Shown in pieces: positions 1 to 64,000 of a stretch of DNA of 64,000 bases. Position numbers and translations under genes: made by a program. Within the stretch, counting starts at the first letter, position 1; every line of letters begins with the position of its first letter. The DNA is from Phyllobacterium phragmitis (lineage in GTDB: Bacteria > Pseudomonadota > Alphaproteobacteria > Rhizobiales > Rhizobiaceae). The notes beneath the pieces were generated by a model, which saw only the letters and a program-made list of their open reading frames with translations, was not told the origin of the DNA and did no database searches. The DNA is taken from assembly GCF_002980495.1 (NCBI RefSeq), contig NZ_PVBR01000005.1, positions 248,001 through 312,000 of the forward strand, read 5' to 3'.

Positions 1-109
1 CCCAGACGCCGGCGAAGATCGGTACGGTCTTGCCATCGATGACGGTCATCTGGCGCGTCAGGAAGCGGGCGAGCGCCTGCGCCATGGTCAGTCTTATCGT
101 CTTCGTCAT
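1..109 (-). CDS. iolD: IolD, N-terminal fragment (runs off left edge)
   Basis: Only the first 36 codons are present. The N-terminus reads MTKTIRLTMAQAL, followed by an IDGKTVPIFAGVW segment, the usual opening of IolD, the thiamine-diphosphate-dependent acylhydrolase that opens the trihydroxycyclohexane-dione ring in myo-inositol breakdown. The start is an ATG at 109 with a strong GGAGG seven bases upstream. It lies 50 bp downstream of iolC on the same strand, so the two are probably cotranscribed. The call rests on a short stretch plus the iol context. Confidence 0.85.
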   Translation of the reverse strand, partial: MTKTIRLTMAQALARFLTRQMTVIDGKTVPIFAGVW

Positions 110-159
110 CTCATTTCCTCCCTGCGCGATCTATTCTGCCGCGTATAATCTATCCGGAT

Positions 160-2085
160 TCAGGCAGCCTTCCGACCTCTGGAGTCAAGCCAGGCGCGGG
201 TCAGCTTTTCGAACCGCGCAGCCATATCGGCGATGGCTTCGTCGTCGGTGATTTGCCCCGCGAGCCATTTTTCCGCCGGGTCGGCGAAGAGCGTGCGGCC
301 GACAGCGAAGCCCTTGACGACGTCGATCCCGGCAGTTGCGGCGAAGGCCGCCTCCAATTCGTCGTGCGGCGCTTCGAGGCCGAGCAGCACGACGCCGCGG
401 CACCAGGGATCGCGCGTGGCGATGATGTTCTGGATACTACGCCACGCCTCGGTTGAGGCCTGCGGTTCGAGCTTCCACCAGTCGGGATTTATGCCGAGAT
501 CGTAGAGCTCGGTCAGGGCGCGGGCGATGGTTCTGCCATCGAGGGCCCCATGCTTGCCGGAGATGATCTCGACCAGAAGCTCGCGGCCGACCTTGCGAGC
601 CGCATCGTAGAGCGTGCGCAGCTTTTCGGATTGTTCCTTCTTCAATTCCTCGGGGTCGTCGGGGTGATAGAAGCACAGGCATTTGATGGTGTGCGTTACC
701 GGCCATTCCACCAGTTGCGAACCGATATCCTGGCTGAACTCGAAGCGAAGCGGGCGCGAGCCCGGGCGCTCGACAGGACGGCCCAGCCAGTCGAAACCGT
801 GCTTCGCCGCCTCGAAAAATGCGTCGCGGCCGAATTTCTCATCGATCAGCATGCCGTAGCCTGGCCGGCCATCCGCCACCCGCGCGGCAGCCTTCACCGC
901 CAGCACCTTGAAGGCGGAAATGCGCGCGGGATCGGCACCGGCCCGTTTGGCGATATCTTCGAGCTGGATGCGGTGATCGATGGCGAACGCCATCAGCGAC
1001 GGGATATCGCCGCGCCGCGTCGTGGACCAGTGAACGTGGTTGATATCCTCGTCCTTGCGCAACGCATGATGCGGGCTGCCGTGCTTCAGGAAATATTGCA
1101 GTTCCTCGAAGGTCGGGATTTCCGGCGAGCAGAGCAGGCGGGAAACGGCGAAGGCGCCGCAGGCATTGGCCCATGTCGCGGCGGTCTCAAGGCTCTCGCT
1201 GCCGAGCCAGCCGCGCAGGAAGCCGGACATGAAACTGTCGCCGGCGCCCAGAACATTATAGACCTCGATGGGAAAACCCTTGCCGACGATGCCGTCTTCG
1301 AGATCATCGCTGATCGGGCCTTCATAGACGATGCAGCCCATCGGGCCGCGCTTGAGGACGATGGTGGCGGGTGAGAGCGCTCGGATGGTCTTGAGTGCCG
1401 TGAGAAGATGGCTTTCGCCCGACGCGATCAGCACTTCCTCCTCGGTGCCGACGATCAGGTCGCAATCGGCGAGAACGGTCCTGAGCCGGTTGGACACTTC
1501 CGCTGAGGCAACGTAGCGATTGTCGCCCTCGGCATGCCCGGCCAGCCCCCACAGGTTCGGACGGAAATCGACATCGAAGACGATTTTGCCGCCATTGGCC
1601 TTGGCTATCCTGATGGCCTTGCGCTGGGCCGCGTCGGTGTTGGGCCTGGAAAAATGGGTGCCGGTGGCGACGATCGCCTTGGCGGAAGCGATGAATTCCT
1701 CGTCGATGTCGTCGGGATCGAGCGCCATGTCGGCGCAGTTTTCGCGATAGAAAAGCAACGGGAATGATTTGTCGTTCTCGACGGAAAGGATTGCGAGCGC
1801 GGTGAGGCGTGCGGGATCGATGATGATGCCTTTGTCGCAAACACCTTCACGCAGCAATTGCTCGCGCAGGAAATTGCCGAACTGCTCCTTGCCGACGCGG
1901 GTGAGCAGCGCCGATTTCAGCCCGAGCCGGGCTGTGCCGATGGCGATGTTCGCCGGGCATCCGCCGACCGACTTGGCGAAGGACGCCACATCCTCCAGCC
2001 GCGAGCCGATCTGCTGACCGTAAAGATCCACGGAGGCACGCCCGATGGTGATGACATCGAGCTTTTTTTCCGGTGGGCGTGGCAT
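160..2085 (-). CDS. iolC: 5-dehydro-2-deoxygluconokinase fused to DUF2090 domain (IolC)
   Basis: A 641-residue two-domain protein. Residues about 10-325 are a PfkB/ribokinase fold, with the N-terminal GGCPANIA motif (about 41-48) and the C-terminal GAGDSF motif whose Asp (about 283) is the catalytic base. It phosphorylates 5-dehydro-2-deoxy-D-gluconate in inositol catabolism. Residues about 330-640 match DUF2090, an aldolase-like domain often fused to IolC in proteobacteria and thought to act on the phosphorylated product (family knowledge, not proven here). The reading frame stays open upstream to 2139, but the ATG at 2085 has GGGAGA just before it and begins the conserved part. It is divergent from iolG across an IolR-like site and upstream of iolD. 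Confidence 0.93.
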   Translation of the reverse strand: MPRPPEKKLDVITIGRASVDLYGQQIGSRLEDVASFAKSVGGCPANIAIGTARLGLKSALLTRVGKEQFGNFLREQLLREGVCDKGIIIDPARLTALAILSVENDKSFPLLFYRENCADMALDPDDIDEEFIASAKAIVATGTHFSRPNTDAAQRKAIRIAKANGGKIVFDVDFRPNLWGLAGHAEGDNRYVASAEVSNRLRTVLADCDLIVGTEEEVLIASGESHLLTALKTIRALSPATIVLKRGPMGCIVYEGPISDDLEDGIVGKGFPIEVYNVLGAGDSFMSGFLRGWLGSESLETAATWANACGAFAVSRLLCSPEIPTFEELQYFLKHGSPHHALRKDEDINHVHWSTTRRGDIPSLMAFAIDHRIQLEDIAKRAGADPARISAFKVLAVKAAARVADGRPGYGMLIDEKFGRDAFFEAAKHGFDWLGRPVERPGSRPLRFEFSQDIGSQLVEWPVTHTIKCLCFYHPDDPEELKKEQSEKLRTLYDAARKVGRELLVEIISGKHGALDGRTIARALTELYDLGINPDWWKLEPQASTEAWRSIQNIIATRDPWCRGVVLLGLEAPHDELEAAFAATAGIDVVKGFAVGRTLFADPAEKWLAGQITDDEAIADMAARFEKLTRAWLDSRGRKAA

Positions 2086-2192
2086 CTTTTTTCTCCCGCT
2101 TCTGTTCACGTCCGCAAAAGGGATGGACGATCGGCGCAAACGCTATTATGAATTTCGAAAATGAAACATAAATTCTGTTTAATAGTCAATTC

Positions 2193-2206
2193 AGAATGTA
2201 TGTTCC
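2193..2206. promoter_or_regulatory. Probable IolR (RpiR-family) operator in the iolC-iolG divergent region
   Basis: AGAA-TGTATG-TTCC matches the GGAA-N6-TTCC motif described for rhizobial IolR at seven of eight fixed positions. It lies in the 164-bp AT-rich space between the divergent starts of iolC (2085) and iolG (2250), 44 bp ahead of iolG. A perfect version of the motif stands at 4211, next to the regulator gene. Confidence 0.55.
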
Positions 2207-2249
2207 GTTTCGGGGTCGAGGTGTTTTTCAGCGTTTTCTGGAGGAGATT

Positions 2250-3239
2250 ATGGTTCGTTTCGGGTTGTTGGGGGCTGGCCGCATCGGCCAGATCCATGGG
2301 AGAAACATTGCCGCGTCGAAACGTGCGGTACTAGCGGCGATTGCCGATCCGATGCCGGGCGCGGCCGAATCGCTGGCCGAGGCGACGGGCGCATCGGTGC
2401 GCACGCTGGACGACATATTGGCGGCCGGGGATATCGACGCGGTGCTGATCGCCACACCGACCGATACGCACGCGGATTTCATCGACCGGGCGGTGAAATC
2501 GGGCAAGGCGGTGTTGTGCGAAAAGCCAGTGGATCTTTCTTCAGCGCGTATCGAGGAAACGCTGAAGGCTGTCGAAAAGGCAGGCGTGCCGCTGATGATC
2601 GGCTTCAACCGCCGGTTCGATCCGAATTTCGCGGCGTTGCAGGCGCGTGTGGCCGCGGGTGCGGTCGGGACGGTCGAACTCGTCACCATCCTGTCGCGCG
2701 ACCCGGCGCCGCCGCCGGTCTCCTATATCAAGCATTCGGGCGGCCTTTTCCGCGACATGATGATCCATGATTTCGATATGGCGCGCTTCCTTCTCGGCGA
2801 GGAGGTGGTGGAAGTCCATGCGGTCGGGTCATCGCTGGTCGATCCAGCGATTGGCGAGGCGGGCGATGTCGATACCGCTGCCGTGCTGCTCAAGACCGCT
2901 TCGGGCAAGATCTGCCAGATATCCAATTCACGCCGCGCCACCTATGGCTATGACCAGCGGGTCGAAGTGCATGGGTCCGAGGGCATGATTTCGGCGGGCA
3001 ATGTGCACGAAACGACGGTGCGGCTTGCCGCCAAGAGGGGCATCACCGCCGATCCAGTGCAGAACTTTTTCCTCGAGCGCTATGCGGAAGCCTATGCCCG
3101 GGAGGTCGAAGCGTTCATCGACGCGATCGCCGAGGGCAGACAGCCGCGCCCGAATGGCCGGGACGGTCTGGAGGCGCAGCGGCTTGCTGATGCGGCAACG
3201 ACAGCGCATCAGACGGGCAGACCGGTGAAACTCGGCTGA
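2250..3239 (+). CDS. iolG: Inositol 2-dehydrogenase (IolG / Idh)
   Basis: A 329-residue Gfo/Idh/MocA oxidoreductase. It starts with a Rossmann NAD-binding loop (LLGAGRIGQIHG, residues 6-17), has the catalytic-lysine motif CEKPVD (about 90-95) and the MIHDFDM substrate-site segment (about 171-177). This is the normal length and motif set for myo-inositol 2-dehydrogenase, which oxidises inositol to scyllo-inosose. The frame is open from 2196, but the ATG at 2250 has GGAGGAGATT directly upstream and begins the conserved fold. It ends 8 bp from the convergent iolR. Its position opposite iolC-iolD supports the role. Confidence 0.9.
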   Translation: MVRFGLLGAGRIGQIHGRNIAASKRAVLAAIADPMPGAAESLAEATGASVRTLDDILAAGDIDAVLIATPTDTHADFIDRAVKSGKAVLCEKPVDLSSARIEETLKAVEKAGVPLMIGFNRRFDPNFAALQARVAAGAVGTVELVTILSRDPAPPPVSYIKHSGGLFRDMMIHDFDMARFLLGEEVVEVHAVGSSLVDPAIGEAGDVDTAAVLLKTASGKICQISNSRRATYGYDQRVEVHGSEGMISAGNVHETTVRLAAKRGITADPVQNFFLERYAEAYAREVEAFIDAIAEGRQPRPNGRDGLEAQRLADAATTAHQTGRPVKLG

Positions 3240-3247
3240 TATCCTGA

Positions 3248-4099
3248 TTATTTCTTTGTCCGTGTACGTTCTTCGCCGACGGCAATGGCGAGCGCCAGGG
3301 CAAATGCGATGCTGGCCGAAAGCGAGCGGAAGCCGGCGAAGTCGGCTTCGGCGATTTCGAACCAGTGCTGCGAGAGCGGCACGAGGGGGCTGAACGCGCT
3401 GTCGGTGATCGAGACCACCGGAACGCCGGCCTGCGACAGCACGCGCGCATGTTCCATGCTGGGCGCCGCATAGGGTGAGAAGGATATGGCGATCGCCGCA
3501 TCGCGCGGAGTGGCGAAGGCCATCTGCTCGCTTTCGATGCCGAAGGGCGAGGAAACGAGCTGGTTTTTCACCTTCAGCTTGCCGAGCGTATAGGCGAGAT
3601 AGGACGCGATGGGGAATGAGCGGCGCTGCGCTACGAGGAAGATGGTCTCGGCTGCCGCAAGCGTCTTGACCGCCTTTTCAAAGGGCTGGCTGCCGATGGC
3701 GGAAGAAACGCTCTCGACGGAATATTGCGCGGCGGCGATGACGCCGCCGAGGATCGCGGCGCTGGAATCGCGATTGGCGTCGTTGCGCAGGGCTTCCAGT
3801 CTTTCGTCATAGGTCGAGGGGCGCTCGCGCAGGCGCTCGCGAAACACCGCCTGAAGATCGGAAAAGCCGGCATAGCCGATGCTCTGGGCGAAGCGCACCA
3901 ACGTGGAAGGCTGCACATGGGCGCGCGCGGCGATACTCGCCGCCGTGCCGAACGCCATTTCGTCAGGATTGTCGAGAGCGAAGGCCGCGACCTGCGAAAG
4001 GCGTTTCGGAAAGAGATCGCGCCGTTCCAGAATGCGTTCGCGCAGGCTATGGAAATTCCTTGGCGCGTCGCCCGTGTTGACGCCGTTGTTCATGTTCAT
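3248..4099 (-). CDS. iolR: RpiR-family transcriptional regulator, probable IolR
   Basis: A 283-residue regulator with an N-terminal RpiR-type helix-turn-helix (about 20-95; core PSTLVRFAQSIGYAGFSDLQ) and a C-terminal SIS sugar-phosphate-binding domain (about 125-260). RpiR proteins of this kind repress inositol genes in rhizobia and respond to a pathway intermediate. It sits between iolG and a second dehydrogenase, and GGAA-N6-TTCC sites lie in both divergent control regions, including its own. The ATG at 4099 has GGAGAGACAGG upstream; a second ATG two codons in is possible. Confidence 0.85.
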   Translation of the reverse strand: MNMNNGVNTGDAPRNFHSLRERILERRDLFPKRLSQVAAFALDNPDEMAFGTAASIAARAHVQPSTLVRFAQSIGYAGFSDLQAVFRERLRERPSTYDERLEALRNDANRDSSAAILGGVIAAAQYSVESVSSAIGSQPFEKAVKTLAAAETIFLVAQRRSFPIASYLAYTLGKLKVKNQLVSSPFGIESEQMAFATPRDAAIAISFSPYAAPSMEHARVLSQAGVPVVSITDSAFSPLVPLSQHWFEIAEADFAGFRSLSASIAFALALAIAVGEERTRTKK

Positions 4100-4210
4100 C
4101 CTGTCTCTCCGCCTCCCTCGGCAGTTCTTGCATTTTGGCCCTTACGCTGCCAGCCGCTACCTCGAAAATCCCCGGCTCATACGCAGTGCTTGACGGACTA
4201 TGGCGGAGAT

Positions 4211-4224
4211 GGAATAAAAATTCC
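4211..4224. promoter_or_regulatory. IolR operator, perfect GGAA-N6-TTCC
   Basis: GGAATAAAAATTCC is an exact match to the rhizobial IolR recognition pattern. It lies between iolR (starts 4099, minus) and the dehydrogenase gene (starts 4280, plus), so it can serve autoregulation and control of the dehydrogenase. Two further inverted motifs of the form CCAAT...ATTGG follow at 4223-4236 and 4243-4260; their role is unknown. Confidence 0.7.
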
Positions 4225-4279
4225 AATTATTATTGGTATGGGCCAATCGTTCCGAATTGGCCCATTGGGAGGGAATGGC

Positions 4280-5398
4280 ATGAAGAAGATCGGCGTCGGT
4301 CTGATCGGCACGGGTTATATGGGCAAATGCCATGCCCTTGCCTGGAATGCGGTCAAGCCGGTCTTTGGTGACACACCCGATATCGCTCTGGTGCATCTGG
4401 GCGAGGCGAACGAGGAACTGGCGCGCGACAAGGCGGCGGAGTTCGGCTTCGCCAGATCGTCAGGTGATTGGCGTAGGGTTGTCGAGGATCCGGAGGTCGA
4501 TGTCGTCTCGGTGACGACGCCGAACAAATTCCATGCCGAAATGGCCGTTGCAGCGTTTCGGGCAGGCAAACATCTGTGGTGCGAGAAGCCAATGGCGCCC
4601 GATCTCGGGGATGCGGAGGCGATGCTGGAGGCGGCAAGGCAATCCGGCAAGGTGGCCGTGCTTGGCTACAACTATATCCAGAACCCTGCCATCCGCCATA
4701 TCGGCCGGTTGCTGCGCGAGAACGCCATCGGCAGGGTCAATCATGTCCGCGTCGAGATGGACGAGGATTTCATGGCGGACCCCGACGCGCCGTTCTCCGA
4801 CAAGCACGAGGCCGCTTCGGGCTATGGCGCGCTCGACGATTTCGGCGTCCATCCGCTATCGCTGATCACGACGTTGCTCGGTCCCGTGGCAAGCGTCATA
4901 TGCGATATGATGAAACCGCAGGAGCGGCGGAAGACGGGGGATGGCGGGGAGCGCGAGGTCGAGACCTATGACGTCGCCAATGTATTGATCCGGCTTGAGA
5001 ACGGCGCTTCCGGCACGTTGCAGCTCAACCGCGCCGCGTGGGGGCGCAAGGGGCGTATCGCGCTGCAGATATTCGGATCGCGCGGCTCGATCCTGTTCGA
5101 TCAGGAACGGTTCAACGAATTCCAGCTCTACCTGACCAGCGACCGCGGCACCGAGCAGGGGTTTCGCACTGTTCTGACCGGTCCGCAGCACGAGCCTTAC
5201 GGGCGGTTCATACCGGCGCCGGGGCATGGGCTGGGTTTCAATGATCTCAAGATCATCGAATGCCGGGAATTGATCCGCTGCATTTCGGGCGACAGGGAAG
5301 CGCATATCATCGATTTTGAAACGGGGTTTCGCATCGAACGCACAGTCCATGCCATGGCACGCTCGTTCCGCGACAGGAACTGGATCGATGTTTCCTGA
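4280..5398 (+). CDS. Gfo/Idh/MocA-family oxidoreductase, likely inositol-related
   Basis: A 372-residue NAD(P)-dependent dehydrogenase with a GLIGTGYMG nucleotide loop (8-16), a CEKPMAPD lysine motif (101-108) and a conserved GVHPLS segment. The exact sugar is not readable from sequence; inositol isomers or inosose derivatives are the best guess from the iol neighbours and the IolR box 56 bp upstream. The ATG at 4280 has GGGAGGG ahead of it. The frame is open far upstream over the antisense of iolR, but that extension is not part of the fold. It is more distant from IolG than a recent duplicate would be. Confidence 0.82.
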   Translation: MKKIGVGLIGTGYMGKCHALAWNAVKPVFGDTPDIALVHLGEANEELARDKAAEFGFARSSGDWRRVVEDPEVDVVSVTTPNKFHAEMAVAAFRAGKHLWCEKPMAPDLGDAEAMLEAARQSGKVAVLGYNYIQNPAIRHIGRLLRENAIGRVNHVRVEMDEDFMADPDAPFSDKHEAASGYGALDDFGVHPLSLITTLLGPVASVICDMMKPQERRKTGDGGEREVETYDVANVLIRLENGASGTLQLNRAAWGRKGRIALQIFGSRGSILFDQERFNEFQLYLTSDRGTEQGFRTVLTGPQHEPYGRFIPAPGHGLGFNDLKIIECRELIRCISGDREAHIIDFETGFRIERTVHAMARSFRDRNWIDVS

Positions 5399-5418
5399 AA
5401 GCGGAATCCGTCAATTCT

Positions 5419-5757
5419 TTAATTTTGAGCCCGGATCGTGCCCGTTTGCGGGTGGTTTTCCGCGGTTATCGTAGGGTTTTCGTCCTCGTGTTCCTCACGG
5501 ATGGTGATCTTGAGTTCGTCGTTCGGATCGATTTCCCAATAAATGGCGACATCGCGCTCCATGATTTCCGGATCGACCTCGACGCATTTGCCGAAGACTT
5601 TCGAGCTTTCCGCAGCGAGATTGCGGACAGCCGGTTTCAATGCCGTTTCGCATGTCGCGATCGTTTCATAGGACACGGTCGGCGCCGGCCGTTCCTTGCA
5701 TACGGCCAGATCGTCGGAGCATGTAATCAAGAGCATAATGGCAGCCAACTGTTCCAT
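5419..5757 (-). CDS. Small conserved-looking acidic protein, unknown function
   Basis: A 112-residue protein that I do not recognise. The N-terminus is short and hydrophobic (LAAIMLLITC), and cysteines near 14, 20, 36 and 59 could form two disulphides if it is exported. The C-terminal third is rich in Asp/Glu. The ATG at 5757 has GGAGACAGG upstream. A GGAAC at 5802-5806 (minus strand) with CATT 17 bases further on resembles a weak EcfG promoter, so it might belong to the adjacent stress regulon; this is only a suggestion. Confidence 0.6.
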   Translation of the reverse strand: MEQLAAIMLLITCSDDLAVCKERPAPTVSYETIATCETALKPAVRNLAAESSKVFGKCVEVDPEIMERDVAIYWEIDPNDELKITIREEHEDENPTITAENHPQTGTIRAQN

Positions 5758-6002
5758 GGCCTGTCTCCTTTGACAAAATCAATGGAGAAAATGGCAAAAT
5801 AGTTCCGTTTGCCGCTCTACAACGCGGGGTGTCCCTTAGGATTCATAAAATACGCTATAAAATATTGAATCTTTTACGCAATTCTTCTTTAATCGGTTCC
5901 GATTCAGGAGGCGTTCTGCAGGCTCCCACTCAATATGTACTCACGATTGCGTGTATAAGATGCAGATATCCGAGTAAAAACTCGCGGACCTCTGATTTTT
6001 AC

Positions 6003-6028
6003 GGAACTTTTCGCCTTTGACCGCGTTT
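6003..6028 (+). promoter_or_regulatory. EcfG-type promoter (orphan)
   Basis: GGAAC at 6003-6007, sixteen bases, then CGTTT at 6024-6028. This is an exact match to the alphaproteobacterial general stress sigma-factor consensus. It points right, towards the 3' end of a kinase gene on the other strand, so there is no ordinary gene for it to drive. Confidence 0.75.
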
Positions 6029-6034
6029 AGGACG

Positions 6035-6204
6035 TATCGGTGCCTGGCGGACCCCGCCCCCTCATGATGCCGGGCACCGAGGTCGTAAGTCATTCCCCCA
6101 ATGCTTGCGGCCATCGTACACCGCAAAGGGATGCACAGGTCCTGATATAGACGGTGTGCGAGTTCCAGTGATCGTCATGGGCCAGCCCTGTGGCGATCTT
6201 TTTA
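6035..6204 (+). ncRNA. Candidate EcfG-dependent small RNA
   Basis: Downstream of the promoter at 6003 the predicted transcript starts near 6035. It first folds into a hairpin: GGTGCC (6039-6044) pairs with GGCACC near 6075-6080, with an inner GGCGG/CGCC stem and a C-rich loop. It ends near 6181-6203 with GCCA/TGGC arms, framed by GATC, followed by five T residues. This resembles the layout of stress-induced trans-acting sRNAs with C-rich, anti-Shine-Dalgarno loops. Only a 28-codon open frame starting near 6064 is present. The boundaries are inferred, not measured. Confidence 0.45.
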
Positions 6205-6222
6205 TGCGTCGAAGCGACGTAT

Positions 6223-7230
6223 TCAAAGATCGAACTGGGATCGGGGAACGTCCAGCGAATAGGTCACGCCGTCATGTTCTAATGTGTAGGTGGAGGTGCC
6301 GTTTACCGATATCGGCACGATGCGCTCGAGAACGGCGCTGCCGAAGCGGCCATTGAGATCCGGCTCCTTCAGGGCACCGGGAACCTTCTCGTCCCATTTT
6401 ATCCGCAGCGACATCCTGTCGGTACCGATATTTTCGAGCTTGCCTGATATGGCGACGGTGCCTTCACCGTTCGACAATGCGCCATAGGATGTCGAGTTGA
6501 CGATCAGCTCATGGATCGCAAGACCGATATGGAGGGCGGCGCTGGGGAAGATATAGGGATCATCCCCTGATAGGGTGAAGCGCCGGTCCGAGACGTCTAT
6601 GTATTTCTGCATTTGCGAGCGGACGAGTTCATGTAGCTGAGCGCCGCGCCAGTTGGAATCCGTCACCAGATCCTGTGAATAGGACAGCGACTGCACACGC
6701 CCGCGGAACTTGAAAAGGAAATCATCGACCGTTCCGGTGAAGCGGGCGGTCTGCATGGCTATGCTCTGGATAATGGCGAGGAGGTTTTTGGAGCGGTGGC
6801 TGACCTCGCGCAACAGGGTTTTGAGAACCTGCTCGCGGCGTTTCAGCTCCGTTACATCCACCGCCGTCGTCACCACGCCGATGATCGTCTCGGCATCGTC
6901 GCGGTCGCAATCGATCGAAAGCTCGAACCAGCGGAGCTGGTTGCCGTCCGGCACCGCAATTTCCACGCTTTGCTGCTCGCCCGTCTCCAACACCGACCGT
7001 TTGGCGGCAACGAGCTCGGTCGCCATGGCGTCCTGCATGAATTCGTGGTCATGGACGCCCACATGCCATGCATCCGCCCAAATACCCGGCAGGTTTTCAG
7101 CCCACAGATAGCCCAGATCGCAAGTCTGATACAGCACGCAGACATTGCTGTTGCGTATGGCCCGCAAGAGAGCGCGCAACCTGCTCGCATCTCTCCGGTC
7201 GGGCTCACGGGTGGGTATGGAGCTGGTCAT
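6223..7230 (-). CDS. Cytosolic PAS sensor kinase, HisKA_2 / HWE type
   Basis: A 335-residue protein without membrane segments. A PAS-like domain (about 20-128) ends in the typical VDVTELKRRE linker. It is followed by a HisKA_2 phosphoacceptor region with His145 in REVSHRSKNLL, and a C-terminal HATPase domain with IHELIVNS as the N box. Such kinases commonly control the phosphatase/kinase balance of PhyR in Rhizobiales, and phyR lies one gene away. A cytosolic signal is implied. The ATG at 7230 is used; the upstream region shows only a modest GGAGG some 16 bases away. No EcfG box is visible before it. Confidence 0.85.
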   Translation of the reverse strand: MTSSIPTREPDRRDASRLRALLRAIRNSNVCVLYQTCDLGYLWAENLPGIWADAWHVGVHDHEFMQDAMATELVAAKRSVLETGEQQSVEIAVPDGNQLRWFELSIDCDRDDAETIIGVVTTAVDVTELKRREQVLKTLLREVSHRSKNLLAIIQSIAMQTARFTGTVDDFLFKFRGRVQSLSYSQDLVTDSNWRGAQLHELVRSQMQKYIDVSDRRFTLSGDDPYIFPSAALHIGLAIHELIVNSTSYGALSNGEGTVAISGKLENIGTDRMSLRIKWDEKVPGALKEPDLNGRFGSAVLERIVPISVNGTSTYTLEHDGVTYSLDVPRSQFDL

Positions 7231-7301
7231 ATCTCGAATTGTGGTCGGAGGATAATTGCGACGCCGGGGATCATCCTTAGGAAAACTGCCCGGAATGAAT
7301 C

Positions 7302-7336
7302 AAGGCAGCCCGTGAAACCACGGGCTGCCTTTTCTT
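7302..7336. terminator. Strong stem-loop terminator, T-run on the plus side
   Basis: Arms AAGGCAGCCCGTG (7302-7314) and CACGGGCTGCCTT (7319-7331) pair perfectly around an AAAC loop. On the plus strand the stem runs into TTTTCTTTTCC; on the minus strand only TTGATTC follows. It lies between the kinase start (7230) and the DUF1328 stop (7438). It can terminate the minus-strand DUF1328 message, but the better T-run serves a plus-strand transcript that has no known gene. Confidence 0.8.
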
Positions 7337-7437
7337 TTCCTGCAATGGTTTCGCGTCGCTGGCCGTGCGGCCGGAATCTCATGGGAACAGCGGCTTCGAT
7401 CTGTCCTCCATCTTCAGCATCACCCACTTCTGGTTTC

Positions 7438-7602
7438 TCATGCCCGGCGGATAAAGCTCGCCACCAGCGATATGACCAGAAGAGCGAGGAAAACGAAGAA
7501 CAGAATCTGGGCGATACCCGCAGATGCGCCGGCAATTCCGCCAAAACCAAGTGCGCCGGCCACCAGCGCCACGACCAGAAAAACAAGTGCATAGTAAAGC
7601 AT
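7438..7602 (-). CDS. DUF1328 family small membrane protein
   Basis: A 54-residue protein made of two hydrophobic helices with a glycine/alanine-rich turn, starting [20 protein letters not shown] and ending in FIRRA. This is the YtjA-like DUF1328 pattern. The function is unknown; members are often stress-induced. The ATG at 7602 follows GGAGGAG; an ATG nine codons upstream lacks a ribosome site. An exact EcfG promoter lies 30-55 bp upstream, placing it in the general stress regulon. Confidence 0.85.
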
Positions 7603-7631
7603 TTCCAATCTCCTCCTCGTTCGTCTCAACG

Positions 7632-7657
7632 AAACGCCGAGGGGGAGGATAGGTTCC
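7632..7657 (-). promoter_or_regulatory. EcfG-type promoter of the DUF1328 gene
   Basis: Read on the minus strand: GGAAC (7657-7653), sixteen bases, CGTTT (7636-7632). Exact consensus, about 30 bp ahead of the start codon at 7602. Confidence 0.8.
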
Positions 7658-7718
7658 TTTTATCTCACGTTCTTCTTCTCTCTCAGCGCGCCTCCCCGAA
7701 GCTATCGGATTTCCCCCC

Positions 7719-7790
7719 GGGAAAGAACCAGTTCTCCCCTGGGGGAAGAACCAGTTCTCCCTAGGGGGAAGAACCAGTTCTCCCTAGGGG
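7719..7790. repeat. Three tandem 23-bp palindromic repeats 3' of phyR
   Basis: Two identical 23-bp units occupy 7741-7763 and 7764-7786. A diverged unit precedes them (7718-7740), and the first bases of a fourth follow. Each unit carries the arms GAAC-CA-GTTC extended by GGGA/TCCC, so each can fold into its own hairpin. They lie directly after the phyR stop codon (7801, minus strand) and before the DUF1328 promoter. They may act as serial terminators, RNA stabilisers or protein-binding iterons. Confidence 0.85.
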
Positions 7791-7800
7791 AAGTGATGGT

Positions 7801-8595
7801 TCATGCCGCTACTTTCGAACTTTCCTCGAAAAAAAGCGCCTGGCTGATCAGTGCCTTTACCATTTCCGGGTTGAACGGCTTGGTAACGAGGAATGTCGGT
7901 TCCGGCCGTTCGCCGGTCAGCAACCTTTCAGGGAAAGCAGTGACGAAGATCACCGGTATGGTGTCGTTTTGTAGAATGTCGTTCACCGCATCGATGCCCG
8001 AGCTTCCGTCGGCGAGCTGGATATCGGCGAGCACCATGCGCGGCTTGGTGGATTTATAGAGTTCGAGTGCTTCCTGCCGGGTGCGTGCGATGCCGACGAC
8101 CTCATGGCCGAGGCTCTGCACCATCTGTTCGATATCCATGGCGATCAGCGGCTCGTCCTCGATGATCATGATCCGTGTGGCGACCTGCCGTGAGATCTCC
8201 AGCGAGGCATTTGCGAGCAGGGAGGAAAGTTCATCTTCAGTGATATCCAGTATCTCGGCTGCCTCCCGCTCGCTGAAGCCCTCCACGGAAACCAGCAGGA
8301 ATGCCTGCCTTGCCCTCGGCGCGACGGCCGATAAATTGGCTGCGGCACGTGCTTCCCAAGCGAATTCCGACATCGGCTCGGGAACGCGGACCGTGGTGGA
8401 TTCAAACATGCCGGAGAAAAGCCGATAAAGTCCGATCCGGTCGGACGACGTTTGCGGAAAAATGGTAACATCCGCGATGAGCGCTTCCAGCGTTGCTGCC
8501 ACATAGGCATCACCGGACGTCTGGGACCCGGTTACGGCACGAGAAAAACGGCGCAGATATGGAAGATGCGGCGCGATACGCGTCGATAATGACAT
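7801..8595 (-). CDS. phyR: PhyR, general stress response anti-anti-sigma regulator
   Basis: A 264-residue protein with the diagnostic order of PhyR: an N-terminal sigma-factor-like domain (about 1-135, with a region-4-like GFSEREAAEILDITEDELSS) and a C-terminal receiver (about 140-262). The receiver shows the acidic pair EDE (146-148), phospho-acceptor Asp191 in ADIQL, Thr219 and Lys239 in TKPF. When phosphorylated, the sigma-like part binds NepR and releases EcfG. It is divergent from nepR-ecfG, the standard arrangement. An exact EcfG promoter upstream gives positive feedback. Length and motifs are normal. Confidence 0.97.
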   Translation of the reverse strand: MSLSTRIAPHLPYLRRFSRAVTGSQTSGDAYVAATLEALIADVTIFPQTSSDRIGLYRLFSGMFESTTVRVPEPMSEFAWEARAAANLSAVAPRARQAFLLVSVEGFSEREAAEILDITEDELSSLLANASLEISRQVATRIMIIEDEPLIAMDIEQMVQSLGHEVVGIARTRQEALELYKSTKPRMVLADIQLADGSSGIDAVNDILQNDTIPVIFVTAFPERLLTGERPEPTFLVTKPFNPEMVKALISQALFFEESSKVAA

Positions 8596-8644
8596 GTTTT
8601 TGAGCTCCCTTCAGTCCCGTAAGAGTTACGGTACAGCCGTTGCG

Positions 8645-8670
8645 AAACGCAACATCGGAAAAAAAGTTCC
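8645..8670 (-). promoter_or_regulatory. EcfG-type promoter of phyR
   Basis: Read on the minus strand: GGAAC (8670-8666), sixteen bases, CGTTT (8649-8645). The start codon of phyR is 50 bp further on. Exact consensus, consistent with autoregulation. Confidence 0.85.
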
Positions 8671-8679
8671 GCAAATGAT

Positions 8680-8705
8680 GGAACTTTTTATGTTCGCCGG
8701 CATTA
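8680..8705 (+). promoter_or_regulatory. Imperfect EcfG-type promoter ahead of nepR-ecfG
   Basis: GGAAC at 8680-8684, sixteen bases, then CATTA instead of CGTT. It lies back to back with the phyR promoter, 83 bp before nepR. The weaker -10 element could keep sigma and anti-sigma expression low until stress. Confidence 0.5.
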
Positions 8706-8787
8706 TCGACCGAAAATGCGGCATAAACTGTGCGGCGCATTCCACGCCAGGGCTAGCTGGCTGAGACAAGGATAGCTGGGACAAAAT

Positions 8788-9009
8788 ATGACTGAAAAAT
8801 CCAATCTTCGTCCGAGAGCGGGCCGCGGCGGATCAACCGAAGACCGTTCTTCCCACCGAGACGAATTGGGCGCCAATAGTGAACTTGGCTCGAAACTGAG
8901 GGCGCTTTATACCTCGATACAAGAAGAAACCATTCCCGACAGGTTTCTCGACCTTCTCGAAAAGCTCGATCAGGCTGAACGCAGCAATCCTGATCCTTCC
9001 AGTCAATGA
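8788..9009 (+). CDS. nepR: NepR anti-sigma factor
   Basis: A 73-residue protein. The N-terminal 30 residues are polar and low in complexity. The rest (ELGSKLRALYTSIQEETIPD and the following FLDLLEKLD) is the conserved two-helix core of NepR that wraps around EcfG or PhyR. Its stop overlaps the ecfG start by 4 bp (ATGA), so the two are translationally coupled and kept stoichiometric. The ribosome-binding site is weak (GGGAC). The size is normal for the family. Confidence 0.93.
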   Translation: MTEKSNLRPRAGRGGSTEDRSSHRDELGANSELGSKLRALYTSIQEETIPDRFLDLLEKLDQAERSNPDPSSQ

Positions 9010-9584
9010 GTGGTACCATGGGGAGCAGCGCCATGGCTGACGGCTCGACCGAGTTCAAAAGAGATCTTCTGGCGGCGCTTCCCAGTTTGCGCGCGTTCGC
9101 CGTTTCGCTGATCGGACAGCAGGACAAGGCCGACGATCTCGTTCAGGACACCATCATGAAGGCATGGGCCAAGCAGGAATCCTTCGAGATGGGGACCAAC
9201 ATAAAGGCCTGGCTCTTCACTATCCTGCGTAACGAATTCTACAGCCAGATGCGCAAGCGCGGCCGCGAGGTCCAGGACAGCGAGGGTACGTTTACCAACC
9301 AGCTCGCCGTACATCCCGCGCAATATGGCGCCCTCGATCTTCAGGACTTCCGCAAGGCGCTCGACCAGCTTCCTCCAGATCAGCGCGAGGCGATCATTCT
9401 GATCGGCGCGTCGGGCTTTGCCTATGAGGAAGCGGCGGAGATATGCGGCTGTGCGGTGGGAACCATAAAAAGCCGCGTCAGCCGTGCACGTGCACGGCTC
9501 CAGGAACTGCTGGGTGTCAGCGGCGAATCCGATTATGGCCCCGACGCCACTTCCGCACCCACCACGACACGTTCATTCGCCTGA
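9006..9584 (+). CDS. ecfG: EcfG, general stress ECF sigma factor
   Basis: A 192-residue ECF15-type sigma factor. Sigma-2 region about 20-85 (with DDLVQDTIMKAW and TILRNEFYSQMRKR), sigma-4 region about 115-175 (GFAYEEAAEICGCAVGTIKS helix-turn-helix). It directs RNA polymerase to GGAAC-N16/17-CGTT promoters, at least six of which lie within this window. The start overlapping nepR is supported by coupling; ATG codons at residues 5 and 10 are possible alternatives. Only 134 bp separate it from the downstream membrane kinase, which may be cotranscribed. Confidence 0.95.
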   Translation: MSGTMGSSAMADGSTEFKRDLLAALPSLRAFAVSLIGQQDKADDLVQDTIMKAWAKQESFEMGTNIKAWLFTILRNEFYSQMRKRGREVQDSEGTFTNQLAVHPAQYGALDLQDFRKALDQLPPDQREAIILIGASGFAYEEAAEICGCAVGTIKSRVSRARARLQELLGVSGESDYGPDATSAPTTTRSFA

Positions 9585-9718
9585 CCGCTTGCCTCTTCAG
9601 GCACCGATGGCTTCACGTAATTTTACCGCCGTTCCAAAAATGTGGGATTTCAGTTTCCACGTTCGGAAGCGTATGATTTGATCCGTAGACAAGCCTCTTT
9701 TTGCAATTTGCGGTTCAA

Positions 9719-11146
9719 ATGAGCGATACCTCGCGATCTTTGCCAGCTTTTCGGACGCACCGGGCCTATTGGCGGCAGCTCGCGGTCATCATATCGCTCT
9801 GCCTTGTGCTGTTGACGGCGGCATCCACCGTCTTTTTGTCGCGTGGTGTCAATAAACAGCTGATCGACGTGTCCAACACCTATCAGTTGCTCCAACAGGC
9901 GGACAAAACGCTGCTGCTTGTCACCAATATGGAGACGAGCCAGCGGGGTTATCTCCTGACCTTGCAGAGTTCCTATCTGGATCTTTATCGGGCGGCTTCT
10001 CTGTCGATAGACGAATCCCTGCAGCAACTGGCGGCGATGACGCGGGATAATACGTCACAGGAGGCGCGTGTCAGGGAAATCGAGACACTTACCGCACAAA
10101 AACAGGCGGAAGTGAAACAGACGATCGAACTGGCGATAGGCGGTCATCTCGATAGAGCGCTTGCAAAAATCCGCAGCGATCAAGGCAAGGTGCTGATGGA
10201 TCAGTTGCGCGAGACGGTTCGCGGCTTCATGGATGAGGAAGACCGGCGGCTGATCGAACGCAACGAAAGAATAAACCGGACCCGCAACTGGCTGACGATT
10301 GCGGCCCTTGCGGCCCTCGCCAGCGCGGTGATGCTTGCATCTCTCCTGTTCAGCCGGGTCCAGCGCTATGTGAAGCAGCTTAGCGAAGGGCAGTCCGCGC
10401 TTTTGTCGGAAAATGTCCTTCTGGAACAGCGCGTGAAGGAACGGACGGTGGAATTGGAGAATGCGCGCGCGCTTGCGGAACGCGAACGCCAGCGCGTCGA
10501 GGTGCTGCTGCAGGACAGCAACCATCGCATCGGCAACTCGCTGGCGACCGTCTCGTCGCTCTTGGGGCTGCAATTGCGCCAGGCGACCAACGAGGATGCG
10601 CGAAGGGTGCTCATCGCCGCACGCGACCGCGTGCAGGCGATCTCGACGGCGCACCGCCGCTTGCGGCTTGGCGAGGACATGGAAACCGCGCGGGCCGATG
10701 AATTCCTGCAGGCCGTGATCGACGATATCAGGGCTTCTCTCACGTCCGGCGACAGGATCAGCTTCGAAACCGCCTTTGCGCCGCTCAGCCTGTATGCGCG
10801 CGACGTCACCACGATGGGCATCATCCTCGGCGAACTCGTCACCAATGCCGTCAAACATGCATTTCCCGATAATCGCGGGGGCACGGTATCCGTCACCTTC
10901 GGCCGCGGCGAAGACGGGGTTCTGGCTCTTACCGTCGCCGATGACGGCGTCGGTCAAGGGAACTGGAAGAACGATCAGCAGGGTCTCGGCCACCAGGGCC
11001 TCGGAATGCTGGTCATCGAGCAGTTGTGCGTTCAATTCGGCGATACGCCGCATTACGGCAGCAACGGGGATGCCGATAGCAATGCCTATACCAGGGCCGG
11101 CACTAGAGCGGTGGTCCGCTTTCCGTCGCTGGAAGTCCGGAAATGA
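9719..11146 (+). CDS. Membrane CHASE3-type sensor kinase, HWE/HisKA_2 family
   Basis: About 475 residues. A first membrane helix (about 20-43), a periplasmic CHASE3-like sensor (about 45-185, with ETSQRGYLLT), a second helix (about 192-212), a coiled linker, a phosphoacceptor region with His269 in DSNHRIGNSL, and a HATPase domain (ELVTNAVKHAF). Downstream of ecfG such kinases are typical inputs to PhyR. The frame is open from a TTG at 9701, but the ATG at 9719 begins MSDTSRS; neither has a clear ribosome site. It pairs with the cytosolic kinase at 6.2-7.2 kb to sense a different compartment. Confidence 0.87.
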   Translation: MSDTSRSLPAFRTHRAYWRQLAVIISLCLVLLTAASTVFLSRGVNKQLIDVSNTYQLLQQADKTLLLVTNMETSQRGYLLTLQSSYLDLYRAASLSIDESLQQLAAMTRDNTSQEARVREIETLTAQKQAEVKQTIELAIGGHLDRALAKIRSDQGKVLMDQLRETVRGFMDEEDRRLIERNERINRTRNWLTIAALAALASAVMLASLLFSRVQRYVKQLSEGQSALLSENVLLEQRVKERTVELENARALAERERQRVEVLLQDSNHRIGNSLATVSSLLGLQLRQATNEDARRVLIAARDRVQAISTAHRRLRLGEDMETARADEFLQAVIDDIRASLTSGDRISFETAFAPLSLYARDVTTMGIILGELVTNAVKHAFPDNRGGTVSVTFGRGEDGVLALTVADDGVGQGNWKNDQQGLGHQGLGMLVIEQLCVQFGDTPHYGSNGDADSNAYTRAGTRAVVRFPSLEVRK

Positions 11147-11160
11147 GAGAAGAGCGAGCA

Positions 11161-11187
11161 GGAACGTTCTGCCGTATCCGAGCGTTG
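11161..11187 (+). promoter_or_regulatory. EcfG-type promoter of the lipid kinase gene
   Basis: GGAAC at 11161-11165, seventeen bases, CGTTG at 11183-11187. The spacing is one base longer than the other sites here but within the range reported for rhizobial EcfG/RpoE2 (GGAAC-N18/19-TT). The start codon is 52 bp further on. Confidence 0.7.
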
Positions 11188-11239
11188 TCAGAACATTGAT
11201 GGATTGGCGGGTGGCCTTCCAAACCAGGGATGGTCCCGC

Positions 11240-12166
11240 ATGAAAATCATCGCCGTTCTCAATCGTGAAGGCGGAACGTTCCGTTCCCTGGACATTGAAA
11301 GATTCTGTGCTTCGGCAACGGAGATCTTCACGCGTCAAGGCCATGAGATCGATTGCCGTCCGACTTCGGCGGAGAACATCGTTGCCGCACTGGAACAGGC
11401 GGCGACAAAAGGCGATGGCGATGTCCTGATGGCCGGCGGCGGCGATGGTACGGTATCGGCGGCAGCCGAGATCGCCTGGAAAACCGATACTGCCCTGGCG
11501 GTGCTGCCAGCCGGTACCATGAATCTCTTCGCCCGGTCGCTCAAGGTGCCGCTGGCGCTTACGGCCGCCCTGGAGGCGCTGGCGTCAGGGGAAATCCGCA
11601 ATGTCGACATCGCCACCGCCAACGGCCGTCCGTTCGTGCACCAATTCGCGATCGGATTTCATCCGCGCATGGTGAGGGTCCGGAAAAACTTTCGCTACGA
11701 GTCGCGCCTGGGCAAAATGCTCGCAAGCGTGCGAGCGATCCGAATGGTCATCAACGACCCGCCATCCTTTCCCGTGGAACTGACGATTGCCGGAAAGACG
11801 ATGCCGCGCAATGTCTCGGCTCTTGCCTTTTCCAATAATCCCTATGGCGATGCGCCGCTGCCTTATGCACCGGATGTCGAGACCGGATATCTCGGCGTCT
11901 ATGTTGCCCGAGCACTTCCTTCTGAAAATTACATACGACTGATGGCCGATATCCTGCTTGGACGCTGGCGCCGCAACAAGGACATCGAAGAGATGACGGC
12001 CAGGGAAGTCACTCTGCGGTTCCCTCGATTGCGCAGGAACGCGAATGCCGTCGTGGATGGCGAACTGGTGCCGCTCGAGGATGAAATTGTTGAGATCGTC
12101 ATCCATCCGGGCTCGCTCAAGGTCCTGGTGCCAAGGAGTGATGTGCCCGAATTACCCAAGACATGA
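11240..12166 (+). CDS. Diacylglycerol kinase-like lipid kinase
   Basis: A 308-residue DAGK catalytic-domain protein of the YegS/LCB5 type. The nucleotide loop GGGDGTVSAAAEI is at about 67-79 and the second signature PAGTMNLFARSL follows near 95. Family members phosphorylate diacylglycerol, sphingoid bases or related lipids at the membrane; the substrate here cannot be told. The frame is open from 11204, but the ATG at 11240 begins the conserved fold (MKIIAVLN). The EcfG promoter just upstream ties it to the stress response, where it may recycle membrane lipid. Confidence 0.85.
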   Translation: MKIIAVLNREGGTFRSLDIERFCASATEIFTRQGHEIDCRPTSAENIVAALEQAATKGDGDVLMAGGGDGTVSAAAEIAWKTDTALAVLPAGTMNLFARSLKVPLALTAALEALASGEIRNVDIATANGRPFVHQFAIGFHPRMVRVRKNFRYESRLGKMLASVRAIRMVINDPPSFPVELTIAGKTMPRNVSALAFSNNPYGDAPLPYAPDVETGYLGVYVARALPSENYIRLMADILLGRWRRNKDIEEMTAREVTLRFPRLRRNANAVVDGELVPLEDEIVEIVIHPGSLKVLVPRSDVPELPKT

Positions 12167-12176
12167 GGTCAACCGA

Positions 12177-12641
12177 TCAGTCTTCAGATGGGCCACCGCG
12201 GGTTTTACCCTTTGCACCAGCCGTGCCGTCGGACATGAGCGCATAAGCGGCCAGGCCGATGATCGGGAGAGCGGCTGCGATGAGCGGCCGTTTGGCCAGC
12301 ACAGGGAGAGCGGCCAGAGCCGTTGCCGTGAGAATGGTCGATCCATCGAAATTCTTGCGCTCCCGCATGCGCCGCTTGTCGTAGGCATCGGAGATTTTCA
12401 TCACGATCAGGCCAATAATCGCTACGGCGAAACAGCCGAGAGCGACAATCAGCGCGGCGTAAAGGTCACCAAAGTAGCGGGCGAGCGCGAAATAGATCGT
12501 GACCAGCAGGAAAGCCGCTCCCGCCAGCGCGAATAAGCCGATGGCGAGCATGGTGGCGGCCCGGCGTTTTGTCCGGTGTATCGCGGTGCCGACCTCGCCG
12601 GTTACGGCGCCCGTCAGGAACGGAAGAAGGAGACGCAGCAT
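12177..12641 (-). CDS. Holin-like / DUF1469-type membrane protein
   Basis: A 154-residue protein with probable membrane helices at about 30-52, 59-81, 103-118 and 120-135, separated by a basic loop (DKRRMRERK). It looks like the small phage-holin-superfamily membrane proteins that commonly follow DUF883/YqjD genes. The function is unknown, perhaps membrane shaping or ribosome tethering under stress. The ATG at 12641 lies one base after the stop of the upstream gene, so it is cotranscribed with it from the EcfG promoter at 13014-13039. Confidence 0.7.
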   Translation of the reverse strand: MLRLLLPFLTGAVTGEVGTAIHRTKRRAATMLAIGLFALAGAAFLLVTIYFALARYFGDLYAALIVALGCFAVAIIGLIVMKISDAYDKRRMRERKNFDGSTILTATALAALPVLAKRPLIAAALPIIGLAAYALMSDGTAGAKGKTRGGPSED

Positions 12642-12642
12642 C

Positions 12643-12963
12643 TTAGCGGCGGGCCATCAATGCCAGCAGGAAACCAACGCCGGCCGCCGCGGCGATTGTC
12701 GTCAACGGCCGGTCACGCGCCGTTTGGGCGATCTGGTCGCGAAGTTCGCCGATGGCGTCCTCGCCGCTTTGACGTGCGCTGTCATAGGTGTCGCTTGCAC
12801 CGTGTTTGGCTTCGCGCACCTTTTCCGAGCCCATATTGGCGATTGTTGCGGCAATGCCGGCGATATCTTCCTTTAATCGGATGATCTGGGCCTGAAGATC
12901 ATCCGACGCCTCATCCTTGAGGATATCTTCCGGCTGGCGGATTGTCGTCGATGCACGGGCCAT
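12643..12963 (-). CDS. DUF883 / ElaB-YqjD-like tail-anchored protein
   Basis: A 106-residue protein with an amphipathic coiled-coil (about 18-80) and one C-terminal hydrophobic helix (LTTIAAAAGVGFLLALMARR), the ElaB/YqjD layout. In enterobacteria these proteins anchor stationary-phase ribosomes to the membrane (family knowledge). The ATG at 12963 follows AAGGAG; the frame remains open upstream but that part overlaps the promoter. It is first in a two-gene stress operon. Confidence 0.8.
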   Translation of the reverse strand: MARASTTIRQPEDILKDEASDDLQAQIIRLKEDIAGIAATIANMGSEKVREAKHGASDTYDSARQSGEDAIGELRDQIAQTARDRPLTTIAAAAGVGFLLALMARR

Positions 12964-13013
12964 GATGCTTCTCCTTCGGGGGTTAGGGCAAATTGAGACT
13001 TGAATGCCTGATG

Positions 13014-13039
13014 TAACGGCCTGTTGCCGCTTGGGTTCC
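13014..13039 (-). promoter_or_regulatory. EcfG-type promoter of the DUF883-like operon
   Basis: Read on the minus strand: GGAAC (13039-13035), sixteen bases, CGTTA (13018-13014). It lies 51 bp ahead of the start codon at 12963. A tight hairpin ATCTCCAG-CCC-CTGGAGAT lies just upstream at 13051-13069. Confidence 0.8.
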
Positions 13040-13152
13040 ATACCACGAATATCTCCAGCCCCTGGAGATAATTCCACCTCGCCTCCAGGGGCGGTTAAAT
13101 TCCAGCAAGGCTGAAGGTCAAACGTTGGATAAAGAGAAATGGTAGCGCAACA

Positions 13153-13311
13153 TCAGATCCTGCCGAGCAGCGCCAGAATGAGCAGGACCACCAGAATAAG
13201 TCCTACTATCCCGCTTGGCCCATAGCCCCAGCCGCGTGCGTAGGGCCATGACGGAAAGACGCCGATCAGCGCCAGGATCAATATGATGATCAGAATGGTT
13301 GTAAGAGACAT
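13153..13311 (-). CDS. DUF3309 small membrane protein
   Basis: A 52-residue protein: a hydrophobic helix (MSLTTILIIILILALIG), a central aromatic/glycine segment (FPSWPYARGWGYGPSG) and a second helix ending LLGRI. This is the full DUF3309 signature. The function is unknown. The start is the ATG at 13311. A GGAAC-N16-GGTT promoter lies 30-54 bp upstream, so it is a likely stress-regulon member. Confidence 0.88.
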   Translation of the reverse strand: MSLTTILIIILILALIGVFPSWPYARGWGYGPSGIVGLILVVLLILALLGRI

Positions 13312-13340
13312 TTTCCTCTCCCGGATTGTACCAGGAGGCT

Positions 13341-13365
13341 AACCCTAAACTTTTGTTTTTGTTCC
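13341..13365 (-). promoter_or_regulatory. EcfG-type promoter of the DUF3309 gene
   Basis: Read on the minus strand: GGAAC (13365-13361), sixteen bases, then GGTTA instead of CGTT. It fits the looser GGAAC-N18-TT form of the consensus. Confidence 0.6.
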
Positions 13366-13383
13366 CTTGTCGAACAGACATTG

Positions 13384-13542
13384 TCAGGCGAACATGAAAT
13401 ACGCAGCGGCCGCCAACGCGGCAATGCCCGCCAAGATATAGGCGGCGCGCGACGAAGGCGCGTCCATCCGTGCGGGCTCATAGGCGCCGGCCATCGCGGT
13501 TCGTGCGGCGTGTTCCAGCGTTTGAATATCCTTGTGCATCAT
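13384..13542 (-). CDS. 52-residue single-helix membrane protein, unknown
   Basis: Starts MMHKDIQTLEHAART, with a polar, amphipathic N-terminal half and one C-terminal hydrophobic helix (AYILAGIAALAAAAYFMFA). I do not recognise a family. The ATG at 13542 follows GGAGGACACGCC at ideal spacing, which supports a real gene. No EcfG box is visible upstream, but it sits within the stress cluster just ahead of the DUF3309 promoter. Confidence 0.65.
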   Translation of the reverse strand: MMHKDIQTLEHAARTAMAGAYEPARMDAPSSRAAYILAGIAALAAAAYFMFA

Positions 13543-13657
13543 GGCGTGTCCTCCACATTTCCCATTTTAGGTCCATTTGGGCCCTGCCGGGATCAGATGC
13601 GGGATTATCTGACCGTGATTTGGGGCTGCAATGCAAATGAATTTTCATTGACATGCT

Positions 13658-13677
13658 ATCCGCCTTGAGCGGCGGAT
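13658..13677. terminator. Possible stem-loop after the AI-2E transporter gene
   Basis: ATCCGCC (13658-13664) pairs with GGCGGAT (13671-13677) around TTGAGC, 27 bp past the stop codon at 13704. There is no T-run on the minus side, so factor-independent termination is doubtful. Confidence 0.3.
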
Positions 13678-13703
13678 CCTCCGTTGTGCATCAAGCTTCC
13701 GTC

Positions 13704-14855
13704 TCATGGGGCGCGTGGCATGAATGGCTTGGCGGGCTTCTGCCTGTAATGAGGCAGGATATTGCGGGTCACCGCGTAGAGCACCAGCAGCGATGGGACC
13801 GCGATGAAGCCGCCGATCGGACCCCATATCCAGAGCCAGAAGGTGAGCGCCAGAAACACCATGAAGGGGTTGAGCGTCATGGTGCGCCCGATCACGTGGG
13901 GCGTCACGAACTGGCCTTCCAGAAGTTCGACCAGAAGATAGGCGCCGGCCGGCAGGAAGACGGCATAGCCGTCGAACGTGGCAAGGCCGACGCCGAGGAG
14001 GATCGCGGTCATCAGCGCCGGACCGATATAGACGACATAGTTGAGGATCGCGGCCAGTCCGCCCCACAGGGCTGGCGACGGAACGCCTACCAGCCACATG
14101 GCGAGCCCTACGGCGACGCCCATGCCGGCATTGATGACGGTGATCGAGAGGAGATAGCGGGAGACATCGGCTTCGACATCACGGAAGACATGGGCGACGC
14201 GCCAGCGTATCCGCCGTCCGACGCACATCGACAGTATGGCGGCACTGATCTCGTTGCGCGTGGCGACGAAGAAATAGAGGCTGGCCAGGAAGATCAGCAC
14301 CTGCCCGAGGATCGCCGGCGCAAGGAGGGCGATGTTCTGCACGGTGCTGCCGTCTTCCACCTTCACCGCCATAGCGCTTGCGGCGCCTGTGATATTGCGG
14401 ATCTGGTCCTGGAGCGTCCCCAGCATCTCCAGCGGCTGCTTCAATGCGATCAGTTGCTGGCGCAGTTCCTGCCAGACCACCGGCGCCTTTTCCGCCCAAA
14501 CCGAAAGCGGTACGGCAAACATGACCGCGCCGATGGCGATCAGCGCGAAGAAGAGGATGACGCCGAGGATCGCGGCCAGTTCCTTGGGCACGTGATGATC
14601 CTCAAGGCGGGTCGCAACGGGGCCGAACATCAAGCCGATGACGATGGCGAGCGCTATCGGTGAAAGGATGTAGCGGCCAAGATGGAGAGCGACGACCATC
14701 GCGATGGTCGCCAGGAGCACGATCGACAGGCGTGCGGAGATGGCGAGCAGGGCCCCGACATCCAGTTTTGGCGGTAGCCTGACGAAAGCCGGGTTCGGTT
14801 GAACGTGTCGCATCATCCCCTCGTTGTGGCCGATATCAACGCCGGTGATGAACAT
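13704..14855 (-). CDS. AI-2E family transporter
   Basis: A 383-residue integral membrane protein with about eight helices. It begins with paired helices near 35-75 and ends with the family pattern NPFMVFLALTFWLWIWGPIG. The AI-2E/PerM family includes exporters of the quorum signal AI-2 and Na+/H+ antiporters; the substrate is unknown here. The ATG at 14855 has GGGAGGAACC just ahead; an ATG six codons upstream has none. It adjoins the stress cluster but shows no EcfG box. Confidence 0.82.
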   Translation of the reverse strand: MFITGVDIGHNEGMMRHVQPNPAFVRLPPKLDVGALLAISARLSIVLLATIAMVVALHLGRYILSPIALAIVIGLMFGPVATRLEDHHVPKELAAILGVILFFALIAIGAVMFAVPLSVWAEKAPVVWQELRQQLIALKQPLEMLGTLQDQIRNITGAASAMAVKVEDGSTVQNIALLAPAILGQVLIFLASLYFFVATRNEISAAILSMCVGRRIRWRVAHVFRDVEADVSRYLLSITVINAGMGVAVGLAMWLVGVPSPALWGGLAAILNYVVYIGPALMTAILLGVGLATFDGYAVFLPAGAYLLVELLEGQFVTPHVIGRTMTLNPFMVFLALTFWLWIWGPIGGFIAVPSLLVLYAVTRNILPHYRQKPAKPFMPRAP

Positions 14856-15036
14856 TTGGTTCCTCCCGGTCACTTGTGGTGCATAATGCGCGCCGATACG
14901 TGCTGGCCGTTCGCTTCTGTGGACAAGGGGCGGCTTCCGTGCGACTAGGCAAAGCGTGTTTGAGCATTCCGGCCCTGGGGGAGAGGCTGTTCCTTCTCGT
15001 CGCTCGGCCCGTCATGTCCTGCCTTCGAGGAGCCCG

Positions 15037-16317
15037 ATGACCGTCACCGATCCGAAAGCCTTTCTGACGTCTCTCTTCAATGCCGCTGTTGCCGCTGCCG
15101 ATCCCGAACATGTCATTGACGCCAATCTGCCGCGAAAGCCGAAAGGGCGTACCATCGTCATCGGCGCTGGCAAGGGATCGGCGCAGATGGCGCGGGCTTT
15201 CGAGAGGGCATGGGAAAAGGCAGGTAACGGTCGGCTCGATGGCGTGGTGGTGACGCGCTATGGCTTTGGCACCGAGTGCCGCGATATCGAAATCATCGAA
15301 GCATCGCATCCGGTTCCCGACGAAGCGGGGCTTTTCGCCGCAAAACGGCTGATTGCAGCGGTTTCGGGTCTCACCGCGGACGATCTGGTGGTGGCGCTGA
15401 TTTCAGGCGGCGGGTCGGCGCTCCTGCCTTCGCCGCCGGATGGAATGACGCTCGAAGACGAGATCACCGTCAACAAGGCCCTGCTTGCCTCCGGGGCACC
15501 GATTTCGGCGATGAATGCCGTGCGCAAGCATCTCTCCACCATCAAGGGGGGCAGGCTTGCCGCCGCCGCCCATCCGGCCAAGGTCGTCTCGCTCATCGTT
15601 TCCGACATTCCCGGCGACAACCCGGCTTTCGTCGCCTCCGGGCCGACGGTTCCAGATGCGACCTCGCGCGACGACGCGCTCAAGGTGATCGAGCGCTATC
15701 GGCTGCAATTGCCCGAAGCTGTCCTCAGGCATCTCCGGAGCGATGCGGCACATGCGCCGAAGCCGGATGATCCGTGCTTTTCCGGCCACGAGGCGCGCGT
15801 AATCGCCTCCGCCGCCGTTTCGCTCGAAGCGGCTGCCGCGGAAGCTCGCCGCAGGGGTTTCGAGGCGGTCATCCTGTCGGATGCCATCGAGGGCGAGGCG
15901 CGCGAAGTCGCGCATGTCCATGCGGCAATTGCCAAAGAGGTGCTGTCGAAAGACCGGCCATTCAGAAAGCCGGTGGTGATCCTGTCCGGCGGCGAGACCA
16001 CGGTGACGGTGCGCGGCAAGGGCAAGGGCGGGCGCAATACGGAGTTTCTCCTGTCTTTCGCGCTCGATATCGACGGTACGCAAGGCATCACGGCGCTCGC
16101 CGCCGATACGGATGGCATTGACGGCTCGGAAGACAATGCGGGCGCCTTCGCCGACGGTACCACCGTTTCGCGGCTGCTTGCGGCGGATAAGGACGGCGCG
16201 GCGCTGTTGAACGGCAATGACGCCTGGACCGCCTTCGATGCGATCGGCGATCTCTTTGTCCCGGGGCCGACGGGAACCAATGTCAACGATTTGCGCGCGA
16301 TATTGGTTTTGGGCTGA
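15037..16317 (+). CDS. Glycerate 2-kinase / MOFRL family (GckA/TtuD)
   Basis: A 426-residue protein of the DUF4147-MOFRL type. The nucleotide site VIGAGKGSAQMARA is at about 43-56, SGGGSALLPSP follows near 130, and the C-terminal MOFRL domain has ILSGGETTVTVRGKGKGGRN. It phosphorylates glycerate in the serine/glyoxylate and tartrate routes; older annotations call it hydroxypyruvate reductase. The ATG at 15037 follows GAGGAG; the in-frame extension to 14956 is not conserved. It stands alone, with a repeat island downstream. Confidence 0.88.
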   Translation: MTVTDPKAFLTSLFNAAVAAADPEHVIDANLPRKPKGRTIVIGAGKGSAQMARAFERAWEKAGNGRLDGVVVTRYGFGTECRDIEIIEASHPVPDEAGLFAAKRLIAAVSGLTADDLVVALISGGGSALLPSPPDGMTLEDEITVNKALLASGAPISAMNAVRKHLSTIKGGRLAAAAHPAKVVSLIVSDIPGDNPAFVASGPTVPDATSRDDALKVIERYRLQLPEAVLRHLRSDAAHAPKPDDPCFSGHEARVIASAAVSLEAAAAEARRRGFEAVILSDAIEGEAREVAHVHAAIAKEVLSKDRPFRKPVVILSGGETTVTVRGKGKGGRNTEFLLSFALDIDGTQGITALAADTDGIDGSEDNAGAFADGTTVSRLLAADKDGAALLNGNDAWTAFDAIGDLFVPGPTGTNVNDLRAILVLG

Positions 16318-17102
16318 GGCGCCAAGCGCCCTCGTGGCTTCGTTCCGCTTGCTCCACCCGCGCACCCACCCATGAGGGCTATCGGGGTATTGCCGCTTGC
16401 TCGTCGTCCTATAGACAATTGGTTCCTTGGAAGATGTCCTGCCGTCGAGGGCTGGGCAGAGATTTGGACAGGTTGGATGGGAAATGTGACGTTCCGGAAT
16501 GGATCATCGGATCAAGTCCGATGATGACGAAAGGGGGCGGTGATGAGGAAGACGGGTGCTCCCAACGTGACGGGCGAGGGTGGCCTTCGCTTGCGACCAG
16601 CACCAGCGCCTGCGATTGGTAGCAGCGTAAAACCCGTCATCATCGGACTTGATCCGATGATCCATTCCGGAACGGCAAAACCAACCACAACACACTCTCC
16701 CAAAAACTTATCCCCCATCTCCACTCTGCCTTTATCCTTCCCCTCAGTTCTTCCTGGCGGGAACGCGGCTCGCGACGGCGGGTCTCGCGGGAGGAACCGG
16801 CGCCTCCGCCTCGCCGCTGACGTAGCGGCGAGCCCGGGGAGGCTCGCGTCCTGGTTCACCCTGCCGAGACTACGCTCGGTATGTGCCGAAAGAGCACTTA
16901 AGGCAACGGACAGAGACAGAAATCGCCGGACGGGCGGTCCTGTGACCGCAGTCAAATTATTTCATACGAGCGTTCGCAAGACCGCCCGTCTTCCCACTCC
17001 CGGATCGGGGCGTTCTTTCTCAATGGCCAGACGCGAAAAGCGGGCGTGGCAACGCTCGCTACTGCTTGCCGGCCGTCTGCAAGGCTATCACAAATTTGCC
17101 CC
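16318..17102. other. 785-bp intergenic region with repeats, no gene supported
   Basis: The left part carries the 38-bp inverted repeats described separately. The right part (16740-17100) is GC-rich and contains a perfect hairpin (CTCGCCGCT at 16810-16818 with AGCGGCGAG at 16824-16832) and a wider inverted pair (ACGGGCGGTC at 16930-16939 with GACCGCCCGT at 16980-16989). Frames open here on both strands have Arg/Pro/Ser-rich, non-protein-like composition and no ribosome sites, so I treat them as non-coding. Confidence 0.65.
16491..16673. repeat. Inverted-repeat element: perfect 38-bp arms, 107-bp core
   Basis: 16491-16528 and 16636-16673 are exact reverse complements over 38 bp. Each arm is itself palindromic (ATCATCGGA-TCAAG-TCCGATGAT). 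The core contains CGCCTGCGATTGGT at 16607-16620, which also occurs in the core of the inverted-repeat element at 63418. There is no coding capacity. It resembles a MITE-like or REP-type intergenic element. Confidence 0.85.
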
Positions 17103-17957
17103 TCAGCCGAAGACGATGGTTTTGTGGCCGTTGAGCATGACGCGGCTTTCCAGGTGCTGCTTGACGGCGCGGGCCAGTACGCGGGCCTCGATGTCGCGGC
17201 CGGTGGCGACGAAATCATCGGCGCTCATCGCATGCGTCACCCGCTCCGTCTCCTGCTCGATGATCGGGCCCTCGTCGAGATCCGGCGTCACATAATGGGC
17301 AGTGGCGCCGATCAGCTTGACGCCGCGCTCGAAGGCCTGGTGATAGGGCTTGGCCCCCTTGAACGACGGCAGGAAGGAGTGGTGGATGTTGATCACCTTG
17401 CCGTAGAGCCGCTTCGACAGCGTATTGGACAGCACCTGCATGTAGCGGGCAAGCACCACCAGGTCGGCGCCGCTCTCCTTGACCAGGGCGATCAGCTTCT
17501 CCTCCTGCTCGGCCTTGTTGTCCTTGGTCACCTTCCAGCAATGATAGGGGATGCCCTCGAGTTCGGCGGTTCGGCGCGCATCCTCATGATTGGAGACGAT
17601 GGCCGCGACCTCGGCATCGAGCCAGCCGACGCGGATCTGGTAGATGAGATGCAAAAGGGCATGGTCGAATTTCGACACCATGATGATGATCTTCGGGCGG
17701 CGTGCCTGGTCGACGATCGCCGTCTTCATGGCGAAGCGCTCGACCGCCGGCTTGATGCCACGCTCGATGTCGTCCTTCGAAACGTTGTCGGGGGCGGTAA
17801 AGGCGATGCGCATGAAGAAGCGGTTGGTCCGGCGGTCCCAGAACTGGTTGGATTCCGCGATGTTCGCGCCGACGCCTGCAAGCTCCGTCGTCACCGCCGC
17901 GACAATCCCCGGCTGATCCTCGCATGAGAGCGTCAGGATGTAAGAATGATCGACCAT
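17103..17957 (-). CDS. purU: Formyltetrahydrofolate deformylase
   Basis: A 284-residue protein with an N-terminal ACT domain (about 1-80) and a C-terminal formyl-transferase fold with NIHHSFLPSFKGAKPYHQA and the catalytic DLDEGP segment. It hydrolyses 10-formyl-THF to formate and THF, balancing one-carbon pools. The ATG at 17957 follows GGAGGATAT at ideal spacing; the frame is open to 18020 but the extension is not conserved. Usual length for PurU. Transcribed away from exbB. Confidence 0.93.
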   Translation of the reverse strand: MVDHSYILTLSCEDQPGIVAAVTTELAGVGANIAESNQFWDRRTNRFFMRIAFTAPDNVSKDDIERGIKPAVERFAMKTAIVDQARRPKIIIMVSKFDHALLHLIYQIRVGWLDAEVAAIVSNHEDARRTAELEGIPYHCWKVTKDNKAEQEEKLIALVKESGADLVVLARYMQVLSNTLSKRLYGKVINIHHSFLPSFKGAKPYHQAFERGVKLIGATAHYVTPDLDEGPIIEQETERVTHAMSADDFVATGRDIEARVLARAVKQHLESRVMLNGHKTIVFG

Positions 17958-18296
17958 ATATCCTCCGGGCATGTTCAAACCTTGTTTGGCGACACAATAG
18001 TTCGGGCGCGACAAAGGCATTGCCGCAAAAACGAAGCGGAACGGTCATTTTCCGGCGTCGCGCTGTTGCGACGCAATATGGAAGCTGCGACATGAACGCA
18101 AGGAACCTGCCAAGTATCTCGTCTCATAAAAAAACGCCGTCACGGGCTAAACATAAAACATGACTTGCATTATCATCTTATGCGCGGTTAAGAGTCCTCC
18201 CAACAAGTCGCGGGCAGGCTTGCCGGGAAATCTCGATAGCGGGCATCCATCATCTGCCCGGCTTTTCCACTAGACCGGTTGAAAGAGGGCTTAGAA
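17958..18296. other. 339-bp divergent control region purU / exbB
   Basis: It holds the purU leader on the left and, on the right, the exbB promoter, an IRO-like box and a 5' leader that can form alternative hairpins: CGGGCAG at 18210-18216 or GGGCA at 18241-18245 can each pair with TGCCC at 18255-18259. No small gene was recognised. Confidence 0.55.
18161..18193 (+). promoter_or_regulatory. exbB promoter with RirA-type IRO box
   Basis: TGA-CTTGCATTA-TCA (18161-18175) fits the TGA-N9-TCA IRO pattern bound by the iron regulator RirA. It overlaps a plausible -35 (TTGCAT, 18165-18170), spaced 17 bp from a -10 (TTAAGA, 18188-18193). An operator on the -35 suits iron-replete repression of exbB-exbD-tonB. 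Confidence 0.5.
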
Positions 18297-19253
18297 GTGT
18301 TCAAGGCGAAGTTCATTGCGGTGGCATTCGGATGCCTTACGCTCATCGGTATTCCAGCCTCCGGCGTGGCGCAGGAGGGGCCGGCGGCTCCGCAGCCCGG
18401 CGTAACAGCCCCCGAAGCGCCGGCCGTGCAGGCTCCTACCCAGCCTGCCGCCCCGCCTTCGGTGGTACAGGAGCAGCCTCTGGCACAGGCTCCGACCGGC
18501 GATCAGGTTGAAGGCGCCGAGCTGCAACTGCCGCATGATCTATCGCCATGGGGCATGTTCATGGCCGCCGATTGGGTGGTCAAGGCTGTCATGCTCGGCC
18601 TTGCCTTCGCATCGCTCGTCACATGGACCGTGTGGCTTGCCAAATCGCTGGAACTGGCAGGTGCGCGCGTCCTGGCCAAGCGGGCCCTGAAGGAAATCAC
18701 CGGGGCGAAGAGCCTCAGCGAGGCATTCCGCACGCTGCACGCCCGCAAGGGAGCGGGCGCGCTGCTGGTGCGCGCGGCTGAAGAGGAGGTTCGGCTTTCG
18801 GCGGGTGCGGTCAAGGGCGCCGGCGAAGGGCTGAAGGAGCGCGTGGCCTCGCGCCTCTCGCGCATCGAGGCCGCCGCCGGACGGCGCATGACGAAGGGAA
18901 CTGGCGTTCTGGCAACGATCGGTTCGACCGCCCCGTTCGTCGGCCTGTTCGGAACCGTCTGGGGCATCATGAATTCCTTCATCGGCATTTCCGAGGCGCA
19001 GACGACCAATCTCGCCGTCGTTGCGCCAGGTATCGCGGAGGCGCTGCTGGCCACGGCGCTCGGACTGGTCGCCGCCATTCCAGCGGTGGTGATCTATAAC
19101 GTCTTCGCCCGTTCGATCACTGGATACCGCCAGCTTCTGGCCGATGCTTCTGCCGGCATCGAGAGGCTGGTGAGCCGTGATCTCGATTTCCGTGCCGCCG
19201 GGATCCATGCCATGCCGGCGGCGCATGACAGCAAAGCCTCGGCCGCGGAGTAG
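18297..19253 (+). CDS. exbB: ExbB, TonB-system motor subunit (tonB-associated type)
   Basis: About 318 residues. A signal-like N-terminus, a Pro/Ala/Gln-rich periplasmic stretch (about 30-75) and then the MotA/TolQ/ExbB core, with helices near 92-115, 207-232 and 245-270 (including [20 protein letters not shown]). With ExbD it converts proton-motive force into TonB movement. The frame begins at a TTG (18279); I prefer the GTG at 18297, which follows AGAGGG. First gene of a three-gene operon. Confidence 0.9.
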
Positions 19254-19258
19254 ACGTC

Positions 19259-19753
19259 ATGGCAAGCAGGATACGCGAAAGCGCCGGTGACGAGCTGGAG
19301 GAAAACCACGAGATCAACGTGACGCCCTTCATCGATGTCATGCTGGTTCTGCTGATCATTTTCATGGTGGCGGCGCCATTGGCGACGGTCGATATCAATG
19401 TCGATCTGCCGACCTCCTCGGCGACATCGCAGCCAAGGCCCGACAAGCCGCTTTATGTGACGCTGAAGCAGGATCTGGTGCTCAATGTCGGCAATGACGC
19501 TGTGGCGCGCGAAGCGCTCGGGGCGACACTCGACCGCTTGTCCGGGAATAACAAGGATACCCGCATCTTCCTGCGCGCCGACAAGGCCGTCGGCTATGGC
19601 GAGTTGATGAATGTGATGAACGCATTGCGCCATGCGGGTTATCTGAAGATAGCGCTGGTCGGGCTCGAGACGTTACCGGATGCCGACGCCACTGCGACAC
19701 CCGGCATGCAACCCGCTGCGGCGCCAGCCTCGGGAGGCGCGCCTGCACAATGA
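19259..19753 (+). CDS. exbD: ExbD, TonB-system proton channel subunit
   Basis: A 164-residue protein. A short cytoplasmic N-terminus (ENHEINVTPFIDVML), one membrane helix carrying the conserved Asp of FIDVM, and a periplasmic domain. The Ala/Pro-rich tail is slightly longer than usual. It begins 5 bp after exbB and overlaps tonB by 4 bp (ATGA), so all three are coupled. Confidence 0.93.
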   Translation: MASRIRESAGDELEENHEINVTPFIDVMLVLLIIFMVAAPLATVDINVDLPTSSATSQPRPDKPLYVTLKQDLVLNVGNDAVAREALGATLDRLSGNNKDTRIFLRADKAVGYGELMNVMNALRHAGYLKIALVGLETLPDADATATPGMQPAAAPASGGAPAQ

Positions 19754-20682
19754 CCCGTTCCCCGCGTTCCGAACTGCCGCAAGACCATCCTCCGATCCAG
19801 GCGCATTCTCCCGATCTGCAGCGCACGGGTTGGCGCGATGTCGCGCTGTGGGGCGGGGCGGGTATCGTGATGCTGGTGGCCCATGCCGCCGGCGCTTATG
19901 CAATCCACCATCTGCAGCCCCCCGTTCAGGCGGATGGCTCGCCGCCGGCCGCCATCATGATGGAGCTTGCGCCGGAGCCGATCGCACCGGCCGTGGAAGA
20001 GGCCGCTCTGGTGCCCGAGGCAGAGACCGAGGAACTGGCGCAAGAGCCCGTCGAGACTGAAGAGGCCGAAGCGATCGAGCCTGTCGAAGAAGTCCAGCCG
20101 GAAACGCCGCCCGAAGAGATTGCCAGGGTAGAGCCGGTCGAGGAGATGAAACAACCGGAGGAGCCGGTTCCTGATGTCGTCGAGGCGGAAAAGCCCGATG
20201 TCGTCATCCCGACACCGGTCGAGAAGCCGAAACGCGTCGAAAAGCCGAAGCCAAAACGTGAAAAGCCCAAGGTGGTCGAGAAGGCGGAGCCAAAGAAGGT
20301 TCAAAAGTCCAGGCCGAAGAAGAAGGCCGCTGCTCCTCAGGTGGACGCCCGGAGCGGGCCGAAAGTTGCCGCGCGTCGGAACAGCGAGACGGCAGGTTCA
20401 CCTGGGGTGAGCTCCAACAAATGGCAGGCCAAGGTGCAGGCGCATCTGAACCGCCAGAGACGTTATCTGGAGCGTCGTACGCCGGGCATCAAGGGCACGG
20501 TACGCCTGACCTTCAGCATCGATCCTTCCGGCAATGTGCTCTCGGCGCGGGGATCCTCCGGGAATTCGGCCCTTGATCGGCTGGCGGTCGAAATGGTGCA
20601 GCGGGCGTCGCCGCTTCCGGCGCCTCCGCCGGCGCTCGCCAAGGCGCGGATGTCCCTCACCATTCCGATCCGCTTCAAATAA
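19750..20682 (+). CDS. tonB: TonB energy-transducing protein
   Basis: A 310-residue protein with one N-terminal membrane helix (about 36-55), a long Glu-Pro rich then Lys-Pro rich periplasmic spacer (about 70-200) and the C-terminal TonB domain (about 225-310, with GTVRLTFSIDPSGNVLSARG). It links ExbBD to outer-membrane receptors for iron chelates. The acidic-to-basic order of the Pro-rich spacer is typical. It converges on macB with 22 bp between the stops. Confidence 0.93.
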   Translation: MTRSPRSELPQDHPPIQAHSPDLQRTGWRDVALWGGAGIVMLVAHAAGAYAIHHLQPPVQADGSPPAAIMMELAPEPIAPAVEEAALVPEAETEELAQEPVETEEAEAIEPVEEVQPETPPEEIARVEPVEEMKQPEEPVPDVVEAEKPDVVIPTPVEKPKRVEKPKPKREKPKVVEKAEPKKVQKSRPKKKAAAPQVDARSGPKVAARRNSETAGSPGVSSNKWQAKVQAHLNRQRRYLERRTPGIKGTVRLTFSIDPSGNVLSARGSSGNSALDRLAVEMVQRASPLPAPPPALAKARMSLTIPIRFK

Positions 20683-20704
20683 GCCATCGAGCGGCAGGCG
20701 ATTC

Positions 20705-22645
<1,941 letters not shown>

Positions 22646-22647
22646 GC

Positions 22648-23913
22648 TCAGAACATCCGCATGCGCATGCGGCGTGAACCGCCACCCGCCTGGCTTTGCG
22701 TTCCGTCCGTGCTCGACGTGACGACCACGCGGTCGCCTTCCTTGAGGCCGCTCTTGATCTCTGCCTGGACGCGATTGCGGATGCCGATTTCAACGACGCG
22801 GTCCTCGGTCCCACCCGACGCATTGACGATCTTGACCGTCGTCTGCGGCTTGCCGTTCGCACCACGCGTGGTGTGGATGGCCGCCGTCGGCACCAGCAGA
22901 ACATCCTTTGCCGAATCCAGAAGGAAATAGACCTGTGCACTCATGTCGATCATCAGATCGCCATCGGGATTGGGCGCATCGAAAAGCGCGTAATAGAGCA
23001 CGACATTATTGGTGGTGTCGGGTGTCGGCTTGATCTGGCGCAGCGTGCCGGTAAAGCGTTTGCCCGGCTGGCCGAGCAGCGTGAAATAAGCGGGCATGCC
23101 GATCTTCAGCTTGCCGACATCGGCTTCCGAGACCTGCGCCTCGACCGTCATCGTCGAGAGATCGGCGACCGTGACGATGGTCGGTGTCGACTGGTTGGCG
23201 TTGAGTGTTTCGCCTTCCTTCGCCGTCTGATTGACGACGGTTCCAGCCATCGGCGTGTAGATATTGGTATAGCCGAGGTCGACCTTGTCGCCGGCAAGCT
23301 GCGCTTCCTGCATCCTGATCTGCGCGTCGAGCGCCTTCACATCCGCCTGCGCGGCCGTGAGATCGGCATCGGCCTGATCGACAGTCGCCTGCGAGACGCC
23401 ACGCGTCGCCAGAAGCTTGCGCTGGCGATCCGCATTGGCGCGCTTGAGAACGAGCTGGGCCTGTTTGCTGATGAGCTGCGCCTTGAGGTTGTCGACCTGG
23501 GCGCTGCTGATTTCCACCTTCGTCTGAATGGACGAAGGATCGATCTCGGCGATGAGCTGGTTCTCCTTCACCTTGTCGCCGATCTCCACCAGAACCGATT
23601 TGAGCTGACCGGAAACCTGTGCGCCGACATTGACGTCCTTGATGGCGCTGAGCGTGCCGACGGCGGTGATGGCGTTTTCGATATCACCGCGGGTGACCGG
23701 CTCGCTGAGGAAACTTGCGGTTTCCTGGCCCTGCAGGCGCGGGACGATCACGAAGGCTGCGGCAATCGCCAGTACGGCGGCAACGGCCAGCCAGGGCCAG
23801 ATACGCCTGCGTATCTTGCGACGGGGTGGCGTTGCCGAACCGGGAAGCACGGTGATCTGCGCCTTTTGCGGGGTTTTGGCGTCGTTCTCGGGCTCTGGGG
23901 CGGTCTGGGGCAT
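22648..23913 (-). CDS. macA: MacA-type periplasmic adaptor
   Basis: A 421-residue membrane-fusion protein. An N-terminal cytoplasmic basic stretch, an anchor helix (about 38-58), a lipoyl half-motif, a long coiled-coil hairpin (about 115-215), then beta-barrel domains. It feeds substrates to MacB. The C-terminus is unusual in ending with a run of Arg-Met pairs. It is the first gene of the macA-macB operon; the 144 bp upstream shows no recognised operator. Confidence 0.9.
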
Positions 23914-24057
23914 CTGTATCGTCTACCGTCAAAGTAAAGTGAAGAATATGATCCGTGTGGCATATAGTAGACGGCGGACCCTACTGAATAATAATTACAA
24001 ATTTTTTAGGCACGGATTGCGGCGAGCTTGGGAAGGATGGGGGAACGTCGATTGGCT

Positions 24058-25062
24058 CTAACGTACCAGAAATCCCGGCGCGAGCGGGTCGCCGTCCTCG
24101 ACCATGAATTCGGCCTTGCCGGAATACCAGGCATGGCCTGAGACGCGGGCAATGATCGCTGGTTGGTTGCCCGCCGCCGTGACGGATGCGACCTGGCCCT
24201 GGAAATGCGAGCCGACGATGCTTTCGAACACGCGCACCTGGCCCTCCCTGATCTCACCCTTGGCATGCATGGCAGCGAGGCGGGCCGTGACGCCCGATCC
24301 GGTGGGTGACCGGTCGACCTGCGCATCGGCAAAAACACAGACATTGCGGGTCGGCTCTGGCGACCATGCATCGGCGCCGTCGGTGAGGATGGAGCCATAG
24401 AGAAAAGCCAGGTCATCATGATCGGGATGGGAAAGCGGTACGCCCTGTCGGGCTGCTTCGGTCAAAGCGGTCGCCGCCTCGACGAACGCGCTTACCGGAT
24501 CGCGCCCGAACTCCAGCCCGAATTGGCGGCAATCGGCCAGCGCATAGAACGCACCGCCATAGGAAATATCGAAGCGCACGGAACCGTATTTCTCGAACAT
24601 GTCCATGCGGTCGGCGGCAAACAGGAAGGAGGGAACGCTTTCGAAGGAGACAGCGCCCGCCTTGCCGTTCTTCACCTCGACGGTGGCGACGACCATGCCG
24701 CAAGGGCACTCGATATTGACGGTGGTGAAGGGCTCCACCGCAGCCACGAAACCTTGATCGACGGCATAGCGGCCAAGCGCGATCACGGCATGACCGCACA
24801 TGGTGGAATATCCCTCATTGTGCATGAAGAGGACGGCCAGATCGGCATTGGGCAGATCGGGCTCGACCAGAAGCGCGCCATACATATCGAAATGGCCGCG
24901 TGGTTCGAACATCAGCATTTTGCGCAGATGATCGAGATTATCGCGCACATATCTGCGCTTTTCCAGGATAGTGCCTTCCGGCAGGGCCGGATAACCGCCG
25001 GTGACGATGCGCACCGGCTCGCCGCCGGTATGCATATCGACAACTCCGAGCGGTTCCATCAT
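24058..25062 (-). CDS. Trans-3-hydroxy-L-proline dehydratase (proline-racemase fold)
   Basis: A 334-residue member of the proline racemase superfamily. The first catalytic position is Cys89 in STMCGH, but the second is Thr254 in DRSPTGSG, where racemases and 4-hydroxyproline epimerases have Cys. The Cys/Thr pair marks trans-3-hydroxy-L-proline dehydratase, which makes delta-1-pyrroline-2-carboxylate. Automatic tools may call it a racemase. It lies 9 bp downstream of dut, so it is probably cotranscribed, an odd pairing. An Lrp-type regulator is the next gene upstream. Confidence 0.85.
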   Translation of the reverse strand: MMEPLGVVDMHTGGEPVRIVTGGYPALPEGTILEKRRYVRDNLDHLRKMLMFEPRGHFDMYGALLVEPDLPNADLAVLFMHNEGYSTMCGHAVIALGRYAVDQGFVAAVEPFTTVNIECPCGMVVATVEVKNGKAGAVSFESVPSFLFAADRMDMFEKYGSVRFDISYGGAFYALADCRQFGLEFGRDPVSAFVEAATALTEAARQGVPLSHPDHDDLAFLYGSILTDGADAWSPEPTRNVCVFADAQVDRSPTGSGVTARLAAMHAKGEIREGQVRVFESIVGSHFQGQVASVTAAGNQPAIIARVSGHAWYSGKAEFMVEDGDPLAPGFLVR

Positions 25063-25071
25063 GGCAGACTT

Positions 25072-25551
25072 TCAGGCCGTTCCGGTCGAACCGAAACCGC
25101 CGGCGCCGCGCACCGTTTCGCCGGCGCTGTCGCGTTCCTCGATGGTTGCCTGCGCCACCGGCGCGATGACGGCCTGGGCGATGCGCATGCCGCGCTCGAC
25201 GCGGAAATCGTCGTCGCCGAGATTGATCAGCAGCACCTTTATCTCACCGCGATAATCGGAATCGATCGTGCCGGGGGTGTTGAGGCAGGTGATGCCGTAC
25301 TTGAAGGCGAGGCCGGAACGCGGCCTGATCTGTGCCTCGTAACCTGGGGGCAATTCGAAGATCAGCCCGGTCGGAATCAGGGCGCGGCGACCGGGCAGAA
25401 GCACGATCTGCCGGTCTTCGGGAACTGCGGCGCGCAGATCCAGCCCCGCCGAGCCGGCGGTTTCGTAGGAAGGAAGATCGAGACCCTCGCCATGCTGAAG
25501 ACGCACGATGCCAAGGCGCGGAGCGGAATCGGAATTCGATATGGTGGACAT
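25072..25551 (-). CDS. dut: dUTP diphosphatase
   Basis: A 159-residue trimeric-type dUTPase with all motifs: [10 protein letters not shown] (I), RPRSGLAFK (II), [13 protein letters not shown] (III), RGMRIAQ (IV) and the glycine-rich C-terminal [10 protein letters not shown] (V). It hydrolyses dUTP to dUMP, keeping uracil out of DNA. The ATG at 25551 is at the position expected for the family. The hydroxyproline dehydratase follows with a 9-bp gap. Confidence 0.95.
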
Positions 25552-25603
25552 GCGGGGACTTTTTCACCAGCGGTTTGAAATCGTCAACCGCAATAAAGGA
25601 CAG

Positions 25604-26074
25604 TCACCGGATTTCCAAGGGCACGATTGTCGTTTCCTTGATCTCCTCCATGACGAAGGAGGCGGAGACATCGGAAAGCGGCACTTTGGCGATCAGCCGC
25701 TGATAGAGCCGGTCATAACCCTTCACGTCGGCGACACGGGCGCGCAGCACATAATCGAGATCGCCGGTCATGCGATAGACGCCGACCACTTCCGGCAGCG
25801 AGGAGACGGCCTCGCGGAACTGCTTCAGCCAGTTGGGATCGTGGTTCGATGTTCTCACCAGGATAAAGACGGAAAGACCGAGGCCGACGCGGTCGGCATC
25901 GACCAGCGCCACGCGGCCCATGATGACGCCTTCCTCTTCCAGCCGCTTCATGCGCCGCCAGCAGGCATTGCGCGACAGGTTCACCCGTTCCGAGAGCGCA
26001 TCCACCGACAGCGTGCCGTCGCGTTGCAGCTCAGCCAGAATCCTGCGGTCAAGCTCATCGATTTCTACGATCAT
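25604..26074 (-). CDS. Lrp/AsnC-family regulator
   Basis: A 156-residue regulator with an N-terminal winged helix (DELDRRILAELQRDG, about 5-55) and a C-terminal RAM ligand-binding domain (about 65-150). Family members respond to amino acids. The start at 26074 (MIVEIDELD) is the standard Lrp opening; the frame continues upstream through the operator region and is not used. TTGGGA/TCCCAA palindromes lie immediately upstream, suggesting autoregulation. Candidate targets are the DUF6356 gene or the hydroxyproline dehydratase. Confidence 0.88.
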   Translation of the reverse strand: MIVEIDELDRRILAELQRDGTLSVDALSERVNLSRNACWRRMKRLEEEGVIMGRVALVDADRVGLGLSVFILVRTSNHDPNWLKQFREAVSSLPEVVGVYRMTGDLDYVLRARVADVKGYDRLYQRLIAKVPLSDVSASFVMEEIKETTIVPLEIR

Positions 26075-26075
26075 G

Positions 26076-26125
26076 TTGGGATGATTGTCCCAAATTTTGC
26101 TGATTTTCAAGGACAGTTTGGGACA
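26076..26125. promoter_or_regulatory. Probable Lrp operator with three half-sites
   Basis: TTGGGA-TGATTG-TCCCAA (26076-26093) is a perfect inverted repeat, and its right half, TGTCCCAAA (26086-26094), pairs with TTTGGGACA at 26117-26125, 31 bp away (three helical turns). It is located between the lrp start (26074) and the divergent small gene (26194). Confidence 0.65.
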
Positions 26126-26193
26126 TATCGCTCGCGGTTCATTGCTAAAATTCAAAAAATCAACGTTTCAGAGGGATCAAAGGGAGAACAATC

Positions 26194-26421
26194 ATGACGA
26201 CGCGCATCAGCCGCCTTTTTACCGAGCATCCGGCATCCGTGGACGAAACCTATTTCGAGCACATGGCCTTTGCGGCGGGTTTCTCGGCCAAGCTCTTTGC
26301 CGCTGCCTTCGCTGCAATGATCCATGCGCTCCTGCCGTTCCTGTTCGAAAAGACGGCAAGTGGAATCATCCGCACGCTTTACGAGCGGACGCATAATCGG
26401 GGAACGGCAAACGCCCACTAA
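26194..26421 (+). CDS. DUF6356 family small protein
   Basis: A 75-residue protein. The N-terminal half has the conserved pattern LFTEHPASVDETYFEHMAFA, then a hydrophobic helix (about 28-50, ending HALLPFLFEKT). The function is unknown; the family is common in alphaproteobacteria. The ATG at 26194 follows AAAGGGAG. It is divergent from lrp with the palindromic operator between them. Confidence 0.8.
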   Translation: MTTRISRLFTEHPASVDETYFEHMAFAAGFSAKLFAAAFAAMIHALLPFLFEKTASGIIRTLYERTHNRGTANAH

Positions 26422-26495
26422 ACAGCCATAGCTAGAAAAGAGCTGTCTGGAATACTATTTGTTGAGACGTGCTGCATTGGGCAGGAGTTGTTCCC

Positions 26496-26921
26496 ATGAA
26501 GAGATCCATTTTGGCTTTCGCGCTCATCCCCTTGGCATATTCGGTTCAGGCCAAGGAGATGAAGCAGGACAAAGATGTGACGGTAACGCCCGTCCTGAAA
26601 TCCGAACAAACGATAACGGGACAGCCGATCACGTTGCCGAAGGGGGATGTGCAAGTCAGTGTCTCCAAGTATGAGATCGCATCGGGAGCGACATTGCCGG
26701 TGCATAAGCATCTCTACCCGCGTTATGCTTATGTTCTGGAAGGTACGCTGCGTGTTTCCAACGAGGATACGGGAAAAACCCAGGTCTTCAAGCCAGGCGA
26801 TTTCATCATTGAATCAATCAATCAATGGCACAAAGGAGCCAATATCGGCTCCGATCCCGTCAAATTGCTGGTTATTGACCAGGTCAAAAAGGGCGAGAGC
26901 AACGTTATCTTGCAGAAATGA
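26496..26921 (+). CDS. Secreted cupin-domain protein
   Basis: A 141-residue protein: a signal peptide (MKRSILAFALIPLAYSVQA, cleaved near 19), then a single small-barrel cupin with motif 1 residues around PVHKHLYPRYAYVLEG and motif 2 in KPGDFIIESINQWHKG. The histidines could bind a metal. The function is unknown; a periplasmic sugar- or stress-related role is possible. The ATG at 26496 follows CAGGAG. It converges on mbfA with a 14-bp gap. Confidence 0.75.
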   Translation: MKRSILAFALIPLAYSVQAKEMKQDKDVTVTPVLKSEQTITGQPITLPKGDVQVSVSKYEIASGATLPVHKHLYPRYAYVLEGTLRVSNEDTGKTQVFKPGDFIIESINQWHKGANIGSDPVKLLVIDQVKKGESNVILQK

Positions 26922-26935
26922 CGGAACTGACCCCT

Positions 26936-27919
26936 TCACGCATTGCCGATGAGAACACCGGCTGCGAAAACCAGTGCGCCGCCCAACACCACCTGGAAGG
27001 CGGCGCGCAGGAAGGGGGTCTCCATGAAGCGGTTCTGGATATAGGCGATCGCCCAGAGCTCGACGAAGACCACGGCGATGGCGATGCTCGTCGCCGTCCA
27101 GAAATCCGGGATGAGATAGGGCAGGGCATGGCCGAGACCGCCGAGCATGGTCATCGTGCCATTGGCGATGCCGCGCTTAAGCGGTGAGCCGCGCCCGGAG
27201 AGCTTGCCGTCGTCATGCGCCGCTTCGGTGAAGCCCATGGAGATGCCGGCGCCGACCGACGCCGACAGGCCGACCAGGAAGGTCTGCCATGTATCCTGCG
27301 TCGCGAAGGCGGCGGCGAAGATCGGCGCGAGCGTCGATACCGAACCGTCCATCAGCCCGGCAAGACCCGGCTGGATATAGGTCAGGATCCTCTGCCGCCG
27401 TTCGGTCTCGCGTTCCTCTTCCCTGACATCAGTCGGAGCGAATTTCAGGCCGAGGCGGTGGGCAAGCGATTCGTGCTGCTTTTCCTCCATGGCGAGATCG
27501 CCGAGCAGCTTGCGGATCGACGCGTCGCTGACCCGTTTGGATGCCTCGATATAGAAGCGGTAGGCCTGATCCTCCATGGCTTCGGCCGTCTCGCGCACCT
27601 TGTCGATGCCAAGCGGTCGCACCAGCCAGTCGGGCTTGCGTTCGTAATAGCCGCTGACATGCTCGCGCCGGATGAGCGGTATGCGATCGCCGAACCGCTT
27701 GCGGTGCATCTCGATCAGCCGCTCGCGATGGGTGTTTTCTTCCGCCGCCATCTCCTCGAAAATCTGCGCCGTCTGCGGAAACTCGTCCTTCAGGCCGTCG
27801 GCATAAGCGAGATAGATACGGCCGTCATCCTCCTCGGATGAGATGGCGAGCGCCAGGATCTCCTGTTCGGAAAGCGTGTCGAACGGGCGGCGCCCCATGC
27901 GGAAAAAGCGGCTGAACAT
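26936..27919 (-). CDS. mbfA: MbfA, membrane-bound ferritin-like iron exporter
   Basis: A 327-residue fusion of an N-terminal rubrerythrin/ferritin-like di-iron domain (about 15-165, with paired EE and EEKQH motifs) and a C-terminal VIT1/CCC1-like membrane domain of about five helices (about 200-327). In Agrobacterium and Bradyrhizobium MbfA exports iron and protects against iron and peroxide stress, and is repressed by Irr when iron is low. A perfect Irr box lies 15 bp ahead of the start, fully consistent with this. Confidence 0.93.
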   Translation of the reverse strand: MFSRFFRMGRRPFDTLSEQEILALAISSEEDDGRIYLAYADGLKDEFPQTAQIFEEMAAEENTHRERLIEMHRKRFGDRIPLIRREHVSGYYERKPDWLVRPLGIDKVRETAEAMEDQAYRFYIEASKRVSDASIRKLLGDLAMEEKQHESLAHRLGLKFAPTDVREEERETERRQRILTYIQPGLAGLMDGSVSTLAPIFAAAFATQDTWQTFLVGLSASVGAGISMGFTEAAHDDGKLSGRGSPLKRGIANGTMTMLGGLGHALPYLIPDFWTATSIAIAVVFVELWAIAYIQNRFMETPFLRAAFQVVLGGALVFAAGVLIGNA

Positions 27920-27934
27920 GATGCGGAATTCCAG

Positions 27935-27951
27935 TTTAGAATTATTCTAAA
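27935..27951. promoter_or_regulatory. Irr box (ICE motif) controlling mbfA
   Basis: TTTAGAATTATTCTAAA is a perfect palindrome matching the alphaproteobacterial iron control element bound by Irr. It begins 15 bp upstream of the mbfA start codon, a position suited to repression. Confidence 0.88.
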
Positions 27952-28027
27952 TTTAATCCGCTGCCGTGAAAAGTCAATATGCGAAGACGCAGCATATCCA
28001 TACGGGAATGCATGGCTGCGTCGGGAA

Positions 28028-28519
28028 TCAGAGAATCCGTTGCATGAGGACGAGGTCGAGCCAGCGGTCGAATTTGCGGCCGACTTCGGCCAGGCGTCCG
28101 GTTTCCTTGAAGCCGAGGGAGGTGTGGAGGCCGATGGAAGCGGCATTGCCGGCTTCGATCCCGGCAACCAGCACATGCACATTGCGCCGCTTTGCTTCCT
28201 CGATCAGTTCGCTCAGGAGAAGGCGACCGACACCACCTCCACGCGCGCTTTTGTCGACATAGAGCGAGAGTTCCGCAGTATGGCGATAGCCGTCGAAGGG
28301 GCGAAATGCGCCATAGCTGGCATAGCCGATCGTCCTGCCGTCGCGCTCCGCGACGAGGACGGGAAAGCCGCTTTCGTTCCGCGTTTTCAGCCACGCGCGC
28401 CGGTCTTCGAGATCGACGAGCTTTTCGTTCCAGATGGCTGTCGTGTGTTCCACCGCATCATTATAGATGGCGAGAATGGCCGGCAGATCGGCTTCGGTTG
28501 CATGGCGGATGCGGGGCAT
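28028..28519 (-). CDS. GNAT N-acetyltransferase, PAT-like
   Basis: A 163-residue acetyltransferase with the acetyl-CoA loop SARGGGVGRLLL (about 91-102) and the pattern IYNDAVEHTTAIWNE near the N-terminus, shared with phosphinothricin/methionine-sulfone acetyltransferases (YncA/MddA type). The probable substrates are amino-acid analogues. It lies 10 bp downstream of glcB and is likely transcribed with it. Confidence 0.83.
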   Translation of the reverse strand: MPRIRHATEADLPAILAIYNDAVEHTTAIWNEKLVDLEDRRAWLKTRNESGFPVLVAERDGRTIGYASYGAFRPFDGYRHTAELSLYVDKSARGGGVGRLLLSELIEEAKRRNVHVLVAGIEAGNAASIGLHTSLGFKETGRLAEVGRKFDRWLDLVLMQRIL

Positions 28520-28529
28520 GATGTTCCCG

Positions 28530-30722
28530 TCAGGCGTTGGGCGAGGCGGCAGGGTTCTTCGCCTTCAACTCCAGCCGGCGAGCGTGCAGCACTGGCTCGG
28601 TATAGCCGTTCGGCTGCTCGCGGCCCTTGAACACCAGATCGCAGGCGGCCTGGAAGGCGATCGAGCCGTCAAAGTTACCGGCCATCGGGCGGTAGCCGGG
28701 GTCGCCCGCATTCTGCTTGTCGACGACAGCGGCCATGCGTTTCATCGTCTCCATCACCTGCTCAGTCGTGACCACGCCATGGTGCAGCCAGTTGGCGATG
28801 TGCTGGGAGGAGATGCGCAAGGTGGCGCGGTCCTCCATCAGGCCGACATTGTTGATGTCGGGCACTTTCGAGCAACCGACGCCCTGGTCGATCCAGCGTA
28901 CGACATAGCCGAGAATGCCTTGCGCATTGTTGTCGAGCTCATGCTGGATATCTTCCGGCGTCCAATTCGGGCGGCTCGCCACGGGGACGGAGAGAATATC
29001 GTCGAGTTTTGCGCGGGGACGGCTTTTCAGCCTGTCCTGCACCTCGGCGACATTGACCTTGTGGTAGTGGGTGGCGTGGAGTGTTGCCGCCGTCGGCGAC
29101 GGCACCCAGGCGGTGTTGGCGCCGGCCTTGGGATGGCCAATCTTCTGCTCGAGCATCGCCGCCATCAGGTCGGGCATCGCCCACATGCCCTTGCCGATCT
29201 GCGCATGGCCGGAAAGCCCGCATTCGAGGCCGATATCGACGTTCCAGTTTTCATAAGCGCTGATCCAGGCGGCCTGCTTCATGTCGCCCTTGCGGATCAT
29301 CGGGCCGGCTTCCATCGAGGTGTGGATTTCATCGCCGGTGCGGTCGAGGAAGCCGGTGTTGATGAAGACGACGCGTTCGCGCGCGGCGCGGATCGCTTCC
29401 TTGAGATTGATCGTGGTGCGGCGCTCCTCGTCCATGATGCCCATCTTCAGCGTATTGGGCTTCATGCCGATCAGCTTTTCGACACGCGCGAAGAGTTCCG
29501 AGGCGAAGGCGACTTCCTCCGGCCCGTGCATCTTCGGCTTGACGATATAGACGGAGCCCGCGCGGGAGTTTTTATGACGCCCATTCGCTCCGACATCGTG
29601 CAGCGCGATCAGCGCAGTGAACGCGGCATCCATGATGCCTTCGGGAACTTCATTGCCGTCGGCGTCGAGGATCGCCGGATTGGTCATGAGGTGGCCGACA
29701 TTGCGTATCAGCATCAGCGAGCGGCCGGGGAGGGCGAGAGGCTTGCCATTCGGCGCAGTATAGTCCCGGTCGGCGTTGAGGCGGCGGGTCATCTGCCTGC
29801 CGCCCTTCTCGAACGTATCCTCCAGATCGCCCTTCATCAGGCCGAGCCAGTTGCGGTAGACGACCACCTTGTCTTCGGCATCGACGGCGGCAATGGAATC
29901 CTCGCAATCCTGGATGGTGGTCAGGGCGGATTCGAGCACGATATCGGCGATATGCGCCAGGTCGGTCTTGCCGATCGGATGGGCCGCATCGATGACGATC
30001 TCGGAATGAACGCCGTTCTTGACCAGCAAAATCGCGGAAGGAGACGTTGGCTCGCCCCGATAGCCGGCGAACTGGCCGATATCCCCAAGGCGCGTGGTCG
30101 GGCCGCCGGCAAGCTTGAGGGCCAGCGTGTCATCCTCGACGGCAATGCCGGAAACCTCTTGCCATTTGCCCGAGGCTAGCGGCGCGCTTTCGTCGAGAAA
30201 TGCCTTGGCCCAGGCGATGACCTTTTCGCCGCGCTTCGGATTGTAGCCCTTGACTCTTTCCGCGCCATCCGTCTCAGGAATCGCATCGGTGCCATAGAGC
30301 GCGTCATAGAGCGAGCCCCAGCGGGCATTGGCGGCGTTGAGCGCATAGCGGGCATTCATCACGGGAACGACGAGCTGCGGGCCCGCCGTTACCGTGATCT
30401 CGGGGTCGACATCGGCGGTGGAGACAGAGAATTTCTCGCCTTCGGGCAGGAGATAGCCGATCTCTTTCAGGAAGGCCTGATATTCCGCCGGGGAATAGCC
30501 GGTATCGCGCTTGGCCTTGTACCAGGCATCGATCCTGGCCTGAAACGCGTCACGTTTTGCGAGAAGTTGGCGATTCTTGGGCGCAAGATCCCGCACGATC
30601 TCAGCGAAGCCCGACCAGAACACGGCAGGCTCGACGCCGGTGCCGGGGATCGCCTCATTGTTGATGAAATCATAGAGTTCCTTCGCGACCTTCAGTCCGT
30701 CGATCTCGATGCGCTTGCTCAT
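28530..30722 (-). CDS. glcB: Malate synthase G
   Basis: A 730-residue protein, normal for the G isoform. It condenses glyoxylate with acetyl-CoA to malate. Recognisable segments include [36 protein letters not shown] and the C-terminal [16 protein letters not shown]. The ATG at 30722 (MSKRIEIDG) is preceded by AGGAGTACC; the frame opens at 30755 but that extension is not conserved. No isocitrate lyase is nearby. glcB and the GNAT gene probably form one transcript. Confidence 0.96.
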
Positions 30723-30847
30723 GGCAGGTACTCCTTGGTCCGGCTTTTGTCTCATGAATTATGCATGGTTGAAACCCGTTGCACGCGTTTCGTCAATCCG
30801 TCAAAAATGGATATCATTTTCAACGCCGGGGAAAAGACCCTCAAGCT

Positions 30848-32890
30848 TCAATGCGCGATGCGTGGGCGGCCGCTGGCGGTCGCGGTCAGGGTCGCCTCGA
30901 CGAATACGCGCTTGTCTTCGACGGTGGCGGCGCGGATGTCGTGACTGACGGTGATCTCGGCTTCATCGGTTCCGGCTTGCGCGGCGCGGGCGGCGGCCTG
31001 TTCGCGCAATGTCGCGGCGGCAAAGGCAAGGGCGGTGTCTTCGTCGTCGAAATCGCGGATCGTTTCGCCGGCGCTGACCCGGAAGCGGCCCTCCACCGGC
31101 TGATTGACCTCGGCCGTGAGCGAAACGCGGACCTGGCCGACCACGGCGCCGATGGCATTGGCGACGTCGCTATCTTCAGGGACCATCGCTTCGACGCCGA
31201 GCATTTCGCCCACTGCCGGATAATAGATCGGCGCCGATGCGCCGAGGCCGATGATCGGGCGGTCGACCGCGATCCTGACGCCGGCGATGCCGTTTTTTCC
31301 GGAAAGGGCGCGCTCGATGAGCGGACTGGCTACTGTATGCGGGCCGTCGAGCCCGTTCTCGGCGAAGGCGGTTTCGAGGATCACTTCGGACGAACGGCGG
31401 ATCAGGGCGTCATGGACTTGGCGGGCGAGCGCTTCCGGCGTTTCGGCGAGGGGACGCCCGATGCTGTCCTTGCGCCTGATGAAGAGGGCTGCGCCAAGGC
31501 GGGCGGCATCGGCATCCCAGTTTTGCTGGAGGCCCAGCACATGGCAGGCGTCGGAGGGTGTGAAGCCCGAAATATGCACGAGGCCGCGCGCCACCAGCCG
31601 GTTGAGGGTTGCGGTCTGGGATGTGGAGGAAAGCAGCCGGTCGAGCGGCTGCGGTTCTTGCGAGATGCGATCGTGAAGCTCCGCTTCCGAAGCGGTCAAT
31701 CCAGCCGCAAGTGCTGCCGGCACGCCGGTACGCAAGGCAAAGCGTCCGTCGAGACGGCCCGGCTGCGGCGCTTTCATCTGCCGTTCGAGATGCCCGATGA
31801 CATCAGGCCCATGATTTTTCGCCAGCAGCGAAAGCGGCACGAGCCGGCGCGGGCCCAGTTTCAATTTCGGTATCAGGGCCTGATCGTTCAGCGCGATTTC
31901 GGAATCGCCGCCAAGGCCGAAGGTGCGCATCGCCACCGCTTCGACCATGGTGCGGAAGCCGCCGACCGTCGCGCCTTCGGGATCGAGCCGCGGTCGGCCA
32001 CGGTCGAGCACCGCGACATCGGTGGTGGTGCCGCCGATATCGGAGACAAGCGCGTTGTCGAGGCCAGTCAGATGGCGCGCGCCGACGAGGCTTGCCGCCG
32101 GCCCGGACAGGATCGTTTCGATCGGCCGGGTTCTGGCAAAGGCGGCTGAAACCAGCGCGCCGTCGCCGCGTACCACCATCAAAGGCGCGTGAATGCCGCG
32201 CTTGTCGAGAAAGCCTTCCGTCGCCGTGATCAGCCGATCGATCATGGCGATCAACCGGGCGTTCAACACCGTGGTCAGCGCCCGGCGCGGCCCGTTGAGC
32301 TTGGCCGAAAGCTCGTGGCTGCATGTCACCGGCAGGCCGGCTTTCTCCCTGATGATGTCGCGCACCGCCAGCTCATGCGCGGGATTACGCACTGCGAAAT
32401 AGGCGCAGACGGCAAAGCCCGATACGGTCTTGGCGAGGTCCGGTAGCACCGCTTTCAGCGCTTTTATGTCGATCGCCCTTGCCTGGCCGTGCACATCATG
32501 GCCGCCTGCGATGAAGACGACCGGATCCGAGCCGAGCGCCTGGCGCAGGCCTGATTTGTCCAAGTCCGCTTCGGCAAAGCCGATCATGATGAGTGCGATG
32601 CGCCCGCCCTGGCCCTCGACAAGCGCATTGGTGGCGAGCGTCGTCGACATCGACACGAGGCGGATGATGCCGGAATCGATTTCAGCCGTTGCGATCACGC
32701 GGTCCGCAGCATTGGCGATGCCTTCGGCGAGATCGTGGCGGGTGGTCAGCGCCTTGGCCTTGGCGACGACGCCCTTCGCTTGCGACCAGAGAACGGCGTC
32801 CGTATAGGTGCCGCCGGTGTCTATGCCGAGAAAGAGCGCATCGCGCTCATCCCCCGCCTGCGCGCCGCCTGCCGCTGCATCCGCTTTCAC
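30848..32890 (-). CDS. Hydantoinase/oxoprolinase A-like protein
   Basis: A 680-residue protein beginning LGIDTGGTYTDAV, the phosphate-binding loop of the HyuA/5-oxoprolinase ATPase fold, with SDIGGTTTDVAVL about 280 residues later. Family members are ATP-dependent amidohydrolases or acetone/acetophenone carboxylase subunits, normally paired with a HyuB-type subunit. No HyuB gene is present on either side here, so the reaction is open. Divergent or unlinked to its neighbours. Confidence 0.8.
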   Translation of the reverse strand: MKADAAAGGAQAGDERDALFLGIDTGGTYTDAVLWSQAKGVVAKAKALTTRHDLAEGIANAADRVIATAEIDSGIIRLVSMSTTLATNALVEGQGGRIALIMIGFAEADLDKSGLRQALGSDPVVFIAGGHDVHGQARAIDIKALKAVLPDLAKTVSGFAVCAYFAVRNPAHELAVRDIIREKAGLPVTCSHELSAKLNGPRRALTTVLNARLIAMIDRLITATEGFLDKRGIHAPLMVVRGDGALVSAAFARTRPIETILSGPAASLVGARHLTGLDNALVSDIGGTTTDVAVLDRGRPRLDPEGATVGGFRTMVEAVAMRTFGLGGDSEIALNDQALIPKLKLGPRRLVPLSLLAKNHGPDVIGHLERQMKAPQPGRLDGRFALRTGVPAALAAGLTASEAELHDRISQEPQPLDRLLSSTSQTATLNRLVARGLVHISGFTPSDACHVLGLQQNWDADAARLGAALFIRRKDSIGRPLAETPEALARQVHDALIRRSSEVILETAFAENGLDGPHTVASPLIERALSGKNGIAGVRIAVDRPIIGLGASAPIYYPAVGEMLGVEAMVPEDSDVANAIGAVVGQVRVSLTAEVNQPVEGRFRVSAGETIRDFDDEDTALAFAAATLREQAAARAAQAGTDEAEITVSHDIRAATVEDKRVFVEATLTATASGRPRIAH

Positions 32891-32969
32891 GATCGCTCCT
32901 CGCCTGTTTCGCGAGAAGGGTTAGCGCATGGCGGAAAAACTTTCCAGTGAGCAGAGGGCGTTTCGCCCA

Positions 32970-33848
32970 TCACAGGCCAACCTGCCGCCTGATGTCTTCC
33001 GGCTGCATGCCTGCCTGTCGCAGCGCGGCAAGTGCGGTGTCGCCCCGGCTCTTGGAGAGCTTGCGCCCGTGCTCATCCAGGATCAGGTCGTGATGATGAT
33101 AAAGCGGCACGGGCAGGCCAAGAATTTCCTGCAGGAGCCGGTGCACCGCCGTCGCATGGAAGAGATCGCGGCCGCGCACGACATGGGTGATCCCCTGCAG
33201 CGCATCGTCGATCACGACCGAGAGGTGATAGCTGGTCGGGGTTTCCTTGCGTGCGATGACGACATCGCCCCAGCGCGCCGGATCGGCGGCGATGCGGTCC
33301 GTCTCGCCCTGCGGTCCCGCGCCGCTTTCGTCCCAGAACAAATCCTTGCCGTAGCGGGCCACCGCTTTTGGCACGTTAAGGCGCCAGGCAAAGGGCCCGC
33401 CTTCGGCGATGCGGCGGCGGCGCGCGCTTTGCGACATGGTGCGCTCGTCCTCGGGATAGAGCGGCACGCCGTCGGGGTCATGCGGCCATTCGCGGCCCTC
33501 GCGCGTCCATTCCTCGATGCGGGCGCGAACCTCGCCCCGGCTCATGAAGGCAGGATAGACCAATCCTGCTTCGATGAGCGTGTCGAGCGCTGCCTGATAA
33601 TCCGTGAAATGTTGCGACTGGCGGCGCACCGGCTCCTCCCAGGAAAGCCCGAGCCAGCGCAGATCGTCGATCATCCGTCGTTCCAGCTCCGGCGTGCAGC
33701 GGGCCGTGTCTATGTCTTCGATGCGCAGGAGAAGGCGCCCGCCGCTTTCCGCAGCCATGCGCGCGTTGAGCAGCGCCGAATAGGCGTGCCCCAGATGCAA
33801 AAGACCGTTAGGACTGGGTGCGAAGCGGAAAACGGGTCGGTTGATCAT
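32970..33848 (-). CDS. gluQ: Glutamyl-Q tRNA(Asp) synthetase
   Basis: A 292-residue truncated GluRS-like enzyme: FAPSPNGLLHLGH (9-21, HIGH box) and KLSKSRGD near the C-terminus (KMSKS), with no anticodon-binding domain. It charges glutamate onto queuosine at the wobble base of tRNA-Asp. The zinc-ligand cysteines of the enterobacterial protein are not seen where expected (FMSRGEVRARI stands there). The start is the ATG at 33848; the frame continues upstream without homology. Its start region faces alkA. Confidence 0.9.
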   Translation of the reverse strand: MINRPVFRFAPSPNGLLHLGHAYSALLNARMAAESGGRLLLRIEDIDTARCTPELERRMIDDLRWLGLSWEEPVRRQSQHFTDYQAALDTLIEAGLVYPAFMSRGEVRARIEEWTREGREWPHDPDGVPLYPEDERTMSQSARRRRIAEGGPFAWRLNVPKAVARYGKDLFWDESGAGPQGETDRIAADPARWGDVVIARKETPTSYHLSVVIDDALQGITHVVRGRDLFHATAVHRLLQEILGLPVPLYHHHDLILDEHGRKLSKSRGDTALAALRQAGMQPEDIRRQVGL

Positions 33849-33916
33849 TCCATCTGACCGTGGATAGGGTGCTTTCCGCTTTAAAGCGAAAAGCGGCGAA
33901 TGAAAAGGAAGGGCGA

Positions 33917-34561
33917 ATGCGGCGCATCGATACGCTGGACGACATAGAAGAAGGCGTTCGGACGCTGATCGCAACCGATGCGCGGCTGGCGCCGATTCAT
34001 GCCATGGTAAGCGCAGTGCCGCTGCGCCGCTCGCAACCGGGCTTCGAAAGCCTCGCTTCGATCATTGTGGCGCAACAGGTTTCGACGGCAAGTGCCGCGG
34101 CGATCTGGGCCCGGCTCAAGACGCATGTCGATCCACTGACGCCCGAGAATTATCTCGGATGCGGCGAGGAAGCCTGGCGTCTCGCCGGGCTGTCGCGTCC
34201 CAAGCAGAGCACGCTCGTTCATGTCTCGAAGGCGGTGATTGAGGGAGAACTCGACCTTCTCGGCCTGTGCGCCCATCCGGCGGCGGAGGCGATCGCCACG
34301 ATGACGGCGATCAAGGGGATCGGCCCGTGGACGGCGGAAGTCTATCTCCTGTTCGCGGCGGGGCATCCGGATGTGTTTCCGGCGGGCGACGTGGCGCTGC
34401 AAAGCGCGGTGGGGCATGCGTTCGGCCACGAATCACGGCCGGGGGCGGCGGATCTGCGCATCTTCGCCGAGGCATGGTCGCCCTGGCGGGGCGTGGCGGC
34501 GCGCCTGTTCTGGGCTTATTATGCGACCATTCGCGGCAGGGAGGCCACACCCTTGCTGTGA
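33917..34561 (+). CDS. DNA-3-methyladenine glycosylase, AlkA type
   Basis: A 214-residue helix-hairpin-helix glycosylase. The hairpin is IKGIGPWTAEVYLLF, followed by FPAGDVALQ with the catalytic Asp. It removes alkylated bases to start base-excision repair. It lacks the N-terminal beta domain of E. coli AlkA, as usual for the short subfamily. The ATG at 33917 follows AAGGAAGGG. Divergent from gluQ. Confidence 0.9.
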   Translation: MRRIDTLDDIEEGVRTLIATDARLAPIHAMVSAVPLRRSQPGFESLASIIVAQQVSTASAAAIWARLKTHVDPLTPENYLGCGEEAWRLAGLSRPKQSTLVHVSKAVIEGELDLLGLCAHPAAEAIATMTAIKGIGPWTAEVYLLFAAGHPDVFPAGDVALQSAVGHAFGHESRPGAADLRIFAEAWSPWRGVAARLFWAYYATIRGREATPLL

Positions 34562-34682
34562 AAGCGCAAAAACAGGGGGATTCAAATGCCTGGCGGCCCG
34601 CTCGTCGTTTTGCGCTTCACAATAGTGTCACCTCCAGCTTACATTATCCGGGTCGGCTGGTTGGACCAAAGGAGGTGTTTCT

Positions 34683-35240
34683 TTGACGGTCGCCGTCTCG
34701 CCCTGCGGGTTGCCCGCTCTGGTACTTAACGCGGATTACCGTCCGCTTAGCTATTATCCCTTGTCGCTCTGGTCCTGGCAGGACGCGATCAAGGCGGTTT
34801 TTCTCGACCGTGTGAATATCGTTGCCGAATATGATCATGAAGTCGCTTCGCCTTCCTTTGCCATGCGCGTGCCGAGCGTGGTCAGCCTCAAGACCTATGT
34901 GCGTCCATCGCGCAATCCGGCCTTCACTCGCTTCAATGTTTTCCTGCGTGACCGTTTTCAATGCCAATATTGCGGTTCGCACGAGGAACTGACCTTCGAT
35001 CATGTCGTACCGCGCCGTCATGGCGGCGAGACGACATGGGAAAATGTCGTGGCGGCCTGCTCGCCGTGCAATCTGCGCAAGGGCGGCATGATGCCCGCCG
35101 AAGCCAAGATGTGGCCGAGGCAGAAACCTTTTCCGCCGACCGTGCACGATCTGCACAATAATGGCCGGTCGTTCCCGCCGAACTTCCTGCATGAAAGCTG
35201 GCTCGATTATCTCTACTGGGATGTCGAACTGGAGCCTTGA
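34683..35240 (+). CDS. HNH endonuclease family protein
   Basis: A 185-residue protein with a C-terminal HNH nuclease domain: zinc cysteines CQYC and CSPC frame the core LTFDHVVPRRHGG and the Asn of WENVVAAC. The N-terminal 90 residues (ALVLNADYRPLSYYPLSLWS) are a conserved extension of this widespread single-copy family. The start is a TTG at 34683 behind AAAGGAGGTG, the best Shine-Dalgarno in the window; no ATG fits. The cellular role is unknown; it is not part of a restriction or toxin cluster here. Confidence 0.87.
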   Translation: MTVAVSPCGLPALVLNADYRPLSYYPLSLWSWQDAIKAVFLDRVNIVAEYDHEVASPSFAMRVPSVVSLKTYVRPSRNPAFTRFNVFLRDRFQCQYCGSHEELTFDHVVPRRHGGETTWENVVAACSPCNLRKGGMMPAEAKMWPRQKPFPPTVHDLHNNGRSFPPNFLHESWLDYLYWDVELEP

Positions 35241-35243
35241 TAT

Positions 35244-35783
35244 TTACGCTTTTTTGTCCGGGCGGGCGAAGGCGGCGTAGAAGCCGACAATCAGAAGGAT
35301 GAGGCTTGCCACGGCATTCCAGCCGGCGAAGGAAAGGCCGAGGAAGCGCCCCGCCGCCGTGTCGCATGCGGCCGGACGTACCGCATTGAGATCGCTCAGA
35401 AGACTTCCGGCATCGGTGGTGATCGACATGGTTGCCGCCGAGCAGTCGGTTGGCCCGGCCCAGAACTTCCATTCCACGCCCGAATGGAAGATCGCCAGCG
35501 CAAGGCCATAGGTCATCAGCAGCGCGCCGATGAGAAGAAGGCCGCGTGTCAGCCAGCCCGGCCATTTGAGGCCATGGGAAAGGAGGGCCAGAATCATCAG
35601 CGGCGCGCCGATATAATAAGGGGTGCGCTGCTCGAGGCAGAGCTTGCAGGGGAGGAAGCCGCCCAGATGCTCGAAGCCGAGCGCCCCGCCGACAGTCGCG
35701 GCCATGGCCACGGCGAGAAACGCGGCGGCAACTGCCTGGATGCGGCCCACAGGCGCCCGGAGCGAGGCGATATCGAGAGACAT
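35244..35783 (-). CDS. DsbB-family disulfide bond formation protein
   Basis: A 179-residue protein with four membrane helices and two periplasmic cysteine pairs: Cys46/Cys49 in PCKLCLEQR and Cys114/Cys140. This is the DsbB pattern; it passes electrons from DsbA to quinone. The spacing of the second pair is wider than in E. coli. No dsbA is close by. It lies 25 bp downstream of the YqaA-like gene. Confidence 0.88.
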   Translation of the reverse strand: MSLDIASLRAPVGRIQAVAAAFLAVAMAATVGGALGFEHLGGFLPCKLCLEQRTPYYIGAPLMILALLSHGLKWPGWLTRGLLLIGALLMTYGLALAIFHSGVEWKFWAGPTDCSAATMSITTDAGSLLSDLNAVRPAACDTAAGRFLGLSFAGWNAVASLILLIVGFYAAFARPDKKA

Positions 35784-35808
35784 GGACCGTTCCTTCCGGT
35801 TCGAATGG

Positions 35809-36396
35809 TTAGTTCAGGTATTTCACCGCGACAAACAGCAAAATGATGGCAACCGCTATCATGCCGGCGATTAGCCCCAGCCGCTTTTCGATGAATTCGC
35901 GGATCGGCTCTCCATAGCGCCGGAGCAGCCAGGCAAGGAAGAAGAAACGCGCGCCGCGCGCGACGATGGCCGAGACGATGAACAGCCAGATATTGACACC
36001 CACCGCGCCGGACAGGATCGTCACCACCTTGATCGGCGGCAGATGGGCGAGGCCCGAGGTGATCAGCATCAAAAGGATGGCGTCGGCGCTGGTGGAGCCG
36101 CGCAAATTCTCGAACGTATCGAGCTTACCGTACATTTCGAGGACGGGCTTGGCGATGGATTCATAGGCGTAGTAGCCGAGATACCAGCCGGCGATGCCGC
36201 CCAGAACCGAGGCGATGGTGGCGATCAGGGCATAACGATAGGCGCGCTCGGGACGCGCCAGCGCCATGGGCAGAAACAGCACATCCGCCGGCACCAGGAA
36301 GACCGAGCTTTCGATGAATGCGATGAAGGCGAGCCACCATTGAGCGGATTTTCTGGAAGCGAGCGAGAGTGTCCAGTCGTAAAGTCTGCGCAGCAT
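35809..36396 (-). CDS. YqaA family (DedA/SNARE-associated) membrane protein
   Basis: A 195-residue protein with about five hydrophobic segments and the family motif FIESSVFLVPADVLFLPMAL near 27-46, then a glycine-rich GGIAGWYLGYYAYES. Members are DedA-like lipid flippases or scramblases. The ATG at 36396 starts it. It probably forms an operon with dsbB (25-bp gap). Confidence 0.87.
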   Translation of the reverse strand: MLRRLYDWTLSLASRKSAQWWLAFIAFIESSVFLVPADVLFLPMALARPERAYRYALIATIASVLGGIAGWYLGYYAYESIAKPVLEMYGKLDTFENLRGSTSADAILLMLITSGLAHLPPIKVVTILSGAVGVNIWLFIVSAIVARGARFFFLAWLLRRYGEPIREFIEKRLGLIAGMIAVAIILLFVAVKYLN

Positions 36397-36553
36397 CAGC
36401 TTTCCTGGTGCGTGAGGTTCGGATGATCATGCTCTCTAGAGGCAAAAGCGGTGCCAGGCAATTGCCGCCGGCGTAACTATTGTACGATTGACATGCGATC
36501 TCCTGTTAACGGGGAGGCACTTCCAATTACAGGCCGGCGCGTCTGGATCCTGT

Positions 36554-36584
36554 GGCGGAATTGGTAGACGCGCTCGACTCAAAA
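36554..36584 (+). pseudogene. Truncated tRNA-Leu, 5' half only
   Basis: These 31 bases match the D-arm to anticodon-loop part of the intact tRNA-Leu at 36934 at 27 positions (shared GGTAGACGCG and GACTCAAAA). The 3' anticodon stem, variable arm and T-arm are absent, so it cannot be a functional tRNA. Confidence 0.75.
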
Positions 36585-36596
36585 AGGGGTTTGTCT

Positions 36597-36680
36597 GTGC
36601 AGGAGGCGCTCCGTCAGTCTGATGAACTCGTGGCCGAGCTGCTCGCTGCTGATCACATCGTCATCGCCACGCTCAGCAAT
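36597..36680 (+). pseudogene. Azoreductase (AzoR)-like gene remnant
   Basis: One frame reads VQEALRQSDELVAELLAADH followed by IVIAT. This closely follows the segment of FMN-dependent NADH-azoreductases ahead of their PMYNF flavin motif. The frame loses similarity after IVIAT, and no start, flavin motif or C-terminus is found. It is joined directly to the broken tRNA. I see a fragment only. Confidence 0.45.
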
Positions 36681-36933
36681 GGGTCGTCAGCGGAAGCCCG
36701 AGGCTGGCACCAGGTACAGCCGCATTGTGGACGTATATGCCTTCGGGCTCAGATGCGGCGTAGGCGCATCGCCTTACCTGCCACAAGAGGGATGGGAATC
36801 TGGAAATTCCATCTACGCCGCTGAAAAATTGATAAAGATTTGCTCCACCTTCTATCTGGAAATCCTGCCGCAGGCAGTGTATAGGGGCAGCGAGCTACCC
36901 TCAGGCGCATTGTACGCAGGGGTTCGGCACCGT

Positions 36934-37018
36934 GCGGGTGTGGTGGAACTGGTAGACGCGCCGGACTCAAAATCCGGTTCCGAAAGGAGTGTCGGTTCGA
37001 TTCCGACCACCCGCACCA
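36934..37018 (+). tRNA. tRNA-Leu (anticodon CAA)
   Basis: An 85-nt class II tRNA with encoded CCA. Acceptor GCGGGTG pairs with CACCCGC; D-loop with GGTAGACGC; anticodon stem CCGGA/TCCGG around loop CTCAAAA; long variable arm; T-arm GTCGG-TTCGATT-CCGAC. Confidence 0.97.
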
Positions 37019-37239
37019 TCCTTTCCCCATCGGCGGTTTTCTCGGCTTGCTGACGGTTGCATGGACAAGCAGCCATTTTACTTGCTCTTTCGAGCCGATA
37101 GCCAACCTTGCGAACACCGGCTGCTCGTGAAGTGAGGTGATGAACGCGGGCAGTGCGGCGGCTTCCTCACAACACGTGAGGGCGAATGGCCCGCATCAGG
37201 GATAAGCGATGGAGTACGGCGAACAACCGGTCAAGACTA

Positions 37240-38091
37240 TTACGCCGACGATGCGAGCAGGCGTGCGAATCGTTCGCTGGCAGCCTCTGCGGCGACCCCG
37301 GCATAGACGATAAGACGCAGGTGCTTCTCCTCGTCGACGATGAATGTCGAGTGGTCGAACGCGACCGCTCCGATGCCATCGACAAGGAAGCTGCGACGTC
37401 CCTGGCAGCGGCCATGCACGTCGTGCCGGCGCCAGAGATCGCGAAACGCCGGCGAACGCTGCTCCAGCGCTTCAATCAGCCCAACCATGTCCTCGTCGTC
37501 GGGCGCCTGCGCGTAGTCGCGCCGGAAGCTCGCGAGAATCTGCGGCGCCTGGATGGCCCATTCCACGATCCGATTCGACAGGCTGTCATCGGCGAAGAGC
37601 ATCCACAGCATGTTCCGCTCCGCAGGATCGCGTGCCTCGAACCCGAACAGCCGCTCGGCGGCCGTGTTCCAGCCGATCACGTCCCAACGCAGGTTCATGA
37701 CATAAGCCGGCCGCAAAGCCAGATCGTCGATCAGGCGGCGAACCAGCGGCGGCAGCGCGCACCAGGGCCGGCCATTGATGGCGGGAGGACGGTGATGCGC
37801 CAGAAGGAAGAGATGCCGCCGTTCCGTCTCATCGAGTTTCAGCACGCGCGATACATTGTCGAGGAACGAGGCCGAGACGTTGATGTCGCGTCCCTGTTCC
37901 AGCCATGTGTACCAAGTGAGCCCCACGCCGGCGAGCGCCGCCACTTCTTCCCGCCGCAGCCCCGGCGTCCGGCGCCTTTTGCCCTGGGGAAGCCCGACAT
38001 CGAGCGGGGAGAGGCTTTCGCGGCGCCGACGCAGAAAATCCGCCAGCTCGGTGCGGGTGCGATCAAGCCGGTTTTCCAGCATGTTGCTCAT
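37240..38091 (-). CDS. XRE regulator of the MmyB type
   Basis: A 283-residue regulator with an N-terminal helix-turn-helix (about 10-85; RTPGLRREEVAALAGVGLTW) and a C-terminal MmyB-like PAS-related ligand domain (about 110-280), the layout of Streptomyces MmyB-like proteins thought to bind fatty acids. The ATG at 38091 lacks a clear ribosome site. It is divergent from an MFS exporter, with two identical 13-bp repeats between them. Probably a repressor of the exporter. Confidence 0.86.
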   Translation of the reverse strand: MSNMLENRLDRTRTELADFLRRRRESLSPLDVGLPQGKRRRTPGLRREEVAALAGVGLTWYTWLEQGRDINVSASFLDNVSRVLKLDETERRHLFLLAHHRPPAINGRPWCALPPLVRRLIDDLALRPAYVMNLRWDVIGWNTAAERLFGFEARDPAERNMLWMLFADDSLSNRIVEWAIQAPQILASFRRDYAQAPDDEDMVGLIEALEQRSPAFRDLWRRHDVHGRCQGRRSFLVDGIGAVAFDHSTFIVDEEKHLRLIVYAGVAAEAASERFARLLASSA

Positions 38092-38125
38092 AGTAACAGC
38101 ATAATTTCTTCTATAGTAACAGCAT
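38090..38125. promoter_or_regulatory. Direct-repeat operator between XRE regulator and MFS gene
   Basis: ATAGTAACAGCAT occurs at 38090-38102 and again at 38113-38125, 23 bp apart (about two helical turns). The first copy includes the regulator's start codon. This suits binding by the adjacent XRE protein to control both divergent genes. Confidence 0.6.
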
Positions 38126-38166
38126 CATATGCGGCTTATCCGATGGTTTCAACCACGGGAGCCGCC

Positions 38167-39642
38167 ATGTCCGACAGCTGCACTTCAACAATCAAAGCCT
38201 TGCCGTCTTCACCGTCTCGCGCGGGCGGCCATTCCGCCGTGTCGCCGCTTGCACTCGCCATCCTGCTGCTCGGCGGCTTCATCACCGTCTTCGACCTGTT
38301 CGTGGTCAATGTCGCGATCCCCTCCATGCAGGCCGATCTCGGCGCGGATTTCGCGCAGATCGGCTTCGTCATCGCAGGCTATGAACTGGCCTTCGGCGTG
38401 CTGCTGATCGCGGGTGGCCGCCTTGGCGATATCCATGGCCGCCGAAAGCTCTTCATCCTCGGCATGCTGGGTTTTGCCGTGACCTCGTTCCTGTGCGGCA
38501 TCGCGCCGACTGCCGCGAGCCTGATTGTCGCGCGTTTCCTGCAAGGGGCGACGGGCGCGATCCTGTTCCCGCAGGTCTATGCTTTGCTGCGGGTGATGTA
38601 TGACGAGGCCGGCCGCCGCCGCGCCTTTGGCCTGCTCGGCATGACATTGGGGCTTGCCGCCATCGCCGGCCAGGTGCTGGGCGGGCTGATCGTCGAGAGC
38701 GACCTGTTCGGTCTCGGCTGGCGCATCATCTTTCTCATCAACCTGCCGATCGGGGTGGTGGCGGCGGCGTTCGCCCGCGTCATCCCTGAATCGAAGGCGC
38801 CGGATGCCGCCAGTGTCGACTGGCCGGGTGTTTGTCTCGCCACGGCAGGGTTGTTGCTCCTGCTTCTGCCGTTGCTGGAAGGGCCGAACATCGGCTGGCC
38901 AGCGTGGACATGGGGCAGCCTCATTGCAGCGGTGCTATTGCTCACCGGCTTTCTCGCATGGGAACGCCGCGTCGGGCTGCGAGGCGGTCATCCGGCGATC
39001 GATCTGCGGCTTTTCGCCAATGCCGGTTTTTCGGCCGGAGCCATCGTCGTCCTGCTGATCTATTCGACCGCGACGTCGCTGTTCCTGTGTTTCGCACTGC
39101 TGGTCCAGTCGGGCTTCGGTCTGACGCCGTTCGAAGCGGGAAGCTTGTTCGCCCCGGCGAGCGTCGGTTTCGTCGCCGCGTCCCTGATCGGGCCGAGGCT
39201 GGTGGTGCGTTTCGGCGACAGCATTATCGCCGTCGGCGCTTTAGTCTACGCGGCCGGCATTCTATGGCTGATCGTGCGGGTCGGCGCGCTTGCGGGGCCG
39301 GGTGACGCATGGAGCCTGCTGCCGGCGCTCATTCTGTTCGGCTTCGGGCAGGGATTGTCTATGACGCCGCTGCTGAACCTCGTCATCGGATTCGTCGAGG
39401 AGCGCCATGCGGGCATGGCCGCAGGCATCGTCTCCACCATGCAGCAGGTCGGCGGCGCGTTCGGCGTCGCTGTCGTCGGCATCTTCTTCGTCCGTGTCCT
39501 TGCGGCACACCCGGCTGGCGCCGAGCCGAATGCAGACCGCTATGTCGCGGCATTCTCAGGCGCCATGCTCTACAACCTCTCGGCTGTCGTCATCGCCGCC
39601 GCGCTCATCCTGTGGATAGCAAGGCGCGCAAGGCCGACATGA
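38167..39642 (+). CDS. MFS drug exporter, DHA2 family (14 helices)
   Basis: A 491-residue transporter with about 14 membrane helices. Motif A-like GGRLGDIHGRRKLF follows helix 2, and motif C-like GPRLV and GQVLGGLI segments are present. DHA2 members export drugs, dyes or solvents with protons. The ATG at 38167 follows CGGGAG; an in-frame ATG at 38143 is an alternative. Gene pairs of an MmyB-type regulator with an MFS pump are common; induction by a hydrophobic compound is inferred. Confidence 0.87.
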   Translation: MSDSCTSTIKALPSSPSRAGGHSAVSPLALAILLLGGFITVFDLFVVNVAIPSMQADLGADFAQIGFVIAGYELAFGVLLIAGGRLGDIHGRRKLFILGMLGFAVTSFLCGIAPTAASLIVARFLQGATGAILFPQVYALLRVMYDEAGRRRAFGLLGMTLGLAAIAGQVLGGLIVESDLFGLGWRIIFLINLPIGVVAAAFARVIPESKAPDAASVDWPGVCLATAGLLLLLLPLLEGPNIGWPAWTWGSLIAAVLLLTGFLAWERRVGLRGGHPAIDLRLFANAGFSAGAIVVLLIYSTATSLFLCFALLVQSGFGLTPFEAGSLFAPASVGFVAASLIGPRLVVRFGDSIIAVGALVYAAGILWLIVRVGALAGPGDAWSLLPALILFGFGQGLSMTPLLNLVIGFVEERHAGMAAGIVSTMQQVGGAFGVAVVGIFFVRVLAAHPAGAEPNADRYVAAFSGAMLYNLSAVVIAAALILWIARRARPT

Positions 39643-39725
39643 AGCATTGGAGCCACGAGTTGCCCTTGTCCCGTGGCGGTTGGTCAGCCGCGGCGGACGG
39701 CGGAGCCAGCCGCAAGGAAGCCGGA

Positions 39726-40151
39726 TTATTCGGGAAGGAAGCCGGGTTCCGCCATCTCGAATTGCGCAAAGTCGAAACCGGGGGCAACGGTGCAGCCGAC
39801 GAGCGTCCATGCGCCAAGGCTCCTGGCCGTCTGCCACCAGCCCGCTGGCACCACGCCCTGCGGACGTTCGCCCTTTTCCAAATCGAGGCCAAGGCGGACC
39901 GTCCGGCTGGCGGCGCCATCGGAAAGCTTTAGTTCGAGCGGGCTGCCGCCATACCAGTGCCAGACCTCGGCAGCGTCCTTGACGCGGTGCCAAGCGGAGA
40001 CCTGCCCTGCCGCGAGCAGGAAATAGATGGCGGTCGAATGGCCGCGCCCGCCGGTTGCGGCGTTGTCGCGGAAGGTTTCCACATACCAGCCACCCTCCGG
40101 GTGCGGCTGCATGGCCAGCGTCTTGCGGATCTCTTCGGGTGTCAGCGTCAT
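39726..40151 (-). CDS. DUF985 cupin protein
   Basis: A 141-residue RmlC-like cupin. It begins MTLTPEEIRKTLAMQPHPEG, with the family motifs RGHSTAIYFLLAAG, SAWHRVKDAAEVWHWYGG and VPAGWWQTA. The function of DUF985 is unsettled. The frame is open far upstream, but the ATG at 40151 is preceded by AAGGACC. It overlaps the stop of a small upstream frame (TGATG), suggesting coupled translation. Confidence 0.82.
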   Translation of the reverse strand: MTLTPEEIRKTLAMQPHPEGGWYVETFRDNAATGGRGHSTAIYFLLAAGQVSAWHRVKDAAEVWHWYGGSPLELKLSDGAASRTVRLGLDLEKGERPQGVVPAGWWQTARSLGAWTLVGCTVAPGFDFAQFEMAEPGFLPE

Positions 40152-40249
40152 CAGAAAGGGTCCTTGCGTTTGCGGATTTCGGCGAAGTTCTCTTCGTCGC
40201 CGGCATCTTGCATTCCCAGCCGTCGGCACAGAAAGGGATTGCTCGTCAT
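40151..40249 (-). CDS. Possible 32-residue protein coupled to the DUF985 cupin
   Basis: The frame starts MTSNPFLCRRLGMQDAGDEE and ends in KRKDPF. Its TGA overlaps the cupin ATG as TGATG, and a GGAG lies directly before its own ATG. The composition is protein-like (charged, no low complexity). It may be a leader peptide or a small conserved protein; no family is recognised. Confidence 0.4.
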   Translation of the reverse strand: MTSNPFLCRRLGMQDAGDEENFAEIRKRKDPF

Positions 40250-40290
40250 CTCCAGGGCTATCGTCGTATTCTGGTGCCCGCACACAAACA

Positions 40291-40722
40291 TTAGCGCACG
40301 GGAATAAGCTTGGCGGAGGAAAGATGCCACTTCTCGGCGTCGGCCGGCGCGCCGACACCCGGCATGATACGATGCAGCCTATAATAACCGCGGAAATGCT
40401 GGCGCCGCCCGTTCTTGAGAGTGGCATGAACGTCAACCGGAACATCGACCCATTGCTGGCTCATGCCGGCATCGCCGTTGGTCGGAGAACCTGTGACCAC
40501 ACGTGATCGCGCTGTGGCGGTGAAGCCGTCGCGAAAGGCGGCGAAGCCCTTACCGCTCGCCTGGCCTTGCCGGTCCCACAGCAGATAGGCGGTGTGGTAA
40601 TCTCCCCTGTCAATCGCGGCGTAATAGGCTTCGACGACGCGTCGAGGATCTTCTTCAGCGGCGACCGCAGACGGCGCCTGTGCGGCGAATGCGGCGACGA
40701 ACAGGACAAGCAGCATTTTCAT
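40291..40722 (-). CDS. Secreted DUF4019-like protein
   Basis: A 143-residue protein with a signal peptide (MKMLLVLFVAAFAAQAPSAVAA) and an NTF2-like DUF4019 pattern: RVVEAYYAAIDRGDYHTAY near the start of the mature part and FRGYYRLHR later. A periplasmic role is inferred; the function is unknown. I chose the ATG at 40722 because GGGGAG is six bases before it; an ATG two codons upstream is too close to that site. Confidence 0.72.
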   Translation of the reverse strand: MKMLLVLFVAAFAAQAPSAVAAEEDPRRVVEAYYAAIDRGDYHTAYLLWDRQGQASGKGFAAFRDGFTATARSRVVTGSPTNGDAGMSQQWVDVPVDVHATLKNGRRQHFRGYYRLHRIMPGVGAPADAEKWHLSSAKLIPVR

Positions 40723-40896
40723 CTTCATCTCCCCAGGTTCGAGTTGCGGAAAGACAGTTGGGCTCCTCCCCGACCAGGCGCTGCCCCGTTCAATTCGAAG
40801 CACGCGCCACGACATCAGTACCGGCGGCAAGGCGCAGCGGGCAAGATGTGTTTTGCGACATCTCAACCCGGCTTGCAGCCTGCGGACCTGGGAACG

Positions 40897-41760
40897 TCAG
40901 AACTTATAGCCGACGAAAAGGGAGACGGAGGGCTGCAGCTTTTCCTCCACGATCGGGCTATCGGCAGCATCTCCGGTCAATACGCCAAGGCCGGCTTCTC
41001 CGCGGACGAGCCAGTTTTCGGTCAGCAGATATGTTGCGGACGCTGAAACATCGACACGCTTGAGACCTGCCTTTGGCTTGTATTCGGGCAAGCCGGAGGC
41101 CGCAGACTGCGTGGCATCGACGCCGAAATAGGCCTCCATGTGCTTGTCATTCGCCACGATGGCCTCGGCGTTCGCACCGAGGATGAGCCGTTCGGTCACT
41201 GGCGTCGAATATCCTATGCCGAATGTTCCGATAAGGCTTTCGCTGCCCTCTATCGTTTGCTCGACTTCGGCATAAAGTTCGACGGGGCCCCACTCATATG
41301 CCGCCTTGGCGCCGACCGTGGCGGCGAAATCAATGTCGCCCAAGCCGCGAAGCCGGTCGGAATCGTCTTCATTTCTGCCTGTTTCGTAACCGACCTTTCC
41401 GGAAAGCGAAAACCCCTCGTGTCTGAGGGGCGTGACGGTGATCCCCGAAGGATCCAGTTCGAACCACTCGCCATAAGTGAAAAGAACGAAAGGGACAGGG
41501 CTGATCTCGAAGTCACCGCCGCCTTCATATTTCGGTTCGTACATTCCGCCGCCGCCGACGATCAGGCTCCAGTTCCGCTCGGGTTTCTCCTGATTGAACC
41601 GCTGATCGAATTGTTCTTGATCAAACGCTTGTTCCGATGCCTGCTCTGCAACAGTAGGGTCGGCGGCAGTTGCGCTGGATACCAGCCCCATGGCACCCAT
41701 CATTGCGGTGCCGAGGGCGTAGCACGAAGCGCGCCTGTTGTTTGGATTTGTGAAAAACAT
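40897..41760 (-). CDS. MipA/OmpV family outer-membrane protein
   Basis: A 287-residue protein with a signal peptide (cleaved near AATAA, residue about 33), a Gln/Glu-rich linker and an outer-membrane beta-barrel of the MipA/OmpV type (NWSLIVGGGGMYEPKYEGG, ending VSLFVGYKF with the C-terminal Phe). MipA scaffolds peptidoglycan synthases in E. coli, and relatives affect drug resistance. The AACAAA-type direct repeat at 41860-41877 suggests control by the response regulator at 44.1-44.8 kb. Confidence 0.9.
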   Translation of the reverse strand: MFFTNPNNRRASCYALGTAMMGAMGLVSSATAADPTVAEQASEQAFDQEQFDQRFNQEKPERNWSLIVGGGGMYEPKYEGGGDFEISPVPFVLFTYGEWFELDPSGITVTPLRHEGFSLSGKVGYETGRNEDDSDRLRGLGDIDFAATVGAKAAYEWGPVELYAEVEQTIEGSESLIGTFGIGYSTPVTERLILGANAEAIVANDKHMEAYFGVDATQSAASGLPEYKPKAGLKRVDVSASATYLLTENWLVRGEAGLGVLTGDAADSPIVEEKLQPSVSLFVGYKF

Positions 41761-41859
41761 GAGAGCTCCAAATCGAGTTATCGCCGCTGCCCAAGTCCGT
41801 CGAACAGCGAGACATTGACGGCACTAGATTTCACAGGGAAGCCGCCCCGGGCATGTCGT

Positions 41860-41877
41860 TATGTTAAGCTTTGTTAC
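41860..41877 (-). promoter_or_regulatory. Direct-repeat operator ahead of mipA (module motif, copy 1)
   Basis: In the direction of the gene the site reads GTAACAAAGCTTAACATA: two AACA(A/T)A half-sites ten bases apart. It lies about 100 bp ahead of the mipA start codon. See copies at 41921, 44048, 44881 and 49414. Confidence 0.65.
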
Positions 41878-41920
41878 GGCTGGAACGCACGGCGCGGTAC
41901 CGATCTCTCCGACGACCGTT

Positions 41921-41940
41921 GCAATGAAACTTAACAATCG
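41921..41940 (+). promoter_or_regulatory. Direct-repeat operator ahead of the sensor kinase (module motif, copy 2)
   Basis: In the direction of the kinase gene it reads GCAATGAAACTTAACAATCG. It shares GCAA, AA and CTTAACA with the other copies and lies about 84-103 bp ahead of the start at 42024. Confidence 0.55.
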
Positions 41941-42023
41941 CCTCGGGGCAGGCAGGTTCTCGTCATGTTATTAAGCCTCAAGCCCCAGTTCGTTCAACGA
42001 CACTGGCGCGCTGATGGAGGATT

Positions 42024-43343
42024 ATGAGATTGCGCATGTCTCTCGGTCCAAGGACCATACATGGACAGATCACCGCTATAATCGTGTTTGCACTGTTGAT
42101 CGTCGTCACGGCGGGGCCTGTGCTCGAGCGCTGGGTCAGAGATTACGAAGAATTGGACATCGAACAGGTCGCTGAACGTCTTCAAGCAATAGCGGAGATT
42201 TTAGCCGCGGCGACACCGGATAGGAGGGAAATTATCGTTGGTGCCGCTCACCGGTCGGGTTGGGATTTGACATTGCAGCCCCTGGTCCTGAGTGAGCAGT
42301 TCACGACGTCATCCAGTAAAGAGACATTCTGGGATCGGGCTCTTGACTGGCTGTTCCCGCCCGACAATTCGGTTCCCCCGCTGGGGGGGTGGAGGACGTT
42401 TCTGAACGACAACCGTGTCGTTGCTTTCAAGGTGGATGATGCAACGATGTTGGTCACTCCCATTTCTTCCGACTCCTTCCTGTGGGACAATTTCACCGTG
42501 CGGGGGTCATATTACCTGGTCGCGCTGATCACCCTGATCTTCCTGTTATCCGCGTTTGCCATTTGGGCAATCACGTTGCCTCTCAGGCGAATATCTCGCG
42601 CAGCTATCAACGCGGATATCTCGACCCATGCAGAGGTTTTTGAAGAACGCGGCAGCGTCGAGATCATCGCTCTGGCCAAGGCATTGAACGGCATGCGCAA
42701 TCGGATCGCGATCATGATGGAATCCCGGACCCGCATGCTGCGTGGCATCAGCCACGACTTGCGGACTCCGTTGACGCGGTTGAGACTAAGGGCTGAGCGT
42801 TTGCCCGAGGGGCCGACCCGGGACACGATGTTGTCCGACATCAATCATATCGACAGACTGCTGGGCGAGAGCCTTGGTTACTTGCGCGACAACCACAGCC
42901 AGGAGGCCGTCGAGCGCACAGATATCGCCAGCACCCTTCAGACGATCTGCAGCGAATTTGCCGATGTCGGTTTCGATGTGACCTATCGGGGCCCGAACAG
43001 ATTGATCACGAACTGCAAGCCTCTTGCGATCACCCGTGCCGTTACGAACCTTTGTGACAACGCCACGAAATTCGGCAGCTCGGTGATTGTCGAGTTGCGG
43101 GAAGATGCCGGCATGACCATCATCGATGTCATCGATGATGGTCCGGGGATTCCGGAACCGAACAGGGCGCGTGTGTTGGAGCCGTTTTTCAAGATCGATG
43201 ATGCCCGAGGCGGCGCCAATTCTGGCTTTGGGTTGGGGCTTTCGATCGTTGCCGAAATTGTACAGGCTCACGGAGGTAAACTGGAGTTCCTTGAGCGGCA
43301 GCCAAACGGTCTTGTCGTCAGAATGACGCTGCCCATGCATTAA
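42024..43343 (+). CDS. EnvZ-like membrane sensor histidine kinase
   Basis: A 439-residue kinase. Helix 1 (about 14-32), a periplasmic domain of about 125 residues, helix 2 (about 163-183), a HAMP region, HisKA with His244 in GISHDLRTPLTR, and HATPase with N box NLCDNATKFG and GFGLGLSIV. The EnvZ type normally senses envelope conditions. The ATG at 42024 follows GGAGGATT. Its partner is almost certainly the OmpR-type regulator at 44102-44824, transcribed towards it; the methyltransferase-like gene separates them. Confidence 0.92.
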   Translation: MRLRMSLGPRTIHGQITAIIVFALLIVVTAGPVLERWVRDYEELDIEQVAERLQAIAEILAAATPDRREIIVGAAHRSGWDLTLQPLVLSEQFTTSSSKETFWDRALDWLFPPDNSVPPLGGWRTFLNDNRVVAFKVDDATMLVTPISSDSFLWDNFTVRGSYYLVALITLIFLLSAFAIWAITLPLRRISRAAINADISTHAEVFEERGSVEIIALAKALNGMRNRIAIMMESRTRMLRGISHDLRTPLTRLRLRAERLPEGPTRDTMLSDINHIDRLLGESLGYLRDNHSQEAVERTDIASTLQTICSEFADVGFDVTYRGPNRLITNCKPLAITRAVTNLCDNATKFGSSVIVELREDAGMTIIDVIDDGPGIPEPNRARVLEPFFKIDDARGGANSGFGLGLSIVAEIVQAHGGKLEFLERQPNGLVVRMTLPMH

Positions 43344-43972
43344 TATAAGATCACTTGCGGCAGATCGGGGAGGGATTGCTTCCAATACATTAAAGCTCTG
43401 ACCAGAAGGGCGAGCAGGACGAAGATCATTCCGTCTGCGATCGTTCGCCGCAAAATGCGTGGGTCGACAGCCACTGAATCGATGTCACGCCACAAGGCCG
43501 GGCGAGGAAGGAAGCGAGGGACAGCACGGCGGTACGCATCGTAACTTTGTCCATGGGCGGATGAAAGCGCAGCCTCTTCCCGAAACACGACCGGCAAGAA
43601 GATCACGTATCCGAGCAATGCCATAAATATTGCTATGCTTATGCTGCCGGTTTGCGCTCCAAGTCCGGCAGCAGCGACAAATGAAAAGAAATAAAGAGGA
43701 TTTCGCGTGATCGAGTACGGGCCCGAATTTACGAGGACTACCGTTTTCCTTCCGCCTATATAGAGGGTGCACCAGGCCCTGCCGAGGATGGCGACGAACA
43801 ACAGGATAGAGCCTGCGCCTTCAACCAAATCACGCTGCCAGGATCCCAACTTGAAGGTGGCGGCCGTAAAGAGAATGACCGGTGCAAAGCAAAGGCTGAT
43901 ACACCATATCATGACCTTTCGGCGGGATTGCACCTGTGCAAGATAACTTTGAACTGCCTGAATGTCCGTCAC
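43340..43972 (-). CDS. Isoprenylcysteine methyltransferase-like membrane protein
   Basis: A 210-residue protein with about five membrane helices and the ICMT/PEMT signature: GPYSITRNPLYFFSF (about 84-98) and a downstream FREEAALSSAHGQSYDAYRRAVPRF-type segment that supplies the SAM site. Bacterial members methylate lipids or other small hydrophobic substrates; the target is unknown. It overlaps the convergent kinase stop by 4 bp. Its position inside the two-component module and a motif copy upstream point to coregulation. Confidence 0.82.
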   Translation of the reverse strand: MTDIQAVQSYLAQVQSRRKVMIWCISLCFAPVILFTAATFKLGSWQRDLVEGAGSILLFVAILGRAWCTLYIGGRKTVVLVNSGPYSITRNPLYFFSFVAAAGLGAQTGSISIAIFMALLGYVIFLPVVFREEAALSSAHGQSYDAYRRAVPRFLPRPALWRDIDSVAVDPRILRRTIADGMIFVLLALLVRALMYWKQSLPDLPQVILY

Positions 43973-44047
43973 TTTTGGCTCTCCGCATGACTTCTAGGCG
44001 ACCTTCGGCGCCAGCAGAGAGGGGAGTAGCGTGCCTCATACCGGCAC

Positions 44048-44065
44048 GACGTTTTGTTTTGTTGC
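44048..44065 (-). promoter_or_regulatory. Degenerate direct-repeat operator ahead of the methyltransferase (module motif, copy 3)
   Basis: In gene sense GCAACAAAACAAAAC matches the response-regulator copy at 12 of 15 positions, keeping the first AACAAA but not CTT. About 80-90 bp upstream of the start at 43972. It is the weakest of the five copies. Confidence 0.4.
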
Positions 44066-44101
44066 GATATGTAAATGCCAAGAGCCGCGCGCGATAAACA
44101 C

Positions 44102-44824
44102 TCACGCTTCCTCGACTGTCGCGGTGAACATATATCCACCGAGTCTCACCGTCCGCAGCAGAGCGGGCTCTTTGGGGTCGATCTCGATTTTTTGCCGAAG
44201 GCGGCTGACATGGACGTCGATACTGCGCTCGATCGGGCCAGCAAGTCCGGAGTGCGTCATCGAGAGGAGTTCCTCGCGGGTGATCACACGGCCCGGATTG
44301 CGGCAAAAAGCCAGCAGAAGGTCGAATTCCGTCGTTGTCAAAGCGATGCGGGCGTTGCTCGGGTCATGAAGTTGACGGCGCATCGGGTCGATTTGCCAAC
44401 CATCGAAGCGGAGCTTTCGTTGGGCGGTGTTTGTGACCAATCCATAGGAGGCCCGCCTTAAAAGGCTGCGCACGCGCGCGACGACCTCCCGGGGGCTGAA
44501 CGGCTTTGTGACGTAATCGTCAGCGCCGACTTCAAGCCCGACGATCCTGTCGATCTCCTCACCAAGCGCCGTCAACAAAATGATCGGAGTGGTCTTTTCG
44601 GAACGAATCTTCCTGCAGATGCTCAGCCCGTCCTCACCCGGCAGCATGACGTCAAGGATTATGAGGTCGAATGAATTGTTGCGCAGAAGCGATTGCATCA
44701 CACGACCATCTTCCGCGATGGTCGGGATCATCCCGTTATCCTGTATGGTGAGAGCGAGCAGATTTGCGATTTCCGAATCGTCCTCGACGATCAGGATATG
44801 CGCGTTTGCCGTATTTGATTGCAT
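44102..44824 (-). CDS. OmpR-family response regulator
   Basis: A 240-residue regulator. The receiver domain (about 8-120) has EDD (14-16), phospho-acceptor Asp58 in LILDVMLPG, LLTAL and TKPF. The winged-helix DNA-binding domain (about 140-238) includes the IERSIDVHVSRLRQKI recognition region. The ATG at 44824 follows GAGAGG. It likely binds the AACAAA-nCTT-AACA repeats in this module, including the one ahead of its own gene. The partner kinase lies at 42.0-43.3 kb. Confidence 0.93.
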   Translation of the reverse strand: MQSNTANAHILIVEDDSEIANLLALTIQDNGMIPTIAEDGRVMQSLLRNNSFDLIILDVMLPGEDGLSICRKIRSEKTTPIILLTALGEEIDRIVGLEVGADDYVTKPFSPREVVARVRSLLRRASYGLVTNTAQRKLRFDGWQIDPMRRQLHDPSNARIALTTTEFDLLLAFCRNPGRVITREELLSMTHSGLAGPIERSIDVHVSRLRQKIEIDPKEPALLRTVRLGGYMFTATVEEA

Positions 44825-44880
44825 GAAACCTCTCACCCCAATTCCTGCACAATGCACGCCGGAGAGAGCCAGTATATTTC

Positions 44881-44900
44881 GCTTTGTTAAGATTTGTTGC
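44881..44900 (-). promoter_or_regulatory. Direct-repeat operator ahead of the response regulator (module motif, copy 4)
   Basis: In gene sense it reads GCAACAAATCTTAACAAAGC: two perfect AACAAA half-sites ten bases apart, the clearest copy. About 57-76 bp ahead of the start at 44824, consistent with autoregulation. Confidence 0.7.
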
Positions 44901-45013
44901 AGCGTTGCAGAATACCACACTCCCCCAGGAATTGGGCGATTGTGAGTTTCGAGGATAAACGTTGTCTATCCGCCACTCGCCAGTGGTGGCGCCATGTGCG
45001 GCGTTCGGTGTGG

Positions 45014-48000
45014 CTAGCTCTCCGCCGACTGGAGGAAAGGCTTGAAGATCCGGGCGATCCGGTCGCCGAAGCCTGAAACGATGAGATGAAGGGACGGGAT
45101 CACGATCAGGGAAAGGAGCGTGGAGACCAAAAGTCCGCCAATGACGGCAATGGCCATGGGGGAGCGGAATTCGCCACCATCGCCCAAACCGAGTGCGGAA
45201 GGGACCATGCCGCCGGTCATGGCAAGCGTCGTCATGATGATCGGACGAACTCTTTCGGAACATGCCTCGATGACGGCATCGAGCCGCGAAAGCCCGTGCG
45301 CCTCCCGCTCGATCGCAAAATCCAGGAGCATGATGGCGTTCTTCGTGACAATGCCCATCAGCATCAGAATGCCGATGACCACCGGCAGCGATATGGCACT
45401 GCCACTTAGCCACAGACCCGCGGCGACACCGCCGATGGATAGGGGAAGAGACGCCAGGATCGTCCAAGGCGCCAGCACGCTGCCGAACAAGAGGATCAGG
45501 ACGACCAAGACAAGCATGATGCCCGATCCCATCGCCACCGCGAAGCTTTCGAAGACCTCACTTTCCGTATCGGAGTCTCCGGTTGCCTGGACACGAACGC
45601 CTTCCGGCAGGTTCCTGACGCTTTCCAGTCGAAGCAGCCGCTCCATCCCCTGTCCGGACGTCAAGCCGTCGGCCATGTCCACGCCAATCTCGATCCGGCG
45701 TTCGCGATCAAACCGCTCTATGGCGGACATCGTCTCGTCAAAGCTGATGTCGACGACCGCCGACAATGGGACATGGGTTCCATCGTCGGAAGGGACGGTC
45801 AGCATTTCCAGCGTCGGAAGATCATCGCGGGCGTTGCGATCGATGACCACGCGGACAGGGATTTGCCGGGCGCCATCGGTGAAGCTGGGCAAGCGGCTGT
45901 CGACATCGCCGATAGTGGACACACGGATCATCTGGGCGATCATGGCCGGCGATACGCCGAGCATCGAGGCCTTGTCCGTCTGCACCTGCATCCTCAACTC
46001 TGGACGCATGGCGGTATTGTCGATGCCGGGGGCGACAAACGCCCGATCGGCTGAAAGCTCCTCCACAATGGCGTTCGCGGCGTCCAGAACCACCTGCCCA
46101 TCGGTGCCCAGGACGGCAAAGGAAAGATCGCGGCCACCGCGTGTGTTGAGGAATCTTAGTTTCACATCGGGGATGGACGAGAGATTTTTCTCGATATCGG
46201 CTTCAATCGCAAATGACGAACGATCCCGGCGCGACTTGTGAAGGAGGTCGATGAGGACGACTGCATAGCGCACGTCCTCCAGCCCCGCGGTGCTTGAACC
46301 GGCGCGCGTGAACACGCCCTCCACTTCCTGGAACGCGCCGACACGGTCCGCGATTTCATCGGAAACTGCGCGCGTATCCTCAAGGGTGGAACCGGGCGGC
46401 AGCTCAACGGAGAGGGTCAACCGTCCGGTGTCCTCCTCCGGCAGAAAGCCGGTCGGTAACGACATCAGGGCGAGCAGTGCCAGAGCGAAGGAACCGCCGG
46501 CAAGCCCAACGGTCACCCATCGCCAGCGCAGGCTCAGCCGCAACAGCCGCTCGTAAGCCAGGATAAAGCGCCCCTTCTTCTCCTCGGCCGGCGGGCTTCC
46601 GGTCATGAAATAGGCGGCCATGACAGGCGTTATGAGCCGTGCCACCAGCAGGGAGAAGAAGACGGCAATGGCGACCGTCAAGCCGAATTCGCGAAAGTAC
46701 AGGCCGACCTCGCCGCTCATGAAGCCGACCGGCACGAACACGGCGATGATGGTGGCCGAGATGGCGATAACGGCCAGGCCAATTTCGTCGGAGGCGTCGA
46801 GCGCCGCCCGATAGGCATTCTTGCCCATGTCACGGTGGCGAACGACATTTTCGATTTCGACGATCGCATCGTCGATGAGTATTCCGGTGACCAGCGTGAT
46901 GGCCAGCAAGCTCAGGATGTTGAGAGAAAACCCCATGAGATCGATGGCGAAAAAGGTCGGGATTATCGACAGTGGAAGCGCGACCGCGGCGACGATCGTC
47001 GCCCGCCAGTCCCGCAGGAACAGGAAAACGATGATGACGGAAAGCGCGGCTCCCTCGAGCAACGTGCTCATGGCCGAACTGTAATTGCCGGCCGTGTAGG
47101 TGAAATTGTCATCCACGAGGCTGAACCGCACATCCGTATTGCGCGCGCCCATCTGCGTCAGTGCCTCGGAAACCGCATTCGCAACGGAAATTTCGCTCGC
47201 GCCCTGAGAGGGATAGACCGCAAACCCCACGACGTCCGCGCCGCCGAGCGTCGCGAAGGAACGCGCTTCCGCCACAGTATCTTGAACGCTGCCCAAATCC
47301 CCCAGCCGGACGGCCGCATGGGGAGAAAGCGCAATGCTCTGATCGGCAAGGTCCGACACGGTCTTTGCCGCCGCCACGGTGGTGAGGGCTTGCTCACGAC
47401 CGCTGAGGTCGCTCCTCCCGCCGGAATTCTCAATCTGGGTTCGCAAGAGGCTTTCGTTGACGGCATTCGCGGACAGCGAAAGCGCCTGCAACCGGTCGGG
47501 ATCGAGCTCGACATGAATCTCCCGATCCGCTCCGCCGACGCGTTCGATCCGTCCCACTCCCGGCAAACCCTGCAGATTGCGGATAACCTCGTCCTCCACG
47601 TACCAGGAGAGTTCGGAAACCGTCATGTTCGTACTGCCGACGGCGTAGGTTACGACAGACTGGGCTTCCTGTTCGATCCGTTCAACGATCGGCTCGTCGA
47701 TCGTGGCGGGCAGGTCGGAACGGATTTTCGTGACGGCATCACGCACGTCGACCATCGCCCGATCCGGCGATACCACGCCCAATTCGAACTCGACACTGGT
47801 GACGGATCGGCCCTGACCGATGGTCGACGTGATTTTTTCTATGCCGGTCAGCGGCGCGACGGCATCCTCCACCCGCCGCGTCACCTCGGTCTCAAGCTCG
47901 GTCGGCGTCGCTCCGGGTTGTTCGATCGTGACATTGACGAGCGGGGTGACGATTGTCGGGAAGTAGGTGATGGGCAACCGAGAGAAGCTGTAGAGACCCG

Positions 48001-48076
48001 CCACTGTCAGAATCACAAAGAGCAGGACCGACGGCAGAGGATTGCGGATTGCCCACGCCGAAATGTTCGCGTTCAT
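45014..48076 (-). CDS. RND efflux pump inner-membrane transporter
   Basis: A 1020-residue HAE1-type RND protein: an N-terminal helix (LPSVLLFVILTVAGLYSF), a large periplasmic porter domain, helices 2-6 with the proton-relay GILIDDAIVEIENVVRH (two Asp), a second porter domain and helices 8-12. It exports drugs, dyes or envelope compounds. It begins within the adaptor stop (4-bp overlap). No outer-membrane channel gene follows. Slightly shorter than AcrB, as usual for this clade. Confidence 0.93.
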   Translation of the reverse strand: MNANISAWAIRNPLPSVLLFVILTVAGLYSFSRLPITYFPTIVTPLVNVTIEQPGATPTELETEVTRRVEDAVAPLTGIEKITSTIGQGRSVTSVEFELGVVSPDRAMVDVRDAVTKIRSDLPATIDEPIVERIEQEAQSVVTYAVGSTNMTVSELSWYVEDEVIRNLQGLPGVGRIERVGGADREIHVELDPDRLQALSLSANAVNESLLRTQIENSGGRSDLSGREQALTTVAAAKTVSDLADQSIALSPHAAVRLGDLGSVQDTVAEARSFATLGGADVVGFAVYPSQGASEISVANAVSEALTQMGARNTDVRFSLVDDNFTYTAGNYSSAMSTLLEGAALSVIIVFLFLRDWRATIVAAVALPLSIIPTFFAIDLMGFSLNILSLLAITLVTGILIDDAIVEIENVVRHRDMGKNAYRAALDASDEIGLAVIAISATIIAVFVPVGFMSGEVGLYFREFGLTVAIAVFFSLLVARLITPVMAAYFMTGSPPAEEKKGRFILAYERLLRLSLRWRWVTVGLAGGSFALALLALMSLPTGFLPEEDTGRLTLSVELPPGSTLEDTRAVSDEIADRVGAFQEVEGVFTRAGSSTAGLEDVRYAVVLIDLLHKSRRDRSSFAIEADIEKNLSSIPDVKLRFLNTRGGRDLSFAVLGTDGQVVLDAANAIVEELSADRAFVAPGIDNTAMRPELRMQVQTDKASMLGVSPAMIAQMIRVSTIGDVDSRLPSFTDGARQIPVRVVIDRNARDDLPTLEMLTVPSDDGTHVPLSAVVDISFDETMSAIERFDRERRIEIGVDMADGLTSGQGMERLLRLESVRNLPEGVRVQATGDSDTESEVFESFAVAMGSGIMLVLVVLILLFGSVLAPWTILASLPLSIGGVAAGLWLSGSAISLPVVIGILMLMGIVTKNAIMLLDFAIEREAHGLSRLDAVIEACSERVRPIIMTTLAMTGGMVPSALGLGDGGEFRSPMAIAVIGGLLVSTLLSLIVIPSLHLIVSGFGDRIARIFKPFLQSAES

Positions 48077-49323
48077 CGACGAACCGTCCCTTCTGCGTGG
48101 TTGAGTGAGACGGCTCGAGGCCCCTCTCGTCGCGGGGCACCTTCCGCCGATACGATGACAGGCTCAACGCGGTCCTGATCCTTCAGGAAGGCTCCCGCCT
48201 TCAGGACCACCATTTCGCCGTCCTCGACACCCTCGACGATCTCAACGAGACCATCCTGACGCGCGCCGATCCTGACGTTTCGAAATTCCACAATTTCGTT
48301 TTTGACGACATAGACGCTATGAGAACCGCGCGTGCTTTTGACAGCCGTTCCCGGCAGGAGAACATTCGTCCGCGTCGATGTATCAATGACGCCGCGTGCA
48401 AATACACCGGGAACGAGGGCGTCACTCTCATCGAGTCTGAAGCGAACCGTTCCGCTCCGCGTTTTTGGGTCCAGTTGGGCCGCATTGAGCCGCAGCGTAC
48501 CGGTGACTGGTTGGTCACGGCCAGGAACGGTCACCTCCGCACGCATGCCTTCACGCAGTTGCACGAAGTGCGTTTCCGTTACTTCCGCAACGAACTCAAT
48601 CTCACCGTCCTTCGCGATGCGAAAAAGAGGATCGCTCGAACCCGACGTCATGACACCGATGCGGGCGCTTCGCTCCAGAATGAAACCAGACGCAGGGGCG
48701 CGCAACGTGCTCCTCTCGACCGTCAACTCGATCTCTTTTCTTTCCTGCGCAATCAACTGTTCTTCGGCTTGCGCCAATGCCAATGACTGGCGCGCAAGTG
48801 CCGTTTCCGCGACGGCACGGTCATATGCGTTTTGGTGTTCATCCAAAAGCTGAACAGAAACGACCCCTTTGGGCTGGAGCGCCCTGCTACGTTCCAGCTT
48901 CTTCCGGGCTTCGCGCTCGGTGATAAGCGCAATGTCGACCCTGCTGTTCTCGACGGCCGCAGCCGCCTTGGCGCGAAGAGCACTCACTGCATTTTTGTCA
49001 AGGGCGAGAAGTGCATCGGACTTGTCAAATGAAGCCAGGGGCTGACCTTGTTCGACGCTTTGACCGGCTTCTACCAGGATGCTCTGTATTTCCCGGTCTG
49101 TGACCGAGGGATGGACCTGGACCTCCTCGCGCGCGGCAAGCGTTCCCACAACCGATATGCGCTGCGTGATGTCGCTCTGCTTCGCAACAATAACTGTGAC
49201 GGGCATTTGCTGCTGGGCCTGCGCAATCGGCACAAAAGCAGCGAGAGCAAGCGAGGCGATGATCCCGCATCGGATAGACGGCTGCGGCGGGCAGAACGGT
49301 TTGAGCCACGCATTTATGCTCAT
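48073..49323 (-). CDS. RND periplasmic adaptor
   Basis: A 416-residue adaptor with a signal peptide (residues 1-36, SLALAAFVPIAQAQ), lipoyl halves, a coiled-coil hairpin (about 110-190) and beta-barrel domains (TVRFRLDES, PGVFARGVI). It links the RND pump to an outer-membrane channel. The ATG at 49323 is preceded by AGAGAGG. First gene of the adaptor-pump operon; a module-motif copy lies about 90-110 bp upstream. Confidence 0.91.
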   Translation of the reverse strand: MSINAWLKPFCPPQPSIRCGIIASLALAAFVPIAQAQQQMPVTVIVAKQSDITQRISVVGTLAAREEVQVHPSVTDREIQSILVEAGQSVEQGQPLASFDKSDALLALDKNAVSALRAKAAAAVENSRVDIALITEREARKKLERSRALQPKGVVSVQLLDEHQNAYDRAVAETALARQSLALAQAEEQLIAQERKEIELTVERSTLRAPASGFILERSARIGVMTSGSSDPLFRIAKDGEIEFVAEVTETHFVQLREGMRAEVTVPGRDQPVTGTLRLNAAQLDPKTRSGTVRFRLDESDALVPGVFARGVIDTSTRTNVLLPGTAVKSTRGSHSVYVVKNEIVEFRNVRIGARQDGLVEIVEGVEDGEMVVLKAGAFLKDQDRVEPVIVSAEGAPRREGPRAVSLNHAEGTVRR

Positions 49324-49413
49324 GAAACGACCTCTCTTCTGCTGCCTCGAGGCATGACGAGCCCTCGGCAAGTTCGGCCGCACCCTAACGATCAGGGAAG
49401 ATCGCAGTGTTGT

Positions 49414-49433
49414 ATCGCATTAAGATTTGTTGC
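49414..49433 (-). promoter_or_regulatory. Direct-repeat operator ahead of the RND operon (module motif, copy 5)
   Basis: In gene sense it reads GCAACAAATCTTAATGCGAT; the first 14 bases are identical to the response-regulator copy. About 91-110 bp ahead of the adaptor start at 49323. Confidence 0.65.
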
Positions 49434-49607
49434 GCTTGAAAGGGCTGAACGCATCGTTTCCACTTAGAAATGAACCGCTATAGAGTTGATCGTACTGCTT
49501 CCACCGATGGGAAGGTCAAGCCGCAATTTACGAGAGCCTGAGACGGCAAATAGCCGATCGCCATATACGCTATTTTAGAACTCGCCCTTTGCTCCGATAT
49601 TCCGAGA

Positions 49608-50303
49608 TTAGCTCTGATTCGCGTCGAGGAGGGCGCGCGCGAAGCCTTTTTCGGCCATTTCGATCGTCCCGTCGGGCAGTTTGAGCACGCGGTCGATGGC
49701 AAGGCCGTAGAGCCGCAACCGCTCGTCCAGCATCTGCGCCGCCTCGTCTACATTGCCGTCCTTGGCCTGTTGCATTGCCTTGTGCATCACCGGGCCGAGG
49801 CTCAGGCGGAACTGCAGCAGCATTTCGGCAAAGGCCAGCGGATCGGGTGCATCGAGAATGCCTTCCTCGGCACCCTCAGCCAAGATTCCGCTCAGAATGG
49901 GCGTGACGACAGCCGACACGGCCCGGTCGATCCGGTGGAAGAGAACGACGTTCTCGGGGCGGAAAACCACATCGAACGTGTTGCGGATATGCGGTGCCAT
50001 CTCGACCTTCATGCGGCGTGCCCCGCCAAAGAGCGCGTTGAGGCGGCCGATGGCGTCGAGCTCGGGATTGTCCAGGAGGGGTTGGAGCTCCCTCACGCTG
50101 TCGCGCGCCATGCGGGCGGCGAGCGCTTCCAGAAGCGCCTCTTTGGAAGCGAAATAATGATAGAATGCGCCCTTCGATATCCCCGCCTCACCGATGATGT
50201 CGTTGATGGTCGTGTTGTCATAGCCACGGCTGAAGAACAGCCGCTGGGCGCAGTCCAGAAGCTCGGTCAGTCGCACCTCCGGCGTCTTGATGACACGAAT
50301 CAC
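49608..50303 (-). CDS. TetR-family repressor
   Basis: A 231-residue regulator with the N-terminal helix-turn-helix (about 14-58; YDNTTINDIIGEAGISKGAF) and a helical ligand domain. It is divergent from the ABC exporter genes with a perfect palindrome between them, so it most likely represses itself and the exporter, released by a transported compound. Confidence 0.9.
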   Translation of the reverse strand: MIRVIKTPEVRLTELLDCAQRLFFSRGYDNTTINDIIGEAGISKGAFYHYFASKEALLEALAARMARDSVRELQPLLDNPELDAIGRLNALFGGARRMKVEMAPHIRNTFDVVFRPENVVLFHRIDRAVSAVVTPILSGILAEGAEEGILDAPDPLAFAEMLLQFRLSLGPVMHKAMQQAKDGNVDEAAQMLDERLRLYGLAIDRVLKLPDGTIEMAEKGFARALLDANQS

Positions 50304-50401
50304 GGGGCAGGTTCCTCAAAAGGTCGTCTCTGCATCTTTATCAGTCCGGACATCAGGCGGAAGCGCATATTTGCCGCACCACGATATTCGGATTTTCCAT
50401 T

Positions 50402-50422
50402 ATAGACCGACCGTCGGTCTAT
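50402..50422. promoter_or_regulatory. TetR operator
   Basis: ATAGACCGAC and GTCGGTCTAT are perfect 10-bp inverted arms around one C (50412). It lies between tetR (start 50303) and the adaptor gene (start 50474), where it can control both. Confidence 0.8.
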
Positions 50423-50473
50423 TGCTATAGTCCGGCACTCGCGGTCCTGCTTTTGATTGCCGGAGAGATTTGA

Positions 50474-51514
50474 ATGCCGATGTTCCGGATATTGACTGCC
50501 ATTGCCATTGTTCTGGCGCCCGCCGCCTTCGGCTTCTGGTATATGCAGCGCCCGATACCTGTCACGACGGTCACGCCGAAGCGGGGAGATGCAGCCGAGA
50601 TCGTCTATGCGAGCGGCGTGGTCGAGCCGCGCATTTGGGCAAAAGTGACGGCGCTCGTCCGCGAGCGCATCATCGGACAATGCGATTGCGAGGGCGAGGA
50701 GGTCGAAAAGGGCGCCGTGCTCGCCCGGCTCGATGCCAGCGAGGCGGAAGCGGCGCTGAGCGAACTTGAAGCGCGCCTGCGCCTGTCGCGGGAGGAGCAT
50801 CGGCGTCTTTCCGTGCTTGCCAGACGCAATGCTGCCAGCCAGCAATCGCTTGACCGGGCAATCAGCGAAGTCGCCCAGCTCGAGGCGCTGGTGGCCGGGC
50901 AGAAGGCAAGACTGGAAAGCTATGTCCTGCGCGCGCCGGTTAGAGGCGTCGTGCTGCGCCGGGATGCGGAGGTCGGCGAGATCGCGGAACCGGGCACCGT
51001 GCTGTTCTGGGTCGGGCAGCCGAAACCGCTTCTCGTCATCGCGGATGTCAATGAGGAGGATATTCCGCATGTGGCGGTCGGCCAACGGGCGTTGCTGCGT
51101 TCCGACGCATTTCCGAAGCGTAATCTGGAAGCTGTCGTCGACAGCATCACGCCGAAGGGCGATCCTGTCACCAAGACCTACAGGGTCCGCTTCAGGCTGC
51201 CGAATGACACGCCGCTGATGATCGGCATGTCGACCGACGTCAATATCGTCATCCGCGTCTCCGAAAACGCCTTGCTCGTGCCATCGCTCGCGCTACGCGG
51301 CGACGAGGTCTATATCGTTGAAAACGGCAAGGCTGTGCGACGGAATCTCGATATCGGCATTCGCGGCCTGCAGGAGGTCGAAGTGCTGTCGGGCGTGACC
51401 GCGGATACCCGCATCATTTCTCCATTCCCGGAGGATCTGAGCGATGGTGCACGCGTGACATTGGGCGACACTGGGGCCAATTCTGGGGTCAACGCCACGC
51501 TGGCGGAGGAGTGA
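50474..51514 (+). CDS. ABC exporter periplasmic adaptor (DevB/MacA-like)
   Basis: A 346-residue membrane-fusion protein with an N-terminal anchor helix (about 5-24), lipoyl halves (EEVEKGAVLARLDASEAEA), a coiled-coil (about 95-150) and a barrel domain. It works with the permease and ATPase that follow within 6 bp and by overlap. An exporter of lipid, peptide or drug is implied; the substrate is unknown. Confidence 0.88.
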   Translation: MPMFRILTAIAIVLAPAAFGFWYMQRPIPVTTVTPKRGDAAEIVYASGVVEPRIWAKVTALVRERIIGQCDCEGEEVEKGAVLARLDASEAEAALSELEARLRLSREEHRRLSVLARRNAASQQSLDRAISEVAQLEALVAGQKARLESYVLRAPVRGVVLRRDAEVGEIAEPGTVLFWVGQPKPLLVIADVNEEDIPHVAVGQRALLRSDAFPKRNLEAVVDSITPKGDPVTKTYRVRFRLPNDTPLMIGMSTDVNIVIRVSENALLVPSLALRGDEVYIVENGKAVRRNLDIGIRGLQEVEVLSGVTADTRIISPFPEDLSDGARVTLGDTGANSGVNATLAEE

Positions 51515-51520
51515 GAAGAG

Positions 51521-52762
51521 ATGCGCCTCATCCTCGAGATCGCCTTCACCCACATTGCCGGACGTGGGCGCCAGACCCTGGTGGCGATCGTGGGTGTTGC
51601 GGTTGGCGTTGGCTTCTCGGTCGCCATGGCAGCGCTGATGCAGGGCGGACAGGATGATTTTGTCGAGCAGCTGATCAATACCATGCCGCATGTGCAGATC
51701 ACCGACGAGCGGCGCACGCCGCCGCGCCAGCCGGCGGAAGAGGTCTTCGGGGCCGCTGCCATTTCCGGTCTCCGGCCGCGGGAAGACCGGCGCGGGATCA
51801 TCAATCCGACGGCGGCGCTTACCTGGCTCAGGGGCTGGGTGCCGGGCCAGGTGGCAGAAAATCTGAAGGCTCAGGGCGTCATCCGCTATGCCGGGCGTGA
51901 CGTCGGCGCCTCGATCATCGGCGTCGATCCGGATGCCGAAAGGGGCGTGTCGCCGATCGTCGAAGATTTCGTCCAGGGCAGCTTCGACAGGCTGAGAGCT
52001 GGTGGCAACAACATATTGATCGGCGACACCATGGCCTCGCGTCTCGGCGCCGGGCTTGGCGATACGATCACGGCGGTGTCCTCCACCGGCCTGTCGCGCA
52101 ATTTCAAGATCGCCGGCCTTTTCCATACCGGCACCACGGCGCGCGACGAGGGCGAGGCTTATGTGCTTTTGAAGAATGCACAGATCCTGAGCGAGAGGGC
52201 GAATGCGATCAACGAGATCAGGATCAAGCTTGCCGATCCCAATGCGGCGCCTGCGGTGGCGAAACGGACCGAGGCCGAACTCGGCTACAAGGCCATGGCA
52301 TGGCAGGAGGCGAACGAATCCATCCTGGAAGCGCTCGTGGTGCGCAATGTCATCATGTATACGGTGGTCGCCGCGATCATGCTCGTCGCCGGTTTCGGCA
52401 TTTTCAACATCATCTCCACCATCACCCATGAAAAGGCCCGCGACATCGCCATCATGAAATCGCTCGGCTTTGCGGAAGCGGACATGCGGCGGCTGTTCCT
52501 GATCGAGGGCGTTGCCATCGGCGCGGCGGGATCGCTGTTCGGTTGGTTGCTCGGCTTCTCGCTCGTCTATGCGCTGGCGCAGGTGCGTTTTGAACTCGCC
52601 ACCACCGGACAGGAAATGACGCGGCTGCCGATCGCCTGGAGCTTTCTGCATTATCTCCTGGCAGCGGGCTTCGCGCTCGCATCGGCTGCCGTTGCCGGCT
52701 ATCTTCCAGCCCGCCGGGCGGCGAAGCTCAATCCCGTCGATATCATCCGGGGCGCGACATGA
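51521..52762 (+). CDS. ABC exporter permease, FtsX/LolC-like
   Basis: A 413-residue permease: one N-terminal helix (LVAIVGVAVGVGFSVAMAAL), a large periplasmic MacB-PCD domain (about 45-270) and three C-terminal helices of the FtsX domain (about 285-410, with IISTITHEKARDIAIMKSLGF). It overlaps the ATPase start by 4 bp. Separate permease and ATPase place it with DevC/LolE systems rather than fused MacB. Confidence 0.88.
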   Translation: MRLILEIAFTHIAGRGRQTLVAIVGVAVGVGFSVAMAALMQGGQDDFVEQLINTMPHVQITDERRTPPRQPAEEVFGAAAISGLRPREDRRGIINPTAALTWLRGWVPGQVAENLKAQGVIRYAGRDVGASIIGVDPDAERGVSPIVEDFVQGSFDRLRAGGNNILIGDTMASRLGAGLGDTITAVSSTGLSRNFKIAGLFHTGTTARDEGEAYVLLKNAQILSERANAINEIRIKLADPNAAPAVAKRTEAELGYKAMAWQEANESILEALVVRNVIMYTVVAAIMLVAGFGIFNIISTITHEKARDIAIMKSLGFAEADMRRLFLIEGVAIGAAGSLFGWLLGFSLVYALAQVRFELATTGQEMTRLPIAWSFLHYLLAAGFALASAAVAGYLPARRAAKLNPVDIIRGAT

Positions 52763-53436
52763 GCACGCTGATCGAAGCTGTTAATCTCACGCGGGTCCTG
52801 CCGGCGATCGTCCCGGTCACGCTGATCAAGGATGTTTCGCTGTCGGTCGGCGAGAAGGAATTCGTCGCTGTCACCGGCCCCTCCGGCTCGGGGAAATCGT
52901 CGCTTCTCTATCTGCTCGGCCTTCTCGATCGACCGACGAGCGGCACGTTGAAAATAGGTGGACGCGACAGCGGGCCGATGGACGAGCAGGAGCGGGCAAG
53001 GACGCGCCTTGCCATGATGGGCTTCGTCTTTCAGTTCCATTTTCTGCTACCGGAGTTCACGGTGCGCGAGAATGTCGAGATCCCGATGCGCAAGCTGGGC
53101 CAGCTGTCACGGCCGCAAATGCGGGAAAGGGCGACGGAGTTGCTGGAATCGCTCGGGCTAGCCGGTCATCTCGACAAGCGGCCGGATCAGCTTTCCGGCG
53201 GTCAGCGCCAGCGTGTCGCCGTCGCCCGCTCGCTTGCCAACGATCCGCCGATCGTCCTGGCGGACGAACCGACGGGCAGTCTCGACACCAAAAGCTCGGA
53301 ACAGGTCTTCCACATCCTCGAAACGCTGGTGCGCGAACGCAACAAGACCGTCATCGCCGTCACCCATGATGTCGAAATGGCCGCACGCATGGACCGCCGC
53401 ATCCATCTGGTCGACGGCGGGATAGAAGAACCGTAA
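52759..53436 (+). CDS. ABC exporter ATPase, LolD/DevA-like
   Basis: A 225-residue ATPase: Walker A GPSGSGKSS (about 41-49), Q-loop FQFHFLL, signature LSGGQRQRVAVA, Walker B IVLADEPTGSLD. It powers the permease encoded just before. The stop is 5 bp from that of a small gene on the other strand. Confidence 0.93.
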   Translation: MSTLIEAVNLTRVLPAIVPVTLIKDVSLSVGEKEFVAVTGPSGSGKSSLLYLLGLLDRPTSGTLKIGGRDSGPMDEQERARTRLAMMGFVFQFHFLLPEFTVRENVEIPMRKLGQLSRPQMRERATELLESLGLAGHLDKRPDQLSGGQRQRVAVARSLANDPPIVLADEPTGSLDTKSSEQVFHILETLVRERNKTVIAVTHDVEMAARMDRRIHLVDGGIEEP

Positions 53437-53441
53437 AGGTC

Positions 53442-53609
53442 CTATGATTTCCTGGAGAAGAGCTGTCTCCAGAAATCCCAACTCGCCAGGCCGACGCCGA
53501 TGATCGAGATGATCGTGAGATCGAGCGCCCGGACGCGGAAGGCGATGATGCCGATGAAGGCTGCGAAGGTCAAAAGCGCCATCAGGGCAATGATTCTATT
53601 CATTGTCAT
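53442..53609 (-). CDS. 55-residue membrane protein after dctM
   Basis: Reads MTMNRIIALMALLTFAAFIG, then a second hydrophobic stretch (about 30-45) and a polar end (SWDFWRQLFSRKS). It lies 33 bp downstream of dctM on the same strand with AAGGGA ahead of its ATG. No family is recognised. It could be an accessory of the TRAP transporter; small genes at this position are seen in some TRAP operons. Confidence 0.6.
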   Translation of the reverse strand: MTMNRIIALMALLTFAAFIGIIAFRVRALDLTIISIIGVGLASWDFWRQLFSRKS

Positions 53610-53642
53610 GTCCGATCCCTTCCATGCAGCTTTGGTGTTTTC

Positions 53643-55061
53643 TCACCGGCCATAAATCACCCGCGGCAGCCAATAAGCGATATCGGGATATCTGTAGAGG
53701 ATGATCATGCAAAGGACGACCATGGCCAGATAAGGCATGGAGCCGCGGAATATGTCGATGAGTTGCACGTGTGGCGGTGCGATACCCTTGAGATAATAGG
53801 CCGACATGGCCATGGGCGGCGTGAGGAACGAGGTCTGCAGGTTGAGTGCGATCAGGATGCCGAAAAACAGCGGGTCGATACCGAAATGCGGCAGGAGCGG
53901 CAGGAAGATCGGCACGAAGATGATGATGATCTCCGACCATTCCAGCGGCCAGCCGAGAAGGAAGATGATCAACTGCGCCAGCAGCAGGAACTGCAGCGGC
54001 GTCAGATCCAGTCCACGGACGAATTCGCTGATGACCTGCTCGCCGCCGAGATAGGAAAAGACGGACGAAAACGTCCAGGAGCCGACGAAAAGCCAACAGA
54101 CCATGGCTGTCGTGCGCACAGTCAGATAGACGGATTCCTGCAGCCGCTGCCAGGTCAGCGCACGATAGGCCAATGCCAGCAGCAAACCGCCGATCGCGCC
54201 GATGGCGGCGGCTTCGGACGGTGTGGCCAGGCCGAACAGGATTGCCCCCAGCACCGCCAGAATGAGTGCGGCGAGCGGCAGAAAGGATGTCGCAAGCATC
54301 CAGAACAGCTTTGTTGCCGGGATTTTCTCTTCAGGCTCCTCGGGCTTTGGGGCAATCGATGGCTGGAGCATGGCGCGCCCGACGATATAGACGAGATAGA
54401 GCCCGGCCAGCAGCAGGCCCGGAAGCAGAGCGCCGGCATAGAGCCGCACGATGGAAACGCCTGATGTCGCGGCATAGACGATCAGCATGATCGACGGCGG
54501 TATGAGGATACCCAGCGTGCCGCCGGCACAGATCACGCCTGAGGCAAAACGCGTATCATAACGCGCCTTCAGCATGGCCGGAAACGCCAGAAGGCCCATC
54601 AGCGTCACCACCGCGCCGACGATGCCTGTGGCCGTCGCGAACAGCGCGCAGGTGATGAGCGCGGCAACGGCCATCGAGCCCGGAAGGCGGCGGGTGGCGA
54701 CGCTGAGCGTGTGAAAGAGTTTGTCGACGATGTTTGCCCGCTCGACGATATAGCCCATGAAGAGAAACAGCGGGACAGCCGTCAACACGTCGTTTGCCAT
54801 GACCGAATAGGTCTGGTTGACGAACAGGTCGAATATTCGGTTGTTGAAAAAACCGCCGATCCAGTGCTGGACCAGCGTCAGCGTATCGGTGTCCTGTTCC
54901 AAAGCGCGTCTGTACGGCACCCACATGCGGCTTGCGTCGAAATAGGCGTAATAGCCGAAGCCGATCCCCATCGCCATCAAGGTGAAAGCAATGGGGAAGC
55001 CAAGCATGATGATGAAGATGAAGATGCCAAGCATCGCCACCGCGACTTGTGGATCGGTCAC
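53643..55061 (-). CDS. dctM: TRAP transporter large permease (DctM)
   Basis: A 472-residue membrane protein with about 12 helices, larger than the usual 425-residue DctM because of a longer cytoplasmic loop near 225-245 (EEPEEKIPATK). It contains GGTLGILIPPSIMLIVYA and a C-terminal LTPPMAMSAYYLKG. The length and its partners fit the subfamily that takes up 2-oxo acids or mannitol/chloroaromatic-type substrates. It overlaps dctQ by 4 bp. Confidence 0.92.
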   Translation of the reverse strand: MTDPQVAVAMLGIFIFIIMLGFPIAFTLMAMGIGFGYYAYFDASRMWVPYRRALEQDTDTLTLVQHWIGGFFNNRIFDLFVNQTYSVMANDVLTAVPLFLFMGYIVERANIVDKLFHTLSVATRRLPGSMAVAALITCALFATATGIVGAVVTLMGLLAFPAMLKARYDTRFASGVICAGGTLGILIPPSIMLIVYAATSGVSIVRLYAGALLPGLLLAGLYLVYIVGRAMLQPSIAPKPEEPEEKIPATKLFWMLATSFLPLAALILAVLGAILFGLATPSEAAAIGAIGGLLLALAYRALTWQRLQESVYLTVRTTAMVCWLFVGSWTFSSVFSYLGGEQVISEFVRGLDLTPLQFLLLAQLIIFLLGWPLEWSEIIIIFVPIFLPLLPHFGIDPLFFGILIALNLQTSFLTPPMAMSAYYLKGIAPPHVQLIDIFRGSMPYLAMVVLCMIILYRYPDIAYWLPRVIYGR

Positions 55062-55678
55062 GGCCTTTTCTCCTCGGGTATGACGATGTCGGCCGGTTCG
55101 CCGCCACGCTGCAGCGCCGCAGCGCCTTCTTTCATAAGGATTTTCTCAAGCTCTTCGACATCTTCTTCGTGCTTTGGCCACTCACCGGTCCTGATGGTCA
55201 GGATGCAACGGAACACCTGCGCGATGCCCTGGATGAGAAGAAGAATTCCAGCGGCGACAATGATGGATTTGAACTGGAATATCGGAATGTTCGCCGGGCT
55301 CATCGAACTTGATTCGAGATAGCGCCAGGACCTGCTCGCATATCGCCAGCCGGCAAAGATCAGCGCCAGGATACCTGGGAAAAAGAAAAGGAAGTAGAGT
55401 ACGAGCTCCACTTTTGCCTGGGTAGCCGGCTTCCACAACCGATAGACGAAATCGCCGCGGACATGCCCCTCACGCGAGAGCGTATAGGCCCCGGCCATCA
55501 TGAACATGGTTCCATACATGATGTAAGTGAGATCGAATGCCCAGGCGGTGGGGCGGTTCATGACATAACGAACAAAGACTTCGTAGCCGACTGCCATCGT
55601 CATGATCATCACGCACCAGGCGAAGGCTTTCCCGAACCAGGCCGAAAGACGATCGGCAAACCTGATATAGCCAAGCAT
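55058..55678 (-). CDS. dctQ: TRAP transporter small permease (DctQ)
   Basis: A 206-residue protein with four membrane helices (about 15-35, 50-68, 97-118, 145-163) and the family pattern TYIMYGTMFMMAGAYTL. It joins DctM and docks the binding protein. A 78-bp gap with a hairpin separates it from dctP. The acidic C-terminal tail (KHEEDVEELEK) is typical of the long subfamily. Confidence 0.88.
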   Translation of the reverse strand: MLGYIRFADRLSAWFGKAFAWCVMIMTMAVGYEVFVRYVMNRPTAWAFDLTYIMYGTMFMMAGAYTLSREGHVRGDFVYRLWKPATQAKVELVLYFLFFFPGILALIFAGWRYASRSWRYLESSSMSPANIPIFQFKSIIVAAGILLLIQGIAQVFRCILTIRTGEWPKHEEDVEELEKILMKEGAAALQRGGEPADIVIPEEKRP

Positions 55679-55705
55679 GCGAAATCCTAACCGCTGGGAA
55701 GAACC

Positions 55706-55731
55706 ATCCGGCGGCGTGAAGGCCGCCGGAT
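55706..55731 (-). terminator. Intra-operon stem-loop between dctP and dctQ
   Basis: ATCCGGCGGC (55706-55715) pairs with GCCGCCGGAT (55722-55731) around GTGAAG, with no T-run. It lies just after the dctP stop. Such hairpins attenuate or protect mRNA so that the binding protein is made in excess over the permeases. Confidence 0.6.
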
Positions 55732-55756
55732 TGCGATTTGCGCTGGCTCCCGGAGC

Positions 55757-56881
55757 TTAAAGCTTCAGCTTTCCGGGGAAATAATGCTCATAGGCCAGAG
55801 CGAGATCCGGCGAATTCATCAGTTCGTAGAAGACGACACGGTCGACCCAGGCGCGCTGGCTGTCCAGGACGCGCTTCATGTATTCGTCCTCTTCCAGCAC
55901 GGGAATGAGCTCGTCCCATGCCTTGAGCTGGGCATCGAGGATCTCCTTCGAGGTTCTCTGCACTTCGACGCCGTTTTCGGTCTGCAGTGTCTGGAGATCT
56001 TTGGAATAATTATCCAGTGCTGCGGCGGTATTGGCGGTGCTCGCCGCTTCCACGCCATATTCGAGGATGGCCTGCAGATCGTCGTCCAGCCCATCGAAGA
56101 AATCCTTGTTGAACAGGAATTCAAAGGATTCGCTCGCCTGATGGTAGGACGACAACATGTAATTCTTGGCGACATCGGCCGAACCGAAGCGCAGGTCCGA
56201 CGATGGATTGTTGAATTCGAAGGCGTCTATGACGCCGCGCTCCATGGCCGGCACGATCTCGCCACCCGGAAGCTGGGCGACGCTCATGCCCATTTTCTGC
56301 ATGAGATCGGCGGCAAGCCCGACGGTACGGTACTTGAAGCCCTGTATGTCCTCGACAGTCGAAACCGGCTTCTTGAACCAGCCGAAAGGCTGAGCCGGCA
56401 TGGGAAAGCCATAGAAGCCGTAGACATTGAGGCCGAGAATGTCCTGCGTCAGTTCGCGATAGAACTCCTTGCCGCCGCCGGCATAGAACCAGCCGAGCAT
56501 GGTCGTCGCGCTGCCGCCGAAGACGGGGCCTGTGCCGAAAAGCGAGGCGGCCTTGTGCTTGCCGTACCAGTAGACCGGCACTGTATGAGCGGCATCGAGT
56601 ATACCGTCATTGACGCCGTCGAGCACCTGAAAGGCACCGATCACCGCGCCTGCGGGCAAAAGATCGATCTTGATGCGGTTTCCCGACATGCGTTGGACCC
56701 GCTCGACATATTGGCGGGCAAAGTCCATCCAAATGTCCGATGCCGGCCATGAAGTCTGCATCTTGATGGTGATCGGTGACTGTGCCAACACAGCGGGTGC
56801 AGCCAAAGTCCCGGCGGCAGTGGAAGCTGCAACCGTAGAATTGCGCAAGAACTTGCGCCGTGAAATATCTTGATCCGTCAT
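55757..56881 (-). CDS. dctP: TRAP substrate-binding protein (DctP), Tat-exported
   Basis: A 374-residue periplasmic binding protein with a twin-arginine signal (SRRKFLRNS, residues 8-16, then a hydrophobic stretch ending AVLAQ near 34). The mature part has WPASDIWMDFA, GYKYRTVG-like GFKYRTVGLAADL and PGGEIVPAMERGVIDAFEF segments, closest to the TakP/mannitol-type DctP group that binds 2-oxo acids with a metal. The substrate is not certain. First of the dctPQM genes and 121 bp downstream of pfp. Confidence 0.9.
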   Translation of the reverse strand: MTDQDISRRKFLRNSTVAASTAAGTLAAPAVLAQSPITIKMQTSWPASDIWMDFARQYVERVQRMSGNRIKIDLLPAGAVIGAFQVLDGVNDGILDAAHTVPVYWYGKHKAASLFGTGPVFGGSATTMLGWFYAGGGKEFYRELTQDILGLNVYGFYGFPMPAQPFGWFKKPVSTVEDIQGFKYRTVGLAADLMQKMGMSVAQLPGGEIVPAMERGVIDAFEFNNPSSDLRFGSADVAKNYMLSSYHQASESFEFLFNKDFFDGLDDDLQAILEYGVEAASTANTAAALDNYSKDLQTLQTENGVEVQRTSKEILDAQLKAWDELIPVLEEDEYMKRVLDSQRAWVDRVVFYELMNSPDLALAYEHYFPGKLKL

Positions 56882-57002
56882 GAGTTCCTCCCGTTTTATT
56901 TAGCTTTTCGCCTTATTGGGAGGGAGAATAGGCTATCTCGGGCCTGATGAAAACCTAAACGTTTGGTGAAGGGATTGCCGGCGTACAGCAGGCGACGCCG
57001 GT

Positions 57003-58169
57003 TTACACAAATGGCTTTGCCGGATCGAAGCGCCTGGGCAGTAATCTTTCCATATAGGCCATGCATTGCGCCGAGACCTGGTTGGCATCCGGCAGAAGAA
57101 AATCGTCGGGCATATGGCGGGTCTTGCCGGCCACGTCTGCAAGGGGCACGAGCCGCGGAACCGTTGCGCCATTTTCATATCGCAGTGCGACCGAGCCGCC
57201 GCCATGCGCCGCCGCTTCGACCGCAAAGGTACCGGCCTCGAAGGCTTCGCGCGCATCGGTCGGGTTGATCGTGCCGATATTGCCGCGCGGCAGGTAGCCG
57301 AACGTGTCGACGCGGGCGCGTGTGCCGGGAAGGTCATCTTTCAACAGCCGCTCGACCGCCATTCCCAAATCACCGCCGGAAAGCCTGATATTGCCATGCG
57401 CGTCGCGCTCGAGCCTATCCGGAGGAACGAGCGTTTCCACGAGCGCGCGGCCGTCTTCGGTTGCAACGCCCTCCGACATCGCCACGATGCAGCGGCCATG
57501 GCGGCTGACGATGGCGCGCACATCCTCGGTGAACCGGGCTGCCGAGAACGCCCGCTCCGGCACATAGACGAGATGCGGAGCGCTTTCCTCATCCTGCCGC
57601 CAAGCGGCGGCTGCAGCGGTCAGAAAGCCGGCATGCCGGCCCATGACGATGCCGACATAGATGCCGGGAAGGGCACGAAAATCGAGATCCACGCTCAGAA
57701 AGGCGCCTGCCACAAACTCGGCGGCGGATATGAAGCCCGGCGTGTGGTCGTTTTCAACGAGATCGTTGTCTATCGTCTTCGGTGCATGAACGAAGGCGAT
57801 ATCGCCGCCCGCGGCTTCAGCAAGAATCTGCTGGGTCCCGGCCGTATCGTTTCCGCCGATATAGATGAAGGCGGTTGCGCCCGCCTGGCGCAGGCCCTTC
57901 AGGATCGTCTCGCAATAGGCGGCATCCGGCTTGTCGCGGGTACTTCCCAGCGCTGCGCTGGGCGTTGCCGCCACCCGTTTCAGTTCTTCATCCGTCAGGG
58001 CCGAAAGATCAACGAAATCGCCGTCGCGGACGCCGCGCACGCCATGGCGTGCGCCAAGCACGCGTGCGCCGGGATAGCGCTGCCGCGCCTCGAGGACGCT
58101 ACCCACCAAAGTCTGGTTTATGACGGCGGTCGGGCCGCCGCCCTGTGCGATTACGAACGTTTCGGTCAT
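57003..58169 (-). CDS. pfp: PPi-dependent 6-phosphofructokinase
   Basis: A 388-residue PFK. Positions that set the phosphoryl donor are PPi-type: GGND at 105-108 (Asp where ATP enzymes have Gly) and PKTIDND at 130-136 (Lys where ATP enzymes have Gly). The MGR motif (IVMGRHAG) is present. It reversibly phosphorylates fructose 6-phosphate with pyrophosphate. The ATG at 58169 follows GGAAGGGCGG. It sits upstream of the TRAP genes, perhaps one transcript, which would join uptake with a reversible glycolytic step. Confidence 0.92.
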   Translation of the reverse strand: MTETFVIAQGGGPTAVINQTLVGSVLEARQRYPGARVLGARHGVRGVRDGDFVDLSALTDEELKRVAATPSAALGSTRDKPDAAYCETILKGLRQAGATAFIYIGGNDTAGTQQILAEAAGGDIAFVHAPKTIDNDLVENDHTPGFISAAEFVAGAFLSVDLDFRALPGIYVGIVMGRHAGFLTAAAAAWRQDEESAPHLVYVPERAFSAARFTEDVRAIVSRHGRCIVAMSEGVATEDGRALVETLVPPDRLERDAHGNIRLSGGDLGMAVERLLKDDLPGTRARVDTFGYLPRGNIGTINPTDAREAFEAGTFAVEAAAHGGGSVALRYENGATVPRLVPLADVAGKTRHMPDDFLLPDANQVSAQCMAYMERLLPRRFDPAKPFV

Positions 58170-58243
58170 TTCCGCCCTTCCTGAATTGCGCTCACTCTTG
58201 CACCAGGGTTGCACCTGACTGTGGAGCCCATGGTCGTGAAAAT

Positions 58244-59050
58244 CTATTTACTGGGTTTGGCTGCGGACCTGGCTGAAGGTCTGGTTGGGGACGTGGCTGC
58301 CGCGGCTGACTTGAAAAAGTCGCTAAGCTCCATCGGGAAGGGGAAGACGATGGTCGAATTTTTCTCTCCGGCGATGATGTTCAGCGTGCTGAGATAGCGC
58401 AGCTGCATCGCTTCCGGCCGCTGGCTCAGGATATTGGCGGCTTCCAGCAGTTTCTGCGCCGCCTGCTCCTCGCCCTCGGCATTGATGACCTTGGCGCGGC
58501 GTTCGCGTTCCGCCTCGGCCTGGCGGGCGATGGCGCGGACCATAGATTCGTTGATATCGACATGCTTGATCTCGACATTGGCGACCTTGATGCCCCATGC
58601 ATCCGTCTGGGCATCGAGGATTTCCTGAATATCATTGTTCAGCTTGTCGCGTTCGGCCAGCATCTCGTCGAGATCGTGCTTGCCGAGCACCGAGCGCAAT
58701 GTCGTCTGAGCGAGCTGGCTCGTCGCCATCATGAAATCCTCGACCTGGATCGTCGCGCGTTCAGGGTCGATGACGCGGAAATAGAGCACCGCATTGACGC
58801 GCACGGAGACATTGTCCTTCGAGATCACGTCCTGGCTCGGCACGTCGAGCACCAGTGTCCTGAGATCGACGCGCAGCATCTGCTGGATGAAGGGGATCAG
58901 GATGATTAGGCCGGGGCCTTTTACCCCGGTAAAGCGGCCAAGCGTAAATACCACGCCTCGGTCATATTCCCGCAGGATCTTGATGGCCGCGGCCAGAAAG
59001 ACCAGCAGGATAATGATGATGGGAACAAGAAAGGTAATATTGTTAAGCAT
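58244..59050 (-). CDS. Slipin (stomatin/SPFH family)
   Basis: A 268-residue protein with an N-terminal membrane helix (about 5-28), an SPFH/band-7 domain (about 32-190, with [20 protein letters not shown]) and a C-terminal coiled-coil. It forms membrane scaffolds. The ATG at 59050 follows GGAGGG. It lies 58 bp downstream of nfeD; NfeD proteases cleave slipins, so the pair is functional. Confidence 0.93.
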
Positions 59051-59108
59051 TTGAAAGACCCTCCATCGGTCAAAACGCATTTAGGATAAGCAGGTTGCCG
59101 GTGAGAGC

Positions 59109-60566
59109 CTAACTGTTTTCCGGCGTGTAAGGTTCAACCTTGAGGACAAGACCCTTAATGCCGGCCACATGAACCTTTTGTCCCTTTCTCAACGGGGTGC
59201 CGGAGACGGCACTCCAGCGCTCGCCATGGGTGAGGACATGGCCGGACTGTCCGCGCCAGTCCAAGACCTCGCCGGGAGCACCGATCATCTCCTCGCTGCC
59301 GGTGACCACCGGACGTTTGTGCGAGGAAATGGCCATGCGCACGATCAGCATGGAAATGGCCAGGCTGGTCAGGGTGACACCGCCGATCACGGGCCATGAA
59401 AGACGGAAGCCCGGAACGTCCGTGTCGATCAACACTGTGGCGCCGAATATGAAGGCGATGGCGCCGCCGACACCAAGGATGCCGAAGGACGGCGTGAAGG
59501 CTTCGGCGCCCATCAGCGCAAGACCGAGAAGAATGAGGGCAAGGCCGGCAAGGTTCACGGGAAGAACGGCGAGGGCGTAAAGGCCGACCAGAAGGCATAT
59601 CGCGCCGATGGTGCCGGGGAAAAGGGCGCCCGGATTCATGAACTCGAAAATGAACCCGTATATCCCGATCATCATCAGGATCAAGGCGACGTTGGGATTG
59701 GTGATGACGGTCAGGAGCCTCGTGCGCCAGTCCGGTTCGACATGCTCCAGCGCAATGCCCGTGGTATCGAGCGTGACCTGGTTTCCTCCGGCGTTCACGG
59801 TGCGGCCATTGGCCTGCACGAGAAGGTTATCCAGGCTTGGTGTGACGATATCGATGACCTGTTCCTTCAGTGCGGCACTGGCGGAGAGGCTGGCCGCCTC
59901 GCGCACCGCCTTTTCGGCCCATTCGATATTGCGCCCGCGCAATTCTGCGAGCGAGCGGATATAGGCGACGGCATCGTTGATCGCCTTGGTTTCCATTGCA
60001 CTGTCTGGCTTTCGCGGCTGGGCCGTGTCCTCGCCATCCCCCTTCTTTTCGGCGTTCTGATCCTTCTGCTGTTCGTCGCCGCCTGGAAACGGCATGCCGC
60101 CACCGCCGATCTGGACAGGCGTCGCCGCGCCGAGATTGGTGCCCGGCGCCATCGCCGCTATATGGCTGGCATAGAGGATATAGGTGCCGGCGCTCGCCGC
60201 GCGCGCGCCGCTTGGTGCGACATAGGTTGCGACCGGCACCGGCGAGGCGAGAATATCGCGGATGATGTCGCGCATCGATGTATCGAGGCCGCCGGGCGTG
60301 TCCATCTCAATGATGATGAGCGGCGCATTGCGCTCAGCCGCCATCTTCAGGCCGCGCGTGACGTAGTCGGATGCGGCAGGGCCAATGATCCCCCTAAGAT
60401 GGAAGACCAATGCGGTACGGCCTGCCATAGGCTGATCCTGCGCATCGTTCGGCAATGTCGAGAAGAGCAGGCCGAGCAATGTCACGGCAATGGAAAGAAC
60501 GGCACGGGAAAGGCCGATACGCCGGCATCCCGACCAATTTCCGATAATCTTCCTCACCAGATCCAT
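59109..60566 (-). CDS. nfeD: NfeD-type membrane serine protease
   Basis: A 485-residue long-form NfeD. A signal helix (about 20-38), a ClpP-like protease domain with SGARAASAGTYI (Ser nucleophile) and METKAINDAVAYI (Lys), a Gly/Asp/Glu-rich loop (about 155-190), four or five membrane helices (about 285-410) and a C-terminal OB-fold (about 425-485). It cleaves its slipin partner encoded next. The start codon at 60566 has only a weak ribosome site. Confidence 0.91.
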   Translation of the reverse strand: MDLVRKIIGNWSGCRRIGLSRAVLSIAVTLLGLLFSTLPNDAQDQPMAGRTALVFHLRGIIGPAASDYVTRGLKMAAERNAPLIIIEMDTPGGLDTSMRDIIRDILASPVPVATYVAPSGARAASAGTYILYASHIAAMAPGTNLGAATPVQIGGGGMPFPGGDEQQKDQNAEKKGDGEDTAQPRKPDSAMETKAINDAVAYIRSLAELRGRNIEWAEKAVREAASLSASAALKEQVIDIVTPSLDNLLVQANGRTVNAGGNQVTLDTTGIALEHVEPDWRTRLLTVITNPNVALILMMIGIYGFIFEFMNPGALFPGTIGAICLLVGLYALAVLPVNLAGLALILLGLALMGAEAFTPSFGILGVGGAIAFIFGATVLIDTDVPGFRLSWPVIGGVTLTSLAISMLIVRMAISSHKRPVVTGSEEMIGAPGEVLDWRGQSGHVLTHGERWSAVSGTPLRKGQKVHVAGIKGLVLKVEPYTPENS

Positions 60567-60755
60567 GGCTCATCTTAGGCCATTGCCAGGTTTTTCGCCA
60601 CCGGCAGCACGGTATGGGGCCGGCGTACAGATCTGGCCGGAAGGGCGGGTTGCGGTTCATTCTCAATATGAGGTAACGCGAAGTTCGGTTGCGGTTGCGG
60701 ATTTCATGTCGTTAGATCATCTGGAATGGACCAGATGCTCTACGGAAGAACGACC

Positions 60756-61094
60756 ATGCAGGACACTTTTTCACCCGATGATATTTCCGCGCCGGTGGAT
60801 GTCGCGCAGCGATGGACCGAGGCGGGACGGACGGTCGCCATCGCCACAGTGATCGAAACCTGGGGGTCTGCACCGCGCCCGGTCGGCAGTCATCTGGTCA
60901 TCGACGGCGAGGGGAATTTCCACGGCTCGGTATCGGGCGGGTGCGTCGAGGGCTCGGTCATTGCCGAAGCGACGGAGGTGATTGCCGATGGCAAGCCGCG
61001 TCTTCTCGAATTCGGCGTTGCCGACGAGACCGCATGGCGGGTGGGGCTTTCCTGCGGTGGTCGGATCAGCGTCTATGTGGAACGGGTCGGCTGA
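60756..61094 (+). CDS. XdhC/CoxI N-terminal-domain protein (split)
   Basis: A 112-residue protein corresponding to the XdhC_CoxI domain: TVIETWGSAPRPVGSHLVID and GSVSGGCVEGSVI are diagnostic. XdhC-type proteins bind molybdenum cofactor and insert it into xanthine dehydrogenase-like enzymes. The ATG at 60756 follows GGAAG. Its stop overlaps the start of the Rossmann half (TGATG). No xdhAB or cox genes are present in this window. Confidence 0.87.
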   Translation: MQDTFSPDDISAPVDVAQRWTEAGRTVAIATVIETWGSAPRPVGSHLVIDGEGNFHGSVSGGCVEGSVIAEATEVIADGKPRLLEFGVADETAWRVGLSCGGRISVYVERVG

Positions 61095-61801
61095 TGGATC
61101 TCGGCAGTCTCAAAGCGCTTAACGCCGCCCGCCATGCGCGCCGCGCGGTGATGCTGCTCACCGATTTGGGCGAGGGGCGAGAGCGCGTGATCGCTCCCGG
61201 TGATGCGGTGGAGGGCGGGCTAGACTCCGCCGTAGGCGATGCATTCCGTTCGGGGAAATCGCGCGTAGTGGAGACGGGCGGGCGCAAGTTCTTCCTCAAT
61301 GTCCATCTGCCGCCGCCGCGCCTGGTGGTGATCGGAGCGGTGCATGTCAGCCAGGCGCTGGCGCCGATGGCTGAGATTGCCGGATATGACATGGAGATCA
61401 TCGATCCGCGCACGGCTTTTGCGACGCAGGAGCGTTTCCCCGACGTGCGGTTTCATGCGGAATGGCCGGAAGACGTTTTGAAAGCGCGTCCGCTCGATGC
61501 GTTCACTGCGGTCGCCGCACTCACCCATGATCCGAAGATCGACGATTATCCGTTGCGGGAGGCAATCCTCGCCGATTGCTTCTATGTGGGTGCGCTCGGG
61601 AGCCGCAAGACTCATGCGGCGCGCGTTAGCAGGCTGAAAGCGACGGGATTGTCGGATGCGCAGATCGGCCGCATTCACGCGCCGATCGGTCTTGATATCG
61701 GCGCCGCCAGCCCGGCGGAAATCGCCGTCGCCGTGCTGGGAGAGGTCATCTCGGCGCTGCGTAAACACGGTCCTGAACAAGGTAAAACCGGGAAAGCGTG
61801 A
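61094..61801 (+). CDS. XdhC C-terminal Rossmann-domain protein (split)
   Basis: A 235-residue protein. The XdhC_C Rossmann domain starts at RLVVIGAVHVSQALAPMAE and contains ALTHDPKIDDYPL and GALGSRKTHAARV with the usual IHAPIGLDIGAASPAEIAVA. With the upstream half it makes a complete XdhC encoded as two overlapping genes. In usual members the loop reads GAGHVAQ; here GAVHVSQ. The target enzyme is not in the window. Confidence 0.87.
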   Translation: MDLGSLKALNAARHARRAVMLLTDLGEGRERVIAPGDAVEGGLDSAVGDAFRSGKSRVVETGGRKFFLNVHLPPPRLVVIGAVHVSQALAPMAEIAGYDMEIIDPRTAFATQERFPDVRFHAEWPEDVLKARPLDAFTAVAALTHDPKIDDYPLREAILADCFYVGALGSRKTHAARVSRLKATGLSDAQIGRIHAPIGLDIGAASPAEIAVAVLGEVISALRKHGPEQGKTGKA

Positions 61802-61825
61802 TGACGCTTTCCCGGTTCTTTGATC

Positions 61826-63358
61826 TTATTCGATGTCGAACGACACGCCTTGTGCCAGCGGCAGGGCCTTCGAATAGTTGATGGTGTTGGTGGCGCGGCG
61901 CATATAGGCTTTCCAGGCGTCGGAGCCGGATTCGCGTCCGCCGCCGGTTTCCTTTTCGCCGCCGAACGCGCCGCCGATTTCCGCGCCCGACGTGCCGATA
62001 TTGACATTGGCGATGCCGCAATCCGACCCGTCGGCTGCAAGAAAACGCTCGGCTTCCTGCAGGTCCAGCGTGAAGATGGAAGAGGAAAGGCCGGCGCCGA
62101 CCGCGTTGTGATCACGCAGCGCTTCATCGAAATCGCTGTACTTCATCACATAGAGGATGGGCGCGAACGTCTCTTCCGTCACCGGCGCGACCTGCTTCGG
62201 CATCTCGACCAGAGCCGGCTTGACGTAATAGGCATCGGCGTGGCCGGTATCGACGCGCTCGCCGCCGGTGATGTCGCCGCCATTGGCTGCTGCCTGCTTC
62301 AGCGCCTTTTGCATGTTGTCGAAAGCGGGTTTGTCGATCAGCGGGCCGACCAGCGCAGATGTCTCCAGCGGGCTGCCGACGGAAACGCTGGTGTAGGCCT
62401 TCTTCAGGCGGGGCACCAAGGCGTCATAGACGCTTTCATGCACGAAGAGGCGGCGCAGCGTCGTGCAGCGCTGCCCTGCCGTGCCCATGGCGCCGAAGGC
62501 GATGGCGCGTAGCGCCATGTCGAGATCGGCGCTAGCGCAGACGATACCGGCATTGTTGCCGCCGAGTTCGAGGATCGAGCGGGCGAAGCGCCTGGCGAGG
62601 CGAGGGCCGACTTCACGGCCCATGCGGGTCGATCCGGTGGCCGAGACGAGCGGCACCTTCGGGCTATCGACAAGCACCTCGCCAATGGCGCGGTCGCCGA
62701 TCAGCACCTGTGACAGGCCTTCCGGCGCGTCGCCGAAACGCTTCGCGGCACGCGCGAAGATCGCGTTGCAGGCAAGTGCCGTCAGCGGTGACTTTTCCGA
62801 TGGCTTCCACACCACGGCATTGCCGCAGACCAACGCGAGGGCTGCGTTCCACGACCAGACGGCGACGGGGAAATTGAAGGCGGAGATGACACCGACGACG
62901 CCGAGCGGGTGCCAGGTTTCCATCATGCGGTGGCCGGGCCGCTCCGTGGCGATGGTGAGACCGTAGAGCTGACGCGAGAGGCCAACGGCGAAATCACAGA
63001 TGTCGATCATCTCCTGCACTTCGCCCAGTCCTTCGGACGGGATCTTGCCCGCCTCGATGGAAACGAGCCGGCCCAGTTCGCTCTTGAATTGGCGCAATTC
63101 CTCGCCGAGCAGGCGCACCAACTCGCCGCGCTTGGGCGCGGGCACCAGCCGCCATTGACGGAAGGCCTCGTCGGCCTTGGCGATGATCTGTTCCGCTTCC
63201 GCCGTGGAATGCGTCTTGAGGCTGGCGATTTGTTCGCCGGTGACCGGCGTGAATGAGGCGAGGTCTCCGGCGGTGTAGGTTGACGCCTCGACGCCGAGTT
63301 TTTCGAGAAGGGCGGCTGTTTCGTGTTTTACGTCGGTTTTGGGGGTGGGGGCGTTCAT
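61826..63358 (-). CDS. amaB: L-aminoadipate-semialdehyde dehydrogenase (ALDH7-type)
   Basis: A 510-residue aldehyde dehydrogenase of the ALDH7A/AmaB group: Glu264 in LELGGNNAG and catalytic Cys298 in GTAGQRCTT, with the group-specific MMETWHPLGVVGVISAFNFP. It oxidises 2-aminoadipate 6-semialdehyde in lysine catabolism. The downstream-pathway gene hglS follows upstream on the same strand, which supports the substrate. The ATG at 63358 begins MNAPTPK. The function is inferred from family and neighbour. Confidence 0.88.
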   Translation of the reverse strand: MNAPTPKTDVKHETAALLEKLGVEASTYTAGDLASFTPVTGEQIASLKTHSTAEAEQIIAKADEAFRQWRLVPAPKRGELVRLLGEELRQFKSELGRLVSIEAGKIPSEGLGEVQEMIDICDFAVGLSRQLYGLTIATERPGHRMMETWHPLGVVGVISAFNFPVAVWSWNAALALVCGNAVVWKPSEKSPLTALACNAIFARAAKRFGDAPEGLSQVLIGDRAIGEVLVDSPKVPLVSATGSTRMGREVGPRLARRFARSILELGGNNAGIVCASADLDMALRAIAFGAMGTAGQRCTTLRRLFVHESVYDALVPRLKKAYTSVSVGSPLETSALVGPLIDKPAFDNMQKALKQAAANGGDITGGERVDTGHADAYYVKPALVEMPKQVAPVTEETFAPILYVMKYSDFDEALRDHNAVGAGLSSSIFTLDLQEAERFLAADGSDCGIANVNIGTSGAEIGGAFGGEKETGGGRESGSDAWKAYMRRATNTINYSKALPLAQGVSFDIE

Positions 63359-63417
63359 TGGTTTGTCTCTTGTTGGTTGGGTTTTCTATCTGGTTGGAGG
63401 GGAACGCGCTTCATCTC

Positions 63418-63576
63418 ACCCCCCTCTGCCTTGCCAGGCATCTCCCCCACAAGGGGGGAGATTGGTTGACACAACGCCTAACGCCTATTCTGCAACGCCT
63501 GCGATTGGTGCCGAACGTTCATGAAGGCCTAATCTCCCCCCTTGTGGGGGAGATGCCTGGCAAGGCAGAGGGGGGT
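63418..63576. repeat. Inverted-repeat element: perfect 46-bp arms, 67-bp core
   Basis: 63418-63463 and 63531-63576 are exact reverse complements over 46 bp, with internal palindromes (CTCCCCC-ACAA-GGGGGGAG). The core carries CGCCTGCGATTGGT at 63496-63509, the same 14-mer as in the 16.5-kb element. It lies between hglS and amaB and could also terminate hglS transcription. Confidence 0.88.
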
Positions 63577-63599
63577 AACTTGGCGCGTCCATTCGCCGC

Positions 63600-64000
63600 T
63601 TATTCCGCCGGTTCGCTCGCCTTCACGGCCCGCAGCGCCGCTTCTGCCGATTCCCGCTCGATCCGTGCATAGTGCGCGAATTCATCCAGCACGCTCGCGC
63701 CCAGGTCGCTTTCGAAGCGCTTCTGGTTCGGGCTTTCGACAAATCCCTGTGCCTGATCGTCCCCCAGATTGGACTGGAATATACCGGCGGCGCTCACCGG
63801 CAGGAAGTCCTCGTAGGTGATCGGATCGAAGCGGATTGCGCCGGCTGCGATGAGTGTTTCCAGATCGTCCGTCTCGGGCACGCTTTTCGCCTTTGCGTCT
63901 ACCGAATAGGCGAAATAGCCAAGGCCTTGCGCGCGGATATCAGCCCAGTCGTCGGGGAAGGCGCGGAAGACATCTTGAAGCGCCTTTTCATATCGGGAAG
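63600..64000 (-). CDS. hglS: 2-oxoadipate dioxygenase/decarboxylase HglS, C-terminal part (runs off right edge)
   Basis: The visible 132 residues include FPDDWADIRAQGLGYFAYSV and PITYEDFLPVSAAGIFQSNL, characteristic of the DUF1338/HglS family (YdcJ). The enzyme turns 2-oxoadipate into D-2-hydroxyglutarate in D-lysine catabolism. Together with the adjacent aminoadipate-semialdehyde dehydrogenase it marks a lysine degradation locus. The frame continues to the window edge; an internal GTG at 63881 is not the true start. Confidence 0.87.
   Translation of the reverse strand, partial: SRYEKALQDVFRAFPDDWADIRAQGLGYFAYSVDAKAKSVPETDDLETLIAAGAIRFDPITYEDFLPVSAAGIFQSNLGDDQAQGFVESPNQKRFESDLGASVLDEFAHYARIERESAEAALRAVKASEPAE

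Follow-up and report, generated by a model that had tools for sequence, protein, structure and literature searches.

MipA/OmpV proteins are widespread, and their role is poorly known. In Pseudomonas aeruginosa, MipA binds polymyxin, ParR binds the mipB promoter, and ParRS activates both mipBA and mexXY (PMC10936184). Most of the mipA loci screened in that study have a two-component system as a neighbor, and the mipA-mipB pair is reported there from Pseudomonas only (PMC10936184). Other described systems share some of these elements. BesRS of Burkholderia thailandensis responds to envelope disturbance with a regulon to which an efflux transporter and a gene of the MipA/OmpV family belong (PMC9426598), and in Rhizobium etli the OmpR-type pair RetPC57/58 lies beside a divergent RND operon that needs the regulator (PMC7769827). 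Regulators of the OmpR family have been described with 10-bp direct repeats (PMC9275681, PMC7380067), and one of them, CenR of Rhodobacter, both activates and represses (PMC9275681).

The window analyzed here, a 64,000-nucleotide stretch of a Phyllobacterium phragmitis contig, carries a related set of genes, and a direct-repeat motif (the box) stands before each of their five transcription units. The genes are as follows:

40897 to 41760, minus strand: mipA, of the MipA/OmpV outer-membrane barrel family (Pfam PF06629, E 4.7e-47)
42024 to 43343, plus strand: EnvZ-like sensor histidine kinase gene, with HisKA and HATPase_c domains
43340 to 43972, minus strand: PEMT/ICMT-superfamily membrane methyltransferase gene (PF04191, 32.7 bits; gathering cut-off 25)
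44102 to 44824, minus strand: OmpR-like response regulator gene, with Response_reg and Trans_reg_C domains
45014 to 48076, minus strand: HAE1-like RND permease gene (PF00873; best-scoring solved chain MdtB)
48073 to 49323, minus strand: RND periplasmic adaptor gene (TIGR01730, 152 bits; cut-off 94.9)

As in the P. aeruginosa MipA-MipB/ParR-ParS/MexXY-OprA system, a MipA barrel gene (product 287 aa, pI 4.4 by charge count) adjoins a two-component pair, and the box shared by mipA and the RND operon would place both under one regulator, with outer-membrane co-sensing proposed for both systems (PMC10936184). The locus differs from ParRS-MexXY in that its RND genes lie within the same cluster, in that its box is a triple AACA repeat, and in that the box also precedes the methyltransferase gene, as well as PAP2 and glycosyltransferase genes in a few relatives. 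No gene named for MipB, a beta-lactamase-fold lipoprotein, was present in six annotated plasmid loci, and none was found among the scanned proteins of the window. The likeness to ParRS is one of gene layout, and since the sensor-fold match is weak, orthology is not implied: a Foldseek search with a model of the kinase's sensor domain (pLDDT 70) placed RisS and ParS chains at ranks 1-9 as weak matches (E 0.05-0.48), and a sequence-profile search with the same domain recovered neither ParS nor RisS and gave no useful assignment.

The pair itself is of the OmpR/EnvZ type, as is Rhodobacter CenKR with its receiver and winged-helix regulator and HisKA kinase (PMC9275681). Along with the domains listed above, Asp58 and Lys107 are present in the regulator (240 aa; recognition helix GPIERSIDVHVSRLRQKIE) and the H-box His244 in the kinase (439 aa; residues 33-162 taken as the periplasmic domain), and tandem direct repeats with a 10-bp period occur at the target promoters. 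OmpR and EnvZ are the best-scoring profiles of the two proteins, at 215.8 and 185.4 bits, but these scores fall under the NCBIfam equivalog cut-offs of 331 and 415, and orthology to OmpR and EnvZ themselves is not indicated. CenKR also has tandem repeats with this period and envelope targets, but its half-site is TGA rather than AACA, and the sites described here are concentrated in one cluster (PMC9275681). BesRS differs in having further targets (beta-lactamase, hopanoid and catabolic genes), a macrolide-type efflux transporter and several operons (PMC9426598), whereas RetPC57/58 is described as CpxR-like, has nodTc at the locus with the RND operon, and is presented in a main text that mentions neither MipA nor a methyltransferase (PMC7769827).

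At the five promoters, a 16-mer core, GNAACANNNCTTAACA or a variant of it, is read towards the gene that it precedes:

41852 to 41877, minus strand: mipA box, three repeats GTAACAAAGC TTAACATAAC GACATG (16-mer core 41862-41877)
41921 to 41936, plus strand: kinase box, two repeats GCAATGAAAC TTAACA
44050 to 44065, minus strand: methyltransferase box, GCAACAAAAC AAAACG, the second repeat being a variant
44875 to 44900, minus strand: regulator box, three repeats GCAACAAATC TTAACAAAGC GAAATA (16-mer core 44885-44900)
49408 to 49433, minus strand: RND operon box, three repeats GCAACAAATC TTAATGCGAT ACAACA (16-mer core 49418-49433)

The original prediction had placed five sites here in the same relative orientation. 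The coordinates bear this out, and the five are the only matches in the window to the 14-mer GCAACAAANCTTAA at up to 2 mismatches. Its distance of 60-105 bp to the start codon holds when counted from the motif end (60-101 bp; mipA 101, kinase 87, methyltransferase 77, regulator 60, RND operon 94) but not from the motif start (76-117 bp; 117, 103, 93, 76 and 110, respectively). Two hexamers ten bases apart had been proposed, and the 10-bp period stands, but the unit consists of three direct repeats, the third weaker and 10 bp beyond the second: among 68 sites, AACA occurs at offset +22 in 12 cases and at each other offset from +16 to +44 in at most one. The kinase and methyltransferase boxes have no clear third repeat. 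The methyltransferase site, described as degenerate, does differ from the others, but the variant GCAACAAAAC-(G/A)AA(A/G)CG is conserved in all four close loci that have the gene; in the distant methyltransferase loci L047 and L051, the box scores only 9 and 10 of 15.

As expected, the motif persists in relatives. By promoter class, identity across nine close loci is 81-94% in the box compared with 25-36% in the sequence upstream. The box is kept at orthologous promoters despite changed gene order, and it also occurs in loci from other orders of the class. The kinase-gene site is found in 8/8 close relatives at 12-15 of 15 positions, whereas the kinase gene in eight more distant loci has no box (7-9 of 15 positions); by this comparison, having the box at all five units characterizes the close group. 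Two loci, L043 and L046, also have the box before PAP2 genes, and in L047 it stands before a glycosyltransferase gene. Of 31 loci scanned, 22 have a MipA match and 9 have none. At up to 1 mismatch the 22 MipA-bearing loci (401 kb) hold 43 sites, whereas permuted patterns give 0.49 (at most 4 in any of 300 trials). All but one of the 43 lie 20-330 bp upstream of listed genes and on their strand (mipA 17, regulator 12, kinase 6, adaptor 4, glycosyltransferase 3), and in 21/22 loci the box is inside a cluster holding a regulator of this module's type. The same is true of 10/10 plasmid loci (H26, H29-H33, H35, H37, H39 and H40, from the 15 records, H26-H40, listed of 47 that matched the kinase), which were fetched after the pattern had been fixed and contain 19 sites against 0.37 expected, 16 of them before module genes. 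In 199 family genomes, GCAACAAANCTTAACA at up to 1 mismatch has 41 matches: 15 in the 6 genomes that carry a close module (G000, G050, G103, G125, G140 and G142), where 12 sit in module promoters, and 26 in the other 193. Its reversed control has 35 matches (table count), 2 of which are in those six.

The genome-wide scan that had been proposed gave a divided result. The loose 14-mer is common: 35 matches at up to 2 mismatches (5 in the module) compared with 59 for the reversed-pattern control, 6 at up to 1 mismatch (3 in the module), and 3 exact (2 in the module). Within the window, up to 3 mismatches gives 11 matches against 6.4 expected, a count unremarkable alone because 7/100 shuffles reach it. 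A profile trained on 34 orthologous sites, with the window left out, matches the 5.6-Mb genome only 4 times at E<=10, however, and ranks 1-3 are module promoters, with the mipA box first and the regulator and RND operon boxes also recovered; the kinase and methyltransferase boxes were not recovered in this search. A candidate extension of the regulon to HbpS-like genes on C8 comes from the exact site outside the module (G000, C8:124491), which is 99 bp before an HbpS-like gene, and from a near-copy at C8:100097 with the same surroundings; a search of 40 other genomes gave no homologue at E<=1e-25. The central claim of the original prediction, an OmpR-type direct-repeat box common to a putatively autoregulated envelope and efflux module, appears well supported by these comparisons.

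We consider it likely that the box of the OmpR-like regulator drives mipA, the kinase gene, the regulator's own gene, the methyltransferase gene and the RND operon. This reading suggests a response to outer-membrane damage akin to Pseudomonas ParRS-MipA-MexXY. The EnvZ-like kinase would phosphorylate the OmpR-like regulator, which would bind head-to-tail on tandem 10-bp half-sites (G-n-AACA-nnnC / TTAACA-nnnn / nAnACA) in arrays starting at the distances given above, and the bound regulator would activate all five units. Activation is probably class II, with the last half-site overlapping the -35 region; a weak second conserved patch at +42 to +53 bp from the motif start is the reason for our -10 assignment. 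The likely signal is outer-membrane perturbation, for example by cationic peptides, and MipA may be both a target and a co-sensor. The output would be the RND pump and enzymes predicted to modify the membrane, the methyltransferase presumably acting on a membrane component, and the regulator would feed back positively on the sensor pair. Because related clusters in other bacteria and on plasmids keep the box, the response is open to testing in its entirety. The box also gives a sequence by which the complete regulon can be sought in other alphaproteobacteria, and the idea of MipA as the sensor partner of a histidine kinase becomes testable outside Pseudomonas.

More tentatively, the locus may represent a class-wide alphaproteobacterial regulon for outer-membrane damage, centered on MipA, often plasmid-borne and defined by the triple 10-bp repeat. 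The EnvZ-like kinase and OmpR-like regulator would then relay a signal that MipA co-senses at the outer membrane, and the output would be the RND pump with an exchangeable LPS- or lipid-modifying set (PEMT/ICMT methyltransferase, PAP2 phosphatase, and GT2-GtrA-PMT_2 fusions, which we take to be ArnT-like, Pfam naming PMT_2 only). Such a regulon could have evolved around MipA to fill the role that PmrAB/ParRS has elsewhere, possibly against antimicrobial peptides of plants or soil. The original prediction did not recognize the combination as a described system; we found no alphaproteobacterial MipA/two-component/RND regulon in searches of open-licence literature, which is no proof of its absence from print, but the P. 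aeruginosa system is a close analogue (PMC10936184), and a relative of the methyltransferase carries the annotation NccN, from a nickel resistance system.

The prediction had also called the regulon self-contained, which is doubtful. The genome has a paralogous regulator on contig C9 (L038), 59% identical and paired with its own kinase, and self-containment is not established because the recognition helices are nearly the same (VERSIDVHISRVRQKIE in the paralogue, IERSIDVHVSRLRQKIE in the module regulator). A 2-mismatch box lies 103 bp before a glycosyltransferase gene beside the paralogue pair, a 1-mismatch box lies about 0.6 kb past the paralogue's kinase, and the paralogue-type loci L054 and L056 carry boxes, so the paralogue could bind the module boxes too. 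It is nonetheless rather unlikely that the box serves the whole regulator subfamily, with the paralogue binding the five promoters also or instead in a cross-wired network: the box accompanies the module-type regulator cluster in nearly every MipA locus and in all the plasmid loci, and no box turned up within 19 kb, allowing 1 mismatch, at the paralogue-type loci L055, L057 and L058. The helix is nearly constant across the compared loci (L050, whose regulator match is a fragment, was left out) and is present in those three loci and in L048, which likewise lacks a site when 1 mismatch is allowed; as judged from these loci, helix and box are not strictly coupled.

The nature of the signal bears on a further alternative. 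The methyltransferase (210 aa; RNPLY at 90, REE at 131) scores 23.3 bits against ICMT PF04140, slightly below the cut-off of 24, and shares 34% identity with a Cupriavidus plasmid gene that bears the annotation nccN. CzcN is ICMT-like. An identity as LmtA, the lipid A phosphate methyltransferase, was rejected (26 bits against an NCBIfam cut-off of 325), and a search of solved chains by sequence gave no match up to E 1. Two-component control beside an RND operon is known for czcN, which is under CzcRS (PMC10127602), and the module might answer metals or plant phenolics instead of membrane-active cationic agents, with the methyltransferase as a CzcN/NccN-like part of an efflux cluster. We regard this as unlikely. 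The czcN/nccN genes belong to metal efflux and the identity is only 34%, the extra box-bearing genes in relatives are of PAP2 and glycosyltransferase types, and the permease is HAE1-like. The paired Asp of the GxxxDDA motif is a mark of HAE1 pumps and is present in the permease (1020 aa) as GILIDDAIVEIEN, although the protein scores under curated subfamily cut-offs (647 bits against 1250). The adaptor (416 aa) is encoded by a gene that overlaps that of the permease.

Returning to activation of all five units by the module regulator, repression of some, such as mipA or the kinase gene, is quite improbable. OmpR-family regulators such as CenR can do both (PMC9275681), and two of the boxes have no clear third repeat, but the distance is similar and the orientation identical at all five, the patch at 42-53 bp from the motif start fits the -10 of a class II activator, and ParRS activates mipBA and mexXY alike (PMC10936184). 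Finally, the box could be A-rich sequence that arose by chance, or a general promoter element (-35-like CTTAAC), instead of a regulator site. The loose counts in the genome and the shuffled window fit this reading and on their own would not dismiss it, but it is rejected as highly improbable because the window-blind profile, permuted-pattern, footprint and plasmid tests all go against it, as does a second mipA (C16), for which the 10-kb stretch read lacks any site at up to 2 mismatches.

Because that stretch has no site, the idea that the box accompanies MipA in general was also rejected. The second mipA is flanked by ORFs that we read as ileS- and ribF-like.

As predicted, each of the five transcription units of the module is preceded by a genuine AACA direct-repeat element (the box) pointing towards its own gene. 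The genes concerned are as follows:

40897-41760, - strand: mipA
42024-43343, + strand: EnvZ-like kinase, between the mipA and methyltransferase genes
43340-43972, - strand: PEMT/ICMT-superfamily methyltransferase
44102-44824, - strand: OmpR-like regulator
45014-48076, - strand: RND permease, overlapping the adaptor gene
48073-49323, - strand: RND adaptor, overlapping the permease gene

At up to two mismatches, GCAACAAANCTTAA matched these five sites in the window and no others. The whole genome held 35 such matches (the five module sites included), six at up to one mismatch (three in the module) and three exact ones (two in the module). Because the reversed control, the same pattern read backwards, gave 59 genomic matches at two mismatches, the loose motif alone proves little. 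We then relied on a sequence-only profile built from 34 sites of relatives, none from the window, and searched it on the window's genome, the first pass scoring 150 of 299 candidates. Four hits were obtained at E<=10. The mipA, regulator and RND sites ranked first to third, and the remaining hit was a site on contig C8; this search missed the sites of the kinase and the methyltransferase. Contig C8 carries an exact box at C8:124491 (L036:5992), before an HbpS-like gene, and a 1-mismatch box in near-identical surroundings at C8:100097 (L037:6098); the ORF after the latter starts with nearly the same residues as the HbpS-like gene and, by our own reading, runs on into a PAS-type sensor-kinase-like protein. 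A second mipA lies at C16:24321-25001 (L096), flanked by ileS-like and ribF-like ORFs, and no box was seen at up to two mismatches in the 10 kb read there.

The corresponding promoters were collected from eight close relatives (L031, L032, L033, L040, L041, L042, L044 and L045). Though gene order and strand differ among them, the box is kept at every module promoter present, which is the persistence that had been proposed as a check. With the window included, 11-15 of 15 positions matched before mipA (9/9), kinase (9/9), regulator (9/9), adaptor (8/8) and methyltransferase (4/4); the second-best place in the same stretches scored 7-12, with a single tie at 12 (the L040 regulator). The 16-mer shows 81-94% identity inside each promoter class. 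Between -60 and -8 (53 bases) identity is near random, at 25-36%; downstream, between +30 and +42, it is 75% for the four methyltransferase promoters and 28-41% in the other four classes. Among eight other loci scored, the kinase gene had no box (7-9 of 15); the mipA box scored 13 of 15 in L051, L052 and L053, 11 in L049 and 8-9 in L047 and L048.

Overall, the box is real, specific and conserved. Across 401 kb from 22 loci that contain a MipA relative, part of which had shaped the pattern, GNAACANNNCTTAACA at up to one mismatch gave 43 sites, compared with a mean of 0.49 and a maximum of 4 for letter-permuted patterns in 300 trials. With start codons extrapolated from tblastn hits, 42 of the 43 sit ahead of a mipA, regulator, kinase, adaptor or glycosyltransferase gene; the three glycosyltransferase hits are a single L047 site in two registers and one 284 bp away in L053. 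The 43rd (L031:15522, Mesorhizobium sp. RMAD-H1) is a 1-mismatch repeat 93 bp upstream of a chorismate mutase gene. Loci that were scanned only once the pattern had been fixed give like results. Another seven loci of the order (L067-L073) have a site at up to one mismatch before mipA (7/7) and before the regulator (3/7), and ten plasmid loci hold 19 sites against 0.37 expected, 16 of them before module genes. Two of the other three lie about 80 bp before annotated genes, one hypothetical (L074) and one called a glycosyltransferase (L075) in which Pfam found no domain. Of four loci from other orders, three carry a 1-mismatch box on the same strand as mipA, immediately past the mipA hit; in the remaining one, a 2-mismatch site lies ahead of the regulator. 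Nine related loci lack mipA; sites occur in L043, L046, L054 and L056, and none was found at up to one mismatch in L050, L055, L057, L058 or L059. In 199 family genomes, GCAACAAANCTTAACA at up to one mismatch occurs 41 times: six close-module genomes account for 15 occurrences (12 in module promoters) and the remaining 193 genomes for 26; its reversed control occurs 35 times by our count, two of them in the six.

OmpR-family regulators have been described with 10-bp direct repeats in passages of PMC9275681 and PMC7380067. The 10-base period of the original prediction is correct, but its count of two repeats is not: in 68 sites the first two AACA units lie at offsets 2 and 12, and a third peaks at exactly offset 22 (12 of 68 sites; other offsets from 16 to 44 have at most one each). 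The box is a triple direct repeat with units one helical turn apart. A weak second conserved patch at +42 to +53 would fit a -10 element, were the third repeat to overlap the -35.

The stretch (E/D)RS(I/V)D(V/A)H(I/V)(S/R)R(L/I/V)RQK(I/M)E is present in 29 of 31 regulators aligned. Two regulators deviate: L059 (47% identical, DRSIDTRISRLRRKIE), whose locus lacks a box, and L056, in which His replaces the first Glu and the box is present. The link between stretch and box is not strict, as L048, L055, L057 and L058 have the stretch and no site at up to one mismatch. The window's genome has a paralogous pair at C9:129112-134638 (L038:1110-6708; regulator 59% identical, kinase 38% over residues 11-437), whose regulator also fits the stretch, making its cross-binding to the box likely. 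An 868-aa GT2-GtrA-PMT_2 glycosyltransferase adjoins the pair; the 2-mismatch box that lies 103 bp before it may belong to the same network.

The module is best read as a case of MipA-linked OmpR/EnvZ-type control, not as a new kind of system. Sections of PMC10936184 describe how, in P. aeruginosa, ParRS activates both mipBA and mexXY, with ParR binding at the mipB promoter; there MipA is a polymyxin-binding protein, and MexXY-OprA is induced less strongly when mipBA is lost. Most mipA loci screened in that study adjoin a two-component system. By analogy, the module would follow the same logic as ParRS-MipA-MexXY, here gathered in one place. The permease is HAE1-like, with MdtB as its top-scoring solved chain, and a scan of neighbouring proteins revealed no gene for an outer-membrane channel. 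For the kinase sensor-domain model (pLDDT 70), the first nine structural matches are RisS and ParS sensor domains with weak E-values, a likeness that a sequence profile of the domain did not support. In relatives, the box also precedes PAP2 phosphatase genes (L043, L046) and glycosyltransferases: that of L047 is 91% identical to the scanned C9 protein, the L053 box is weak, and the L044 box, 75 bp away, is found only by the 14-mer at two mismatches. Together with the PEMT/ICMT methyltransferase, these genes point to a putative membrane or LPS modification. On plasmid pDG3-1e (L074:17879-19819), a PAP2 protein with a passenger-associated (PATR) repeat adjoins mipA.

Around the module, a small protein with an apparent signal peptide (40291-40722) lies downstream of mipA; it matched nothing in Pfam or NCBIfam at E 0.001, and its L033 counterpart (80% identity) also adjoins mipA. 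An HlyD / MacB-FtsX / ABC export operon with a divergent TetR regulator (49608-53436) adjoins the module and has no box at up to two mismatches. At 37240-39642, a helix-turn-helix regulator with an MmyB-like ligand domain adjoins a divergent MFS transporter.

Counterparts of the kinase share 72-77% identity with it in Mesorhizobium, Chelatococcus and Paramesorhizobium and 48-51% in other orders of the class; those on the ten plasmids sampled, which come from Agrobacterium, Allorhizobium, Neorhizobium, Rhizobium, Sinorhizobium and Martelella, share 54-62%. At E<=1e-85 the kinase was detected in 9 of 397 genomes when the order was searched and in 5 of 385 when the class was, both counts including the window's own genome; such patchiness would be consistent with mobility. 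In Rhizobium sp. CC-CFT758 (L078:4089-7165) the match to the RND permease is split in two and the only permease CDS listed is short, so this copy of the gene may be broken. Parts of PMC11103875 report that the MipA-family gene RL0955 of Rhizobium leguminosarum is specifically needed to colonise lentil roots.
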